From contig JAFGSB010000024.1 in NCBI GenBank assembly GCA_016934825.1, forward strand, positions 1-55,450: 55,450 nucleotides of DNA, read 5' to 3'. Within the stretch, counting starts at the first letter, position 1, and the number at the start of each line of letters is the position of its first letter. The notes under the pieces were generated by a model. It saw only the letters and a program-made list of their open reading frames with translations. It ran no database searches and was not told the DNA's origin. Shown piece after piece: positions 1 through 55,450 of this stretch. The translations under genes were made by a program, and so were the position numbers. This DNA is from Candidatus Zhuqueibacterota bacterium. GTDB lineage: Bacteria > Zhuqueibacterota > Zhuqueibacteria > Residuimicrobiales > Krinioviventaceae.

Positions 1-270
1 ATACTAAAATATTTTAAAAATGTGATTAAAAATAGTAAAATATGAATTCGATTCATCTGTTGTCGATTACTCCCTGGACATTCATATTCTAATTTATATG
101 ATATCCATTGCTCCACTATTAAAAGTACATAATAAAATTCAATAAAGAAAATTATCTTTTTTAATTTTTGCTTTATGCTTTTCTTGATTGAAATTTGAAT
201 TTTAAACTTTAAAAATTAATATGAATTTACTATTTTAATTGAAATTATATTAAATGTCAGTAAAAACGAA
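1..270. other. AT-rich upstream region without a recognised gene
   Basis: Very AT-rich sequence precedes the first protease gene. I see no coding frame of useful length, no hairpin with a T tract and no convincing promoter. It presumably holds the promoter of the protease block. The frame of the first protease is open back to about position 220 but offers no ATG, so its TTG start at 271 is the best available. Confidence 0.5.
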
Positions 271-3102
271 TTGAAAGGTAAAATAATTCACCACATCATA
301 AAAAAGTATACATTTTTATTTATATTATACCCGGTGATTTGTTTATCAATCGCGCCTCCGCAAAACAGTTCTATCGGAATTCCTCCGGATATGTTGGATA
401 ATATTACCCGGGACGCTTATTATTATATGCCCCGGCATGGTTTTATCAAAACGATGCAACATTTCCGCAAGTCAAAGAATATGTTCAATCCGTTACGGAA
501 AACAAACGACGTATTTTCTGTTCAGGCTTCCATTCCGGTATTATGCGCCCGCTATGCCGATGTCGCCGAGGATGAGTGGCCCATATCTTCGCTTCAGGAA
601 ATGTTGTTCGGTATGTGGCCGTCCGGTTCAATGCGTGATTATTATGCTGAGGTGTCATACGGTCAGTTTACCTTAACCGGACGGGTATACGGATGGCTGC
701 AGGTACCCGGCGATAGCGGGTATTATGAAAGAGCAAAGGTACATACAGGACAATTGCTCAAACAGGTGTTGACCGGGTATGACGACACCGTTGATTTCGG
801 CCTCTATGATAATGACGGTCCCGATGGAATACCCAATTCAGGCGATGATGACGGATATGTCGACGTTGTTATATTCGTACATTCCGGTCCCGGAGCAGAG
901 GAAGATGGCGGCCCGGAGATTTGGTCACATTTTTCTCATTACAGCAGTCAGAATGATACTGTTTTTATCACCAATGACAGCCGTAAAGGCGGGGGGAATA
1001 TTCGAATCGATGATTACATGATTGCCCCGGCAATTCAAAATGGAGAAATGGTAAATATAGGGGTGTTCTGTCATGAATTCGGGCATGCGCTGGGATTACC
1101 CGATCTTTACGACAGAGACTACAGTTCGGCCGGAGTGGGCACTTGGTGCATAATGGGCAGCGGCATGTGGGGCGGTGACGGCAATTCATCGGAAACCCCG
1201 AGCCATTTTAGTCCCTGGTGCAAGGAACTGTTAGGGTGGATCACTCCGGTTGTGTTGACCCAAAATCATGATCAGACGGACATCAATTCCGTGGAAACAA
1301 AACCGCTTGTTTATAAACTTTGGGGGAAAGGACAGATTGAACCTTTTGTATACCGGAATCATCTGGGTATCTCGGCCCCGCTTGGCAAAGAATATTTTTT
1401 GATCGAAAACCGGCAAAAGACCGGTTTTGATAAAACTCTGCCTAATTCAGGTTTGCTGATCTGGCATGTGGACAATTCCGTTACGGACAGCTCGGCCAAT
1501 GATAATGAACTGCATAAATTGCTCGATCTGGAAGAAGCTGACGGATTAAATCAGCTTGATTTTATCGGAAACAAAGGAGATGCAGGCGATCCGTTTCCGG
1601 GGACAAGTGATAACAGGATTTTTAGCAGACTAAATACCCCGAACAGCCTCGCTTATGACGGATCGGTCAGTAAGGTCGCCGTATCCGGGATCAGTTCGCC
1701 GGCGGAGATCATGACTGCAAATCTTCAGGTGCTGGCGGATGATATAGAGATAACCGGATACGGCATAGAGGATAAATACGGCAATAAAAACGGTTACGCG
1801 GACCCCGGTGAAACCGTAGACCTTTATGTAAGTATAATTAACAATGGCGGATATATGGAAAAAGTGGACGCCGTGATCACATCCGGCGATCCTTATATCG
1901 AAATTAATACCGGTTCCGTTGTATACGGCAATCTGAACGAAAACGACAGACAAACAAATATGGAGAGTCCTTTTAATATTACGATAGCGGAAAACATTAA
2001 AAAACATCCTGTGCTGCTTGAAATCACATTCATGGGCGATAACGGCTATCGTTCCGGATATGAATTGCTCGTGTACATGGAGAATAACAGGATATTACTT
2101 GTCGACGACAGCATGGGGGAAACCGATGCGAACGGCAAAAGTATTAAAAGTTATTATCAGGAGGCGCTGGATAAAATCGACTACGTACAGTATGATGTAT
2201 GGCTGGTCCACGAACAATTGAATCCGACACGGTTCGTTATGAAGGAATATGGTCTGGTCATCTGGTTTACCGGTTCCCGGGACTTTACTTTTTCATTTAA
2301 TGAAATGGCAAATTTTCGCAACCTGATGTACACAGGCAGAAAATTATTTTTCAGCGGTCAAAATATCGGCAGGCATATGATGACCTCCGGAACCGATGTG
2401 GAGCGCAGTTTTTTTCAGGACTGGATGCACAGCAGATATATCGCCGATAACGTGAACGGCAATTCGATGTTAAAAATTGGCGGCATAACCGGAGATCCGA
2501 TATCGGACAGTTTCAAACCTTTTTTTTACGCCTCCGGGGGAGACGGCGCGGACAATCAGGTGTCTCCCAGTGTGGTTGCGCCCGACGATGAAGCAACGCC
2601 CGTATTTGAATACACCGACGCAGGGAATTCCGTGCAATACGCCGCAATCAAATATGACGGTGATTATAAGCTGGTTTATTTTGCGTTTAGTTTTGAAGCG
2701 ATCAATGATAAAGATTCCGGCGGCGAGTTACGGCGCAATGTAATGGAGAAAGTCATAGACTGGTTTCAGGGAAGTGTTTTAACTGAAACAGCACAGGAAT
2801 CGAAAAACAATGAAATAGTTGCGGATAATTATGTGTTAAATCAAAATTATCCGAATCCGTTTAATTCTGTGACCAACATCACCTGCTATTTGAACAGGAA
2901 AGCTGATATTTCCATAAAGATTTTTGATGTCGGCGGACAGGAAGTGGTAACTCTGGCGGAGGAAGAAAAACAGTCGGGAGAGTATTCTTTTCGCTGGAAC
3001 GGGCTAAACCGCTTTGGCAGGGATGTCGCGTCCGGAATATATTTTTATCGTCTTGTAGTTAATGAATATACGCAAACAAAAAAGATGATTTTGTTACGTT
3101 AG
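271..3102 (+). CDS. Secreted M6-family metalloprotease with type IX sorting domain (first copy)
   Basis: This 943-residue exported zinc protease belongs to the immune inhibitor A-like M6 family. A TTG start with no clear Shine-Dalgarno is followed by a basic n-region and a hydrophobic signal segment (residues 1-30). The zinc motif HEFGH is at residues 268-272, followed by LGLPDLYD and the Met-turn-like CIMGSG. Asp-rich stretches (DNDGPDGIPNSGDDDGY) near residue 190 could bind calcium. A CARDB/Ig-like part is followed, from about residue 607 (ILLVDDS), by a glutamine-amidotransferase-like or ThuA-like fold. From about residue 855 comes a FlgD-like sorting domain ending in KKMILLR. It is probably exported by SecYEG and then type IX secretion and released or surface-bound. 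A close paralogue follows after 55 bases. Substrate unknown. Confidence 0.93.
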   Translation: MKGKIIHHIIKKYTFLFILYPVICLSIAPPQNSSIGIPPDMLDNITRDAYYYMPRHGFIKTMQHFRKSKNMFNPLRKTNDVFSVQASIPVLCARYADVAEDEWPISSLQEMLFGMWPSGSMRDYYAEVSYGQFTLTGRVYGWLQVPGDSGYYERAKVHTGQLLKQVLTGYDDTVDFGLYDNDGPDGIPNSGDDDGYVDVVIFVHSGPGAEEDGGPEIWSHFSHYSSQNDTVFITNDSRKGGGNIRIDDYMIAPAIQNGEMVNIGVFCHEFGHALGLPDLYDRDYSSAGVGTWCIMGSGMWGGDGNSSETPSHFSPWCKELLGWITPVVLTQNHDQTDINSVETKPLVYKLWGKGQIEPFVYRNHLGISAPLGKEYFLIENRQKTGFDKTLPNSGLLIWHVDNSVTDSSANDNELHKLLDLEEADGLNQLDFIGNKGDAGDPFPGTSDNRIFSRLNTPNSLAYDGSVSKVAVSGISSPAEIMTANLQVLADDIEITGYGIEDKYGNKNGYADPGETVDLYVSIINNGGYMEKVDAVITSGDPYIEINTGSVVYGNLNENDRQTNMESPFNITIAENIKKHPVLLEITFMGDNGYRSGYELLVYMENNRILLVDDSMGETDANGKSIKSYYQEALDKIDYVQYDVWLVHEQLNPTRFVMKEYGLVIWFTGSRDFTFSFNEMANFRNLMYTGRKLFFSGQNIGRHMMTSGTDVERSFFQDWMHSRYIADNVNGNSMLKIGGITGDPISDSFKPFFYASGGDGADNQVSPSVVAPDDEATPVFEYTDAGNSVQYAAIKYDGDYKLVYFAFSFEAINDKDSGGELRRNVMEKVIDWFQGSVLTETAQESKNNEIVADNYVLNQNYPNPFNSVTNITCYLNRKADISIKIFDVGGQEVVTLAEEEKQSGEYSFRWNGLNRFGRDVASGIYFYRLVVNEYTQTKKMILLR

Positions 3103-3157
3103 TTTATTATATTTAAACAGGGAAAAAGTTGTTTAATTTTACAGGAATAAAATTGGT

Positions 3158-5968
3158 ATGAAAAAAATCATAATTATAATGTTAATGTTTTTTTTGTTTT
3201 CATCAAGTTACGCTATAGTTCCCCCCAGGAACAAAAATATAAAAATACCGGCTTATATGCTGGAAAATTTGAAAAAGGACCCCGGCTATTATATGCCGAA
3301 AAAGGGACTTCTCAGCCAGGTGAAGCGTTTCCGCGAGCAGAAAAAGGCAAGACGTTTGCTTAACGGCGACATGGCCGATTCTTTTCAGGCCCCTTATTTA
3401 CAGGCCAATATACCGGTATTGTGCGCGCAATATTCGGATGTCGATCCCGAGTGGCCGGTCGCTCAAATGCAGAATAAATTATTCGGCGACTGGTCGACAG
3501 GCTCCATGCGGGATTACTATGATGAAGTGTCATACGGGCAGTTCAAATTAACCGGACAGGTTTACGGGTGGTACAAAGTATCCGGGAATACCGCATATTA
3601 TAATGAAAGAGGTAGTAATGATGACAATATTCATCTGCCGGACCTGCTGCTGGAAGTATTTCAAGCCGCCGATGATTCCATCGATTTCGGACTGTATGAT
3701 AACGACGGTCCGGATGGTATTCCCAATTCCGGCGATGACGACGGCTATGTTGATGTTATTGCCGTAATTCATTCAGGCGGCGGGGGCGAAGAAGGCGGCA
3801 ACGCGATCCATTCTCATTCGTCCCGCTATCCATTTGTGACCAATGACGCGGCGGCGGGAGGCGGTTCCATCACCATCCTGGATTATATTATCCAGCCGGC
3901 AATAGAAAGCAGGCAGATGGTGGAAATCGGCGTATTTTGCCACGAATTCGGTCACGCGCTGGGGTTGCCGGACTTGTATGATGGAGATTACTCATCGGAA
4001 GGAGTCGGCGACTGGTGTTTGATGGCGGGCGGATCATGGGGCGGCGACGGTTCGTCGCCCGAATACCCGGCGCATATGAGTGCCTGGTGCAAGGAACAGA
4101 TGGGGTGGATTGAACCGGTCGTACTGGATAAAAATGTTTATAACCAGCTTATCCCGGCCGTGGTGGATACACCGGTTGTCTACAAGGTCTGGACAAAAGG
4201 GCAGATTGAATATCCTGAAACGAACGAGGTGACCCGTGAATTCGGCAGGGAATATTTTCTGGTAGAAAACCGTCAGCAAACCGGTTTTGACGTCAAATTA
4301 CACAGTTCCGGTTTGCTGATCTGGCATGTCGATAATAATGTTTATAGACGATATTATCCGAATAATAGTGAAGATCATAAATTAGTTGATCTTGAGGAAG
4401 CGGACGCCCGGCGCGATCTCGATTTTACCCGCAACAGGGGAGATGACGGCGATCCCTTCCCGGGTAAATCGGGGAACCGGTTTTTTAACAGGACCAGTAA
4501 TCCCAACAGTCTTGATTATTTTGATGAAGGGACCAAAGTTGGGGTCGGCAATATCAGCGATTCGGCGGATTCCATGTACGCGGACCTGGAAATTATCGCC
4601 AGAGATATTATCTACGAAAGTTATGTGATGAACGACAACACCGGAGACGGCAACGGATTTTTAGACCCGGGAGAAACGGCGCAGTTGATTTTGAAATTAA
4701 AGAATTACGGAGAATCTGTGAACAGCGTGAGCGCTGTTTTAAGGACACAGGACCCGGATATCAGTATCACCGATTCGACTGCCGTTTATTATAATTTGTT
4801 GGAAGACGCGGTTATCGGCAATGAAAGCGATGTATTCGAAATTTCAGCAAGCCCCGAAGCGAAACATCATCCTGTAAAGTGTGTTTTGTCCCTGTCCGGT
4901 GAGGACGGGTACCAAACAGACCTGAACGTGATCGTAATGATGGAAAACATTTTTATCCTGTTAGTGGATGACAGCAGGGGAGAAACGGATGAAAACGGCG
5001 TACCCATTATAAATTATTACACCAATGCACTTAACGAGTTGGAAATAAATTATTATACGCCCTGGTCAACTTTACAAAAAGGTTCTCCGGATATAAACAG
5101 CCTGAAACAATATGGGACGGTTTTATGGTTTACCGCTTCCCAGGCCATGACTTTATCGGCCGATGAACAAGAAACACTGAAAACTTATCTCGCAGAAGGC
5201 GGTGATATGTTTATTTCCGGGCAGAATATCGGCGACGACCTGGTGACCACCGGCAATGAATCAAGTATTCAGTTTTTTGAAAATACGCTGCATGCCAGGC
5301 ATATACAGGACAACGCCACGGATCAGCCGGTCATCATGCTGACCGGCATAGCCGAAGATCCGATCTCCGACGTTTACCGGCCTTACTTTTTTATCGCCGA
5401 GGGAGACGGGGCGAACAACAATACCTCGGCAAGCATCATCGAGCCTGATGAATATGCCTCTCCCGTTTTTAATTATTTCGGCACGGGCCTGATGGGCAAA
5501 AAAGCCGCAATCAAATACAGGGGTGAAGATTATAAACTGGTCTATTTCGCGTTCAGCTTTGAGGCGATAAACGAGTACGGTTCTAAAAATGTAACCCGCA
5601 AAGATGTGCTGGGTAAAGTAATCAACTGGCTGCAGGGTGTCTCGGCGCAGACAGGCGTAGAAAAGTATGAGAAAACAGATAAGGCAGTCCTGGAATTCGC
5701 GCTGCTGCAGAATTATCCCAATCCGTTCAATCCGCAAACGACGATTTCATACCAGATTCCGAAAAAGACAGTGGTGTCAATCGTTGTTTTTGATGTGCTC
5801 GGCAGGGAGATAAAAACACTGGTAGACGGACCTGTTCCGCCCGGCGCCCATGATGTTGTCTGGAACGGTTTGGATAATTTCGGCCGGCAGGCCGCGACCG
5901 GCGTCTATTTTTACCGGATTAACACGGAAAAGTTTTCACAGATCAGAAAGATGATCCTGTTGCGTTAG
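3158..5968 (+). CDS. Secreted M6-family metalloprotease with type IX sorting domain (second copy)
   Basis: This 936-residue tandem paralogue of the preceding gene has the same domain order. A signal peptide begins MKKIIIIMLMFFLF. The M6 catalytic domain has HEFGH at residues 262-266 and LGLPDLYDGDYSSEG. A repeat region follows, then a GATase-like domain from about residue 600 (ILLVDDSRGETD) and a C-terminal FlgD-like sorting domain from about residue 848 (LLQNYPNPFNPQ to KMILLR). The zinc ligands and the Asp-rich loop DNDGPDGIPNSGDDDGY are kept in both copies, so both are probably active. The ATG start is supported by the signal peptide. It is the second gene of the protease run, and the next gene's ribosome binding site lies about 30 bases downstream. 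The duplication is old enough that the copies differ throughout. Confidence 0.94.
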   Translation: MKKIIIIMLMFFLFSSSYAIVPPRNKNIKIPAYMLENLKKDPGYYMPKKGLLSQVKRFREQKKARRLLNGDMADSFQAPYLQANIPVLCAQYSDVDPEWPVAQMQNKLFGDWSTGSMRDYYDEVSYGQFKLTGQVYGWYKVSGNTAYYNERGSNDDNIHLPDLLLEVFQAADDSIDFGLYDNDGPDGIPNSGDDDGYVDVIAVIHSGGGGEEGGNAIHSHSSRYPFVTNDAAAGGGSITILDYIIQPAIESRQMVEIGVFCHEFGHALGLPDLYDGDYSSEGVGDWCLMAGGSWGGDGSSPEYPAHMSAWCKEQMGWIEPVVLDKNVYNQLIPAVVDTPVVYKVWTKGQIEYPETNEVTREFGREYFLVENRQQTGFDVKLHSSGLLIWHVDNNVYRRYYPNNSEDHKLVDLEEADARRDLDFTRNRGDDGDPFPGKSGNRFFNRTSNPNSLDYFDEGTKVGVGNISDSADSMYADLEIIARDIIYESYVMNDNTGDGNGFLDPGETAQLILKLKNYGESVNSVSAVLRTQDPDISITDSTAVYYNLLEDAVIGNESDVFEISASPEAKHHPVKCVLSLSGEDGYQTDLNVIVMMENIFILLVDDSRGETDENGVPIINYYTNALNELEINYYTPWSTLQKGSPDINSLKQYGTVLWFTASQAMTLSADEQETLKTYLAEGGDMFISGQNIGDDLVTTGNESSIQFFENTLHARHIQDNATDQPVIMLTGIAEDPISDVYRPYFFIAEGDGANNNTSASIIEPDEYASPVFNYFGTGLMGKKAAIKYRGEDYKLVYFAFSFEAINEYGSKNVTRKDVLGKVINWLQGVSAQTGVEKYEKTDKAVLEFALLQNYPNPFNPQTTISYQIPKKTVVSIVVFDVLGREIKTLVDGPVPPGAHDVVWNGLDNFGRQAATGVYFYRINTEKFSQIRKMILLR

Positions 5969-6011
5969 GATGATTATAAATTCAGAATATTTTATAATAA
6001 GGAGTGTAAAC

Positions 6012-9000
6012 ATGGTCAGAAACATTGTAGCGGGTAGTATAGCAATATTATTATTTTTAACTTCTCTGTTCCCGGCTGCGGCCGCAACACAGAAAGCAGA
6101 CCCGGCGCCGGTTTTTGAGCCCCGGGATCAAAGTATGGTACAGAATACCGATAATACGGTAAAGATTGTTCCCGGACAGATCATTGTCAAATTTAAGAGT
6201 GACTTTACAAAAGGGACACTGCGAAAAGCGAATAATAATGTAGTGACCGGAGTCCCTTCAATTGACAGTAAGATTATTAAGTGGAACATAAACAAGGTCG
6301 ATAAAATTTTTCCGGAAGAAAAAGCGCCAATTGATCCGGTAATACCCGATCTGTCCCGAATATTTAAATTGCGGTTTCCGGTTTTGCAGGATGTGCATGA
6401 GGTGGCCGAAGAGTTTGCCGCAGATCCGGCGGTGGAATACGCTGAACCGGTATATGCGTACCAGATAGATGTTATGCCGAACGATCCGCGGACAGGCGAT
6501 CAAAAACATTTAGATATCATTAAGATCGCGCAGGCCTGGGAAAAGAGCAAAGGAGATAAAAATGTGGTCATCGGTATTATCGACACCGGTGTGGACTGGC
6601 AGCACGAGGACCTGGCCGCAAATATCCGGGTAAATCCGGGCGAGGATATCAACCATGACGGGGTAATCACCGCCGCCGATGAAAACAATATCGATGACGA
6701 CGGAAACGGATATATAGACGATTTCCGCGGCTGGGATTTTGTGGCTACTGAAACTGCTTCCGGTTTGCCCGATCCGTCCAATGATGAAGACGGCACTGTC
6801 CCGGACAATGATCCGATGGATGTGCAGGGCCACGGCACACACTGCGCCGGCATCGCCTCGGCGGTAACGGACAACGGCGTCGGTATTGCCGGGACAGGCT
6901 GGAATTGCAGTATAATGCCGATCCGGGCCGGGTACAAATATATTGACGACCAGGGCTTTTCAAACGGCACAATTCCATGGGGATATGAAGGTGTGAAATA
7001 CGCCGCGGACAACGGCGCCGATATTATCAGCCTGAGTTGGGGTGGCTCAGCGTCGTTTTTTGGCAGGGATGCGATTGATTATGCATACTATAAAGGAGTA
7101 CTGATCATCGCTGCTGCCGGGAATAGTAATAATGGATCCGGTAATTATTCGGCGCATTATCCATCCGCCTATGATCATGTTGTCTCGGTGGCCGCGACGA
7201 GGTACTGGATCGATAGAAAAGCCGGTTTTTCATTATATCATGAAAGCGTTGATATTTGCGCTCCCGGTGATGCAATTTACAGTACATACCCAAATAATTC
7301 CTATGCGGAAATGGGCGGTACGTCCATGTCTACCCCAATGGTTGCCGGAGTTGCCGGTCTTGTTAAGGCGTTACACCCTGAATGGAGCAACGACAGGGTT
7401 GCACTGCAAATAATAGAAACTGCGGATAATATTGATGATGATAATTCAGATTATTTTGGTTGGCTGGGTTCCGGGCGCATAAATGCCTACCGGGCGCTTA
7501 CGGAAGCCCCTATTCATTTGGTGAATTATATTGTTGATGACGCTGAAAACAGTAATCATAACGGAGTCATTGATTGGGGAGAAACGGCGCAGATTGTTGT
7601 TTCATTACAGGGTATAGCTGAAGATTTCAACAATGTAACATTAAAACTTTTAACAACGGACCCCTATGTGAATATTAACAACAGTATTGTTAACTTGGGC
7701 GCTTTATTGAATGGCCAGATTGTCAATAATGCCGGTGAACCGTTTCTTATTTCAACCAATCCCGACGCGCCAATCGGCCATCAGGTAAATTTAAAACTGG
7801 TGATTGAATCCAACAACGGCGCTTATACCAACGTTAAATTTGTCAAATTCTTTATTCAGCCAATATTCATGGATCATGATATTAATAATGCAAAGTTTAC
7901 TATCACCAGTATAGGCGCCGTTGGATTCAGTGAATACGTAGATACCGGGGCAGAATTTGGCTCCGGATTTAAATATTCAAACAACTATTTTTCATCACTT
8001 TATCATGGTTCGTTATGGGTGGGGACTGATCCGTCTCATGTTTCGGATTGTGCATACGGTAATGATACTTTTGATAATTTTGACTGGATAACCAGCGAGG
8101 GCGGCTTTTTAAGGATGGACAAAACGGATGTGTCGGATCAGGACGGTTTTGCCGTTTTTAACGATTCCCGTTCGGAGAATCCCATCGGTCTCGAAGTAAC
8201 ACAAAACAGTTACGCCTGGGCGTCCGCACCGGATGACGATTATGTAGTTATGGAATACCTGGTAAAAAATACCTCAGGCCAGACTCTGAATAACGTATAT
8301 GTCGGCCTGTATATGGATTGGGATATTGTTGGAAATGATGATGCCTATAATTTTGTGGATTATGATGAAAGTAATAAACTGGGTTACATGAGCGCCCCGG
8401 GAGCGAATTATTTCGGTATAGCCATGTTATATCCCGAACCTTCCTCATACCGGGCGTTGGACCATGAATTGTATGTTTATGGTAATGCGCTTAACGATGC
8501 ATCAAAATATACGTATATGAGTGAAGGATTTAATGTTACTGCAAGTGATCGTCTATTTGACTGGTCGCATGTTCTGTCCACCGGCCCGTTGTCCATTCCT
8601 GCAGGCGGTGAAGAAACGGTAACATTTGCTGTTTTAGGAGGCGATGATCTGGCGGACCTGCAGTTCAATGCGCAGACCGCAAGTGATAAATATTCCGCGC
8701 TTGCCCCCGCGGGTATCCAGATAGTGCACACGCCGCTGAAAGATACCGAGAATACAACCGATCCTTACAAGGTCGAGGCGGAAATAGTGAATCAACTGAG
8801 TAATGTGAACGGCGACTCGGTATTTGTATACTGGCAGGTCGGGGAAGAGGAAAAACTGAGCCGGGCAAAAATGACGGCAACGGGTAATAATATTTTTACC
8901 GGTTATATTCCGGCGCAATCCGAAACGGATGTCCATTATTACATAACGGCCAATGATGATAAAGACCGGGTGGCTTATACTCCGCTCAAAGCCCCGACGA

Positions 9001-10121
9001 CAAAATACACATTTCATGTCGGCACCGACACGGTCAAACCGGAAATCGAGAATGTGACACAACTGCCGAATACGTTTAATACCACCGGACCGTATATAAT
9101 AACCGCAAAAGTCACGGATAATCTTGGCGTAGACATCGAAAACGTAAAATTAAATTACAGCGTGAATGATTCGGAAACCAAATCGGTAACAATGATCCGT
9201 CAGGGCAGTACGGACAATTTTGGTATTGAACTGGAGATCAACCAAACCCTGACCAGCGGCGATGTTATACACTACCAGGTTTCGGCGCAGGATATGGCTG
9301 CGTCACCTAATGTTCGGTTATCGGCAATGTATCAATTTTCAATTGTCAGGGTACTGCTTGTGGATGATTTTGAAGGTACGATTAACAAATGGGACATGGG
9401 ATCGGGCTGGGGGCCGAATTTTTACGCCCACAGCGGCGGCAATGCCATGACGGACAGTCCGGCCGGATATTACGAGCCCAATGCGGATAACCGGCTGACG
9501 CTGCTGGAAACCTATAATATTTCGGGAAAAAGCTCCGCTTATGTATCATATTACTATCTGCATTTTTTCGGTCTCGGCGACTCGGTTTATTTTGAAGTCA
9601 GCGGGGACGGCAGCACGTGGGAAAAATGCAGGGCCTATGGCGGCAACCAGTTTGAATATCTGAAGGATGTTGTTTCCCTGGAACAATTTACAGGCGACAA
9701 AGGTAAATCTGTACGTTTTCGTTTCAGGCTGGTCAGCAATGATGATCTCGATATCAGCGACGGCTTTTACGTGGATGATATTTACATTTATGCCGATACC
9801 GTAGTAACCGCGATTGACAAAGGTGATAAAAACACCCTGCCGCGGAAATTCGCACTGCTGCAGAATTATCCGAACCCGTTCAACCCGCAGACGACCATCA
9901 GTTATGAATTGCCCAAAGACGGCAGGGTAACGGTCGATGTGTTCAGTATATTAGGCGAACATATTACCACACTGGTGGACCGGGAACATAAAGCCGGCCG
10001 TTACAGCATTATATGGAATGGCTTGAATTCCAAAGGTTCACAGGTATCATCGGGCGTTTATTTTTATAAAATTAACAGCGGCTCGTTCACAGACGTGAAA
10101 AAAATGATATTATTAAAGTGA
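6012..10121 (+). CDS. Secreted S8 subtilisin-like protease with type IX sorting domain
   Basis: This exported serine protease has about 1369 residues. I place the start at 6012 because TAAGGAG sits 7 bases upstream and a classic signal peptide (MVRNIVAGSIAILLFLTS) follows. The upstream in-frame ATG at 5970 adds 14 residues and has no binding site. A fervidolysin-like propeptide (PGQIIVKFKSDF) precedes the catalytic domain. The triad is Asp191 (IIDTGVDW), His274 (GHGTHCAG) and Ser438 (GGTSMSTPMVAG). The long C-terminal part looks like CARDB/Ig modules and a jelly-roll segment ending DGFYVDDIYIY. The sorting domain runs from about residue 1281 to the end. The stop overlaps the next start by 4 bases (GTGA), so translation is probably coupled to the C25 protease. 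Confidence 0.95.
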   Translation: MVRNIVAGSIAILLFLTSLFPAAAATQKADPAPVFEPRDQSMVQNTDNTVKIVPGQIIVKFKSDFTKGTLRKANNNVVTGVPSIDSKIIKWNINKVDKIFPEEKAPIDPVIPDLSRIFKLRFPVLQDVHEVAEEFAADPAVEYAEPVYAYQIDVMPNDPRTGDQKHLDIIKIAQAWEKSKGDKNVVIGIIDTGVDWQHEDLAANIRVNPGEDINHDGVITAADENNIDDDGNGYIDDFRGWDFVATETASGLPDPSNDEDGTVPDNDPMDVQGHGTHCAGIASAVTDNGVGIAGTGWNCSIMPIRAGYKYIDDQGFSNGTIPWGYEGVKYAADNGADIISLSWGGSASFFGRDAIDYAYYKGVLIIAAAGNSNNGSGNYSAHYPSAYDHVVSVAATRYWIDRKAGFSLYHESVDICAPGDAIYSTYPNNSYAEMGGTSMSTPMVAGVAGLVKALHPEWSNDRVALQIIETADNIDDDNSDYFGWLGSGRINAYRALTEAPIHLVNYIVDDAENSNHNGVIDWGETAQIVVSLQGIAEDFNNVTLKLLTTDPYVNINNSIVNLGALLNGQIVNNAGEPFLISTNPDAPIGHQVNLKLVIESNNGAYTNVKFVKFFIQPIFMDHDINNAKFTITSIGAVGFSEYVDTGAEFGSGFKYSNNYFSSLYHGSLWVGTDPSHVSDCAYGNDTFDNFDWITSEGGFLRMDKTDVSDQDGFAVFNDSRSENPIGLEVTQNSYAWASAPDDDYVVMEYLVKNTSGQTLNNVYVGLYMDWDIVGNDDAYNFVDYDESNKLGYMSAPGANYFGIAMLYPEPSSYRALDHELYVYGNALNDASKYTYMSEGFNVTASDRLFDWSHVLSTGPLSIPAGGEETVTFAVLGGDDLADLQFNAQTASDKYSALAPAGIQIVHTPLKDTENTTDPYKVEAEIVNQLSNVNGDSVFVYWQVGEEEKLSRAKMTATGNNIFTGYIPAQSETDVHYYITANDDKDRVAYTPLKAPTTKYTFHVGTDTVKPEIENVTQLPNTFNTTGPYIITAKVTDNLGVDIENVKLNYSVNDSETKSVTMIRQGSTDNFGIELEINQTLTSGDVIHYQVSAQDMAASPNVRLSAMYQFSIVRVLLVDDFEGTINKWDMGSGWGPNFYAHSGGNAMTDSPAGYYEPNADNRLTLLETYNISGKSSAYVSYYYLHFFGLGDSVYFEVSGDGSTWEKCRAYGGNQFEYLKDVVSLEQFTGDKGKSVRFRFRLVSNDDLDISDGFYVDDIYIYADTVVTAIDKGDKNTLPRKFALLQNYPNPFNPQTTISYELPKDGRVTVDVFSILGEHITTLVDREHKAGRYSIIWNGLNSKGSQVSSGVYFYKINSGSFTDVKKMILLK

Positions 10122-13100
10122 TCAAAAATGTAATTTATTTTTTTGTCTTCGTTTCGGTAATTTTATGGAAGCCCAGCGATGCTTTGTGTCGTTGGGTTTC
10201 CCTTTTAAAACCGGAAACAATACAGTCCGCCGGATTTTCCGTTCAATCCATAAATAACGACGGGGCGGTTATTAGAATATCCACGCCGGGATTTTTGGCT
10301 GAAAACCGGTCCGCTGTGTCCATGGAATTCAGTTCCATACAAATACCCGGAACGGATTTGTCGGTCAATGAGGGCTTTCCACAATTACCGGTTATCACCC
10401 GCCTGATTGAGGTCCCGTTATTTAATAATATTTTTATCAAGAATGTTGAAATAAAAGATGTTAATTTCAAAATGGAGGACATCGGTTTAAGCAAACCGGT
10501 CGTGCCGGCGCTAAAGGACCGCCCGGTCGGTTCAACAGGATCGTCCTCGCCTGACATGATCCTGGATATTTACAAGGCGGACGAATTTTATCCGGCCGGC
10601 CCCGTCAAATTAGTGCAAGGTGGGATTTCACGCGGTAAAAAGCTGTACCGGCTGGAGGTTTACCCTGTTTTATATCAACCCGTTAAACGGGAACTGCGGC
10701 TGCTTTCCAATATAACCGTTACAATTAAAATCAGCGATGCCGGTGTAAACATACCCGGGAATCCGGGCCGTTTATCTTCCCTCCCGATAGACCGAACGAA
10801 TGGGGGGACTATTATTTCTTTTCCGGGTACGCATGCGGAGGCAGGGAACGACAACCGGCAGCCGGGGTACCTGATTATCACCCCGGATGAATTTGTCAAC
10901 CCGTTAAAGCCGCTGTCGGACTGGAAGAGGCAAAAAGGATATAAAGTCAACATTGTCAGCACGACCGAAACGGGCGCGGATACAACCGGCATCCGCAATT
11001 ATATCCGGAATGCTTACGACACCTGGGAAAATCCGCCGACTTTTATTCTTTTGGCCGGCGACCCGTCGTTTATCCCGGGCTTCAGGGGCCGGTTCTCGTT
11101 GAATCCTCATGTACGGCATATAACGGATCTGTATTATGCCACTATGGACGGCAAGGATGATATTTTCCCGGATATTTTTGTCGGCCGGTTTCCCGCGGCG
11201 GATACATCGGAACTCCGCATCATGGTCGGGAAAACGCTTTTTTATGAAAAATTATATTCCGCCGATCCGGACTGGCTTGATTACGCGACTTTTATTGCGA
11301 CGCAGGACGAGGATTTTCATGAACTGGTCGAACAGGGGCACCGGGCCTCAATCCATGATTTTTTCGCGCCCAATGATATTGCATCAGATTCGATATGGAC
11401 TTTTTATAATGCATCCGGTGAGCAGTTAACCCGGGCAATTAACCGGGGAACAGCGGCCGTTACCTATTCCGGACACGGCAGTGAAACGTACTGGAACGAC
11501 CTGGACGGCGCCGATCCGCATGGATACAGCCTGTTCGATTTGTATTACCTGGAGAATAAAAACCGCTACCCGGCAGTATTGAGCTTTGGCTGTAACGCCG
11601 GGGATTTCAGCCGGCCGGAATGTCTCGGGAAAAGCTGGCTTCGGTTTGAAAACCGCGGCGCGGCATTGTTTTGGGGCGCCACGGACCTGGCCTTCTGGAA
11701 CCATGACTATTATTTGCAGCAAAAACTGTTCGCCGCAGGATTTGAAAAAGAGTATGATACGTTTTCTCAAATGGCGGCGGACGCGCTGTTACAGGTTTTC
11801 ACGCAGGGATACCAGTATTATGATATTTATTTCGAAATCTATAACCTGTTGGGAGACCCGGCTGCGCCGTTTTGGGCGGGAAAACCGGACTCTCTTTTTG
11901 TCGTTTGTCCCGATACGCTTGTCCCGGATGCCGGAAACTTGTCGGTAACTGTGAACAATTCATCCGGTCCGGTTGATAATGCCCTGGCGGCGGTCACGCA
12001 AAATGATATTACCCTCGGAGTGACCCGGACGCAAAACGGCATGGCGCTTGTCGAGTTCGAACATCCGGTTACGTTAACCGGGGATGTCCAACTCACGGTT
12101 TCAAAAGCGAAACATTTTGTTTTTTGTAAAAATATTAAATTGCCGGCCATGCCGCTGGTGAGTTTTACGCCCGAATCCTTAAGCGTCAATGTGGAACAGA
12201 AGGTACAGATCAGGGTTGAACAGCCGCAGGGCGTACCGGTTCCGGGTTATTTAATCAGTATCCAGGGTTTTGGACTGAATTCGCCTTTGTCCGGTGAAAC
12301 CGACAACCAGGGTATAGCAGAGTTTAACATCGATTGTCCGTATGGACAGATGTTGTCGATTTCCGTGCAGGAAAAAGTAACTCCAGATAAAATTTATGTT
12401 TACGGATTACCGGTGAAAAGCGGCCTGTATTTTACGGATGTTAAGGTGTCCGTCGATTCCGGACCGGTGCGGACCGATTCTTTGCTCGTTCCCGGCGTTG
12501 CCGGGACCGTGAAAATTGTCTCATCGCCGGTCGCGGATAAAATTTACGTACGGGGCGCCGGGATCGATACGGTTTTTACAGTACAGTCATTTAGTATTTT
12601 ACCCCTTGAAATTGGAGAAATTACAATAACTCTGGCAAAAAATGGTTATCAAATAATACAGTCGTCTTTATTTGCCGTTGACACCCGGGGTTCGATTACC
12701 GGAAAAATTGTTGATAACGAAGGTTCGGCCGTCCCGGACGCGGATGTAAGGTTTATTTCTGTGTTTTCACAAAAGATGAGCGAAACAAAATCGGACGGCA
12801 GTGGGACTTTTCATTTTAAAAATATACCGGCCGGACATTATAACGTACAGATACAAAAACAGGGATTTCAGCAACAAACAGTCAATGTGATTGTTGTTCA
12901 GGGGGATAATAATAAAGATTTTGTTTTGAACAAAAATCCGCTCCGTTTTGAATTAAAGCAGAATTATCCGAACCCGTTCAATTCGGAAACAAAAATAATT
13001 TTTCTGTTACCGGAACAGTCCAGAGTTAAGCTCGAAATATATAATACACTTGGACAAAAAGTAACAACACTTGTAAATGAGATAAAAGAACCGGGACCAT

Positions 13101-13219
13101 ACACCGTCAGGTGGGACGGACAGAATGAAAAAGGACTAAATGTCAGCGCCGGAGTCTATATTATGTATTTAAAAGCCGATAATCAATCCGCAATAAAAAA
13201 AATGCTGTTACTCCGTTAA
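10118..13219 (+). CDS. Secreted C25 (gingipain-like) cysteine protease with carboxypeptidase-regulatory and sorting domains
   Basis: This 1033-residue exported cysteine protease of the gingipain type has a GTG start overlapping the previous stop by 4 bases. A hydrophobic signal (IKNVIYFFVFVSVILW) is followed by a gingipain propeptide-like region, then PGYLIITPDEF, which opens the C25 fold. The catalytic dyad is His453 in SGHGSETYWN and Cys492 in SFGCNAGDF. Ig-like segments follow, then a carboxypeptidase-regulatory-like domain at about residues 857-930 (GSITGKIVDNEGS...), then the FlgD-like sorting domain from about residue 941 (KQNYPNPFNSET) to KKMLLLR. In Bacteroidota this family includes gingipains and also PorU, the type IX sortase. 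The separate carboxypeptidase-regulatory domain and a sorting domain of its own favour a cargo protease rather than PorU. Confidence 0.92.
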   Translation: MIKNVIYFFVFVSVILWKPSDALCRWVSLLKPETIQSAGFSVQSINNDGAVIRISTPGFLAENRSAVSMEFSSIQIPGTDLSVNEGFPQLPVITRLIEVPLFNNIFIKNVEIKDVNFKMEDIGLSKPVVPALKDRPVGSTGSSSPDMILDIYKADEFYPAGPVKLVQGGISRGKKLYRLEVYPVLYQPVKRELRLLSNITVTIKISDAGVNIPGNPGRLSSLPIDRTNGGTIISFPGTHAEAGNDNRQPGYLIITPDEFVNPLKPLSDWKRQKGYKVNIVSTTETGADTTGIRNYIRNAYDTWENPPTFILLAGDPSFIPGFRGRFSLNPHVRHITDLYYATMDGKDDIFPDIFVGRFPAADTSELRIMVGKTLFYEKLYSADPDWLDYATFIATQDEDFHELVEQGHRASIHDFFAPNDIASDSIWTFYNASGEQLTRAINRGTAAVTYSGHGSETYWNDLDGADPHGYSLFDLYYLENKNRYPAVLSFGCNAGDFSRPECLGKSWLRFENRGAALFWGATDLAFWNHDYYLQQKLFAAGFEKEYDTFSQMAADALLQVFTQGYQYYDIYFEIYNLLGDPAAPFWAGKPDSLFVVCPDTLVPDAGNLSVTVNNSSGPVDNALAAVTQNDITLGVTRTQNGMALVEFEHPVTLTGDVQLTVSKAKHFVFCKNIKLPAMPLVSFTPESLSVNVEQKVQIRVEQPQGVPVPGYLISIQGFGLNSPLSGETDNQGIAEFNIDCPYGQMLSISVQEKVTPDKIYVYGLPVKSGLYFTDVKVSVDSGPVRTDSLLVPGVAGTVKIVSSPVADKIYVRGAGIDTVFTVQSFSILPLEIGEITITLAKNGYQIIQSSLFAVDTRGSITGKIVDNEGSAVPDADVRFISVFSQKMSETKSDGSGTFHFKNIPAGHYNVQIQKQGFQQQTVNVIVVQGDNNKDFVLNKNPLRFELKQNYPNPFNSETKIIFLLPEQSRVKLEIYNTLGQKVTTLVNEIKEPGPYTVRWDGQNEKGLNVSAGVYIMYLKADNQSAIKKMLLLR

Positions 13220-13229
13220 ATATAGATTA

Positions 13230-13257
13230 TTAATCAAGTATTTATTATATTGATTAA
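13230..13257. repeat. Inverted repeat between C25 protease and MFS/spermidine-synthase genes
   Basis: Perfect 8-base arms (TTAATCAA at 13230-13237, TTGATTAA at 13250-13257) flank a 12-base AT-rich loop, 11 bases past the C25 stop codon. It is too AT-rich and lacks a T tract for a strong terminator. It could be an operator for the downstream gene or chance in an AT-rich spacer. Confidence 0.3.
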
Positions 13258-13307
13258 GGTTTGTTCTGTTAATACAAGTAAACAGATAAATATCCCAGGA
13301 GAAACGA

Positions 13308-16300
13308 GTGGCAAAATCAAAAAAAACGGGTAAAAGGAAAAAGAGTGTCAAGTTAAAAGAAAAGTTGGTTCAGGTAACCACAACGGAGCCATCGTTCTTC
13401 ACCAGTAATAAATCAGATATTATTTTATTGGTGCTTTTTTTCCTTTCCGGGATCAGCGGGTTGATTTATCAGGTCGTCTGGGTAAGGATTTTAAAACTCA
13501 TTTTTGGAGTGACGGCCTTTGCAGCCAGCACGGTAGTATCGTCTTATATGGCCGGTTTGTCTATCGGCAGTTATTATTTTGGCCGGCTTGTGGACAGGTT
13601 AGAAAACAGGATCAAACTCTACGCGCTGCTGGAGCTCGGAATCGGCCTGTATGCCCTTTTTACTCCCTTTATCTTTAAAAACCTGGACCGTTTTTATACG
13701 GTTATATACGGCTGGTTTTCTCCCAACTTTTATGTTTTTTCGCTGATCCGTTTTCTGCTGGCATTTATCATTATTTTAATACCGACTATTTTGATGGGCG
13801 GAACTTTACCGGTGCTGATAAAATATCTTGCGGCCAAAAAGCAACAGGTTGGTAAAATTTCGGGGTACCTTTATTCATTTAACACATTCGGGGCCATGAT
13901 CGGTGCATTTTTTGCCGGTTTCTTTCTGGTCAAGTTCTTTGGCGTTTTAGTCACTATTTATATCGCGGCGGCGATTAATATTTCTGTTGGGTTCACGGCG
14001 TTTTTCATCTGGCGGCGCAGGAAGAAAAAAACCGAACCGCCTGTCGAAGCCGGGGTCGAAACACCTCCCATCCGCGCCCTGTCAAATCCCGGAAAAAGAA
14101 CGTATAAATTGCTGATCTGGGGATTCGCGTTTTCCGGGTTGGCGTCCCTGGCGTATGAAATATTATGGACGCGTTCCCTGCTCTATTTCCTCGGTTTGAC
14201 AACCTATACCTTTACAACCATATTAACGACATTTCTGATCGGCATTGCCCTGGGCAGTTTTATTTTTTCGCGGATTGTGGATAAATTAAAGGACCATCTC
14301 ACATGGTTTGCGGTCATCGAGATTCTTTTGGGTTTGACGGCGCTCGCGGTCATTCCGATGATCTCCAAATTATATGATATCAGCAACATATTACGTCAAA
14401 CATTGGGATATAACAACTGGTGGGCGAACGTGGGCGTCAAATTTATTTTATCTTTTATGGTCATGCTTCTCCCCACACTGCTAATGGGCGCGACGTTTCC
14501 CGTTGTCGTGAAATGTTATAACCGCGATTTAAAAGGTCTGGGTAAGGAAGTCGGGGAAATATATGCCGCCAATACGGTGGGATCAATTATCGGGGCGTTC
14601 ATCGCCGGATTTTTATTGATCCCGATATTCGGTTTAAGACTGAGCATGAGTCTTGTCGTGCTGGTTAATCTTTTTATCGGTTTGACGGTTATTATATTAC
14701 ATCCGGGACTGAAAAAAAATAACAGGATGGCAGCCATTATTATAACGGTTATGATTTTAGTGGTTGTTATATTAAATGTTAACCGTAAACCGGTTATTAT
14801 GTCCAGTGTTGAATTTACGGGGATGTCAAAAAGATATGATCTGTTATATTTTAAGGAAGGGATCGATGCGTCCATTGCCGTATTGCAGGACAAGATTACC
14901 GGGGAACGCGAATTGAACATTAACGGTGAATCTACGGCTTTTACCATTTACCAGGACATGCAGGTGCATAAACTGTTAGGGCATTTGCCGTTGCTGATCC
15001 ATCCCAATCCGCAAAACGCGCTGATTGTGGGTTTCGGTTTCGGCAGCACTTCATGGGCTACCATGCTTTATCCTGAAATCCGGACCGATTGCGTTGAACT
15101 GGTAAAGGATGAGATCGAAACGGCGGCATATTTTGAAAAACAAAACCATAATGTGCTGGATCAATCCCGTTTTAATTTGATTATTGCGGACGGCCGGGAA
15201 TATATCAAGGGCACGAAAAAACGATATGATATGATTTCGTTCAATGCCATTCATCCCAAGATCAGCCCGAACCTTTATACACTGGATTTTTATCAAATGT
15301 GCCGTAATATCCTGTCTGAAACCGGGATCATCATAGCCTGGTTACCGCCGAACGCGATTACAGAAGTTGAATATCAGTCATTGATCAAGACGTTTTGTCA
15401 GGTTTTCCCGTACAGCTCTTTATGGTATGTCAATCCGTCGCATATGTTATTAATGGCGACCCCGGAGCCGCTCAGGATAGATTATAAGTTGTTGCGTGAA
15501 AGATTAGCGGAGGAGAATATTAAAAACGACCTCGCGGAAGTGAATCTGGACGATCCTTATGAATTATTAAGTTGTTTCATTATGGCCGGGGATGATCTGA
15601 CCGATTATAGTAAAAATGCCCCGGTTAATTCGGATGATTTTCCATATATCGAATTTTCAAGGGAAATGACGGTATCGGTCAACACCGAAGTTATGACGAG
15701 TCTCGGAAACCGGAAAAAATCCGTCTGGCCCTATTTGTGCAACGTTCCGGATTCGGCGCTGGTGCGCAAGGAACTGGCCAGAATGGACAATACAAAATCG
15801 CTTGTTGCCAGAGGGCAGGTGATGGCCTGGCTGGGCCGTTATCATGAAGCACGTACATATTATCATCAGGCGCTGGAAAAAAGTCCCGGAAACAGGAACG
15901 CGTTGTATCTGGACGGTTTAATAACCCGAAGAAGGGACGAACTGCAAAAGCTGATTAACTTAAATCCGGGGAACGCTAAAGCCGTCCAGGCATTAGGTGA
16001 AATTTATTTGGAAGAAAAGGACATCCGAAAAGCGTTTAATATGTTTAATCGGGCCGTACAATTAGACCCGGGATACGCGCAGGCGCACCACCATTTGGGA
16101 GTATGCTATTTTATGCAAAACCGGCCGGATATAGCTTTGCCTGAATTTAAAACTGCGATGGACCTGGACCCGGAATACGGCGCTGCCTATTTTTACGCCG
16201 GATTATGTTACTGGAAGATGGGTCAGCTTGACCCGGCATTGCAGAATTTTAAAATTTCTGCCGAAAAGGACAGAGATTTCGCCCCTTCGCATTACTATCT

Positions 16301-16427
16301 GGCGCTGGCTTTTGAACGGAAGGGGCGGATCAACGATGCAATAACCGAACTTGAAAGAGCATTACTCATTGATCCGTCTTTTGAAGCGGCTCAAACAAGG
16401 ATACAGGCGTTAAAAAAAAGGGAATAA
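13308..16427 (+). CDS. Fused MFS-like membrane / spermidine-synthase-like protein with TPR tail
   Basis: This is a 1039-residue polytopic inner-membrane protein. A GTG start is preceded by AGGAGA 5 bases upstream. After a Lys-rich cytoplasmic leader (residues 1-40), two homologous membrane halves carry the family pattern SGISGLIYQVVWVR (first) and SGLASLAYEILWTR (second). Each half has a PTILMGGTLPVL or PTLLMGATFPVV segment. A spermidine-synthase-like Rossmann domain follows, with the SAM/aminopropyl-donor loop ALIVGFGFGSTSW near residue 570. The last 200 residues are TPR repeats (from about 830). The family is called fused MFS/spermidine synthase, and its reaction is not established. It sits inside the protease run, so a role in handling export or modification of the neighbours is possible but is inference. 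Confidence 0.88.
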   Translation: MAKSKKTGKRKKSVKLKEKLVQVTTTEPSFFTSNKSDIILLVLFFLSGISGLIYQVVWVRILKLIFGVTAFAASTVVSSYMAGLSIGSYYFGRLVDRLENRIKLYALLELGIGLYALFTPFIFKNLDRFYTVIYGWFSPNFYVFSLIRFLLAFIIILIPTILMGGTLPVLIKYLAAKKQQVGKISGYLYSFNTFGAMIGAFFAGFFLVKFFGVLVTIYIAAAINISVGFTAFFIWRRRKKKTEPPVEAGVETPPIRALSNPGKRTYKLLIWGFAFSGLASLAYEILWTRSLLYFLGLTTYTFTTILTTFLIGIALGSFIFSRIVDKLKDHLTWFAVIEILLGLTALAVIPMISKLYDISNILRQTLGYNNWWANVGVKFILSFMVMLLPTLLMGATFPVVVKCYNRDLKGLGKEVGEIYAANTVGSIIGAFIAGFLLIPIFGLRLSMSLVVLVNLFIGLTVIILHPGLKKNNRMAAIIITVMILVVVILNVNRKPVIMSSVEFTGMSKRYDLLYFKEGIDASIAVLQDKITGERELNINGESTAFTIYQDMQVHKLLGHLPLLIHPNPQNALIVGFGFGSTSWATMLYPEIRTDCVELVKDEIETAAYFEKQNHNVLDQSRFNLIIADGREYIKGTKKRYDMISFNAIHPKISPNLYTLDFYQMCRNILSETGIIIAWLPPNAITEVEYQSLIKTFCQVFPYSSLWYVNPSHMLLMATPEPLRIDYKLLRERLAEENIKNDLAEVNLDDPYELLSCFIMAGDDLTDYSKNAPVNSDDFPYIEFSREMTVSVNTEVMTSLGNRKKSVWPYLCNVPDSALVRKELARMDNTKSLVARGQVMAWLGRYHEARTYYHQALEKSPGNRNALYLDGLITRRRDELQKLINLNPGNAKAVQALGEIYLEEKDIRKAFNMFNRAVQLDPGYAQAHHHLGVCYFMQNRPDIALPEFKTAMDLDPEYGAAYFYAGLCYWKMGQLDPALQNFKISAEKDRDFAPSHYYLALAFERKGRINDAITELERALLIDPSFEAAQTRIQALKKRE

Positions 16428-16488
16428 GTTGGAACTAAAAGCTCATTAAACCGTAACATAGAAAAGACTAAAAAAAGGGAAAAACAAG

Positions 16489-18744
16489 TTGATAAAAATA
16501 AAAATATTCATTTTTTTTATTTTATTAGGTACAGCTTTTAATACCCGGGCAAACATAAATAAACTCGATCCCCAGCTTGGCTTACTGGTTTTATACCCGC
16601 AAAGGATAGAGTTTACCCAGCTGCAAAGTACGCTAAAAAAATCAGTGGACGGCTATTATATTGACGTCATTATAACATTCGACAGGAATAGTGAGGAACT
16701 GTATAATAGCGGCGTAAAAATAAAATGTATTCACGACAACATTGCCGTTGCATCGGTCCCGGTAAACCGTCTTGAAAAGATAGCGGCATTACCGTCTGTG
16801 TATCTTGTCGAATCATCCAAGCCAAGTTATCCTAATCTTGATATCAGCACCAATTTTACCGGCGCAGTTAAAGTACGCGAACAGTTCGGTTATACGGGTA
16901 AAGGCGTGCTGATAGGCATTATAGATTCCGGAATAGATTGGCAGCATGAAAGTTTTATTAATACGGACGGGACTACCCGTATCAAATATCTTCTGGATAT
17001 GAGCATGCCGGGTCCGGTATACGGAAGTACATTATATACGGAAAATGATATCAATAATGCGTTACAGGGGATGGGGTATGTTGAAGAAAGGGATTATTCC
17101 GGTCATGGCACCCATGTTGCCGGTATAGCGGCGGGCGACGGCAGTACGGATGTAAATTATGGCACTTATGCCGGTGTCGCACCGGATGCCGGTTTGGTCA
17201 TAGTCAAGGCAACCCGCGATGAATTTAGCAGTGAATTTCAAACCGCCGATCAAATTATTGCGCTGCATTTTATCGACAGTGTTGCAACCGCATTGCACAT
17301 GCCTTATGTGGTGAATTTAAGTTTTGGAGGTCACAGCGGGGCGCATAACGGTACATCTTCAGTGGAACGTATCATCGATAATATCGTGGGTCCCGGGAAA
17401 CCGGGAAAGGCTGTTGTAACTGTTGCCGGAAACGACAGGCAAAACGATGTACACGCACAGGCTGAATTTGGCAACGGAACGTATTCCAAAGAAATCAGTT
17501 TCATAATAAATGAATATTATCCAATCCCGGGAAGCGGTAACGACCGGGTTATATTTGATATCTGGTACGACGGCAATCAAAAAATTGATGTTACGGTTAT
17601 TACACCGGGTGGATTAAAAATAGGGCCGGTCAACCAGGGTGAAGTCCTGGATAATAATACAAATGAAGGCGCAGTTTATGTATGGAACGGTTTTTATGAA
17701 ACAAAAAACGGGTATCTACCCGGTTTTGATCAGGAAATCGGCAATTATGAAATATATATTGATATCAATGATAAAAATTCCTTAAATACGCCGCGGTCGG
17801 GTACCTGGAGAATAAAATTCTCCGGCCCTGAGGGGAATGTTGACGCCTGGATAACCAATGTTCTGAATGACGCCATGAATGCCCGTTTTGTGGAAGGGAA
17901 TGTCGATTTTGGTAAAATTTCAGTTCCGGGAACGGCGCACAATTCTATATCAGTCGGCGCTTATATCAGTAAAAAAGTCTGGACAGATATGGACGGCAAT
18001 CGATTGACCTATGATGGTCTGGGTTTGCTGGAAATCGGGGATATTGCCACTTTTTCCAGTCCTGGTCCCACACGGGATTTGCGTACGAAACCGGAAATAA
18101 CGGCGCCCGGGCAGATCATAGCCAGCAGTTATTCGAAGGATGCTCCACCGCAAAGCAGTGTAAGCATTTTTCAGGAGAGTAATCCGGATTTTCCGAATGC
18201 TCTTATACTGGAAGGCGGAAGGCAGGCTTTGTCAAGCGGTACAAGTATGGCCGTGCCCCATGTAACAGGCGCGGCGGCGTTGATACTTGAAAAGTTTCCT
18301 GAGATAACGGCAATACAAATTCGTGATATGTTAACAAATTCCGCGTCAACCGATTTTACTGAACGGCCTGTTCCCAATAATGACTGGGGCTGGGGTAAAC
18401 TGGATATTTTTTCGGCCCTGCAGAGGATTCCCGGCGAGGAGATACCCCTGAAATATAAATTGTTCAATGCTATGCCCAACCCTTTTTATGGAAGTACCAC
18501 AATTAGATTTGAATTACCCGTTCAGGAGACTTTTCAGCTTGTTGAAATTAATATTTATAATGTATTGGGACAAAAAGTGAAAAATTTAAAGTATGAAAAA
18601 GCAATTGCCGGACCATATGATGTTAAATGGGACGGCCGTGATGATATGGGATATAAACTGGCCAGCGGGGTTTATTTTGTTGAATATAAAGTCGGTAACC
18701 TGAGACAAATAAATAAAATTGCGTATCTTGGTTCTTTAAAATAA
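16489..18744 (+). CDS. Secreted S8 subtilisin-like protease with shortened sorting domain
   Basis: This 751-residue exported serine protease has a TTG start with AAAGGGA 9 bases upstream, followed by a signal peptide (IKIKIFIFFILLGTAF). The triad is Asp146 (IIDSGIDWQHE), His206 (SGHGTHVAGIAAG) and Ser586 (SSGTSMAVPHVTGAAA). A large insertion lies between His and Ser, as in C5a-peptidase-like or Bacteroides-type subtilases. The C-terminal domain from about residue 658 is a FlgD-like fold (NAMPNPFYGSTTIRF ... ASGVYFVEYKVG). It departs from the KKMILLR ending of its neighbours, finishing NKIAYLGSLK. It is still probably type IX cargo, although sorting efficiency could differ. Confidence 0.93.
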   Translation: MIKIKIFIFFILLGTAFNTRANINKLDPQLGLLVLYPQRIEFTQLQSTLKKSVDGYYIDVIITFDRNSEELYNSGVKIKCIHDNIAVASVPVNRLEKIAALPSVYLVESSKPSYPNLDISTNFTGAVKVREQFGYTGKGVLIGIIDSGIDWQHESFINTDGTTRIKYLLDMSMPGPVYGSTLYTENDINNALQGMGYVEERDYSGHGTHVAGIAAGDGSTDVNYGTYAGVAPDAGLVIVKATRDEFSSEFQTADQIIALHFIDSVATALHMPYVVNLSFGGHSGAHNGTSSVERIIDNIVGPGKPGKAVVTVAGNDRQNDVHAQAEFGNGTYSKEISFIINEYYPIPGSGNDRVIFDIWYDGNQKIDVTVITPGGLKIGPVNQGEVLDNNTNEGAVYVWNGFYETKNGYLPGFDQEIGNYEIYIDINDKNSLNTPRSGTWRIKFSGPEGNVDAWITNVLNDAMNARFVEGNVDFGKISVPGTAHNSISVGAYISKKVWTDMDGNRLTYDGLGLLEIGDIATFSSPGPTRDLRTKPEITAPGQIIASSYSKDAPPQSSVSIFQESNPDFPNALILEGGRQALSSGTSMAVPHVTGAAALILEKFPEITAIQIRDMLTNSASTDFTERPVPNNDWGWGKLDIFSALQRIPGEEIPLKYKLFNAMPNPFYGSTTIRFELPVQETFQLVEINIYNVLGQKVKNLKYEKAIAGPYDVKWDGRDDMGYKLASGVYFVEYKVGNLRQINKIAYLGSLK

Positions 18745-18775
18745 AACATGAAAAATAACTGAAAGGAGATTTAAT

Positions 18776-19225
18776 ATGGCTTCTTTGTTTGAAGATATAA
18801 AAAACGGAATTCGTGACGGTATTGAACTGGTGGTTGATAAAACCGAGGAATATACCAAAATTGGCAAACTGAAGGTCGATATTCTCGGCATTAAAAGAAA
18901 TATTGAAAGGTTGTTTTCGGAACTGGGCGGTCAAACATACGAACTCCTCAGCAAGGATAAAAAAGTGGACATTTCCGGTGATGAAGAAATAAAAAGACTG
19001 GTTGAAGAATTAAAATCACAGGAAGAAAAATTAGATGCCAAGAAAAATGAAATCAAGAAAGTAAAGGAACAGAAAGAGCATGAACGGCGTGACCGGGATG
19101 AAGATCGTAAAAAAGAAGCGGAGGAAAAAGCAAAAGCAGAAGCTGCCGGAAACGATCTCGGTTCCGAATTAACAAGGGATGATATTGAAGACGCCAATAT
19201 CATAGAAGAAACGGATGACAAATAA
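18776..19225 (+). CDS. Small charged coiled-coil protein of unknown function
   Basis: This 149-residue protein starts at an ATG with GAAAGGAG about 7 bases upstream. It has no signal peptide or membrane segment. The N-terminal 80 residues look helical (FEDIKNGIRDGIELVVDKTEEY), reminiscent of small apolipoprotein-like or YtxH-like stress proteins. Residues 80-130 are a highly charged Lys/Glu coiled coil, and the tail is acidic. It lies 31 bases after the S8 gene and before a strong terminator, so it could be the last gene of the protease transcript. I do not recognise a named family. Confidence 0.75.
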   Translation: MASLFEDIKNGIRDGIELVVDKTEEYTKIGKLKVDILGIKRNIERLFSELGGQTYELLSKDKKVDISGDEEIKRLVEELKSQEEKLDAKKNEIKKVKEQKEHERRDRDEDRKKEAEEKAKAEAAGNDLGSELTRDDIEDANIIEETDDK

Positions 19226-19320
19226 CTAAATATAGATATGGGTTGTGTCGAAGATAATTAGAACCTGAATACTTTTTTTCAAAAGCAGAAAACAGTCATT
19301 ATTTCTGGGTACAGTTTTAA

Positions 19321-19349
19321 AAAAGCCGGAAAAACTTTTTCCGGCTTTT
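19321..19349 (+). terminator. Rho-independent terminator after the coiled-coil gene
   Basis: The 14-base arms AAAAGCCGGAAAAA (19321-19334) and TTTTTCCGGCTTTT (19336-19349) form a hairpin with a GCCGG/CCGGC core, an effective loop of a few A/T bases and a T-rich 3' side. It closes the protease/coiled-coil transcript. It also shows that the longer in-frame start at 19348 for the next gene lies inside the terminator and is unlikely. Confidence 0.75.
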
Positions 19350-19392
19350 GATACAATCCTGCAAATCAACCTTGCGAAAAAGGGGGGGTGTT

Positions 19393-20805
19393 ATGAGCAA
19401 TATCAAAGAACCCGCTCGCGAAGCTTTTCTTTATCAGATTTGGCAGAATAAAAGTTTTGAAAATAAGGAAATGAGTACCATTGACGGGCATTATGTACAG
19501 ATCCGTGACAAAGGAACGCGCAATTATGATTCCGGTCCGGATTTCCATAATGCCATCATATCGATTGATGGTCAGCTTATCAGGGGGGATATTGAAATTC
19601 ATCCGGTTGCCGGTGACTGGTTTTTACACGGACATCATAAAGATCCCCGTTATAATAGTGTTGTCCTTCATGTGGTGACCATGAATTGTCCGCCATCCTT
19701 TAAAACCATAAGTCAGAACGGCAGTATCATACCAACTATTAATCTTGATAACTTTTTGGAAAAGCCCTCGGAAGAGCTGGAAAAAGATAAGGTCATTATA
19801 GATATTGAAACGGAACCGGTTTGCGGGTTGAGTAAAAAGAGCACAATAACCATTCAAAATATTCTGGATAAGGCCGGGGAAGCCCGGTTTGATATAAAGG
19901 TGCAGCAATTTCAGGAAAAGCGGAATAACGATTTATGGGAGCAGATATTTTATTTGTCGTTGTGCGAAGCGCTGGGATATTCAAAAAATCGGATACCTTT
20001 TAGCAACCTGGCAAATAATTTGCCCGTTGAAACGTTGTGGAATTACATATGGAAGGATCCAAAATCTCTGGCATTAAAAAAATGTGAAGCTTATTTATTT
20101 GGCTCAGCCGGATTATTGCCTTCGCAGTCACACGAAATAAAACAGATCGTAGATCGCGAAACGGCAGAATACATTGAAAAACTGGAAAGACATTGGCATG
20201 AATTCTCATTACGGCCTAAAATTGTCTGTATCAAACCCGAGGAATGGCAGTTTTTTCGCTTAAGGCCCCAAAATTTCCCCACACGTCGTATAGCCGCCGC
20301 CGCAATTTTGGTGTTAAGATTTATGGACGACGGTTTTCTGCAAACTTTAATCAAAACCATAAACAGGTGTGAAAACAAAATCACGGTTATAGTAAAAGAA
20401 TTGGAAAAATTATTCAAGGTGGAGTCTGATGGATTCTGGGCGGAGCATTACTGCTTTGAAGAATCAGAAAATGACACTACAAAAGCCCGGTATATTATTG
20501 GAAGTGACAGGGCGCGGGATATCGTGGTTAATGTTGTGCTGCCTTTGGTTTTTGCCTATGCAAAAGAAGTAAATGACTTGCGTCTCGGCAATGAAATTAT
20601 GCAGTTATATTTTCAGTATCCTGAATTGGCGGACAACGAAATTCTCCGGCATTTACGTAAAAGGATATTTGGATTACATTCTGTCAAGAGAGATTCTGTT
20701 GTTGGTGTGCGTCACCAACAGGGAATGATCCATCTGTCTAAAATGTTTTGTCAGAAAGGATATTGTGAAAAGTGTCTGGATCCTGATATTTTTAAAAAAA
20801 TATAA
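19393..20805 (+). CDS. DUF2851 family protein
   Basis: This cytoplasmic protein of about 470 residues belongs to the DUF2851 family, common in Bacteroidota and relatives, with unknown function. The family signature is near the N-terminus: EAFLYQIWQNKSF, then the NYDSGPDFHNAII segment, GDIEIHPVAGDWFLHGHHKD and SVVLHVV. A cysteine cluster ends the protein (CQKGYCEKCLDPDIF). I start at the ATG at 19393, which has AGGGGGGTG just upstream and directly precedes the conserved region. The in-frame ATG at 19348 overlaps the terminator hairpin. No operon partner is evident. Confidence 0.85.
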   Translation: MSNIKEPAREAFLYQIWQNKSFENKEMSTIDGHYVQIRDKGTRNYDSGPDFHNAIISIDGQLIRGDIEIHPVAGDWFLHGHHKDPRYNSVVLHVVTMNCPPSFKTISQNGSIIPTINLDNFLEKPSEELEKDKVIIDIETEPVCGLSKKSTITIQNILDKAGEARFDIKVQQFQEKRNNDLWEQIFYLSLCEALGYSKNRIPFSNLANNLPVETLWNYIWKDPKSLALKKCEAYLFGSAGLLPSQSHEIKQIVDRETAEYIEKLERHWHEFSLRPKIVCIKPEEWQFFRLRPQNFPTRRIAAAAILVLRFMDDGFLQTLIKTINRCENKITVIVKELEKLFKVESDGFWAEHYCFEESENDTTKARYIIGSDRARDIVVNVVLPLVFAYAKEVNDLRLGNEIMQLYFQYPELADNEILRHLRKRIFGLHSVKRDSVVGVRHQQGMIHLSKMFCQKGYCEKCLDPDIFKKI

Positions 20806-20851
20806 AATCCCCTGAGAAAGAATCGCCTCTGTTTGACGGGAACGCTTTTTA

Positions 20852-20880
20852 TTGACTTTTAAGCATTTTTTTATTATACT
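20852..20880 (+). promoter_or_regulatory. Sigma70-type promoter of the rsmI operon
   Basis: TTGACT (20852-20857), a spacer of exactly 17 bases and TATACT (20875-20880) lie 78 bases before the proposed ACG start of rsmI and behind the DUF2851 gene. This predicts transcription from about 20887 and a leader of about 70 bases. Confidence 0.65.
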
Positions 20881-20958
20881 ATCCAGTTTATAATATAAAC
20901 AATATGATTGATTATTTGATTTTAAGAAATATTTTATTTTTAGATTTGAGGTGTTTTT

Positions 20959-21702
20959 ACGAAAAGTGATGAACCGGATAATTTAAAGCCGGGTACCCTT
21001 TATCTGGTAAGTACTCCGATTGGAAATTTGAAGGATATGACATTAAGGGCGCTGGAAGTGCTTGCTCATGTGAATTTGATTGCTGCTGAAGACAAAAGAA
21101 CAAGTGCGAAACTTTTAAATTATTATGAAATAAAAACACCTTTGACAAGCTATCATGATTTTAATAAAGAAAAAATAACGCCAGTACTTTTAAATAAATT
21201 AGTAAACGAACTATCTGTTGCACTAATCACCGATGCCGGAACTCCCGGAATATCCGATCCGGCATTTTATATTGTCAGAGAGGCTATTAATAAAGGCATT
21301 AATGTAGAAGCAGTCCCCGGAGCGACTGCTTTCGTGCCTGCATTAATAACCTCAGGTTTGCCGACTGATAGATTCGTATTTGAAGGATTTTTACCGGTTA
21401 AAAAAGGGCGTCAAAAACGGCTCGAGGAATTAAAAACGGAGCCGAGAACAATAATATTATATGAATCACCGAATCGGGTTCAAAAAACTTTAAATGATCT
21501 CTATTTTGTTTTTGGTGACCGGAAAGTTGTTATATCACGGGAAATAACAAAAAAGTTTGAACAAATTATTCGTGGACACCTTTCGGATTTGATAAATGAA
21601 ATCAAAGAGATCACTTTAAAAGGTGAATTTGTATTAATTATCGAAGGATTGAGCCGGGAGATCCAGAAAAGAATAAAATTTAAGGAAAAGGCAGGAATAT
21701 GA
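20959..21702 (+). CDS. rsmI: 16S rRNA (cytidine-1402-2'-O)-methyltransferase RsmI, apparent ACG start
   Basis: This SAM-dependent methyltransferase modifies the 2'-O of C1402 in the 16S rRNA decoding centre. Recognised segments are LVSTPIGNLKDMTLRALEVL, LIAAEDKRTSAKLL, SYHDFN, ALITDAGTPGISDPA and AVPGATAFVPALITSGLPTDRFVFEGFLP. The first standard start, TTG at 21028, would remove the conserved TPIGN strand and is therefore wrong. Reading back in frame there is no ATG, GTG or TTG before the stop at 20947. ACG at 20959 is preceded by GAGGTG 5 bases upstream and gives a normal 247-residue protein. Either ACG is the start or one base differs from an original ATG. The gene overlaps the next by 4 bases. 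Confidence 0.88.
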   Translation, partial: TKSDEPDNLKPGTLYLVSTPIGNLKDMTLRALEVLAHVNLIAAEDKRTSAKLLNYYEIKTPLTSYHDFNKEKITPVLLNKLVNELSVALITDAGTPGISDPAFYIVREAINKGINVEAVPGATAFVPALITSGLPTDRFVFEGFLPVKKGRQKRLEELKTEPRTIILYESPNRVQKTLNDLYFVFGDRKVVISREITKKFEQIIRGHLSDLINEIKEITLKGEFVLIIEGLSREIQKRIKFKEKAGI

Positions 21703-22370
21703 GGTTTAAAATTTTACCCGATTCCTTTCAGGAGGGATTTAGAACATTTATAAAACCTTTAGTTGATTTTATGATACGATTTAAGATCAGTCCAAATTTT
21801 TACACGACTGTTTCTTTGTTGCTTTGCGCAATATCAGGATATCAATTTGGCAAGGGATCATTACGGCTCGCGGCATTCTTGTTACTTTTGGGTGGATTGT
21901 TCGATGTTTTTGATGGCGCTGTGGCCCGCGCCACGAATCGTGTAACCAAGTTTGGGGCTTTATACGATTCCACTTTGGACAGATACGCTGAATTTATGGT
22001 TTTTTTCGGTATCTGTTTTTATTTTTTAAAAAGATATTTGGGTGGCTATGAACTTGGCCTGTTAATATCTATGTTCGTGGTTATCGGTATCTTCGGGTCA
22101 TTGATGGTGAGTTATGTGCGAGCAAGAGCTGAAGGATTGGGATTTGAATGTAAAGTGGGATTGATGCAGCGACCTGAACGAATTGTGCTGATAGGTGTTT
22201 GTGCATTAATTTCAGAGTTTGCATTAATTTTGGCAATTTTTGTTATTGCTGTCTTTGCAAATTTAACTGCTATACAACGTCTTCATTATATATGGCAAAT
22301 TGAAAATTCTGCAAAATGGGAGTCGTCTCATTCCAAGGTGGAACAGGAAGATTTGTTTCAGCAAGTATGA
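21699..22370 (+). CDS. CDP-alcohol phosphatidyltransferase, candidate phosphatidylinositol(-phosphate) synthase
   Basis: This 223-residue membrane enzyme joins a CDP-linked lipid to an alcohol. The full family motif D-x2-DG-x2-AR-x8-G-x3-D-x3-D is present (DVFDGAVAR, then FGALYDSTLDR). The protein is mainly transmembrane helices. The ATG overlaps the rsmI stop (ATGA), so the two are translationally coupled. The product could be phosphatidylglycerophosphate or phosphatidylinositol phosphate. I favour an inositol acceptor because myo-inositol-1-phosphate synthase lies 640 bases downstream on the same strand. The acceptor cannot be read from the motif alone. Confidence 0.85.
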   Translation: MRFKILPDSFQEGFRTFIKPLVDFMIRFKISPNFYTTVSLLLCAISGYQFGKGSLRLAAFLLLLGGLFDVFDGAVARATNRVTKFGALYDSTLDRYAEFMVFFGICFYFLKRYLGGYELGLLISMFVVIGIFGSLMVSYVRARAEGLGFECKVGLMQRPERIVLIGVCALISEFALILAIFVIAVFANLTAIQRLHYIWQIENSAKWESSHSKVEQEDLFQQV

Positions 22371-22591
22371 AGTAATATGAGTATCCGTATTGCGGTAAAA
22401 CACGCAAAGGAACAATAAATAAATTATTTAGTTATAGAAGAAATAATTTATTTAATGGAAAAATATTGATAATCCCATAATTCATAACAAATATATTTTA
22501 ATAAATTGATTAAGCTTTACATTTAACCATATCGTTAAGTGGGCTTAATTTTATATATATTATTTACATTATTTAAAACGAGGTAATTCCC

Positions 22592-22948
22592 ATGCAGCGT
22601 TTTATGTGTAAATCAAAATTGCACCGCGTGCGTATAACAGACTCTAACTTGAACTATGAAGGAAGTATCACCATTGATCCGGTTTTAATGGAAGCGGCGG
22701 ATTTGATGGTTTATGAAAAGGTTCAGGTTTTGAATATTAATAACGGTACAAGGGCCGAAACTTATGTCATAGAGGGCGAAAGAGATTCCGGTCAGATATG
22801 TATTAATGGGGCTTTGGCCCGCTGGGCACAAAAAGATGATTTATTGATTGTCATAGCATACGCACTGGTGGATGAAAATGATTTAGTCCGGTTTGAACCA
22901 AAAATTATACTTGTGGATGAAAAAAATAAAATCCGTCAAGTGATATAA
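22592..22948 (+). CDS. panD: Aspartate 1-decarboxylase PanD
   Basis: This 118-residue pyruvoyl enzyme makes beta-alanine from aspartate for pantothenate and coenzyme A. The self-cleavage site Gly24-Ser25 is exactly where expected (NYEGSITID). Other family marks are MCKSKLHR at the start, [12 protein letters not shown] and the [16 protein letters not shown] segment. Length is normal. The ATG has CGAGGT about 9 bases upstream. A small inverted repeat TTAAG-TGGG-CTTAA (22535-22548) lies in the 221-base AT-rich leader. It could be an operator but is short. Confidence 0.95.
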
Positions 22949-23008
22949 AAATTAAGCTGCAAGATTACTTATTGTAGAGTTTGTTTAACAGCAGAAAGGA
23001 GTTAGAAC

Positions 23009-24325
23009 GTGATTGAAAAGGGTGCGAAGATTCAGGAACCCAGGGGGAAACTTGGTATTTTATTACCCGGATTAGGGGCAGTAGGTACAACACTAATTGC
23101 CGGAACCAACCTTATTCTTAAAGGCGAAGCAAAACCGATTGGATCCCTGACGCAAATGGGAACAATCAGGTTGGGGAAACGGACGGAAGACAGGGTGCCC
23201 AAAATTAAAGATTTTGTGCCCCTAACTGATCTGAAAGATATTGTATTTGGAGGCTGGGACATTTTCCCGGATAACGCTTATGAATCGGCGCTTACCGCGA
23301 ATGTTATGTCAAAAGAAGACATCAATAAGGTAAAACCCGAACTCGAAGCGATTAAACCGATGAAAGCGGTTTTTGATCCCAAATATGTGAAACGTCTTGA
23401 CGGACCCAATAAAAAGACCGGTAAGAACAAAATGGAACTGGCCGAACAATTAATGGCCGATATGAACAATTTCAAAAAAGATAATAATCTTGATCGTGTC
23501 GTTATCGTGTGGACAGGCAGTACGGAAATTTACCTGGAACATGATCCGGTTTGGGATTCTATTGAGTCATTTGAAAAAGGATTGGTTGAAAATCATGAAG
23601 CGATTTCTTCCAGTATGATTTATGCCTATGCGGCATTGAAATGCGGGATCCCTTACGTAAACGGTGCGCCGCATATGACGCATGATATCCCGGCTCTCGA
23701 TGCCTATGCATCGGAACACCGTATTCCTATTGCCGGAAAAGATTTTAAGACAGGCCAAACTTTTATGAAAACGCTTCTGGCGCCGGGAATTAAGGCCAGA
23801 ATGCTTGGAGTCCGCGGCTGGTTTTCAACGAACATTTTAGGTAATCGTGATGGTGAAGTTCTGGATGAACCTCTTTCATTCAGATCCAAGGAAATAACTA
23901 AAACATCCGTTTTGGATTATATTTTTCAACCCGATAAATACCCCGAATTGTATAAGGATTTGTATCATAAAGTAAGGATAAATTATTATCCGCCGAGCGG
24001 CGACAATAAAGAGGGCTGGGACAACATTGATATATTCGGCTGGTGCAATTATCCAATGCAAATCAAAGTCAACTTTTTGTGCCGAGACAGTATTTTGGCC
24101 GCCCCGGTTGTACTTGACCTGGCATTGTTTATCGACCTGGCAAATCGTGCCGGAATGTACGGAATTCAGGAATGGCTTTCTTTTTATTGCAAGAGCCCGA
24201 TTGTCGCCAAAGGTTTGTATCCCGAACATGATATATTTATCCAGTTAATGAAATTAAAGAACACATTACGTCATATGAAAGGTGAAGATTTAATCACGCA
24301 TTTAGGGTTGGATTATTATGAATGA
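23009..24325 (+). CDS. ino1: Myo-inositol-1-phosphate synthase
   Basis: This 438-residue NAD-dependent isomerase converts glucose 6-phosphate to myo-inositol 1-phosphate. The N-terminal NAD loop reads GILLPGLGAVGTTLIAG. The substrate region includes WTGSTEIYLEHD, YVNGAPHMTHDIPAL, IAGKDFKTGQTFMKTLLAPG and GWFSTNILGNRDGEVL. The GTG start has AAAGGAG about 7 bases upstream. With the CDP-alcohol phosphatidyltransferase upstream it suggests inositol phospholipid synthesis. Alternatives are a compatible solute or other inositol conjugates. Confidence 0.95.
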   Translation: MIEKGAKIQEPRGKLGILLPGLGAVGTTLIAGTNLILKGEAKPIGSLTQMGTIRLGKRTEDRVPKIKDFVPLTDLKDIVFGGWDIFPDNAYESALTANVMSKEDINKVKPELEAIKPMKAVFDPKYVKRLDGPNKKTGKNKMELAEQLMADMNNFKKDNNLDRVVIVWTGSTEIYLEHDPVWDSIESFEKGLVENHEAISSSMIYAYAALKCGIPYVNGAPHMTHDIPALDAYASEHRIPIAGKDFKTGQTFMKTLLAPGIKARMLGVRGWFSTNILGNRDGEVLDEPLSFRSKEITKTSVLDYIFQPDKYPELYKDLYHKVRINYYPPSGDNKEGWDNIDIFGWCNYPMQIKVNFLCRDSILAAPVVLDLALFIDLANRAGMYGIQEWLSFYCKSPIVAKGLYPEHDIFIQLMKLKNTLRHMKGEDLITHLGLDYYE

Positions 24326-24391
24326 TCAGTGATCCTCCTTGAACACTATAATCAGGCAGCAATGGATGATGCAGAGAAAGAATAGGTTGTC

Positions 24392-25729
24392 TTGGCAGCT
24401 TCACCTCTAAAAACAATATTAAAAACCTCATTGCCGGCTGTAATCGATCTGTCTTCACAAACGATTATGTGGACAGTAGAGGCAATTTTGATCGGGAAGT
24501 TGAGCGCCGCAGCATTGGCGGGACATAGTATGGCTATCCAGGTCATCATGGTCTTTATTGCGGTATTACTAACTTTTGTTGTTGGCGCCAGCCTGATCAT
24601 TAACAGGCATCTTGGCGCAAAGGATTTAAAACAGGCAAATCATATTTTCAGCCAGGCCATGATGTTAGGTATAATCATGGCCGTAATATTTTCTTTGATT
24701 TGGTATTTCGGTGCGATTCATATTTTTAAATTTATTAAAGAAAACGGCGCCGCATCCGCACAGGCTGCAGGTATGATATATCTTCGTACCGTTTCGATGT
24801 TTGCCCCGTTGTTTATTACGGGTTTTGTAGCACTTGGAATTATTCGGGCGGTTGGCGACACACGGTATTCTATGATCATAAATATTTCGATCAATACGCT
24901 GAATTTAATTTTGTCACCGATACTTATATTTGGTCTGTTTGGGATGCCAAGATTAGAGGTGAAAGGCGCCGCACTTGCAGTCGGGATTTCACATAGTGTG
25001 GGATTTATTGCGACCTTTACTCTTTTACGCAGTCATCGGTTGCAAGTGTTTCTTTCTCTTAAAGAGATGACAAGACCATGTTTAGAGAGTTTTAAGCAAC
25101 TGTTCAGGGTTGGAATTCCGACAACTATTGAGCAGCTAACCTGGGCGCTTGGGCAGTTGGTTGTAACAGGTTATGCGGCAAGCATATATGTTACCGTGTT
25201 GTCGACACATGCTGTCTTTGTGCGGATACAAGCAATATTATCCATGATTTATATGGGCTTTGGATTGTCGGCAATGAGTACAATGGGTAAAAATCTGGGC
25301 GCATCGCAAAATGTGCTGGCGGAAAGAATGGCAAAAACCGCTCATCGGGTAGTGGCTATTTTTGTAATGTTTGTAGTTTTTTTAATGGTCATATTTTCAA
25401 AATTTTTGATTTCTGTTTTCACCACGGATCCGGCAACAGTGGCGCTCGGACAAAAAGCGATGATTGTTTTTGCTATGGCGCAAATTCCAAAAGCCATGTC
25501 CAATGTGCTTGCCGGTAATTTGCGGGGGATCGGTGAATTGAAATGGCTGATGTGGACAACGATTATATTTGTCCTAGTATTTGAAATTAGTATTAATTAT
25601 GTCGCGGCATTTATATTGGGATTGGGTTTGTATGGAATATGGGGTGTACAATGTTTGGATGAGTCAATACGATTTGGACTCAGTTACTGGCGGTTTCATC
25701 GGGGTACATGGAGGGTCCGGAAAATTTAA
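24392..25729 (+). CDS. MATE-family efflux transporter
   Basis: This 445-residue protein has about 12 transmembrane helices and is a cation-coupled multidrug and toxin exporter of the MATE class. Typical segments are SLPAVIDLSSQTIMWTVEAILIG near the N-terminus, GASLIINRHLGAKDLKQAN and RAVGDTRYSMIINI, with the same patterns in the second half (MGKNLGASQNVLAERMAKTAHR, AGNLRGIGELKW). The start is TTG because an in-frame stop lies 9 bases upstream (24383) and no ATG is available. The stop overlaps the tmk ATG by one base. Substrate unknown. Confidence 0.9.
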   Translation: MAASPLKTILKTSLPAVIDLSSQTIMWTVEAILIGKLSAAALAGHSMAIQVIMVFIAVLLTFVVGASLIINRHLGAKDLKQANHIFSQAMMLGIIMAVIFSLIWYFGAIHIFKFIKENGAASAQAAGMIYLRTVSMFAPLFITGFVALGIIRAVGDTRYSMIINISINTLNLILSPILIFGLFGMPRLEVKGAALAVGISHSVGFIATFTLLRSHRLQVFLSLKEMTRPCLESFKQLFRVGIPTTIEQLTWALGQLVVTGYAASIYVTVLSTHAVFVRIQAILSMIYMGFGLSAMSTMGKNLGASQNVLAERMAKTAHRVVAIFVMFVVFLMVIFSKFLISVFTTDPATVALGQKAMIVFAMAQIPKAMSNVLAGNLRGIGELKWLMWTTIIFVLVFEISINYVAAFILGLGLYGIWGVQCLDESIRFGLSYWRFHRGTWRVRKI

Positions 25730-26382
25730 TGGCACAGAATAACCCTGTATACAGTGGAAAATTTGTTACGTTTGAAGGTATTGATTATTCAGGAAAATCT
25801 GTTCAGTCTAAAATTTTATACCAAAAACTGGTTGATCATCAAATTGATACACTGCTTTTAAGAGATCCCGGCGCAACCGCCATATCGGAAAGAATACGTG
25901 ATATATTACTTGACAAAAAAAATCATGAAATGAGTGTATGGACTGAATTGTTATTATATGAAGCGGCGCGCGCGCAAATGGTGCAGGAAGCGATAATTCC
26001 GGCCCTGACAGCCGGTAAAGTGGTTATTTGTGACAGGTTTTACGATTCTACGACCGCATATCAGGGGTATGGCAGGCAACTGGATCTGGCAACCGTATCC
26101 AGAGCAAATTTGTTAGGCGCTTGTGGAGTTACCCCGGATTTAACATACATAATCGACCTTGATGTGAATACAGCAATAAAACGTCGGCAAGAACTGAATG
26201 AAAAAGCCGACAGACTGGAGGCCGAAAGCCCGGAATTTCAAAACAGGGTAAGAGACGGTTATTTATCTATTGCTAAAAAAGAAAGCCATCGGATTTTTTT
26301 ACTAAAGGGAGAAAGATCGATTGAAAAACTGAGTCAGGAAATTTATAATATATTTAACAATAGATTTAAATTAGTAGAATAA
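25729..26382 (+). CDS. tmk: Thymidylate kinase
   Basis: This kinase of about 217 residues makes dTDP from dTMP. The P-loop is at residues 17-24 (GIDYSGKS), the DR(F/Y/H) motif reads CDRFYDSTTAYQGYGR, and the base-binding RDPGATAISERIR segment replaces the more usual REPGG. I start at the ATG at 25729, which overlaps the MATE stop by one base (TAATG). An ATG at 25708 would add 7 residues and cannot be excluded. The DPGA variant is unusual for Tmk but seen in divergent homologues. Confidence 0.9.
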   Translation: MAQNNPVYSGKFVTFEGIDYSGKSVQSKILYQKLVDHQIDTLLLRDPGATAISERIRDILLDKKNHEMSVWTELLLYEAARAQMVQEAIIPALTAGKVVICDRFYDSTTAYQGYGRQLDLATVSRANLLGACGVTPDLTYIIDLDVNTAIKRRQELNEKADRLEAESPEFQNRVRDGYLSIAKKESHRIFLLKGERSIEKLSQEIYNIFNNRFKLVE

Positions 26383-26396
26383 TTATTGAGGACGTA

Positions 26397-28163
26397 ATGA
26401 TGTACAAAAAAAAGGGAATAATATTACTATTTGTTCTCTCTATAACAGTTTTTGCAGGATTATTTACAAGTCTCTACAGCGACAATTCAAAAGACATTTA
26501 TTATAATTTAAGAAAATATATTACGATCTTTGGTGACGTTTATAAAGAAGTGTCGAATAATTATGTAGAGGAGATTGATCCTGAAAAGTTTATTCGCGCC
26601 GGTATCCAGGGGATGCTCGATGAACTCGATCCGTATACTGTTTATCTTGAAGACGAAGGAAAAGACGAGCTTGAGATCATGACGCGCGGTAAATACTTTG
26701 GAGTGGGTATGCGAATATCCACCCGTAATGGGTGGCCGACGGTGGCAGAACAACCTTTTCCAAACAGTCCGGCTGCCAATGCGGGAATCCGGGAGGGCGA
26801 CCAGATAATCGAAATTGACGGGACCTCGACAAGGGGCGACAAAATATCAAAAACCGCTTCCCGGTTACGAGGTACTCAAAAGGGCAGTGAAGTCAGGATT
26901 AAAATTAAGCGTGTTGGAGTGGATAAACCGATTGATTTGACCCTGATCCGTGATGAAATTATTGTCTCGGAAATAGAATTTTCCGGTTTTGTGGATCCCG
27001 GGATCGGCTTGATACGATTGACACGCTTTAACCGGGGTGCGGGAAAACAGGTGCGCCGCGCCGTGGAGGAACTACGGGACCGTGGTATGACGGGCTTGAT
27101 CTTTGATTTACGCGGCAATCCCGGCGGATTATTGGATGTGGCGGTATCCGTTTTGGAGAATTTTGTTCCAACGGGAGAGCTTGTTGTTTATACCAAGGGC
27201 CGGGAAGGGACCCAAAGACAGGATTACAGAACCCGGATCGATCCTGTACTGGGCAATTTGCCGTTAGTCGTTTTGGTTGACGGATTTAGCGCTTCCGCTT
27301 CGGAAATTGTTGCGGGGGCGATACAGGACCTGGACCGAGGCGTCATTGTCGGATCGGAATCGTTTGGGAAAGGTCTGGTTCAGACCGTTGTGAATTTGGA
27401 TAGCCGCGGTGACGCAAAATTAAAAATTACCACGGCACAGTATTTTATGCCCAGCGGCAGGCTCATTCAGCGTCCCGAAGTTTTTAACAGGGGCCGGGGC
27501 TCTGTGTTCGTGAATGCAAATGAAGATGAAAGTGAAGATGAGGATGAAGAGGACGTAACGGAAGAGCCGCAAAACAAAACAAAAATAGAAACCGACAAGG
27601 ATGATAATAAATATTTCACCAAAAATAACCGTGAAGTACATGGTGAAGGCGGAATTTTACCTGATATTATCATAAAAAATAAAAAAACGACCAAATATGT
27701 TGCCGAACTCAGGCGAAATTCCATGTTTTTTAATTTCAGCCTTAATTATGCAACAGATCATGCGGATGATTTGACGGGTAGCGTTAAGATAACAGATGAT
27801 ATATTGAATGATTTTAATAAATTCGTTAAAGACAAAAATTTTGATTATATACCGGATGGATTTAAAGAGTTGGAAAATCTTGAAAAAATTGCGGAAGAGG
27901 AAAATTATTATGAACTTATGAAACCGTATTTTCAGGATATGCGAAAAGAGTTCGTTCGTGTGAAGGAAAAAGAAAAAGCAAACTCGGTTAATGATATCCG
28001 GTTCTTGTTAAAAAAAGAGCTGACAGCCAAAGTGTTTGGTAATGAAGATGCTTATAAAGCGGGATTCGAGCGTGATGACGTACTATTGAAGGCTGTCGAT
28101 ATCCTGAAGAACCAGGGTAACTATAATAAGATATTAAATGTGAAGGTGGCGACAAAAAATTGA
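26397..28163 (+). CDS. ctpA: Carboxy-terminal processing protease, S41 family
   Basis: This 588-residue periplasmic serine protease has an N-terminal signal/anchor (KKGIILLFVLSITVFAGLF). A PDZ domain around residues 95-180 reads YFGVGMRISTRNGWPTV ... PAANAGIREGDQIIEIDG. The S41 domain has nucleophile Ser300 (GFSASASEIVAGA) and general base Lys325 (SFGKGLVQT), with the classic 25-residue spacing. After the catalytic domain comes an acidic insert (EDESEDEDEEDVTEEP) and then a helical C-terminal region with LPDIIIKNKK. GAGG lies upstream of the ATG. It lies 14 bases after tmk, suggesting co-transcription. Likely roles are processing of envelope proteins or peptidoglycan hydrolases. Confidence 0.92.
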   Translation: MMYKKKGIILLFVLSITVFAGLFTSLYSDNSKDIYYNLRKYITIFGDVYKEVSNNYVEEIDPEKFIRAGIQGMLDELDPYTVYLEDEGKDELEIMTRGKYFGVGMRISTRNGWPTVAEQPFPNSPAANAGIREGDQIIEIDGTSTRGDKISKTASRLRGTQKGSEVRIKIKRVGVDKPIDLTLIRDEIIVSEIEFSGFVDPGIGLIRLTRFNRGAGKQVRRAVEELRDRGMTGLIFDLRGNPGGLLDVAVSVLENFVPTGELVVYTKGREGTQRQDYRTRIDPVLGNLPLVVLVDGFSASASEIVAGAIQDLDRGVIVGSESFGKGLVQTVVNLDSRGDAKLKITTAQYFMPSGRLIQRPEVFNRGRGSVFVNANEDESEDEDEEDVTEEPQNKTKIETDKDDNKYFTKNNREVHGEGGILPDIIIKNKKTTKYVAELRRNSMFFNFSLNYATDHADDLTGSVKITDDILNDFNKFVKDKNFDYIPDGFKELENLEKIAEEENYYELMKPYFQDMRKEFVRVKEKEKANSVNDIRFLLKKELTAKVFGNEDAYKAGFERDDVLLKAVDILKNQGNYNKILNVKVATKN

Positions 28164-28282
28164 TAGTTGTTTTTTATACTAAAAATATTTAAATTATTTA
28201 ATTTAATATTCCTTCTTTTAATATAAATTCGATGAGTGCTAAGAAATTTTGTTAGCGATTAAAAATAACACAAGGAGATTTT

Positions 28283-31000
28283 ATGTCTGAAAAGTATGTT
28301 TATCAATTCGGCGGCGGTAAAGCAGAAGGCCGGGCTGATATGAAAAATTTGTTGGGAGGTAAAGGTGCTAATCTTGCCGAAATGAATTTAATAGGTGTTC
28401 CCGTCCCTGCCGGGTTTACAATTTCTACGGAAGTTTGTACATATTATAATCAAAATGGGCAAGACGAAACCGTAAAATTAATAAAAAGTGAAGTTGAAGC
28501 CGGAATTAAAAATATTGAAGCAATGATGAATGCAAAATTCGGTGATCAAACCAATCCTCTGCTGGTATCTGTCCGCTCCGGTGCGCGTGTATCTATGCCC
28601 GGAATGATGGATACTGTTTTGAATCTGGGTTTGAATGATAATGCGGTTCAAGGGTTAGCCGCAAAATCCGGCAACGAGAGATTTGCCTGGGATTCATATC
28701 GCCGTTTTGTGCAGATGTACGGCGACGTCGTATTGGGGATGAAACCGGAAAGTAAAGAAGATATTGATCCGTTTGAGGAAATTATTGAAAAAGTAAAAGA
28801 ACAAAAGGGTGTCGAGAACGATACTGATTTAACGACTGACGATTTGAAGAAACTGGTTGTTGATTTCAAGGCGGCCGTTAAAAAAGTAACGGGAAAAGAT
28901 TTCCCCGATAATCCCTGGGAACAACTCTGGGGTGCGGTTTGTGCTGTTTTTGACAGTTGGATGAACGACCGCGCTATCGTTTATCGAAAATTAAACAAGA
29001 TCCCGGAAGAATGGGGTACCGCCGTTAACGTTCAGGCTATGGTATTTGGAAATATGGGCAATAACTCCGGAACGGGTGTGGCTTTTACACGCGATGCCGG
29101 CACCGGTGAGGATATTTTTAACGGTGAATATCTCATTAATGCTCAGGGTGAGGACGTTGTAGCAGGTGTTCGTACTCCCCAGCAAATTACACTGGAGGGT
29201 TCTAAACGCTGGGCGGTACTGGCAAATGTATCCGAAGATGAACGTAAAGCAAAATACCCGTCCCTTGAAGAGGCCATGCCGGCTGTTTATAAACAACTGA
29301 GTGATGTGGAAACAAAACTTGAAAATCATTATAATGATATGCAAGACCTGGAATTCACCATCCAGGACGGGCGGCTCTGGCTGCTGCAAACCCGCAACGG
29401 CAAAAGAACCGGCGCGGCAATGGTAAAAATTGCTGTGGATTTGTTGAAGGAAGGAAAGATTGATGAAAAAACGGCAATTAAAAGGGTAGACCCGGAAAGA
29501 CTGGATGAGTTATTACACCCTGTATTTGATAAAAACGCTCTGGCAAAAGCCAATGTCCTTGCAAAAGGGCTCCCCGCATCTCCGGGCGCCGCAACCGGCC
29601 GTATCGTATTCTTTGCCGACGAGGCCGAAGAATGGGCCGCAAGGAAAGAACATGTCATCCTTGTCCGTATTGAAACCTCTCCCGAAGACCTTGCCGGTAT
29701 GAACGCGGCAAACGGAATCCTGACTGCCCGCGGCGGCATGACTTCTCACGCGGCCGTTGTCGCCCGCGGTATGGGTAAATGTTGTGTGTCCGGCGCAGGT
29801 TCTGTAAAAATTAATTATAAAACCCGTACATTCACAGCCGAGGGGAAAACCTTTAAAGAAGGTGACTGGATTTCTTTGAATGGCTCCACCGGTGAAGTTA
29901 TTGAAGGTAAAGTTGTAACAAAAAAACCGGAATTGAGCGGTGATTTTGGCGAATTGATGAAATTATGTGATAAACACACAAAAATGCTTGTGCGCACCAA
30001 TGCCGATACACCGCATGATGCAAAGGTTGCCCGTGATTTCGGAGCAAAGGGAATCGGCCTGTGCCGTACCGAACACATGTTTTTTGAAGGCGACCGCATC
30101 AAGGCCGTCCGGGAAATGATCCTGGCGGAAAATGAAGCCGGACGGCGAAAGGCCCTGGCAAAATTACTGCCCATTCAACGCGGCGATTTTGAAGGTATTT
30201 TTGAAGCTATGGACGGACTGCCGGTAACGATTCGTCTTTTGGATCCGCCGTTGCATGAATTTGTTCCCCATGAAGAAGCAAATCAGAAAGAAATGGCCGA
30301 CGAAATGGGTATTTCTGCCGAAGAAGTCAAAGCCAAAGTTGAATCCCTGGCCGAATTCAATCCCATGCTCGGCCATCGCGGCTGCCGTTTGGGAAACACC
30401 TATCCGGAAATTACCGAAATGCAGTCCCGGGCCATTATCGAAGCCGCGTTAAACGTTAAGGCAAAAGGTATTGATGCCAAACCGGAAATTATGGTTCCGT
30501 TGATTGGTACAAAAGAAGAATTTGTTCTGCAGGAAGAAATTATTCGCGGAGTGGCCAACAAGGTATTTGAAGAAAAAGGTCAAAAGATCGAGTACCTGGT
30601 CGGGACCATGATCGAGATCCCGCGCGCCGCTTTAACTGCCGATAAAGTTGCCGAAGCTGCAGAATTTTTCTCTTTCGGCACGAATGACCTCACCCAGATG
30701 GCGTTCGGATACTCCCGTGATGATGCCGGAAAATTCCTGCCGGTTTATCTGGATAAAGGTATTCTTAAAGTTGATCCGTTCCAGGTTCTGGACCAGGAAG
30801 GCGTTGGTCAACTGGTGGAAATGGGTACTAAAAGAGGTAGAAGCACCAGACCGGACCTCAAAGTCGGTATCTGTGGCGAACACGGCGGTGAGCCCAGTTC
30901 TGTAAAATTCTGCGCCAAAGTTGGCATGAATTATGTGAGCTGTTCGCCGTTCCGCGTACCAATCGCGCGTCTTGCTGCTGCCCAGGCTGCGGTTGAATAA
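28283..31000 (+). CDS. ppdK: Pyruvate, phosphate dikinase
   Basis: This 905-residue enzyme interconverts pyruvate, ATP and phosphate with phosphoenolpyruvate, AMP and pyrophosphate. The order is an ATP-grasp domain ([35 protein letters not shown]), a swivelling phosphohistidine domain with His489 ([19 protein letters not shown]), and a PEP-binding barrel ([27 protein letters not shown]) with catalytic Cys864 (GICGEHGG). Length is normal and CAAGGAG lies upstream of the ATG. A strong terminator follows, so it is probably monocistronic or ends its transcript. It fits gluconeogenesis or pyrophosphate-linked glycolysis in an anaerobe. Confidence 0.97.
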
Positions 31001-31028
31001 ATTATTGGTACAATATTTGAAATATACC

Positions 31029-31061
31029 AGGCGCCTGTTTATATAAACAGGCGCCTTTTTT
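31029..31061 (+). terminator. Rho-independent terminator of ppdK
   Basis: A perfect 12-base stem (AGGCGCCTGTTT at 31029-31040, AAACAGGCGCCT at 31045-31056) with an ATAT loop is followed by a run of T. Confidence 0.9.
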
Positions 31062-31122
31062 ACTTTATAGATGTTTCTTAATTAATTTTATTGTGTATTT
31101 ATTTTTATAACAGTGTAATGTT

Positions 31123-31773
31123 ATGAAATTACGAATATTTTGTGATTTTGACGGAACCATTGCGCAAAACGATGTCGGTAATCTTGTGTTTACCACTTTT
31201 GGCAACCCGGATCACTGGTGGAACCTGGTGGACCGTTGGCGAAAAGGTGAGCTGGACGGCCGGGATCTGTGGCGAAGACAATGTAAAGTCAGTAATATGA
31301 CCGAACAGCAACTGGATGAATTCGCGGCAGAGCAGCCCGTGGACCCTGCCTTTCCGGCGTTTGTCACCTTTTGTGAACAACGCAATATACCGGTTTATGT
31401 AGTCAGCGACGGCATGGATGCTTATATTTCAAAAATATTACGGTTTAACGGTATAAATAACCTGAAAATACGCGCCAACCGCCTTGAAATTCATCCGGAT
31501 GGCAGACTTTCGGTGGAATTCCCCTATTATCAGAAAGACTGCTGTAATTGCGGCAACTGCAAGGGGTACCATGTAAAAAAAGAAAAGCGGCCGGGCGAGA
31601 AGACAATTTACATCGGCGACGGTTTTTCCGATGTATGCGGATTAAAAGCGGCGGACATCACCTTCGCCAAAGGATACCTGCTGGACTATTGCCGGGAAAA
31701 CGATTTTGAATGTAAAACTTTTAATACTTTTTCGGATGTACAAAATCAATTAAAAATGCTTTTGGGGGAATAA
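31123..31773 (+). CDS. MtnX-like HAD-IB phosphatase
   Basis: This 216-residue HAD-superfamily phosphatase has catalytic Asp8 and Asp10 (FCDFDGT), a late motif YIGDGFSDVCGLKAAD and the Thr/Ser motif VVSDGMD. A cysteine cluster (KDCCNCGNCKGYHV) and the tail KGYLLDYCREND match the Bacillus MtnX type, which dephosphorylates 2-hydroxy-3-keto-5-methylthiopentenyl-1-phosphate in methionine salvage. The related HAD-IB phosphoserine phosphatases lack the cysteine cluster. It is followed after 29 bases by a class II aldolase-fold protein, the fold of MtnB, which acts one step earlier in methionine salvage. No other salvage gene lies nearby, so the substrate is inferred and another sugar phosphate is possible. 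Confidence 0.82.
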   Translation: MKLRIFCDFDGTIAQNDVGNLVFTTFGNPDHWWNLVDRWRKGELDGRDLWRRQCKVSNMTEQQLDEFAAEQPVDPAFPAFVTFCEQRNIPVYVVSDGMDAYISKILRFNGINNLKIRANRLEIHPDGRLSVEFPYYQKDCCNCGNCKGYHVKKEKRPGEKTIYIGDGFSDVCGLKAADITFAKGYLLDYCRENDFECKTFNTFSDVQNQLKMLLGE

Positions 31774-31802
31774 TAGAAATATTTTTTTTATAAAGAGGTT
31801 TT

Positions 31803-33086
31803 ATGAAGTTTGATTTATTACATCCTGCGGACCAGATCGTCGCCATAATGGAACGGATTTACGGCTATGGGATGACAACCATGTCCGGGGGCAACATATC
31901 GATCCTGGACCAAAACGGCGATATATGGATTACTCCCGCCGCGGTGGACAAGGGCAGCCTGAGAAGGGACGATATCGTACGCGTAAAACGGGACAGCTCA
32001 ACAGAGGGCAATCACAAACCGTCTTCCGAATATCCGTTCCACCGGGCAATTTATGAGTGTAGGAAGGACATAAAAGCCATTCTGCACGCGCATCCGGCCG
32101 CGCTGGTTTCGTTCAGTATTGTCAGACAAATTCCGGACACCCGGGTTTTCCCCACCGCCCGGCAGGTGTGCGGAAAGGTCGGGTATGCCCCGTACGCGAT
32201 TCCCGGCAGTGAACAACTAAGTAAAAACATTGCCGATGTATTTGCGCAGGGACACGATACGGTGTTGTTGGAGAATCATGGAACGGTGGCATCCGGTATA
32301 TCGGTTTTGCAGGCTTTTCAGCGTTTTGAGACACTCGATTTTTGTGCCCGACTCATCATCAAGGCCAATATTTTGGGGAAACCGCAGTTCCTGTCGGATG
32401 TGCAAATCAATCTACTCAATCACAGAACCCATTATTTGCCCGAAATTGTACCGGAGGGGCACAGCAGCAGGGAAAAAGAATTGCGAAAAAAGATGTGTGG
32501 TTTGGTTGAGCGATCATACAGGCATATGCTGGTTACCAGTACCGAAGGTACCTTTTCCACCAGGCTTGATGCGACCGGTTTCTTGATCACGCCGTATGGA
32601 GCGGACCGGAGAAACATGGAAATCGAGGACATTGTTCTTATTCAAAAAGGGAAACGGGAGGCCGGCAAATTACCCAGCCGCTCGGTGTTGATGCATCAAA
32701 AAGTTTATGAACAGCATCCTGACATCAACGCGATTATCCTCGCCTTTCCACCCAACCTTATGGCTTTCGCGGTATCAGCCACACCCTTTGACACCCGCAC
32801 CATACCCGAAAGTTATATTTTGTTGAGGGATATTCTTCTGCTGCCGTTCGGTCCGCAATATCTTGATTTGGATGAACTGGCGGCGACAATAACAAAAGAT
32901 AATCCACTGGTATTGATAGAAAACGATTGTCTGATATCGACCGGCTCGGACCTGCTGCATGCTTTCGACCGGCTGGAAGTGGCAGAATTCAGCGCTAAAG
33001 CAATCATTGCCGCCAGAGCGCTGGGGACCGTGGTTCCGATCAACGAGGAGCAAACAAATGATTTAAACCGCCTGTTTTTGAGCTGA
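31803..33086 (+). CDS. Tandem class II aldolase/adducin-fold protein with an apparently metal-free second half
   Basis: This 427-residue protein contains two aldolase/adducin domains. The first (residues 5-195) keeps the phosphate loop MSGGNIS, Glu76 (SSEYPFH), the zinc pair His95 and His97 (LHAHP) and the third zinc ligand His159 (ENHG). The second (about 225-420) aligns, but the zinc pair is Leu313/Phe315 (IILAFPP) and the third ligand is Asp375 (IENDCL), so it should not bind zinc in the usual way. AAAGAGG precedes the ATG. The single active half could be an aldolase or MtnB-like dehydratase, with the other half structural or regulatory. It forms an operon with the MtnX-like phosphatase. 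Confidence 0.85.
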   Translation: MKFDLLHPADQIVAIMERIYGYGMTTMSGGNISILDQNGDIWITPAAVDKGSLRRDDIVRVKRDSSTEGNHKPSSEYPFHRAIYECRKDIKAILHAHPAALVSFSIVRQIPDTRVFPTARQVCGKVGYAPYAIPGSEQLSKNIADVFAQGHDTVLLENHGTVASGISVLQAFQRFETLDFCARLIIKANILGKPQFLSDVQINLLNHRTHYLPEIVPEGHSSREKELRKKMCGLVERSYRHMLVTSTEGTFSTRLDATGFLITPYGADRRNMEIEDIVLIQKGKREAGKLPSRSVLMHQKVYEQHPDINAIILAFPPNLMAFAVSATPFDTRTIPESYILLRDILLLPFGPQYLDLDELAATITKDNPLVLIENDCLISTGSDLLHAFDRLEVAEFSAKAIIAARALGTVVPINEEQTNDLNRLFLS

Positions 33087-33161
33087 CAAGCCGGAAAAGG
33101 CCTGAAATTTGCTATATACTGAGAGATGCTGACAATTTTGTAAAAATATTGAAGGGAAAAA

Positions 33162-33866
33162 ATGAAAAAGGTTATCGTGATTTTCTTTTTTTTGATGGCA
33201 TCGGTTTCATTATCTCAGGCGCAAACGACAGATGAATCCGAATCCGTTCTGCGGGATACCTATAAACGCTGGACATTTCAAACTATATTTAATCCGTTTA
33301 AAAGCATGCGCTGCGAGATCCGCTGTACCAGCCTTTCTCCGGAGCTGCTGCAGGTTTGGCGCGGTGCGGTAACCGATCAGAATATAACGGCCCGGATTGA
33401 CGCGCTGATCAATGCTATGCAGCAGGACAAAATACTGGTTTATCTGCTGGAAATAGATCCCGGGAAATCCGGTTTGTACACCATCGATATGAAAAAAATA
33501 AAGAAACGTACCAAACTTTTTATTATGGATAAAAATTCAAAAGGGTATAAACCCAAACAGGTCACGTCGAACCTGGAACGAAAATTGGAATCCAGTCAGC
33601 GTTATTACGGCGTTATGGCTTTTCAGGTCAAGGCGGAGGAAATTCTATTGCAGAACCTGAGTATGGAAACTTATTTTGAGTCCTGGGATTTTCTGGAGTC
33701 CAAACAAGTGCGGGATAAAAACGCTTATATCGCACAATTCAATTTTCACGCCAACGGCGCGCCGGAAAATGACCAGCCCGAAAACGTACCGGCTACGGCG
33801 GAAATTACCGGCCGGTTAAAAGGAGCCTTTCCGCTGGTGAGTATGATAACCAAAAAGACTTTATAG
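33162..33866 (+). CDS. Exported protein of unknown function
   Basis: This 234-residue protein has a signal peptide (KKVIVIFFFLMASVSLSQAQ, cleavage near residue 20). The ATG has GAAGGGA 6 bases upstream. The mature part is mixed alpha/beta, with Cys51 and Cys55 in the segment MRCEIRCTSLSPELLQVWRG as a possible disulphide. No known catalytic motif, lipobox or sorting domain was seen. It ends in TAG, immediately followed by the ATG of the next exported protein, so the two are co-translated and probably work together. I do not recognise a family. Confidence 0.75.
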   Translation: MKKVIVIFFFLMASVSLSQAQTTDESESVLRDTYKRWTFQTIFNPFKSMRCEIRCTSLSPELLQVWRGAVTDQNITARIDALINAMQQDKILVYLLEIDPGKSGLYTIDMKKIKKRTKLFIMDKNSKGYKPKQVTSNLERKLESSQRYYGVMAFQVKAEEILLQNLSMETYFESWDFLESKQVRDKNAYIAQFNFHANGAPENDQPENVPATAEITGRLKGAFPLVSMITKKTL

Positions 33867-34586
33867 ATGAAAACGGGGCCTACGTTAAAATATTTGTTTA
33901 TTTTTTTTCTCCTGTTTCCGTTACAGGCCGCCGCGGAAGAGCTTATACAAGGACATTATTGTTACAATTACGGGGATAACGAGACTTTGCTTGAGGCCCG
34001 GGAAATGACCCGCACACTGGCGGTCCGCAACGCTGTGGAATCGTACCATGTGTTCATCGAGGCTGCCAGCCTGATCGATAATTTTATCCTGACCACCGAC
34101 CTGGTGCAAACCATCAGTTCCGGGTATTTGAAGGATATGCAGGTGCTTGAACATACGGAGGAAAAATATACCATTTGCGAAACCGTGCAGTTCAAAATCG
34201 ATCCGGTGACGTTTGATACGTTTTTAAAGAGCCAGGTACAGCGGCGGCTGCGGATGGCGCGGGAAATGGGCATCGACAATAACGGTTGCCTGAAAATTTT
34301 GAGTTTAAGTCCCTTTAAATTCAACGCCGCCGGGGAAAAGGTCGTGGAAGCGGTTGTCAAGGTACTGCAGGCCACGGGACGTCTCGACAGCGCGACATTT
34401 CGCGCGGACAAGCCGCAGTATAAAATATGCATTACCTGGTACAATCGCGCCGGCGAGCCGCTGGACGGCGATTCGCGTTACATTCATACCGGCGCCGAAG
34501 GAATGGCCGCAGGGGAGATTAAAAAGATCGAGTTCGACAATCCGCCGCTGGAAACCGTGTCGTTCAGGGTGTGGCTGGTGAAATAG
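33867..34586 (+). CDS. Exported protein, FlgT/LPP20-N-terminal-like
   Basis: This 239-residue protein has a signal peptide (LKYLFIFFLLFPLQAAAEE). The segment LLEAREMTRTLAVRNAVESY resembles the repeated-Ala helix of LPP20/FlgT N-terminal domains (a GxG...A..A pattern in exported stress or flagellar proteins), but the match is loose. A second conserved-looking part is CLKILSLSPFKFNAAG followed by a beta-rich end. There is no spacer from the preceding gene, which argues for coupled translation. No flagellar genes are nearby. Function unknown. Confidence 0.72.
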   Translation: MKTGPTLKYLFIFFLLFPLQAAAEELIQGHYCYNYGDNETLLEAREMTRTLAVRNAVESYHVFIEAASLIDNFILTTDLVQTISSGYLKDMQVLEHTEEKYTICETVQFKIDPVTFDTFLKSQVQRRLRMAREMGIDNNGCLKILSLSPFKFNAAGEKVVEAVVKVLQATGRLDSATFRADKPQYKICITWYNRAGEPLDGDSRYIHTGAEGMAAGEIKKIEFDNPPLETVSFRVWLVK

Positions 34587-34785
34587 AGGTGTAAGCCTTT
34601 TCAGATAATACTAAAAAAGTACTGGATGCCCTGATTTATTTAATGTATGGGATAATAAAACTTCTCTTGCTACGGATTTTCACCCCGGATGACAGAAATA
34701 AAAAAAGTGATTCGAAAATGATTTCAATATAATATTTTTAATTACAAACCTTTTGTCATTAGCTTACTCTAGTTATTAGCATATA

Positions 34786-35121
34786 TTAAAACGAATCATT
34801 TTGAACAAGCCAACTTTCATTTGGTTTATGACCTGCATTTATTGCATTATTATAAAAATCTGTTAAACTTTCGATAGCACGATGTAAAACATATGCTTCA
34901 TTTTCACCCCAATTACTGTTCGTATGGTATGGTTCAATTTGAACAGGTGAATGAATATAATGGCTTTGTTCAAAAAATACTGTTTCATTTATTATGTTTT
35001 TAAAGATACGTACTGTAATTTCAGTATCAATACCACTTAAATTAAATTTGAATTCTGATAATAATTTTCGTGGATTTTCAACTGGCTTTTCATCGAACGC
35101 AGTTTCAATTGTATAAGGCAT
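34786..35121 (-). CDS. Small conserved-looking protein of unknown function (111 residues)
   Basis: The ATG has TTGGAG about 9 bases upstream on the minus strand. The protein has no signal peptide or membrane helix. Its C-terminal half is distinctive: WGENEAYVLHRAIESLTDFY, then NAGHKPNESWLVQNDSF. It looks like a compact cytoplasmic protein of a family I have an impression of but cannot name. It is the last of four small minus-strand genes that all carry good binding sites in an AT-rich segment unlike the flanking operons. Confidence 0.65.
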   Translation of the reverse strand: MPYTIETAFDEKPVENPRKLLSEFKFNLSGIDTEITVRIFKNIINETVFFEQSHYIHSPVQIEPYHTNSNWGENEAYVLHRAIESLTDFYNNAINAGHKPNESWLVQNDSF

Positions 35122-35257
35122 AATTTATTCTCCAAAATTTGTTGTGTTTAAGAATTACACTTGAGAGATTTAAAGTTTCTTACTCAGAAAAATTTAAAAA
35201 ATAGTATAAAATAATTAGTAGTAAAGATTGAATCCTTTGTGAAAACTAAATATGAAC

Positions 35258-35380
35258 TCAGGCTGGCAGGGCACATGTACCAATATTGAACTCTGGTCCC
35301 CAATTTGTTTCTAATAAAGCGAAACCAAATAATTTCAATTGTTGGATAGTGTTATTAATTATATTTAATATATCTCTCAT
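35258..35380 (-). CDS. Candidate 40-residue microprotein with strong ribosome binding site
   Basis: The longer frame (start 35503) has no binding site, but the internal ATG at 35380 has AAGGAG (35388-35393) exactly 7 bases upstream. The peptide (MRDILNIINNTIQQLKLFGF...) has an amphipathic N-terminal helix, then ETNWGPEFNIGTC and ends CALPA. It has no long membrane span. It lies between two other small genes on the same strand. The opposite-strand frame at 35286-35525 starts at TTG without a binding site and is probably a shadow. Confidence 0.5.
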   Translation of the reverse strand: MRDILNIINNTIQQLKLFGFALLETNWGPEFNIGTCALPA

Positions 35381-35546
35381 TGAACTACTCCTTCCCTGTT
35401 TGATTCTATTGTTGTTAGTAAATTTAATAGTATACGTAAACACTAGAAAAAAGAAACTCAAGAGATCAATATACGTTAATGTCGTGCAACCTTTAACTGC
35501 CAACCCAAACAGCCTGAATTCATAATCTTGTTATATTCTATAATAA

Positions 35547-35720
35547 TTATTTTTCTTTGCGTACACCTTTAAAAGGTTTTTCGTCAGCTTTTTGATCAAT
35601 AAATCTTCCAGTATCTTTATCTCTTTTTACCCATCTATCGGTTTTTGGATTGTGCACTTGTGAACGGTTCCTTACAGCGCCATGTCGATGACCATCACCT
35701 GTCGGTGGATTTTTTGCCAT
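35547..35720 (-). CDS. 57-residue conserved small basic protein
   Basis: I translated this gene from the minus strand: an ATG at 35720 with AAAAGGAG about 6 bases upstream, ending TAA at 35547. The peptide begins MAKNPPTGDGHRHGAVRNRS, continues with HNPKTDRWVKRDKDTGRF and ends KPFKGVRKEK. It is strongly basic, rich in Gly, His and Arg, without hydrophobic core or signal. I have an impression of similar small hypothetical proteins across bacteria, but the function is unknown. A disordered nucleic-acid-binding peptide is a reasonable guess. It is 27 bases downstream of the next small gene. Confidence 0.75.
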   Translation of the reverse strand: MAKNPPTGDGHRHGAVRNRSQVHNPKTDRWVKRDKDTGRFIDQKADEKPFKGVRKEK

Positions 35721-35747
35721 AATTTTCTCCTTTTAAAAAAATTATTA

Positions 35748-35966
35748 TTATCTTTGAGATCCGGCAAGACATTTGGCGCAATTATCATATCCAAGAGAAT
35801 GTGCACTGAGGAGAGAAGTGAAAGGCTTGTCATGTTTTGCTCGAATTATTTCATTAATTTGGCAACCACTATTAGAAACATCCTCATTATCCAAATCGTG
35901 AACTTCTAAAGTATTTGTATTTCCCAAATATCGTTCCCCATTCATATTTCCTGTGTATCTTCTCAT
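35748..35966 (-). CDS. Small CxxC protein of unknown function (72 residues)
   Basis: The ATG has AGAGGA about 6 bases upstream on the minus strand. The sequence has NGERYLGNTNTLEVHDLDNE, then GCQINEI, and ends AHSLGYDNCAKCLAGSQR. The single cysteine of GCQ plus the CAKC pair and nearby histidines suggest a small metal site of the kind seen in Ada-type or rubredoxin-like mini-folds. It is the promoter-proximal member of the four-gene small-protein group. Function unknown. Confidence 0.72.
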   Translation of the reverse strand: MRRYTGNMNGERYLGNTNTLEVHDLDNEDVSNSGCQINEIIRAKHDKPFTSLLSAHSLGYDNCAKCLAGSQR

Positions 35967-36334
35967 AAATAATCCTCTATATTTTTTTACTTTTAATTAT
36001 ATAATATGTAATTACAATAAATATGCCATAATATTTTCAATAAAAAATTTTTTATAAGCAAAACAAAAACAATAAATTAAATCAAAAAATTGTATGTATG
36101 AAAAAAATTTTTTTTATGTCATTATTGCATAATATGTGTCATTTAGTCATATATATGTCAAATTTGACTAATATTTATTTTTAAAAACAAAAAAATATTA
36201 GTATAAGGTGAGCATCGGCGAGCCAACAAGCCGGAGGATATATTTTTTATTCATGAAAATGAATTTGTGAATAAAAGTAATAATAATTTTTATAAAGAGG
36301 ATTTGAATTTGTTAATTGAATGAGGAGAATAGAG
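35967..36334. other. AT-rich spacer with palindromes and a GC-rich core, between small-protein genes and toxin-antitoxin
   Basis: These 368 bases hold no clear gene. Most is extremely AT-rich. It contains the perfect palindrome at 36157-36168, a GC-rich core (36208-36236, reading GTGAGCATCGGCGAGC and on to AAGCCGGAGG) and overlapping hairpins: TTTTATTCA (36245-36253) with TGAATAAAA (36268-36276), and ATTCAT-GAAA-ATGAAT inside it. A GTG frame of 20 codons spans 36208-36270 without a clear binding site. It probably carries the promoter of the small-protein group and may be a recombination or insertion scar. Confidence 0.45.
36157..36168. promoter_or_regulatory. Perfect 12-base palindrome, candidate operator
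   Basis: GTCAAATTTGAC is fully palindromic. Related half-sites (TGTCATTTAGTCA) lie 13-25 bases to the left. On the minus strand it includes TTGACA, a consensus -35 element facing the small-protein genes, with a weak -10 downstream. A repressor site overlapping a promoter is plausible. Confidence 0.35.
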
Positions 36335-36592
36335 TTAGTGAGCTTTAAGGATCTTTTCGTAATCATCATGAGTACCTATCCATACCCAAATAAAATCATC
36401 TCCATCTTTAACTGCCAGGGCTCGATGAAACAGACCGATTCTCACGGACCATAAATCTCCAATTTTTTTGAAATGAAGTGACGGGTGTTGAGAGTTTGTT
36501 TTTAATAATCTAAAATTTTTATCTGCTAAATCCTTTATTTTTTTTGGTAAGGTTTGATATCTCTGCCGGAATTTTTCAGTCGTTTTGTGCAT
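36335..36592 (-). CDS. RelE/ParE-family toxin of a type II toxin-antitoxin system
   Basis: This 85-residue basic protein has the RelE/ParE plan: a helical N-terminus (KFRQRYQTLPKKIKDLADKNF), then LHFKKIGDLWSVRIGLFHRALAV and a C-terminal WVWIGTHDDYEKIL strand/helix with His and Tyr. Members usually cleave ribosome-bound mRNA or act on gyrase. Which applies here cannot be told. Its ATG shares one base with the stop of the upstream antitoxin gene (TAATG), the typical antitoxin-first arrangement. Confidence 0.85.
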   Translation of the reverse strand: MHKTTEKFRQRYQTLPKKIKDLADKNFRLLKTNSQHPSLHFKKIGDLWSVRIGLFHRALAVKDGDDFIWVWIGTHDDYEKILKAH

Positions 36593-36792
36593 TACAAGTT
36601 TTTCAATTTGTTTCTGGTTTTGGCTTCACCTGCTTCCTGCTTTAAAAAGTCCAGCCTTCCGGCGTCTGAATCATTTTTTATTCGCTTGTCCCATTTTCGC
36701 CAATCTCTTGCCAGAAACCAACGTCGAAAACGACGATATTCTTCTTCCGGTAGAGAATCAACTACAATTTCAAGTTCTTCGATTTTGGTCAT
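36592..36792 (-). CDS. Antitoxin partner of the RelE/ParE-type toxin
   Basis: This 66-residue protein (MTKIEELEIVVDSLPEEEY ... FLARDWRKWDKRIKNDSDAG RLDFLKQEA) fits the short antitoxin family with the W-x2-WD-x3-(K/E) and (G)RLD-x-L-x2-EA pattern that accompanies RelE-like toxins. AAAAGGA precedes the ATG. There is no obvious DNA-binding N-domain, so autoregulation may be by the complex or absent. A palindrome lies 39 bases upstream. Confidence 0.8.
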   Translation of the reverse strand: MTKIEELEIVVDSLPEEEYRRFRRWFLARDWRKWDKRIKNDSDAGRLDFLKQEAGEAKTRNKLKNL

Positions 36793-36830
36793 TTACTTTT
36801 CCTTTTATAAGTTAACAAAAACGGATATTC

Positions 36831-36840
36831 TTATTAATAA
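36831..36840. promoter_or_regulatory. Palindrome upstream of the antitoxin gene, candidate operator
   Basis: TTATTAATAA is self-complementary and sits in a longer imperfect palindrome (ATATTCTTATTAATAAATAT) 39-48 bases before the antitoxin start. Toxin-antitoxin complexes usually bind such sites, but the AT content makes chance possible. Confidence 0.3.
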
Positions 36841-36949
36841 ATATTGATAATGATTTATTGTAGAATACTATTTAAATAAAAATAATGTGAAAATATTTAA
36901 AAATCAATATTTTTCAGTTTAAAAAGCCACCACCGGGAGGTCCCAATGT

Positions 36950-37720
36950 CTAAAGATTTTCCAAATATCCGATCCCGCCAAGCTGCTTCATTTGCTGTTC
37001 GATCCAGAGGACCCTTGTTTGAACATAGGGTGACGGCCTGGCAATAAACATTCGTTTCGGATTCGGGAGCACGGCCGCGAACAGGGCCGCGTCATAGCCG
37101 GTCAACTCGGCCGGTCGCTTGCCAAGATGCGATTCCGAGGCGGCGGCGACTCCGTAAACGCCGTCGGAAAATTCGGCGATGTTCAGGTAAACTTCGAGGA
37201 TGCGCCGCTTCGGCCACAGCCATTCCAAAAGCACGGTAAAATAGGCCTCCAGACCCTTGCGGACAAAATTTTTACCCGGCCACAAAAAGAGATTTTTCGC
37301 CGTTTGTTGTGTAATCGTGCTCGCTCCCCGCAGTCGTCCGCCCCGCCTGCTGTCTTCCACGGCGTCCGAGATCGATTCGAAATCAAATCCCCGGTGGACG
37401 GGAAATTTTTGATCCTCGGCTGCGACAACCGCCAGAGGCATCAAGGGTGATATGGATTCCCGGTTAACCCACCGGTAGCGGATGGTATCCTTATTTTGTT
37501 TGAAAAAATTTTGCACCCGCCTTTGCATCATAAAAGCCGATGTAGGAGGCGGTACCCAGCGAAAGCTGAGGACCAGATCGACTGAAAAGAAAAAAATGGC
37601 AAGGACCAGCAGTCCCGGAATGGCCAGGGAAACGGTTATTTTACCCGGGAATTTTTTTGTCTTCATCCTGACGGTTAATATATCCTGATCAATTGTATTT
37701 TGCCTGGGGGTATTGTTCAC
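36950..37720 (-). CDS. mtgA: Monofunctional biosynthetic peptidoglycan transglycosylase
   Basis: This 256-residue membrane-anchored GT51 glycosyltransferase polymerises lipid II glycan strands. After a cytoplasmic leader there is one transmembrane helix (residues 28-50). GT51 motifs follow: VAAEDQKFPVHRGFDF with catalytic Glu102, RGASTITQQTAKNLFLWP, FVRKGLEAYFTVLLEWLWPK and RRILEVYLNIAEF. There is no transpeptidase domain, as expected for MtgA. The start is GTG at 37720. An ATG 18 codons inside (37666) would still keep the anchor. The spacer upstream (minus strand) has a weak TTGTTG-N17-TATATT promoter. Confidence 0.93.
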   Translation of the reverse strand: MNNTPRQNTIDQDILTVRMKTKKFPGKITVSLAIPGLLVLAIFFFSVDLVLSFRWVPPPTSAFMMQRRVQNFFKQNKDTIRYRWVNRESISPLMPLAVVAAEDQKFPVHRGFDFESISDAVEDSRRGGRLRGASTITQQTAKNLFLWPGKNFVRKGLEAYFTVLLEWLWPKRRILEVYLNIAEFSDGVYGVAAASESHLGKRPAELTGYDAALFAAVLPNPKRMFIARPSPYVQTRVLWIEQQMKQLGGIGYLENL

Positions 37721-38043
37721 TTTAAATATCTCACAATTTAATTAATGAAATATACCTATAATTAACATTTTCAACAATAATATCTTGCTATTATTATGTA
37801 TCACAAATATTCGGCTATTTTTTGAAATCAAAAGTGGGGATAAAACGGAAATCATTGTATATAATAGATCGGGAAAATGTTCGCGCAGATAACGCAGATA
37901 AAAGCATATTTGTTGTTAATGGAGGTATAAACCGCTTATGGAAAACAAAAAGAAAATAAAAATTTTCTCTCCGCAATAATGTTTCTCACGGAAACCACAC
38001 AGATGTCGAATGATATTTAGAGATCACTAAAACGGGAACAATA
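37721..38043. other. Intergenic region with degenerate-looking short repeats
   Basis: No gene longer than about 13 codons is visible. One such frame (MENKKKIKIFSPQ at about 37938) has TGGAGG about 16 bases upstream. The right part contains phrases such as CGCAGATAACGCAGATAAAA and CACGGAAACCACACAGATG, which resemble the low-information spacer sequence common in environmental genomes. I see no RNA gene. Confidence 0.4.
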
Positions 38044-38044
38044 C

Positions 38045-38070
38045 AAAAAAGGCGGGTGTGCCCCGCCTTT
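38045..38070 (-). terminator. Rho-independent terminator of the DUF2752 operon
   Basis: AAAGGCGGG (38048-38056) and CCCGCCTTT (38062-38070) form a 9-base stem with a 5-base loop. On the minus strand it is followed by a run of T (plus-strand AAAAAA). It lies just past the stop of the small membrane protein. Confidence 0.85.
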
Positions 38071-38073
38071 CGA

Positions 38074-38340
38074 TTATCTATACTGGTTTAACATATTCAC
38101 CCCGACAGTAAACTGTAAAATCAGGATCAGGACAAATAAAATCGTCCAGATGATCATAATGGTAGTAATGTTTTGTTTTTTGTGATTGATCCAGCCCCAG
38201 ATAAAGGTATAAAGCCCGCAAATTATCCCTAATATACCTAATCCGACGCCCTCTTTTTTAAAGAGTTTGATCAGAACGAGAATAAAACATACAAACACCG
38301 CAAGGCTTACAAGGTAATATAAACCCATCATTGCTCCCAT
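38074..38340 (-). CDS. Small three-helix membrane protein of unknown function
   Basis: The real start is the ATG at 38340, with AAGGAGG 7 bases upstream. The longer frame from 38475 overlaps the DUF2752 gene. The 88-residue protein begins MGAMMGLYYLVSLAVFVCFI and has three hydrophobic helices, with LFKKEGVGLGILGIICGLYTFIWGW in the middle and a short cytoplasmic linker (NHKKQN). It is co-transcribed with the DUF2752 gene and ends at a strong terminator. Function unknown. Confidence 0.8.
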   Translation of the reverse strand: MGAMMGLYYLVSLAVFVCFILVLIKLFKKEGVGLGILGIICGLYTFIWGWINHKKQNITTIMIIWTILFVLILILQFTVGVNMLNQYR

Positions 38341-38387
38341 TGGCCACCTCCTTTGTTTTTGTTCATGTTTTAATGAGTTATTAGGTT

Positions 38388-38813
38388 TTAAAATAATTCC
38401 AAAAATAAACGAATCAGCCAGTAACCGAACAGGGAAATCATGAGAAAGGTGAAAAACCCGCTGCGGGTTTCCCATTTGGCCAATCCATTAATTGATTTTT
38501 GATACCATTTACCGGGCAGTATGGAAATCCCTCCTGTCAGTATTAATCCCGCTAAAAAAACGGGAGCGAAAGCATGTTCCCGAACAGCCATGTTCCATTT
38601 TCCCTGCAGCAGAGCCAGCGTTGCGTGCGTTAAACCACAACCGGGACAATTTATGCCAAAAACACTTTTAATTGGGCACAACCACAATTGGTAACCATAA
38701 AACGAAAAAAGGATATAAATAACGACAAGAAAAACCATGGATAACACGAACCAGCGCTTTTGTAACAATAAAGATAATACCGGCCGGAAAAGATGATCTT
38801 TAAATGATGACAT
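38388..38813 (-). CDS. DUF2752 membrane protein
   Basis: This 141-residue protein has the DUF2752 signature LCPIKSVFGINCPGCGLTHATLALLQGKW followed by AVREHAFAPV, with about three transmembrane helices. The CPGCGLT loop carries two cysteines that may bind a metal or form a redox pair. The family is widespread and functionally undefined. The ATG lacks a clear Shine-Dalgarno. A promoter-like site lies about 170 bases upstream, and the small membrane protein follows in the same transcript. Confidence 0.85.
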   Translation of the reverse strand: MSSFKDHLFRPVLSLLLQKRWFVLSMVFLVVIYILFSFYGYQLWLCPIKSVFGINCPGCGLTHATLALLQGKWNMAVREHAFAPVFLAGLILTGGISILPGKWYQKSINGLAKWETRSGFFTFLMISLFGYWLIRLFLELF

Positions 38814-38853
38814 AATAATTTCGCCGGGTCATGTTTGGTTGTTCCGGCCTTGT

Positions 38854-38882
38854 TTGTAATTTTTTCGTTTATGGCGTATAAT
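38854..38882 (+). promoter_or_regulatory. Plus-strand promoter with no gene downstream
   Basis: TTGTAA (38854-38859), exactly 17 bases, then a perfect TATAAT (38877-38882). The predicted transcript starts near 38889 and contains AGAGGAG, a TTG or ATG start, a 16-codon frame (38901-38951) and a T tract. No plus-strand gene follows for 2.7 kb. Confidence 0.45.
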
Positions 38883-38982
38883 ATTTTTCAGAGGAGTAAA
38901 TTGGATGATAATAAGACATTTATAGCGCCTGATAACGCATCTTTTTTTTAATTACACCTCTTTCAGGATAACACTTTCTATT

Positions 38983-39010
38983 AATATACGCCGTCTGACC
39001 AAAAAGTCAA
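38983..39010 (-). promoter_or_regulatory. Minus-strand promoter for the DUF2752 operon
   Basis: On the minus strand TTGACT (39005-39010), 16 bases, then TATATT (38983-38988). It points at the DUF2752 gene with a leader of about 160 bases, through which the divergent plus-strand promoter reads antisense. Confidence 0.5.
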
Positions 39011-39242
39011 TTAAAATTTTTATTATTTTGTCAAGCAATCAAGTATTTTATATCGGATCATGTTCTTTTTTAATTTTAGTATTGTTTTTTCCCGGTTTAA
39101 TAATTCTTTTGAAAATACAAATCCTGTACCCAAATATTCTATCCAGAAAACAGTTATTTGTTTTGAGAAATTCAATTTTAGCGCTGAATAGCGGTTAAAA
39201 AAATGGCCGCGGCGAAAACTTATAAGCATTGCCCGGTTAGGA
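39011..39242. other. Intergenic region after the lipoprotein gene
   Basis: An in-frame minus-strand stretch of 68 codons (39023-39229) begins 13 bases past the lipoprotein stop, but it has no binding site and no recognisable family, so I do not call it a gene. No hairpin terminator was found. Confidence 0.35.
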
Positions 39243-40250
39243 TCAGTCTGACAATCTGAATTTTTTAACGTAATTCTCCCGCGCGAACCAGAGAATATTG
39301 CCTTCTGTTGTTATTCGTCCATTCATTTCGGGGACAACGAGAAAGCCCTTATTATTATAATTTTGATCCAACAGGTACAATATGATATCCTGATAATAAC
39401 GGCACTGCATGTAAAGAGTGGAATCCGCACCGGTTATGGCGACCGGTCTGTGGGTCGATTCAGGACTGTCGATCAGGGACAATGATCCGGAGTCGAATGG
39501 ATCAAACCGGCAAAATTTTTTGCCGATTTGTGATTCACATGCCAGCAACACATCACCATACCAGCAGAGATCGCGCAAATTCAGATACTGCGACGGCTGG
39601 TACGGATTGTCCGGCAGGGGCAGCTTTTCAACAATGGCCGGAGCGCCGTCATTTTGAATATTAAATTTGACCAGTTTGTGGTTCACGGTATCGGACGTCC
39701 AGAAATGATTACCATCCCAGGCAAGCCCGGACGGCGTTATATTTTTTATGGATCCCGATTTTTGTACGGTCATGCCGGCGTTGATTTGGATAACAGTAAA
39801 ATCCGATGTTAATAACCACAGGTCCGGGGTTACCCGGACAATGCCGGTAAAATTGTAGCCGTTATAATAAAATGTAGACTCTTCAATGAGCCATTTGCCC
39901 AATACAATATCTCCGGTTGATTTGTCCGAGTAATCCACATTCCAGGTATTGCTGGATACCCGGTAACCCTGTTTTTCAATCGCTAATTGATAGCCGTAAC
40001 CGCCCGGCACCTGAGAAAAAGTAAATATTCCGCTGCTGTCTGTAACGTATTCCATATTGATAAATATATCGCCGGCGCCGCCGTAAAGAGTGACCAGCGC
40101 ATTATCGACCGGGTTTTTGTCCAGGCTGCTTATAACACGCCCGGAAAGAGTATAAACCGGTATTTGGGGCGCTATAATATCGTGATCCTGCTTTTGAAAA
40201 CAGGAAAGACAAAGTAGCAGGGGGAAAATTAAGGGTATGGATTTTTTCAT
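39243..40250 (-). CDS. Lipoprotein with carboxypeptidase-regulatory-like and beta-propeller-like parts
   Basis: This 335-residue lipoprotein has a lipobox LCLSC near residue 17. The N-terminal part is a carboxypeptidase-regulatory-like domain (YTLSGRVISSLDKNPVDNAL ... DSSGIFTFSQVPGGYGYQLAI). The rest resembles a beta-propeller, with repeats such as SGLAWDGNHFWTSDTVNHKLVKF and LRDLCWYGDVLLACES. It is probably anchored at the periplasmic or outer face of the envelope. It lies 35 bases downstream of a SUMF1-fold lipoprotein and is presumably co-transcribed. The ligand is unknown. Confidence 0.8.
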   Translation of the reverse strand: MKKSIPLIFPLLLCLSCFQKQDHDIIAPQIPVYTLSGRVISSLDKNPVDNALVTLYGGAGDIFINMEYVTDSSGIFTFSQVPGGYGYQLAIEKQGYRVSSNTWNVDYSDKSTGDIVLGKWLIEESTFYYNGYNFTGIVRVTPDLWLLTSDFTVIQINAGMTVQKSGSIKNITPSGLAWDGNHFWTSDTVNHKLVKFNIQNDGAPAIVEKLPLPDNPYQPSQYLNLRDLCWYGDVLLACESQIGKKFCRFDPFDSGSLSLIDSPESTHRPVAITGADSTLYMQCRYYQDIILYLLDQNYNNKGFLVVPEMNGRITTEGNILWFARENYVKKFRLSD

Positions 40251-40285
40251 AAATCAGTTTAATTCATATCGTTAAAATTTTTATT

Positions 40286-41200
40286 TTACCGGGCGCACCG
40301 AAAGCCAACCAGTACATTGGGTTCCATATGCAGATGAAAACGGCAGGCGCAGCGCACATCATGAGCAATATCAACAAAAGAACCTCCGCGGACAACTTTG
40401 AAATGTCTGCTGGTCTCATAAGGACCTTTGGGATTAGACACGGGGCTGGTGCAATAATAGCTTTCCAGGTACCAGTCATCGCACCATTCCAGAGCATTCC
40501 CGGCCATATTACAGCAGCCGTAAGGACTATCTCCCGCGGGGCTGTAAAAGTCGACAATGTTCAAAAAGCCGATGTGACTTTTGTAATTACATAATGAATC
40601 ATTCGGGGGTATATCGCCCCAGGGATACAACCGGCTGTCCGTTCCCCGGGCCGCTTTTTCCCATTCCGCTTCCGTGGGAATTCTCTTGCCATAATACATC
40701 GCAAAAGTGTTTGCCCCCTGCCACGTCACGTTTGTGACCGGCAGATTCAAATAACCGGATTTTAAGGAAAATGAATCCCCATCAAAACTGATGACGCTGC
40801 CCTCAATATTCATATTGTACAATATCATGTCGTTTTGTGTGACCGTTTTCCCGTCGGTTTGGATTCTGCCTTCCCTGTAGGCGCTATTCAGGAAATCCGT
40901 ATAGTGTGCGTTGGTTACCTCGAATTTATCGATCCAGTAGTCGTCCAGATAAACCGTATGAACGGGTTTTTCATCAAAATAACCATAATTGCTGCCCATG
41001 ATAAACTCCCCGGCAGGAATGTGGATCATAACCATGTCGATTTTTTTCTCAATAGCGGTCGGCGGTTTATCAATCGAGGGCTTTTCCGAACCTGTCGGTT
41101 CTTTGTCACAATTAAAATTGATAGAAAGAAATATATTAAAAATGAAAAAATAAAAATATTGTGAACGGTGGTTTATCATGCTTAAATTCCATCGGAACAT
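40286..41200 (-). CDS. Lipoprotein with formylglycine-generating-enzyme (SUMF1) fold lacking the catalytic cysteines
   Basis: This 304-residue protein shows family segments MVMIHIPAGEFIMGSN, KPVHTVYLDDYWIDKFEVTN, LPVTNVTWQGANTFAMYYGKRIPTEAEWEKAARG, LYPWGD and NALEWCDDWY. The FGE copper/cysteine site is replaced at the RGGSFVDIAHDVRCACRFH segment (Asp and His where Cys336 and Cys341 of human FGE sit), so it is probably not a formylglycine synthase. The N-terminus has a hydrophobic stretch ending NFNCDKEP, a plausible lipobox. The start could be 41200 or the ATG at 41179, neither with a clear binding site. It may be a binding or structural SUMF1 protein. Confidence 0.82.
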   Translation of the reverse strand: MFRWNLSMINHRSQYFYFFIFNIFLSINFNCDKEPTGSEKPSIDKPPTAIEKKIDMVMIHIPAGEFIMGSNYGYFDEKPVHTVYLDDYWIDKFEVTNAHYTDFLNSAYREGRIQTDGKTVTQNDMILYNMNIEGSVISFDGDSFSLKSGYLNLPVTNVTWQGANTFAMYYGKRIPTEAEWEKAARGTDSRLYPWGDIPPNDSLCNYKSHIGFLNIVDFYSPAGDSPYGCCNMAGNALEWCDDWYLESYYCTSPVSNPKGPYETSRHFKVVRGGSFVDIAHDVRCACRFHLHMEPNVLVGFRCAR

Positions 41201-41396
41201 TTGTGTCGGGATATTATATTACTTAAATAATATAAAGTTTTATATTAAAATTCAATTATTAAATAGCTGTTTGCATAATTAAGAATTTATACAGGTTATA
41301 CAACTTTTTCCAAGTCGTTTTCGGACACCTGTAAAGATATTTTAGATAGTAAATTGCAGTTATTAAAAAATTTTTTTTAAAAATTTAATAAATAAC

Positions 41397-41425
41397 TTGA
41401 CTAATCATTATAAATCATATATATT
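41397..41425 (+). promoter_or_regulatory. Sigma70-type promoter of nrdDG
   Basis: TTGACT (41397-41402), 17 bases, TATATT (41420-41425). Transcription would begin near 41432, leaving a leader of about 270 bases before nrdD. Confidence 0.6.
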
Positions 41426-41431
41426 GTACTA

Positions 41432-41700
41432 CACGGTTAAAAAATGTATATATATAGTCCTGGAAAAATTTAATTTTAAATGGAGGATTTAAAACAGGGA
41501 TTCTGTTTTTTCTGTGATTGAAGATGTGTTGAAGGCAATGCAGAGCCGAAAAAGAGTTATTTCATGGAATAAGATAGATATAAATCAGTAAAATATTTCA
41601 GAATTAAATATTCCAGGAATTTAAATTTTTAAGAGTGTGTTTGTGTAATTATGTGTTGTCGACTCGATTGAGTATGGAATTTTGTCAGGAGGAGTAAAAA
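41432..41700 (+). other. Long leader of nrdDG with a possible attenuator and leader peptide
   Basis: The leader holds a 13-codon frame at 41480-41521 (MEDLKQGFCFFCD) and, overlapping it, an AAAACAG-GGATT-CTGTTTT hairpin (41491-41509) running into T residues. The stem has only two G:C pairs, so it is weak. The end of the leader has AGGAGGAG 6 bases before the nrdD ATG. No known riboswitch was recognised. Confidence 0.4.
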
Positions 41701-43806
41701 ATGAGTGTTGCCTTGAAAACATTTAGAAAAATCGTAAAAAGGAATGGTGCTGTTGTTGATTTTGATTCGCTGAAAATAACAGCGGCTATAGCCAAAGCAG
41801 GAAGCGCCACCGGTGAATTTGATAATGAAACAGCAAAACTTCTTACGATCAAAACACTATCATTAGCGCAACATATACTAAACGATAATATTACGACAGT
41901 CGAACAGATCCAGGATATCGTTGAAGAGGTGTTGTTAGCTTCTCCTTATAAAAAAACGGCAAAAGCTTATATTATTTACCGTGAACAACATGCAAAAATC
42001 AGGGAAATTACCTCCAAATTCAATGTGGACCTGGTGGACCAGTATTTAACAAAGGCCGACTGGAAAGTCAATGAAAACAGTAATATGAGTTTTTCATTAC
42101 AGGGATTGAATAATTATATTTCTGCAGAAGTCAGTAAAGTATACTGGCTTAATAATATTTATCCTACTTATATTAAAGAAGCCCATTTAAACGGGGATTT
42201 CCATATTCATGATCTGGGTGTATTAAGCGTTTATTGCGTCGGCTGGGATCTTTATGATTTGCTGCTGCAGGGATTTAAAGGCGCGTCCGGGAAACTGGAA
42301 TCGAAACCGGCAAAACATTTTCGCAGCGCCCTGGGTCAGATTGTGAATTTCTTTTATACATTACAGGGGGAAGCGGCGGGCGCGCAGGCGTTTTCCAATT
42401 TTGACACATTACTGGCGCCCTTTATCCGATATGATGAATTATCCTATACCGAGGTAAAACAGGCTCTTCAGGAATTCTTGTTTAATGTCAATGTGCCCAC
42501 CCGGGTCGGTTTTCAAACCCCGTTTACCAATGTGACCCTGGATTTAACAGTTCCGTCCTATTATGCCGACCAGGGCGTTATCATCGGCGGCGAAGTACAG
42601 GATAAGACTTTTAAGGAATTCGGCAAGGAGATGGATATGTTCAACCGGGCATTTTTGGAAGTTATGCTGGATGGAGACGCCAAAGGCCGGGTATTTACAT
42701 TTCCAATTCCGACATACAATATTACCAAAGATTTTGACTGGAATAACCCCAATCTGGATTTGTTGTGGGAAATTACCGCAAAGTATGGTATACCCTATTT
42801 TGCCAATTTTGTCAATTCCGAAATGCAGCCCGAGGACGCCCGAAGTATGTGCTGCCGTTTGAGAATAGATAACCGTGAATTACGCAACAGGGGAGGCGGT
42901 TTATTCGGATCTTCACCATTGACGGGATCTGTCGGGGTGGTGACCATAAATTTACCCCGACTTGGCTATCTTGCGAATACGGAGGACGAATTTCTTGATC
43001 GATTGTACGAATTAATGATCATGGCTAAGGAGAGTCTTGAAACAAAACGAAAAATACTCGAACGATTTACGGATGATAATCTTTATCCGTACACCAGGTT
43101 TTATTTGCGGAGCGTGAAGCAGAGGTTTAACCAATACTGGAAAAACCATTTTGCGACAATCGGGATTGTCGGAATGAACGAAGCCTGTGTCAATCTTTTT
43201 GGCGAAAATCTCGGCAGTGAAAAAGGCAGGGAATTTTCACTTAAGATTTTAAACTATATGCGGGAAAAGCTGGTAGAGTTTCAGGAAGAAACCGGCAATA
43301 TGTATAATCTTGAAGCAACACCCGCCGAAAGCACTTCATATCGCCTCGCAAAATTGGATAAAAATAAATATATGAACATTATTACCGCAGTTGATTTTGA
43401 AAACGGGACATATAATGCGCCTTTTTATACAAATTCTTCACATTTGCCGGTAAATTACACGGATGATTTGTTTGATTTGCTTGATCTTCAGGATGAGTCA
43501 CAGACACGTTACACCGGCGGTACTGTTATTCATCTGTTTCTGGGAGAGAGGATTAAAGATACGACATCGCTGAAAAATTTGATCCGCAAAATCTGTAATA
43601 CATATCATCTCCCCTATTTTTCTATTACACCTACATTTAGCGTCTGTCCAAGTTGTGGTTATCTGGACGGGGAACTGGATTTTTGTCCGAAATGCGCGCA
43701 AAAGTGCGAAATTTATTCCAGGGTTGTCGGTTACCTGCGTCCTGTCAATCAGTGGAATGACGGGAAAAGAGAAGAATTCAAATTAAGAAAAACGATACCC
43801 GCATGA
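41701..43806 (+). CDS. nrdD: Anaerobic (class III) ribonucleoside-triphosphate reductase
   Basis: This 701-residue glycyl-radical enzyme makes deoxynucleoside triphosphates without oxygen. An N-terminal ATP-cone (KIVKRNGAVVDFDSLKITAAI) is followed by the ten-strand barrel with HIHDLGVLSVYCVGWDL, and CCRLRIDNRELRNRGGGLFG in the active region. The zinc cysteines are Cys649, Cys652, Cys662 and Cys665 (CPSCGY, CPKC). The radical glycine is Gly677 in SRVVGYLRPVNQW. AGGAGGAG precedes the ATG. It overlaps nrdG by 4 bases, so reductase and activase are made together. Confidence 0.97.
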   Translation: MSVALKTFRKIVKRNGAVVDFDSLKITAAIAKAGSATGEFDNETAKLLTIKTLSLAQHILNDNITTVEQIQDIVEEVLLASPYKKTAKAYIIYREQHAKIREITSKFNVDLVDQYLTKADWKVNENSNMSFSLQGLNNYISAEVSKVYWLNNIYPTYIKEAHLNGDFHIHDLGVLSVYCVGWDLYDLLLQGFKGASGKLESKPAKHFRSALGQIVNFFYTLQGEAAGAQAFSNFDTLLAPFIRYDELSYTEVKQALQEFLFNVNVPTRVGFQTPFTNVTLDLTVPSYYADQGVIIGGEVQDKTFKEFGKEMDMFNRAFLEVMLDGDAKGRVFTFPIPTYNITKDFDWNNPNLDLLWEITAKYGIPYFANFVNSEMQPEDARSMCCRLRIDNRELRNRGGGLFGSSPLTGSVGVVTINLPRLGYLANTEDEFLDRLYELMIMAKESLETKRKILERFTDDNLYPYTRFYLRSVKQRFNQYWKNHFATIGIVGMNEACVNLFGENLGSEKGREFSLKILNYMREKLVEFQEETGNMYNLEATPAESTSYRLAKLDKNKYMNIITAVDFENGTYNAPFYTNSSHLPVNYTDDLFDLLDLQDESQTRYTGGTVIHLFLGERIKDTTSLKNLIRKICNTYHLPYFSITPTFSVCPSCGYLDGELDFCPKCAQKCEIYSRVVGYLRPVNQWNDGKREEFKLRKTIPA

Positions 43807-44495
43807 AAATAGCCGGTTTGCAAAAATTTTCTTTGATCGATTACCCGGGAAAAATTTCCGCGGTTGTTTTTACACGGGGGTGTAATTTCAGATGTCCTTT
43901 TTGTCATAACCCGGAACTGGTTTTGCCGGAATCATATGCTGAATTATATCCTCCGGAAAAAATTTTCCAGTTTTTTGATAAAAGAAGAAATCAACTGGAT
44001 GGTATTGTCATTACCGGCGGAGAACCGACCCTGCAGGATGATCTGATCGATTTTGTAAAAGAAATAAAAAAATTCGGTTACCTGGTAAAACTCGATACGA
44101 ACGGCAGTAAACCTGATGTACTGGAGCAAATGATATGCGAAAAATTGCTCGATTATATCTCGATGGACATCAAAGCACCGTTTGATAAATATGATCTGGT
44201 ATGCGGAGTAAAATCAAATCCTGAAAATATTCAAAAAAGCATCGATGTGATTAAAAAATCCGATATCGTGCACACATTCAGAACAACCGTTGTGAAACAA
44301 TTTTTAGATTACAGTGATTTGATTGCCATCAGAGAATTGGTGGGCGATAACCAAAAGTATGTTTTACAAAATTTTAACAAATCCGGTAAAATTCTCAATT
44401 CAAAATTAAAGGAAATCGAACAGTACACGGACATGGAAATTTCCAATTTCCAGAAATTTATTTCCGAAAAAGACACAATTCCCCATATTCAATAA
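43803..44495 (+). CDS. nrdG: Anaerobic ribonucleotide reductase activating protein (radical SAM)
   Basis: This 230-residue radical-SAM enzyme uses an iron-sulfur cluster and S-adenosylmethionine to form the glycyl radical of NrdD. The cluster motif is Cys27-x3-Cys31-x2-Cys34 (RGCNFRCPFCHNPEL). The SAM loop GIVITGGEPTLQDDL and SMDIKAPFDKY are also present. It begins with KIAGLQKFSLIDYPGKISAVVF, typical of the longer NrdG-type activases. It starts at the ATG overlapping the nrdD stop (ATGA). Confidence 0.96.
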   Translation: MKIAGLQKFSLIDYPGKISAVVFTRGCNFRCPFCHNPELVLPESYAELYPPEKIFQFFDKRRNQLDGIVITGGEPTLQDDLIDFVKEIKKFGYLVKLDTNGSKPDVLEQMICEKLLDYISMDIKAPFDKYDLVCGVKSNPENIQKSIDVIKKSDIVHTFRTTVVKQFLDYSDLIAIRELVGDNQKYVLQNFNKSGKILNSKLKEIEQYTDMEISNFQKFISEKDTIPHIQ

Positions 44496-44658
44496 AGTCA
44501 TCCGCCAGAGGCTGGATATATCCGGACACGATTTTTTAAACATATCCTGATATTCAATTTTTCAAAGTTTCTATTTAAATTGTATGTGGAAAATAATTTT
44601 TATTATTCTTCAACTTTTTTTAAAATTTGATCGAATCAGGCGGAGGGATTGTATTAAA

Positions 44659-44757
44659 AATCTCAATGATTATAATTTCTACGAATTAAAAGCTGTAACT
44701 CCTTGTTTTTTATTGATTTTTTAAATGTTGAGATTAAATCAGTTAAAACAGCTTTTA
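44659..44757. repeat. Two interleaved inverted repeats in the nrdG/dcd convergent spacer
   Basis: AATCTCAA (44659-44666) pairs with TTGAGATT (44728-44735), and TAAAAGCTGT (44687-44696) pairs with ACAGCTTTTA (44748-44757), with further AACT/AGTT pairing. The arms occur in the order A-B-A'-B', a pseudoknot topology. It may act as the shared terminator region of convergent nrdG and dcd or be chance. The rest of 44496-44778 holds no gene. Confidence 0.4.
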
Positions 44758-44778
44758 TTGATACAGCTCCGGTGAATT

Positions 44779-45297
44779 TTATTTAAAGTCTTTATATAAC
44801 AAGCTTTCCTGAATATCATGATTGTTTTGGTATTTCCCGCCTGTATAGTTTTTAAATTTTCCCTGGATGGAATGATAATATATCTGGCAAATTTCTATCC
44901 CGGCATAGATTCGAATTGGCTGAACGCAAATAATTTCCAGTGTCCAGAAACCACAAAATCCGATATCACCGAATCCGGCAGTTACATGGACAAACATACC
45001 GAGTCTGCCGACAGAAGATCGACCTTCCAGCATGGGAATAAAATTATTTGTTTTTGTGTGTTCTATCGTCCGGCCAAGATATAATTTCCCGGGCTGGAGG
45101 ATAAAGCCTTCTTCCGGAATGATGATCTTGTTTGCCTTGTTTCTTTTTTTCATGTCCAGGATATCATTTTCATAAACAAGTAACTCGTTGTGCAGGGAAA
45201 GATTATAACTGTTGGGATTTAATTTTTTTTCATCATACGGATCAATAATTATATCTTTTCCAATGTGTTTTTTAATTTCCAGACCTGACAGGATCAT
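44779..45297 (-). CDS. dcd: dCTP deaminase
   Basis: This 172-residue enzyme makes dUTP from dCTP for thymidylate synthesis. The dUTPase-like motifs include LNPNSYNLSLHNELL, then LEGRSSVGRLGMFVHVTAGFGD, with catalytic Glu121 in FWTLEI and QIYYHSIQGKF near the C-terminus. GAGG lies upstream of the ATG (minus strand). A hairpin TCCGAT/ATCGGA sits in the leader near 45333-45352. It lies convergently after nrdG, which also feeds deoxynucleotide pools, and may be functionally related although separately transcribed. Whether it also has dUTPase activity, as some homologues do, cannot be told. Confidence 0.92.
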   Translation of the reverse strand: MILSGLEIKKHIGKDIIIDPYDEKKLNPNSYNLSLHNELLVYENDILDMKKRNKANKIIIPEEGFILQPGKLYLGRTIEHTKTNNFIPMLEGRSSVGRLGMFVHVTAGFGDIGFCGFWTLEIICVQPIRIYAGIEICQIYYHSIQGKFKNYTGGKYQNNHDIQESLLYKDFK

Positions 45298-45533
45298 ACA
45301 AACCTCATTTTATAAAATTGGATTACCTGTTATCCGATTTGTTAGTATCGGAGTGTATTATAATAAATATAGATCAAGTAATAAAGAAATAAAAGATAAA
45401 AAATAAAAAACCGGAAAACTAAAATATAATGTACAGTTTGAAAGAAATAAAAATAAATAGTTGTTGTAATTTTTTTGAAATGTGATTAACTTATTTACTA
45501 TTTTAGTTTGTCTGTATTGAAAATTTTGGATAT

Positions 45534-45779
45534 ATGAATTTAGAGGAATTAAAACCCGGACAACGGGCAAAAATAATCAGTATACAGGCCGACGGATTTG
45601 TGAAGAGAAGACTGTTATTTCTGGGTTTTCGAATCGGCCAGGAAATAAAAATGATCAAATCCGCTCCGTTTAAAGACCCCCTGGAGGTATCTTTCGGCAA
45701 CAGCAATCTGAGTATCCGGAGGAGTGAAGCGGCGCTGATTGAAATAAAAGTGCTGGCAGAGAAAACGGATGAGTCATAA
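45534..45779 (+). CDS. feoA: FeoA ferrous iron transport protein
   Basis: This 81-residue SH3-like protein partners FeoB. It shows LEELKPGQRAKIISI, RRLLFLGFRIGQEI and NSNLSIRRSEAALIEI. It overlaps the feoB start by 11 bases. The upstream 235 bases contain an AT-rich segment with a possible weak promoter (TTGAAA-N17-CTATTT near 45475), but I see no convincing Fur box. Confidence 0.93.
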   Translation: MNLEELKPGQRAKIISIQADGFVKRRLLFLGFRIGQEIKMIKSAPFKDPLEVSFGNSNLSIRRSEAALIEIKVLAEKTDES

Positions 45780-47907
45780 AAAAACCATAAAAATAGCTCT
45801 TGCCGGAAATCCAAATTCCGGTAAAACGTCCATTTTTAACGCCTTAACCGGTGCACACCAAAAAGTAGGAAATTTCCCGGGTGTGACGGTTGAAAAAAGG
45901 CTGGGTCATATCCGGCATGAAAATTATGATATCACTATTGTCGATCTTCCTGGAACGTACAGTTTGACGGCTCAATCCCTGGATGAAAAAGTTGCCCGGG
46001 ATTATCTTATAAACGAAACTCCCGATATCGTTATCAATGTTATCGACACCGGCTGCCTGGAACGCAGTCTGTACCTGACAACCCAGTTGATCGCCATGGG
46101 CAAAGATGTTGTTGTGGATTTGAATATGTGGGATGAAGTAGAAAAGTCCGGTGAGATCATTGATGCGGAAAAGTTATCTCAATTGATCGGCGCGCCGGTA
46201 GTCACTACCATCGGCAGCAGAGAGTTCGGAGTTAATAATTTATTAAGTACAGTTATAAATTTGTTTGAGAATGGGAATTCTTTTCATCATCACCCGCCTA
46301 TTTCCTACGGACCGCTTTTAGACGACCTGATTGTTGATATTACAGATGCAATAGCCCAAAGCGGGATCAATATATCCGGTACGAATGACAGATGGGTTGC
46401 GGTTAAATTAATGGAAAATGACAGTGATGTATGGTCAATTTACCGGGATGAAATAAATCAGAATGATGCGTTAAAAGAGAAAATAAATCATGCGATAAAA
46501 CATATAAAACTGACTATATCCCTGGACCCGGAAATTGCGTTTGAAGAGGGCCGGATGGGTTATGTTGCCGGGATTGTACGGGAAGTCGTAAAGACCAAAT
46601 CCGTAAACCGTATGCAGTTATCAATGTTGATCGACAGGTTTTTAACGCATCCCGTTTTTGGTTATCCGTTATTTCTGGTCATAATGTGGCTCATTTTCAA
46701 CGCAACATTCACTTTCGGTCAGTACCCGATGAACTGGATTGATAACGGCATTCATCTGTTGCAGTCTTTTATTTCCGGGTTGCTGCCCGCCGGACCGGTA
46801 TCGAATTTACTGTCCGATGGTATCATAGGAGGAGTGGGAACAGTTATAGTTTTTCTACCCAACATCGTTATTCTGTTCCTGGGTATATCCCTGCTGGAAG
46901 ATTCCGGTTATATGGCCCGGGCCGCTTTTTTAACCGATAAACCGATGCATTTTTTGGGATTGCATGGGAAATCCTTTATCCCGATGTTGATGGGCTTTGG
47001 CTGCAGCGTTCCGGCGATTATGGCAACCCGCACCCTTGAATCTCATCGGGACCGGATTTTGACGATATTGCTGTTACCCATGATTTCGTGCAGCGCCAAA
47101 CTGCCGGTTTATATTTTAATCGCCGGCGCGTTTTTTGGCGTTTACGCCGGGCATGTCGTGTTTTCACTTTATCTTTTCGGAATCGTCACGGCCGTTTTGA
47201 TTGCCAGGGTATATCTGCGAACCATCATCAGGGAGAAAAGCACTTCATTCGTCATGGAGTTGCCTCCCTACCGGTGGCCGACTTTTAAATCGGTCATTAT
47301 TCATATGTGGGAACGAACAAAAATATATTTGAAAAAAATGGGCAGCGTCATTTTAATAGCGTCCGTTATCCTGTGGTTTTTAGGATATTTCCCAAGAAAT
47401 AATAATTATACACGGGACTATGATCTGGAGATCAAACAGTATCAACAGTTGGATACTGCGGGTTCGGCCGAGAAGATCCGGGAACTGGAACGAAACAAGC
47501 TGTCCGAGGATCTGGAATATTCCTTTATAGGACGTATCGGTAAAGTGATCGAACCGGTATTTCAACCGTTGGGATTTAACTGGCAGATGAGTGTCGCTTT
47601 ATTAACCGGCTTCGCGGCCAAAGAAGTGGTTGTTTCGACCCTGGGTGTGTTATACCAGTTAGGTGAGGAAGCGGAGAAAAGTACCCAAAGTCTGGCGGTC
47701 AAATTAAAGAATGACGGCGTTACCGGTCTTTCCGCTTACTCATTCCTCGTGTTTATTCTTCTATATACCGCATGCGTTGCAACCGTATTAGCTATTAAAC
47801 GGGAAATTGGTAGAAAATGGATGTCCTTTTCAATTATTTTTCAAACTTTATTGGCATGGATTGTTTCTTTTGTTATATTTAATGCAGGTAAATTATTTGG
47901 ATTATAA
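45769..47907 (+). CDS. feoB: FeoB ferrous iron transporter
   Basis: This 712-residue inner-membrane Fe(II) importer has an N-terminal G domain. The P-loop is GNPNSGKT at residues 13-20, switch I GVTVEKRLG, DLPG at residues 59-62 and LNMWDE in the guanine-specificity position (Asn at the usual place). The gate domains follow: GIVREVV, GCSVPAIMATRTLESHRDRI and GFAAKEVVVSTLGVLY. Length is normal. It overlaps feoA and is followed after 15 bases by a CDF transporter, so metal import and export genes form one unit. Confidence 0.96.
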   Translation: MSHKKTIKIALAGNPNSGKTSIFNALTGAHQKVGNFPGVTVEKRLGHIRHENYDITIVDLPGTYSLTAQSLDEKVARDYLINETPDIVINVIDTGCLERSLYLTTQLIAMGKDVVVDLNMWDEVEKSGEIIDAEKLSQLIGAPVVTTIGSREFGVNNLLSTVINLFENGNSFHHHPPISYGPLLDDLIVDITDAIAQSGINISGTNDRWVAVKLMENDSDVWSIYRDEINQNDALKEKINHAIKHIKLTISLDPEIAFEEGRMGYVAGIVREVVKTKSVNRMQLSMLIDRFLTHPVFGYPLFLVIMWLIFNATFTFGQYPMNWIDNGIHLLQSFISGLLPAGPVSNLLSDGIIGGVGTVIVFLPNIVILFLGISLLEDSGYMARAAFLTDKPMHFLGLHGKSFIPMLMGFGCSVPAIMATRTLESHRDRILTILLLPMISCSAKLPVYILIAGAFFGVYAGHVVFSLYLFGIVTAVLIARVYLRTIIREKSTSFVMELPPYRWPTFKSVIIHMWERTKIYLKKMGSVILIASVILWFLGYFPRNNNYTRDYDLEIKQYQQLDTAGSAEKIRELERNKLSEDLEYSFIGRIGKVIEPVFQPLGFNWQMSVALLTGFAAKEVVVSTLGVLYQLGEEAEKSTQSLAVKLKNDGVTGLSAYSFLVFILLYTACVATVLAIKREIGRKWMSFSIIFQTLLAWIVSFVIFNAGKLFGL

Positions 47908-47922
47908 ATAAGTTCTTGATAT

Positions 47923-48822
47923 ATGTCTTTTCATCATCATACATCACATCACGAACATCCGCAGGTACCACAAAAAAATTTAAAAACCGCATTTTTGTTA
48001 AATTTTTTTTTCACTATAATTGAATTTATCGGGGGTTTTTTAACGCATTCTATTGCCATTATGTCCGATGCGGTGCATGACCTGGGGGATACCGTCACCA
48101 TCGGTTTGTCGTGGTATTTTGAAAAATTTTCTTTAAAAAAACGGGACAACCAATTTTCATATGGTTACAGGCGGTTTTCCCTTGTGGCAGCCCTGATAAG
48201 TTCAATTATTCTTCTGGTCGGTTCATTTTTTATTATACTGGAAGCTGTTCCGAGAATTAAAAATCCCGCCGCTGTAAACGGCGCCGGAATGTTTGGTCTG
48301 GCCTGTTTAGGTATTCTCATCAACGGTTTTGCGGTTTTAAAATTGAAAACAGGGAAATCGGCAAATGAAAAAGTGGTCAGACTGCATTTGCTGGAAGATG
48401 TCCTTGGCTGGTTTGCCGTACTGGTCGGCAGTATTTTTATTATGACGTTTGATGTACACGTGATTGACCCGGTGCTGTCCCTGTTGATATCCGTTTATAT
48501 ATTGTGGAATGTTTTTTCGAACCTGCGCGGTATTGTCAGGGTGTTTTTGCAGGGGATCCCCGGGGAAATTAACATCGATAAAGTGGTTGAAAAAATAATA
48601 ACCGTACCGGATGTCGATTCTGTGCATGACGTTCATATCTGGTCCCTGGACGGCCGGTACCATGTTTTATCTGCCCATATTGTTGTCCCTGATGATCTGG
48701 ATAAAGAAAAAATAATAACCATGAAAAATAATGTACGACAGGTTTTACGGCAATTTGATATCGAGCATGAAACACTGGAAGTCGGTTACAAGTCGGAAAG
48801 TTGTAATTATACGACCTGTTGA
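47923..48822 (+). CDS. Cation diffusion facilitator (zinc/iron efflux) transporter
   Basis: This 299-residue transporter has six membrane helices. Metal-site residues are Asp49 and Asp53 in SDAVHDLGD (helix 2) and His155 and Asp159 in HLLEDVLGW (helix 5), the common HxxxD arrangement of zinc CDFs. The N-terminus has a His cluster (HHHTSHHEH, residues 4-12). The cytoplasmic C-terminal domain ends VGYKSESCNYTTC. Placed right after feoB, it may export excess Zn(II) or Fe(II). The exact metal is uncertain. Confidence 0.92.
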   Translation: MSFHHHTSHHEHPQVPQKNLKTAFLLNFFFTIIEFIGGFLTHSIAIMSDAVHDLGDTVTIGLSWYFEKFSLKKRDNQFSYGYRRFSLVAALISSIILLVGSFFIILEAVPRIKNPAAVNGAGMFGLACLGILINGFAVLKLKTGKSANEKVVRLHLLEDVLGWFAVLVGSIFIMTFDVHVIDPVLSLLISVYILWNVFSNLRGIVRVFLQGIPGEINIDKVVEKIITVPDVDSVHDVHIWSLDGRYHVLSAHIVVPDDLDKEKIITMKNNVRQVLRQFDIEHETLEVGYKSESCNYTTC

Positions 48823-48837
48823 CATGAAGGTGAGAAT

Positions 48838-50622
48838 ATGATAAAAAAAATTTTTACAGGATTGAGTTGTTTTATATTTATTTTGGTTTATTCGGGATAT
48901 TCTCAAACTCCCGATATCACCATAAATGAATTAAAAGATCATATATACTTTTTGGCGTCTGATTCGCTCAGAGGACGTAAACCCGGTACGGAGGGCAGTA
49001 AAAAAGCGGCGGATTATATTTTAAAACAATTCTCAGGCATGAAAGTAAAGTTGCCGGGCGAAGACGGTTTTCAGTATTTCGATGTCGTCAAATCGATTGA
49101 AGCGGGGGAGAACAATCACCTGATTATCAATGAATTTACAGGCGAGCTGCATAAAGATTATACGCCGCTTGCGTTCAGCGAGAATAAATCCGTCAAAGCA
49201 AAGACCGCTTTTGCCGGTTACGGATTCGATTTCGACGCCGACAGCGTCGTCTGGCATGATTTCCAGGATATCGACGTTTCCGGCCGGTGGGTTTTGCTTT
49301 TGCTTGGTGATCCGGAGATGGATAACCCCAACAGTCTGTTTGCCAATTACAGTTCAATGCGGCAAAAAGTTATGATCGCCGGTGATCACGGCGCGGCCGG
49401 TGTGCTGTTTGTTTCCGGAGAGGAATTTGACGCTAAAGACGAGCTGCTGGATATCAGTTTCGATCAAAGCGAATCGACCGCCGGGCTGCCGGTATTACAT
49501 ATCAAAAGGGACGTCGCCGATCAGTTGTTAAAAGAGAACGGGACAACCGTAAACGAACTTGAGAAATATCTCAATGAGAACAGAAAACCGAAAAGTTTTT
49601 TGATCGATCTGATCGTTGATGCGGAGACAGGCGTCGAAAAAAAATATGCTAAAACCCAAAATGTCGCTGCCTTTCTGGAGGGCAATGATCCCCGGTTAAA
49701 AGATGAAGTGATCGTGATCGGCGCGCATTATGACCATCTGGGAATGGGCGGTCCCGGGTCCGGTTCCAGACGCCCGGACACAACGGCAATACACAACGGC
49801 GCCGATGATAACGCTTCGGGTGTGGCAGCGCTGGTCGAAATTTTTGAGCGGCTGGCGGTCCATCGGCAGGAGTTGAAACGCAGCATCCTGGGTCTTGCCT
49901 TTGACGCCGAAGAAATGGGCCGGCTCGGTTCCAAATATTTTATCGAACATCCGCTCGTGGACCTGCAAAATATCGATATTATGATCAACCTGGATATGGT
50001 CGGCCGCCTGGATTCCGTTAAACGGACCCTGAGTATTACCGGTTCAGGAACGGCGGAGGGACTTGAAGATCAAATCAAAAAGTACGGAGAGGAAGGCTCG
50101 TTCGAGCTGAATATCTCGCCGGACGGTTTCGGGCCTTCCGATCACGCCTCTTTTTATGTCGAAAACATACCCGTACTCATGCTGTTTTCAGGCGTGCATG
50201 ATGATTATCATACGCCCGATGATGACGCCAAATTGATCCATTATAACGGATTAAAGGATATAGCGGACCTGGTTTATGATCTGGTATTTGATTTGGCGAA
50301 CCGTGATGACAGGCTGGTCTTCCGGGAAGCCGGGCCAAAATCACAGCCGAATTTGCGCCGTCGATTCCGGGTCACTCTGGGCATTATGCCGGATCATACC
50401 GCCCCGGATATTAAAGGCTTACGGACCGAAGGAGTCATCAAGGGCAGACCTGCGGATCTGGCCGGTATGAAAAAGGGCGACGTAATCGTCGCTCTGGAAG
50501 GGAAACCGGTGACGAATATTTATGATTATATGTACAGGCTGGCGGAATTTAAAAGCGGCCAGACCATCAGCGTGGAAGTACTGCGTAATGGGGGAAAAGA
50601 GATCCTGATCGTTCAATTGTAA
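48838..50622 (+). CDS. Exported M28-family aminopeptidase with PA insertion and PDZ domain
   Basis: This 594-residue zinc peptidase has a signal peptide (KKIFTGLSCFIFILVYSGYS). A PA-like insertion lies between the start of the fold and the zinc residues. Zinc ligands appear in GAHYDHLG (His297), HNGADDNASG, FDAEEMGRLGSKYF, INLDMVGR and PSDHASFY. The C-terminus is a PDZ domain (MKKGDVIVALEGKPV ...). AAGGTGAG precedes the ATG. It is 15 bases after the CDF gene. It probably trims peptides in the periplasm or outside the cell. Its co-expression with metal transporters may reflect its zinc need. Confidence 0.92.
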   Translation: MIKKIFTGLSCFIFILVYSGYSQTPDITINELKDHIYFLASDSLRGRKPGTEGSKKAADYILKQFSGMKVKLPGEDGFQYFDVVKSIEAGENNHLIINEFTGELHKDYTPLAFSENKSVKAKTAFAGYGFDFDADSVVWHDFQDIDVSGRWVLLLLGDPEMDNPNSLFANYSSMRQKVMIAGDHGAAGVLFVSGEEFDAKDELLDISFDQSESTAGLPVLHIKRDVADQLLKENGTTVNELEKYLNENRKPKSFLIDLIVDAETGVEKKYAKTQNVAAFLEGNDPRLKDEVIVIGAHYDHLGMGGPGSGSRRPDTTAIHNGADDNASGVAALVEIFERLAVHRQELKRSILGLAFDAEEMGRLGSKYFIEHPLVDLQNIDIMINLDMVGRLDSVKRTLSITGSGTAEGLEDQIKKYGEEGSFELNISPDGFGPSDHASFYVENIPVLMLFSGVHDDYHTPDDDAKLIHYNGLKDIADLVYDLVFDLANRDDRLVFREAGPKSQPNLRRRFRVTLGIMPDHTAPDIKGLRTEGVIKGRPADLAGMKKGDVIVALEGKPVTNIYDYMYRLAEFKSGQTISVEVLRNGGKEILIVQL

Positions 50623-50637
50623 AAATATTTATCGATT

Positions 50638-51330
50638 ATGAGTGAAAAAGTAAATCACATTATCGCGTTATTGAAGAGCAAAGCCAATGCGGAGGCTATA
50701 CAGGGTATGGCCCGATTTGGCATCACGCCCGGCAAGGTGTTCGGCGTATCCATCCCGGAGCTGCGAAAGATGGGCAAACAGCTCGGCAAAGACCATGAAC
50801 TGGCGGGGGAACTGTGGGACGCGAAATACCGGGAAACCATGATCCTTGCCGCCCTGGTCGAGGAGCCCGCCCGGGTCACAGACGATCAAATGGAAAGCTG
50901 GGTGAACGATTTTTATGACTGGGAAATATGCGATCAGTGTATTATGAATCTGTTTGAGAAAAAATCAAACGCTTATGATAAAGCCGTGCAATGGGCGGAA
51001 CGGGATGAGGAATTCGTAAAACGGGCCGGATACGTGCTTATGGCCAGGCTGGCCGTCAGCGATAAAACAGCCCCGGATAAAAAATTTCTTCCCTTTTTCC
51101 CGTTTATAAAACATGGGGCAACCGATGACCGGAATTTCGTTAAAAAGGCGGTCAACTGGGCGCTGAGACAAATCGGCAAGCGCAATGTGTCATTAAATGC
51201 CAAAGCAATTGAATTGGGGAAAGAGATATTAACCATGGATTCGAAAAGCGCCCGCTGGATTGCGACCGATGCCCTCCGGGAACTGACCGGCGACGCGGTG
51301 CAGGCGCGTTTAAAACAAAAACAGGGGTGA
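50638..51330 (+). CDS. AlkD-like DNA alkylation repair protein
   Basis: This 230-residue protein is made of HEAT-like helices like Bacillus AlkD, a glycosylase that removes N3- and N7-alkylated purines. The recognition residues fit: Trp95 and Asp99 (YDWEICDQCIMNLF) and Arg129 (FVKRAGYVLMARLA), in the spacing of the W/D/R set of AlkD. It is 15 bases after the M28 gene but has no clear binding site, so it may be translated by coupling. It would protect against alkylation or metal-linked oxidative damage. Confidence 0.88.
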   Translation: MSEKVNHIIALLKSKANAEAIQGMARFGITPGKVFGVSIPELRKMGKQLGKDHELAGELWDAKYRETMILAALVEEPARVTDDQMESWVNDFYDWEICDQCIMNLFEKKSNAYDKAVQWAERDEEFVKRAGYVLMARLAVSDKTAPDKKFLPFFPFIKHGATDDRNFVKKAVNWALRQIGKRNVSLNAKAIELGKEILTMDSKSARWIATDALRELTGDAVQARLKQKQG

Positions 51331-51340
51331 TACTTTATAT

Positions 51341-51377
51341 GAGGATCATTCAGTGATTTGAGATAGTTATGATCCTC
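51341..51377. terminator. Bidirectional hairpin between convergent genes
   Basis: A perfect 9-base inverted repeat (GAGGATCAT at 51341-51349, ATGATCCTC at 51369-51377) lies between the alkD-like stop and the DUF5916 stop. There is no T tract, so it is probably a weak shared terminator or a 3' end stabiliser. Confidence 0.45.
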
Positions 51378-51397
51378 CAAATCTTATTTACGGTAAA

Positions 51398-53458
51398 TTA
51401 CAGGTGTGATAGCTGAAACTGATAAGACAGTTTCAGGAACAGGATATTGTTTTTTTCTTTAAAGTGATAATCCGGCGGCTGGTTCTCGTCCGCAGTATAA
51501 ATGATATAACAGGCGCCGAACGGCGGTTTGAACCGCCAGGCGAACAAACCGTAAAAGTAAAAACGGTCGTCCCGGGTATTATTCTGTGTCAGCACCCGTA
51601 TCCACAGATCCCGGGTAAAATTATAATCGACGGTTAATATATTCAAAATTGTAGAGGCCTTTGCCGGATCGGGCGAGTAATCCAGTTTTTTAAATGAATA
51701 TTGAAGGGAAACGGCATCTGTGGGTTTGATCCGGATAGACCCATCGATCAGCGTAAAATCCCTGTCATAGTTTTTACCGAAAGTATAACTTGTCGCGGCT
51801 GACGCCCATTCATCCGTATTATAGCCAAATGTCAGGATCTTGTTATTGTTATAATATTTTTTTTCATACAATTTGAATTCATCGTCATATTCAAAATCAA
51901 AACTTAACCGGTTATGCATATAAATGCGAAAACTTTCTTTGATTAACCAGCTTCTCAGTGTTCCGGCATGGTTCCAGAAAATATTGTTTTTGGTCTGGGC
52001 TTGAAAATATTTTACCAGGGAATTCTTTAACCACCATTTATATTTCGCGTCGGAATCGATCTCCCGCATATCGTCGTCCTTGATATAACCTGTTTGATTG
52101 ACATTATCCAGAAAATGTGCCCCGGTATCGGAGTACCTGAAATGATAGTGATAGATATTACTTTCCCTGGCGGCGCGGACAAAAAAGGCGCTGTTTTTCA
52201 GGAAATCGCTGCCGTCAATACTGGAAGCCCATTGTCCGGTCAGTTCCCATGAACTGCCCAGGTTGAGCACGTAATCGGCGCTGAATGAGCGGGTAAAACC
52301 GCCCTGCCAGGATTTATCCACGGCTGTGATACCGACGGAAGAGGATTTGAGAATATCGCGTTTAATTCTCATCACGGTAAAATTAGAAGGCCGGATTGAC
52401 GCCGGAATGTCTTCCGCGGTTTTAGCGTGGATAACGGCCACATTGTAATCGCTTACCTTGCCGACCAGATTAGCGCCGTAATCGATATCGCCGATACGCC
52501 TGGAATAAAATGTTTTGATCCGCGTATTGAATAACTCGCCGCCTTCTAAAAAGAACAGGCGTTTCTCGGGGAACTCTATTTCCCAGCGGGTCAGGTTGAT
52601 CTGTTCCTGGTCTCCCTCTACTGTCGCGAAATCGGGGTTGAGGGTCAGGTTGCCGGAAAGACCGGGCGTAATATTATAAGAGAAATCGCCGCCGAAATCG
52701 GTCGACCAGTCGGAGTTGTGCGTTTGTCCGGAATAATCATTATAGCGGGCGGTCGTATAGGGTGTTGCCTTAAAGGCGCTTTCCTTGATCGGGTTTTGAA
52801 TGTTTTTTAACTCGCCGCCCTGGGAAACCCGAAAATCGTCGTTCATAACACCGGACCAGTAAACGGTTTCCGAATTGCTGCGGATGATCCGGCCAAAATT
52901 GATGCCCCAGGTTGTAACGCCGGGATTATACTGTATGCTTCGGAATGGAATGGCAAATTCGGCGAACCATCCCCAGTCTGTTCTTGCGGCGGCGGCGTTC
53001 CATTCTGCGTCCCAGTTTAAATCCTGGTTGCGCCCGTCGTCGCCGATACGAAAATCGATCTGCGTGGACAGGGAATTGATCATAAAGGCATAGGCGGTGC
53101 GGCCGTCGTGAAAGGTATCGAACATGACCAAAACCACGTCGTCGTTTTTGGTCAGCAGGTCACGAGACCGGATGTTGGCGACAATTTTATCCGGATTGGA
53201 TGTGTAACATTTGAATGCGACATATACGGCCTGTTCGTCAAAGGCGGTATAAACAACTGTTTTTTGCGTGGCCGGTTGGCCTTTAAAGGGTTCAATCTGG
53301 ATAAACCCAATGGCCGAATCCGTCGCCGCCCATTCGTTTTGGGATATAAAACCGTCAATGATTGGCGGAGTGTCTGTTTTTTTTGTGGTTAATGTTTTAC
53401 TAAAAGCCGGGCTAATGACGATGATGAATAAAATAATTAACAATAATTTTAATTTCAT
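51398..53458 (-). CDS. DUF5916 outer-membrane protein with CBM9-like N-terminus
   Basis: This 686-residue exported protein has a signal peptide (KLKLLLIILFIIVISPAFS). The N-terminal CBM9-like domain shows PPIIDGFISQNEWAATDSA, YTAFDEQAVYVAFKCYT and FDTFHDGRTAYAFMINSL. The DUF5916 part contains WGINFGRIIRSNSETVYWSG and FPEKRLFFLEGGELF. The C-terminal 350 residues alternate aromatic/polar as in an outer-membrane beta-barrel and end FLKLSYQFQLSHL with a terminal hydrophobic strand. It may bind or transport a carbohydrate or peptide. It is convergent with the AlkD-like gene. Confidence 0.88.
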   Translation of the reverse strand: MKLKLLLIILFIIVISPAFSKTLTTKKTDTPPIIDGFISQNEWAATDSAIGFIQIEPFKGQPATQKTVVYTAFDEQAVYVAFKCYTSNPDKIVANIRSRDLLTKNDDVVLVMFDTFHDGRTAYAFMINSLSTQIDFRIGDDGRNQDLNWDAEWNAAAARTDWGWFAEFAIPFRSIQYNPGVTTWGINFGRIIRSNSETVYWSGVMNDDFRVSQGGELKNIQNPIKESAFKATPYTTARYNDYSGQTHNSDWSTDFGGDFSYNITPGLSGNLTLNPDFATVEGDQEQINLTRWEIEFPEKRLFFLEGGELFNTRIKTFYSRRIGDIDYGANLVGKVSDYNVAVIHAKTAEDIPASIRPSNFTVMRIKRDILKSSSVGITAVDKSWQGGFTRSFSADYVLNLGSSWELTGQWASSIDGSDFLKNSAFFVRAARESNIYHYHFRYSDTGAHFLDNVNQTGYIKDDDMREIDSDAKYKWWLKNSLVKYFQAQTKNNIFWNHAGTLRSWLIKESFRIYMHNRLSFDFEYDDEFKLYEKKYYNNNKILTFGYNTDEWASAATSYTFGKNYDRDFTLIDGSIRIKPTDAVSLQYSFKKLDYSPDPAKASTILNILTVDYNFTRDLWIRVLTQNNTRDDRFYFYGLFAWRFKPPFGACYIIYTADENQPPDYHFKEKNNILFLKLSYQFQLSHL

Positions 53459-53554
53459 ACCCGTTCCGTTAGTGAATTGAATTCCAATGCAAGTTATTTG
53501 ATTGTAATATAATGTAAAAAGATTAAAAATACATTAAAAGCAATTAAATATTTT

Positions 53555-53758
53555 TCAGCAATTAACCAGAATAAAAATGACGGGAATGATGATTATGGCA
53601 AGGATTACATAACTGAGCCATTGCCCCATGTTAAAAGTGTAACCGTCCCCGGATTTGTTTTCCACAAACACGGCGGGATTGTCGGGATTGAAATAAACAA
53701 AACCCCATTTCCAGCAGGAATTTTGTTTTTTTTCAGAGGGGATAATTTTTTTATCCAT
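53555..53758 (-). CDS. Small DUF5808-like membrane protein
   Basis: Starting at the ATG at 53758, the 67-residue peptide has the segment WKWGFVYFNPDNPAVFVENK followed by SGDGYTFNMG and a C-terminal transmembrane helix, which fits the DUF5808 plan. A longer frame reaches 53989, but its N-terminus looks like repeat-derived non-coding sequence (see findings) and it has no binding site. The start remains uncertain because GAAAGACA upstream of 53758 is only a weak binding site. Confidence 0.5.
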   Translation of the reverse strand: MDKKIIPSEKKQNSCWKWGFVYFNPDNPAVFVENKSGDGYTFNMGQWLSYVILAIIIIPVIFILVNC

Positions 53759-53984
53759 TATACAAATGTCTTTCAATGCCGCGCCTTTTTTACATTGATA
53801 CACCGGTAAGGAAAATTTATTCTTGTATAGATTAAACAATTTTGGGCGGAAAAACTTGCGGTGAAAAAGATCATGATATAGAATTTTAACCCATCTGTCG
53901 ACGCAACGGACCGCCGGAGTGAGATCCCTGAGTAGATCCACATAGCGGAACGTATCGAAGGGACAATTATTACAAGAAATGACT

Positions 53985-54190
53985 GTCATTTCGGTACGTC
54001 CCGCGAAAAGAAGCGGGACTACTCGATGACCGGGGCAATGAGCCCGGTTCCCCTAAGGGTGATAAAGGGAGAGTGTAGGCCATTTGTTCGAGTTTCGCGG
54101 AGGCTCCTGCCTCAGCGTTTTCAAATATATCAATACAAAAAGGTCAATCAATCATCCGCAAGGGCGGGGACCCTTGCGGGACTGTAAAAT
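53985..54190. repeat. Interspersed hairpin-bearing repeat, copy A
   Basis: A 206-base unit beginning GTCATTTCGGTACGTCCCGC. It has three stem-loops: CCCGC...GCGGG, ACCGGG...CCCGGT and CCGCAAGGG...CCCTTGCGG. It is about 90 percent identical by eye to copy B, 272 bases further on. It may extend left into 53860-53984 (GGGATCTCACTCCGG-type sequence). Confidence 0.85.
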
Positions 54191-54256
54191 TTCGTTCCTA
54201 TCCGGAGATTGGTACGAGGGAAAACGGAAAGATATATTGTTTGGCCCCTTTTGACC

Positions 54257-54459
54257 GTCATCTCGGTACGTCCCGCGAAAAGAAGCGGGACTACTCGATG
54301 ACCGGGGCAATGAGCCCGGTTCCCCTGAGGGTGATAAAGGGAGAGTGTAGGTCATTTATTCGAGTTTCGCGGAGGCTCCTGCCTGCGCGTTGACAAATAT
54401 ATCAAAGCAAAAAGATCAATCAATCATCCGCAAGGGCGGGAGCCCTTGCGGGACGGTAA
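54257..54459. repeat. Interspersed hairpin-bearing repeat, copy B
   Basis: A second copy with the same three stems. Here the last stem is a perfect 10-base CCGCAAGGGC/GCCCTTGCGG. Differences from A fall mostly in loops and the AT-rich joint. No gene is visible in 53990-54620 apart from these repeats. The rest, around 54460-54600, shows nothing recognisable. Confidence 0.85.
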
Positions 54460-54620
54460 TAATTTGTCAATACACTAGTACCCCTGAACCTTCAAGAGGC
54501 CCTGATTTATAAAGTGTACATACCCCCAATTAAAACAATGCGATCAAAGCAAAGAATAAGAATATTTTTTTACGACACAAACTCCAATCTTATATGAACG
54601 ATACATGTTTAAAGAAATAC

Positions 54621-55004
54621 TTATGACTCTGTTGGTTTGGTAAACAGAAAATACCCAAATGCAAGTGCCAAAATCAGATAAAGAGCTACATTGCCCCAAC
54701 CAAAAACATTCATTACTCCCCTAAGTTGTCCTAAAAGTGCTACGATAAAGCCAATTAGATCACCGACAGTTACGGCGAGAACTATTGCTTTTAAGGCCAC
54801 ATCATTCCTACTTGCCTTCCTGCCGGCCCATAGCACGATACCAAGTAGGATGAATGACGCCCCGAAGAATTGTGTCATCAGAGCTCCATCTTGCTGTAGC
54901 GTCATACCATAGAAGGACATAACATTTCTTGGAATCAGTACGAAAACAATTCCGAATACAAAAACAATAATTGCTTTGATGAGCATCAACACACTTAGTT
55001 TCAT
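54621..55004 (-). CDS. Small four-helix membrane protein, DUF4345-like
   Basis: This 127-residue protein has four hydrophobic helices and an ATG with AAGGAGG about 5 bases upstream. The pattern KLSVLMLIKAIIVFVFGIVF ... PRNVMSFYGMTL ... FFGASFILLGIVLWAGRKA matches the small DUF4345 or YesK-like group of unknown function. A consensus-like minus-strand promoter lies about 185 bases upstream. It stands alone between repeats. Confidence 0.75.
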   Translation of the reverse strand: MKLSVLMLIKAIIVFVFGIVFVLIPRNVMSFYGMTLQQDGALMTQFFGASFILLGIVLWAGRKASRNDVALKAIVLAVTVGDLIGFIVALLGQLRGVMNVFGWGNVALYLILALAFGYFLFTKPTES

Positions 55005-55185
55005 AACAACCTCCTTAATGCTTTGAAAGTTTTCAATGTACGAAAGATATTATGATTACGAATTGTGAAGATGAATGAAAGTCTTTTTTGAAGGATTTAT
55101 TGTCAGAGCGTGATTTAGAAGAAAGTTCCTAGAATCATTAGTATTGTTTTATTACATACTACTGAATTCATTTCATTCTTTTTAA

Positions 55186-55214
55186 ATATTAACAAATAAA
55201 GTCAAAAATGTCAA
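55186..55214 (-). promoter_or_regulatory. Minus-strand promoter for the DUF4345-like gene
   Basis: On the minus strand TTGACA (55209-55214), 17 bases, TAATAT (55186-55191). It faces the 127-residue membrane protein gene with a leader of about 175 bases. Confidence 0.45.
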
Positions 55215-55351
55215 GGACAATCTACACCATTTTTTTGCCGTTTATACGACAATTAGAAACCCCACGCGATCATAAATAATAATTGTACAGCCTGATAATA
55301 TCACGGATTTATGCCGATATACCATCGGATGGCACAGCCCTCCTGATTTTT

Positions 55352-55436
55352 CCGCACCGGGGCACAAGCCCGGCGCGATCAAAAGCAAAAAAATCAATCA
55401 TCCGCAAGGACGGGAGCCCTTGCGGATGACTGTAAA
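55352..55436. repeat. Interspersed repeat, partial copy C
   Basis: This copy carries a CCGGG...CCCGG stem and the CCGCAAGG...CCTTGCGG stem, with the loop ACGGGAGC, but lacks the left two-thirds of copies A and B. It sits in otherwise empty sequence (55005-55450). Confidence 0.7.
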
Positions 55437-55450
55437 GTTTATTGGAGTGC

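Follow-up and report, generated by a model that had tools for sequence, protein, structure and literature searches.

A probable hotspot of unrelated small accessory genes in an AT-rich segment of a Candidatus Zhuqueibacterota genome

The window analysed here is a 55,450-nt stretch of a Candidatus Zhuqueibacterota bacterium genome (GenBank assembly GCA_016934825.1, contig JAFGSB010000024.1, positions 1 to 55,450). It holds an island of four minus-strand open reading frames (ORFs) of 72, 57, 40 and 111 codons, which lie where a preliminary description of the sequence had placed them. The island and its surroundings comprise the following features:

34587–36949: AT-rich accessory segment, between 33867–34586 (plus strand) and mtgA (36950–37720, minus strand)
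34786–35121, minus strand: p111, alpha/beta protein of 111 aa, whose domain is C-terminal in some Vibrio plasmid proteins
35258–35380, minus strand: p40, orphan microprotein of 40 aa with the strong Shine–Dalgarno motif GGAAGGAG
35547–35720, minus strand: p57, 57 aa, with matches to PADLOC PDC-S38 (PDLC05010) and phrog_12550 and an alignment
35748–35966, minus strand: p72, 72 aa, studied by translation, phrog_28292 match, alignment, and fold and profile comparison
36335–36592, minus strand: ParE-like toxin, 85 aa (PF24732, ParE_like)
36592–36792, minus strand: putative antitoxin, 66 aa, upstream of the toxin

Each of the four ORFs is preceded at good spacing by a Shine–Dalgarno-like motif with a 4–5 nt match (AGAGG for p72, AAGGAGA for p57, GGAAGGAG for p40 and GGAG for p111), as the preliminary description had noted. 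When the same 1.7-kb stretch was shuffled under a dinucleotide model, and ATG-initiated ORFs of at least 40 aa with a match of at least 4 nt were counted, 0.06 such ORFs were expected, far below the four observed. Moreover, three of the four proteins, all except p40, have conserved homologues, and two are members of small, widespread families of no known function, in line with the earlier estimate of at least two. The genes are separated by same-strand gaps of 27 nt (p72–p57), 166 nt (p57–p40) and 136 nt (p40–p111). The AT-rich setting and the placement between envelope genes and a toxin–antitoxin pair were likewise borne out: GC content falls to 31% and 29% in the bins covering 35–37 kb, against about 43–46% in the flanking bins, with exported or envelope-type genes on the left and an antitoxin/ParE-like toxin pair followed by mtgA on the right.

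The segment also coincides with a break in synteny, judged from one same-genus genome (G037) at about 62–77% protein identity: genes at 25708–34586 are collinear in the two genomes, and this collinearity ends exactly at the left edge of the island, beyond which G037 carries different genes and has its mtgA homologue on another contig. Searches around the segment found no tRNA, no Rfam match, no integrase and no convincing flanking direct repeats, only AT-rich low-complexity or simple repeats. Given the synteny break, the lack of tRNA and Rfam matches and the restriction of repeats to AT-rich simple ones, we treat the region as an accessory segment in which no element ends were recognised. Elsewhere in the window, four long ORFs (943, 936, 1383 and 1033 aa) lie side by side on the plus strand at positions 271–13219; three of them align through their C-terminal parts to one and the same short region of a large protein of G037, which suggests from sequence a shared C-terminal domain.

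The toxin–antitoxin pair beside the island is an ordinary ParE-like one. The toxin matches PF24732 above the curated cut-off (E 8.5e-7; 29.3 bits against 24.4), and its start overlaps by 1 nt the end of the adjacent small gene in antitoxin position, which itself reached no curated cut-off in family searches. Neither protein matched PADLOC, nor did any of ten flanking window proteins. Thus, a local defence context is absent among the neighbours tested, and the neighbourhood check proposed in the preliminary description yielded no known defence gene. Proximity of small genes to a toxin–antitoxin pair is in itself weak evidence for a joint system.

The clearest family assignment in the island is that of p57. 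It matches PADLOC-DB model PDLC05010 (PDC-S38) over residues 1–57 of 57 (E 2.2e-34) and phrog_12550 with E 1.4e-21, retains the invariant PDC-S38 residues in the alignment, and shares about 59–79% identity with most of the plasmid, prophage and chromosomal relatives that we read. One protein of the preliminary description is thereby tied to a named, though uncharacterised, defence-candidate family. The protein had been called basic and GH-rich; the first holds (16 K/R and 8 D/E, counted from the sequence), whereas the second is a loose label. The family is patchy, occurring in 3 of 82 phylum-sample genomes (the window genome counted) and in 14 of 397 Pseudomonadota, and its relatives include 61 plasmid records, 16 phage records and 5 viral contigs. 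The literature library searched held no paper that names PDC-S38.

The plasmid relatives of p57 lie in defence-rich neighbourhoods, among RloB, TIR, SIR2 and retron-type genes, a restriction subunit with SAVED and nucleotidyltransferase genes as in CBASS, AbiE, and multiubiquitin–ThiF–DUF6527 genes. At a Vibrio locus (L090:6828–10295), a WYL regulator, PDC-S38, multiubiquitin, ThiF/DUF6791 and DUF6527 follow one another in a row. A PADLOC tally of p57 neighbours at the case loci lists CRISPR I-F/TniQ, IetA, RmrA and WYL; because control regions also hold methyltransferases, we do not use this tally alone as proof. The type I-F Cas and TniQ matches among the pooled neighbourhoods apparently stem from the same Vibrio locus. 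More specifically, p57 relatives at four unrelated loci (L080, L084, L090 and a Klebsiella plasmid) have beside them a divergent WYL regulator, each time from the same sequence family, and a WYL gene of another type precedes the relative at L081; none of ten control regions contained a WYL regulator. In two of three phages read, from Staphylococcus and Streptococcus, the relative lies on the lysogenic strand near a repressor and an antirepressor, while in a Microcystis phage it is located elsewhere. The prophage ORFs are at L045:4001–4165 (Staphylococcus) and L047:4001–4168 (Streptococcus); in phi575, the PDC-S38 ORF is unannotated, and a gene has been called over it on the opposite strand. 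Two clues are thereby added for this family, the recurrent WYL neighbours and the lysogenic-strand position in the Staphylococcus and Streptococcus phages.

Adjacency to defence genes is the basis on which PADLOC lists PDC-S38, not the basis of family membership; the PADLOC paper sets out this guilt-by-association reasoning and cautions that models built on a single gene are less accurate (PMC8565338). Known defence genes stand beside PDC-S38 at its relatives' loci and not in the window, and the defence association of p57, as read from its sequence, is that of the PADLOC defence-candidate family. Its candidate role, we infer, is that of a small basic protein which works by itself as an accessory of defence-related mobile cargo and probably binds nucleic acid or protein.

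The p72 protein belongs to a second mobile family. Its residues 1–41 match phrog_28292 (E 1.3e-11), and an alignment of 20 family sequences keeps N16, E21, H23, D24, L25, D26, E28, C35, I37, C63 and C66, with H23, C35, C63 and C66 invariant. The family was found in 3 of 82 phylum-sample genomes and 1 of 398 Pseudomonadota. Most relatives come from viral contigs, where the gene usually stands by itself, on the other strand from the lytic phage genes around it, and in phage RG-TP1 the relative adjoins an antirepressor; no phage genes were recognised near p72 in the window.

Several comparisons point to the N-terminal zinc domain of Ada. An AlphaFold model of moderate confidence (pLDDT 76, pTM 0.62) retrieved this domain as all of its top four Foldseek matches in the PDB, with TM scores of 0.50–0.55 and weak E-values of 0.34–3.0, and entries named "Metal binding domain of Ada" as well as phosphotriester repair proteins appear further down the list from a viral structure library. 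Profile–profile comparison with real Ada domains gave E 2.5e-4 and a probability of 43%, whereas an unrelated control family reached E 0.17, these E-values being for single pairs and uncorrected for database size; the alignment pairs C35, C63 and C66 of p72 with Ada zinc cysteines. However, none of 20 family members matched Pfam PF02805 even at E 1, and the family has no cysteine at the methyl-acceptor position and so differs from the four-cysteine zinc site of Ada; for these two reasons, we do not file p72 as an Ada domain. Its predicted fold resembles that of Ada, with a putative His-Cys-Cys-Cys site, the methods agreeing despite weak statistics. p72 would then be a small Ada-type domain, stabilised by zinc and carried by prophages as cargo, and since its first ligand position is a histidine instead of the acceptor cysteine, binding (of DNA) rather than repair is to be expected. 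A prophage family without annotated function thus gains a structural idea that can be tested.

The domain also turns up in other arrangements. In one Pseudomonadota genome, a 313-aa open frame (L126:1486–2424, minus strand) ends in a p72-like zinc domain. The protein encoded downstream contains an SHELAHVQQQ stretch, which to us is reminiscent of DUF4157. A genome of the same order as the window genome has two p72 copies (L014:421–867 and L015:1300–1737), each followed by a 56-aa YjzC-family protein (PF14168) after about 27 nt, echoing the succession of p72 and p57 in the window. p72 may therefore have a habit of small partners. We give little credence to a further speculation, namely that p72 is the founding member of a family of miniature zinc proteins of Ada type, with a His-Cys-Cys-Cys site and no suicide cysteine, which prophages and accessory islands retain and which at times pair with a small protein (PDC-S38 in the window, YjzC elsewhere). 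On this view, such a pair would read damaged or modified DNA, or bind nucleic acid in some other way, and serve as a compact unit of immunity or lysogeny maintenance.

Relatives of p111 share 31–38% identity with it; the family was found in one of 82 phylum-sample genomes and at nine loci in the genome-contig search. The domain forms the C-terminus of 415–442-aa proteins on Vibrio conjugative plasmids (at L043:5996–7324 and L044:5553–6800), no part of which matches a Pfam family. Standalone relatives occur in ordinary chromosomal places in Sedimenticola and gammaproteobacterial MAGs, and on a Methylomagnum plasmid between a dynamin-like GTPase pair, with partial PADLOC LeoA/LeoBC matches, and a TIR gene. 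The p111 model is confident (pLDDT 86) and consists of a small beta-sheet and a long helix; compared with the PDB, it matched no solved fold (best E 0.22, TM 0.26). Across the analysis as a whole, hits to Csy4 and centromere sequence profiles were discarded as being at chance level.

Do the four genes belong together? The preliminary description had proposed one stress or defence module and had itself named independent distribution of the families as evidence against it; independent distribution is what we found. Each family occurs in one to three of the 82 phylum-sample genomes, more than one only in the window genome. A profile search of 120 loci (1.09 Mb, with some overlap) located p72 in 30, p57 in 47 and p111 in 13, again with two or more families only in the window. 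Of the nine genomes to which p111 led, p57 is also present in one; the single near-exception is the Methylomagnum plasmid, a cargo-rich replicon on which relatives of p57 and p111 lie 13 kb apart. At none of the fetched loci beyond the window do two of the three families with relatives occur together. The claim of a four-gene module fails, and we reject it on these tests in genomes and fetched loci.

The results show that the four ORFs are genuine, that their families are distributed independently of one another and that synteny breaks at the segment. The excess of ORFs over chance, the patchiness of p57, p72 and p111, the mobile-element contexts of p57 and p72, the ordinary chromosomal places of the standalone p111 relatives read, the lack of a shared locus, the G037 break and the lack of PADLOC matches among ten flanking proteins together support independent cargo, and we consider it likely that the segment is an accessory-gene hotspot in which unrelated, individually mobile small genes and the toxin–antitoxin pair were acquired, rather than a functional module. 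p57 would act alone, as a small basic accessory of mobile DNA related to defence, p72 would be a small zinc domain that prophages and islands express, and, as a chance result of assembly, the two might be co-transcribed here across their 27-nt gap; p111 and p40 would be further passengers. Four points weigh against this account, namely the Methylomagnum plasmid shared by p57 and p111 relatives, the YjzC gene that follows each of the two p72 copies, the presence of the exact arrangement in one genome only, and a synteny break judged from a single same-genus genome.

A related possibility, which we regard as somewhat improbable, is that the segment is the remnant of an integrated prophage or satellite that lost its integrase and other genes and left its cargo behind. 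The occurrence of three of the families on mobile elements elsewhere, the AT-rich composition and the synteny break are consistent with such an origin, which agrees with acquisition at a hotspot on how the cargo arrived; however, the segment spans only 2.3 kb and shows no integrase, tRNA or convincing flanking direct repeat.

It is less probable still that some of the ORFs, p40 above all, are spurious and untranslated. No convincing relative of p40 was found in 82 phylum and 398 Pseudomonadota genomes, in plasmids or, by peptide pattern, in viral contigs, and with no homologues, the case for it comes from its Shine–Dalgarno motif and length. The best match (E 0.014) lies inside a long frame and was judged to be chance. 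On the other side, the motif is strong and properly spaced, and four such ORFs are present where 0.06 were expected.

Least credible is an anti-phage or stress module formed by p72 and p57, perhaps with p40 and p111, in which a zinc-domain sensor and a basic effector share one promoter and the toxin–antitoxin pair serves as addiction element: the two genes are 27 nt apart on one strand, p57 counts as a predicted defence candidate, prophages also carry members of both families as cargo and in another genome p72 is followed by a small partner, but that partner is YjzC and not PDC-S38, the two families meet at no other fetched locus, the gaps to p40 and p111 are loose, and no other defence gene was found near the pair.

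Acquired at a probable hotspot, the island is ordinary in kind, being accessory cargo of known family types, and its two useful clues are the WYL regulators beside PDC-S38 and the Ada-like predicted fold of a prophage family. Compared with PDC-S38/phrog_12550, p57 covers the whole 57-position model at the identities given above, but in the window it stands without a known defence system or WYL regulator alongside. p72 agrees with phrog_28292 in residues 1–41, a family of prophage-type genes on the lysogenic strand, whereas its C-terminal half diverges and its location is chromosomal. The toxin and the overlapping upstream gene conform to ParE-like type II systems (PF24732), differing in an antitoxin that matches no family above cut-off, and no link to the four small genes is evident. 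Finally, the Ada N-terminal metal-binding domain (PF02805) supplies the four best PDB matches of the p72 model (1u8b, 1zgw, 1wpk and 1adn) and three aligned cysteines; p72 differs from it in having histidine in place of the acceptor cysteine as first ligand, in lacking a Pfam match, with Foldseek E-values of 0.3–3, and in standing alone at 72 aa, without the rest of Ada.
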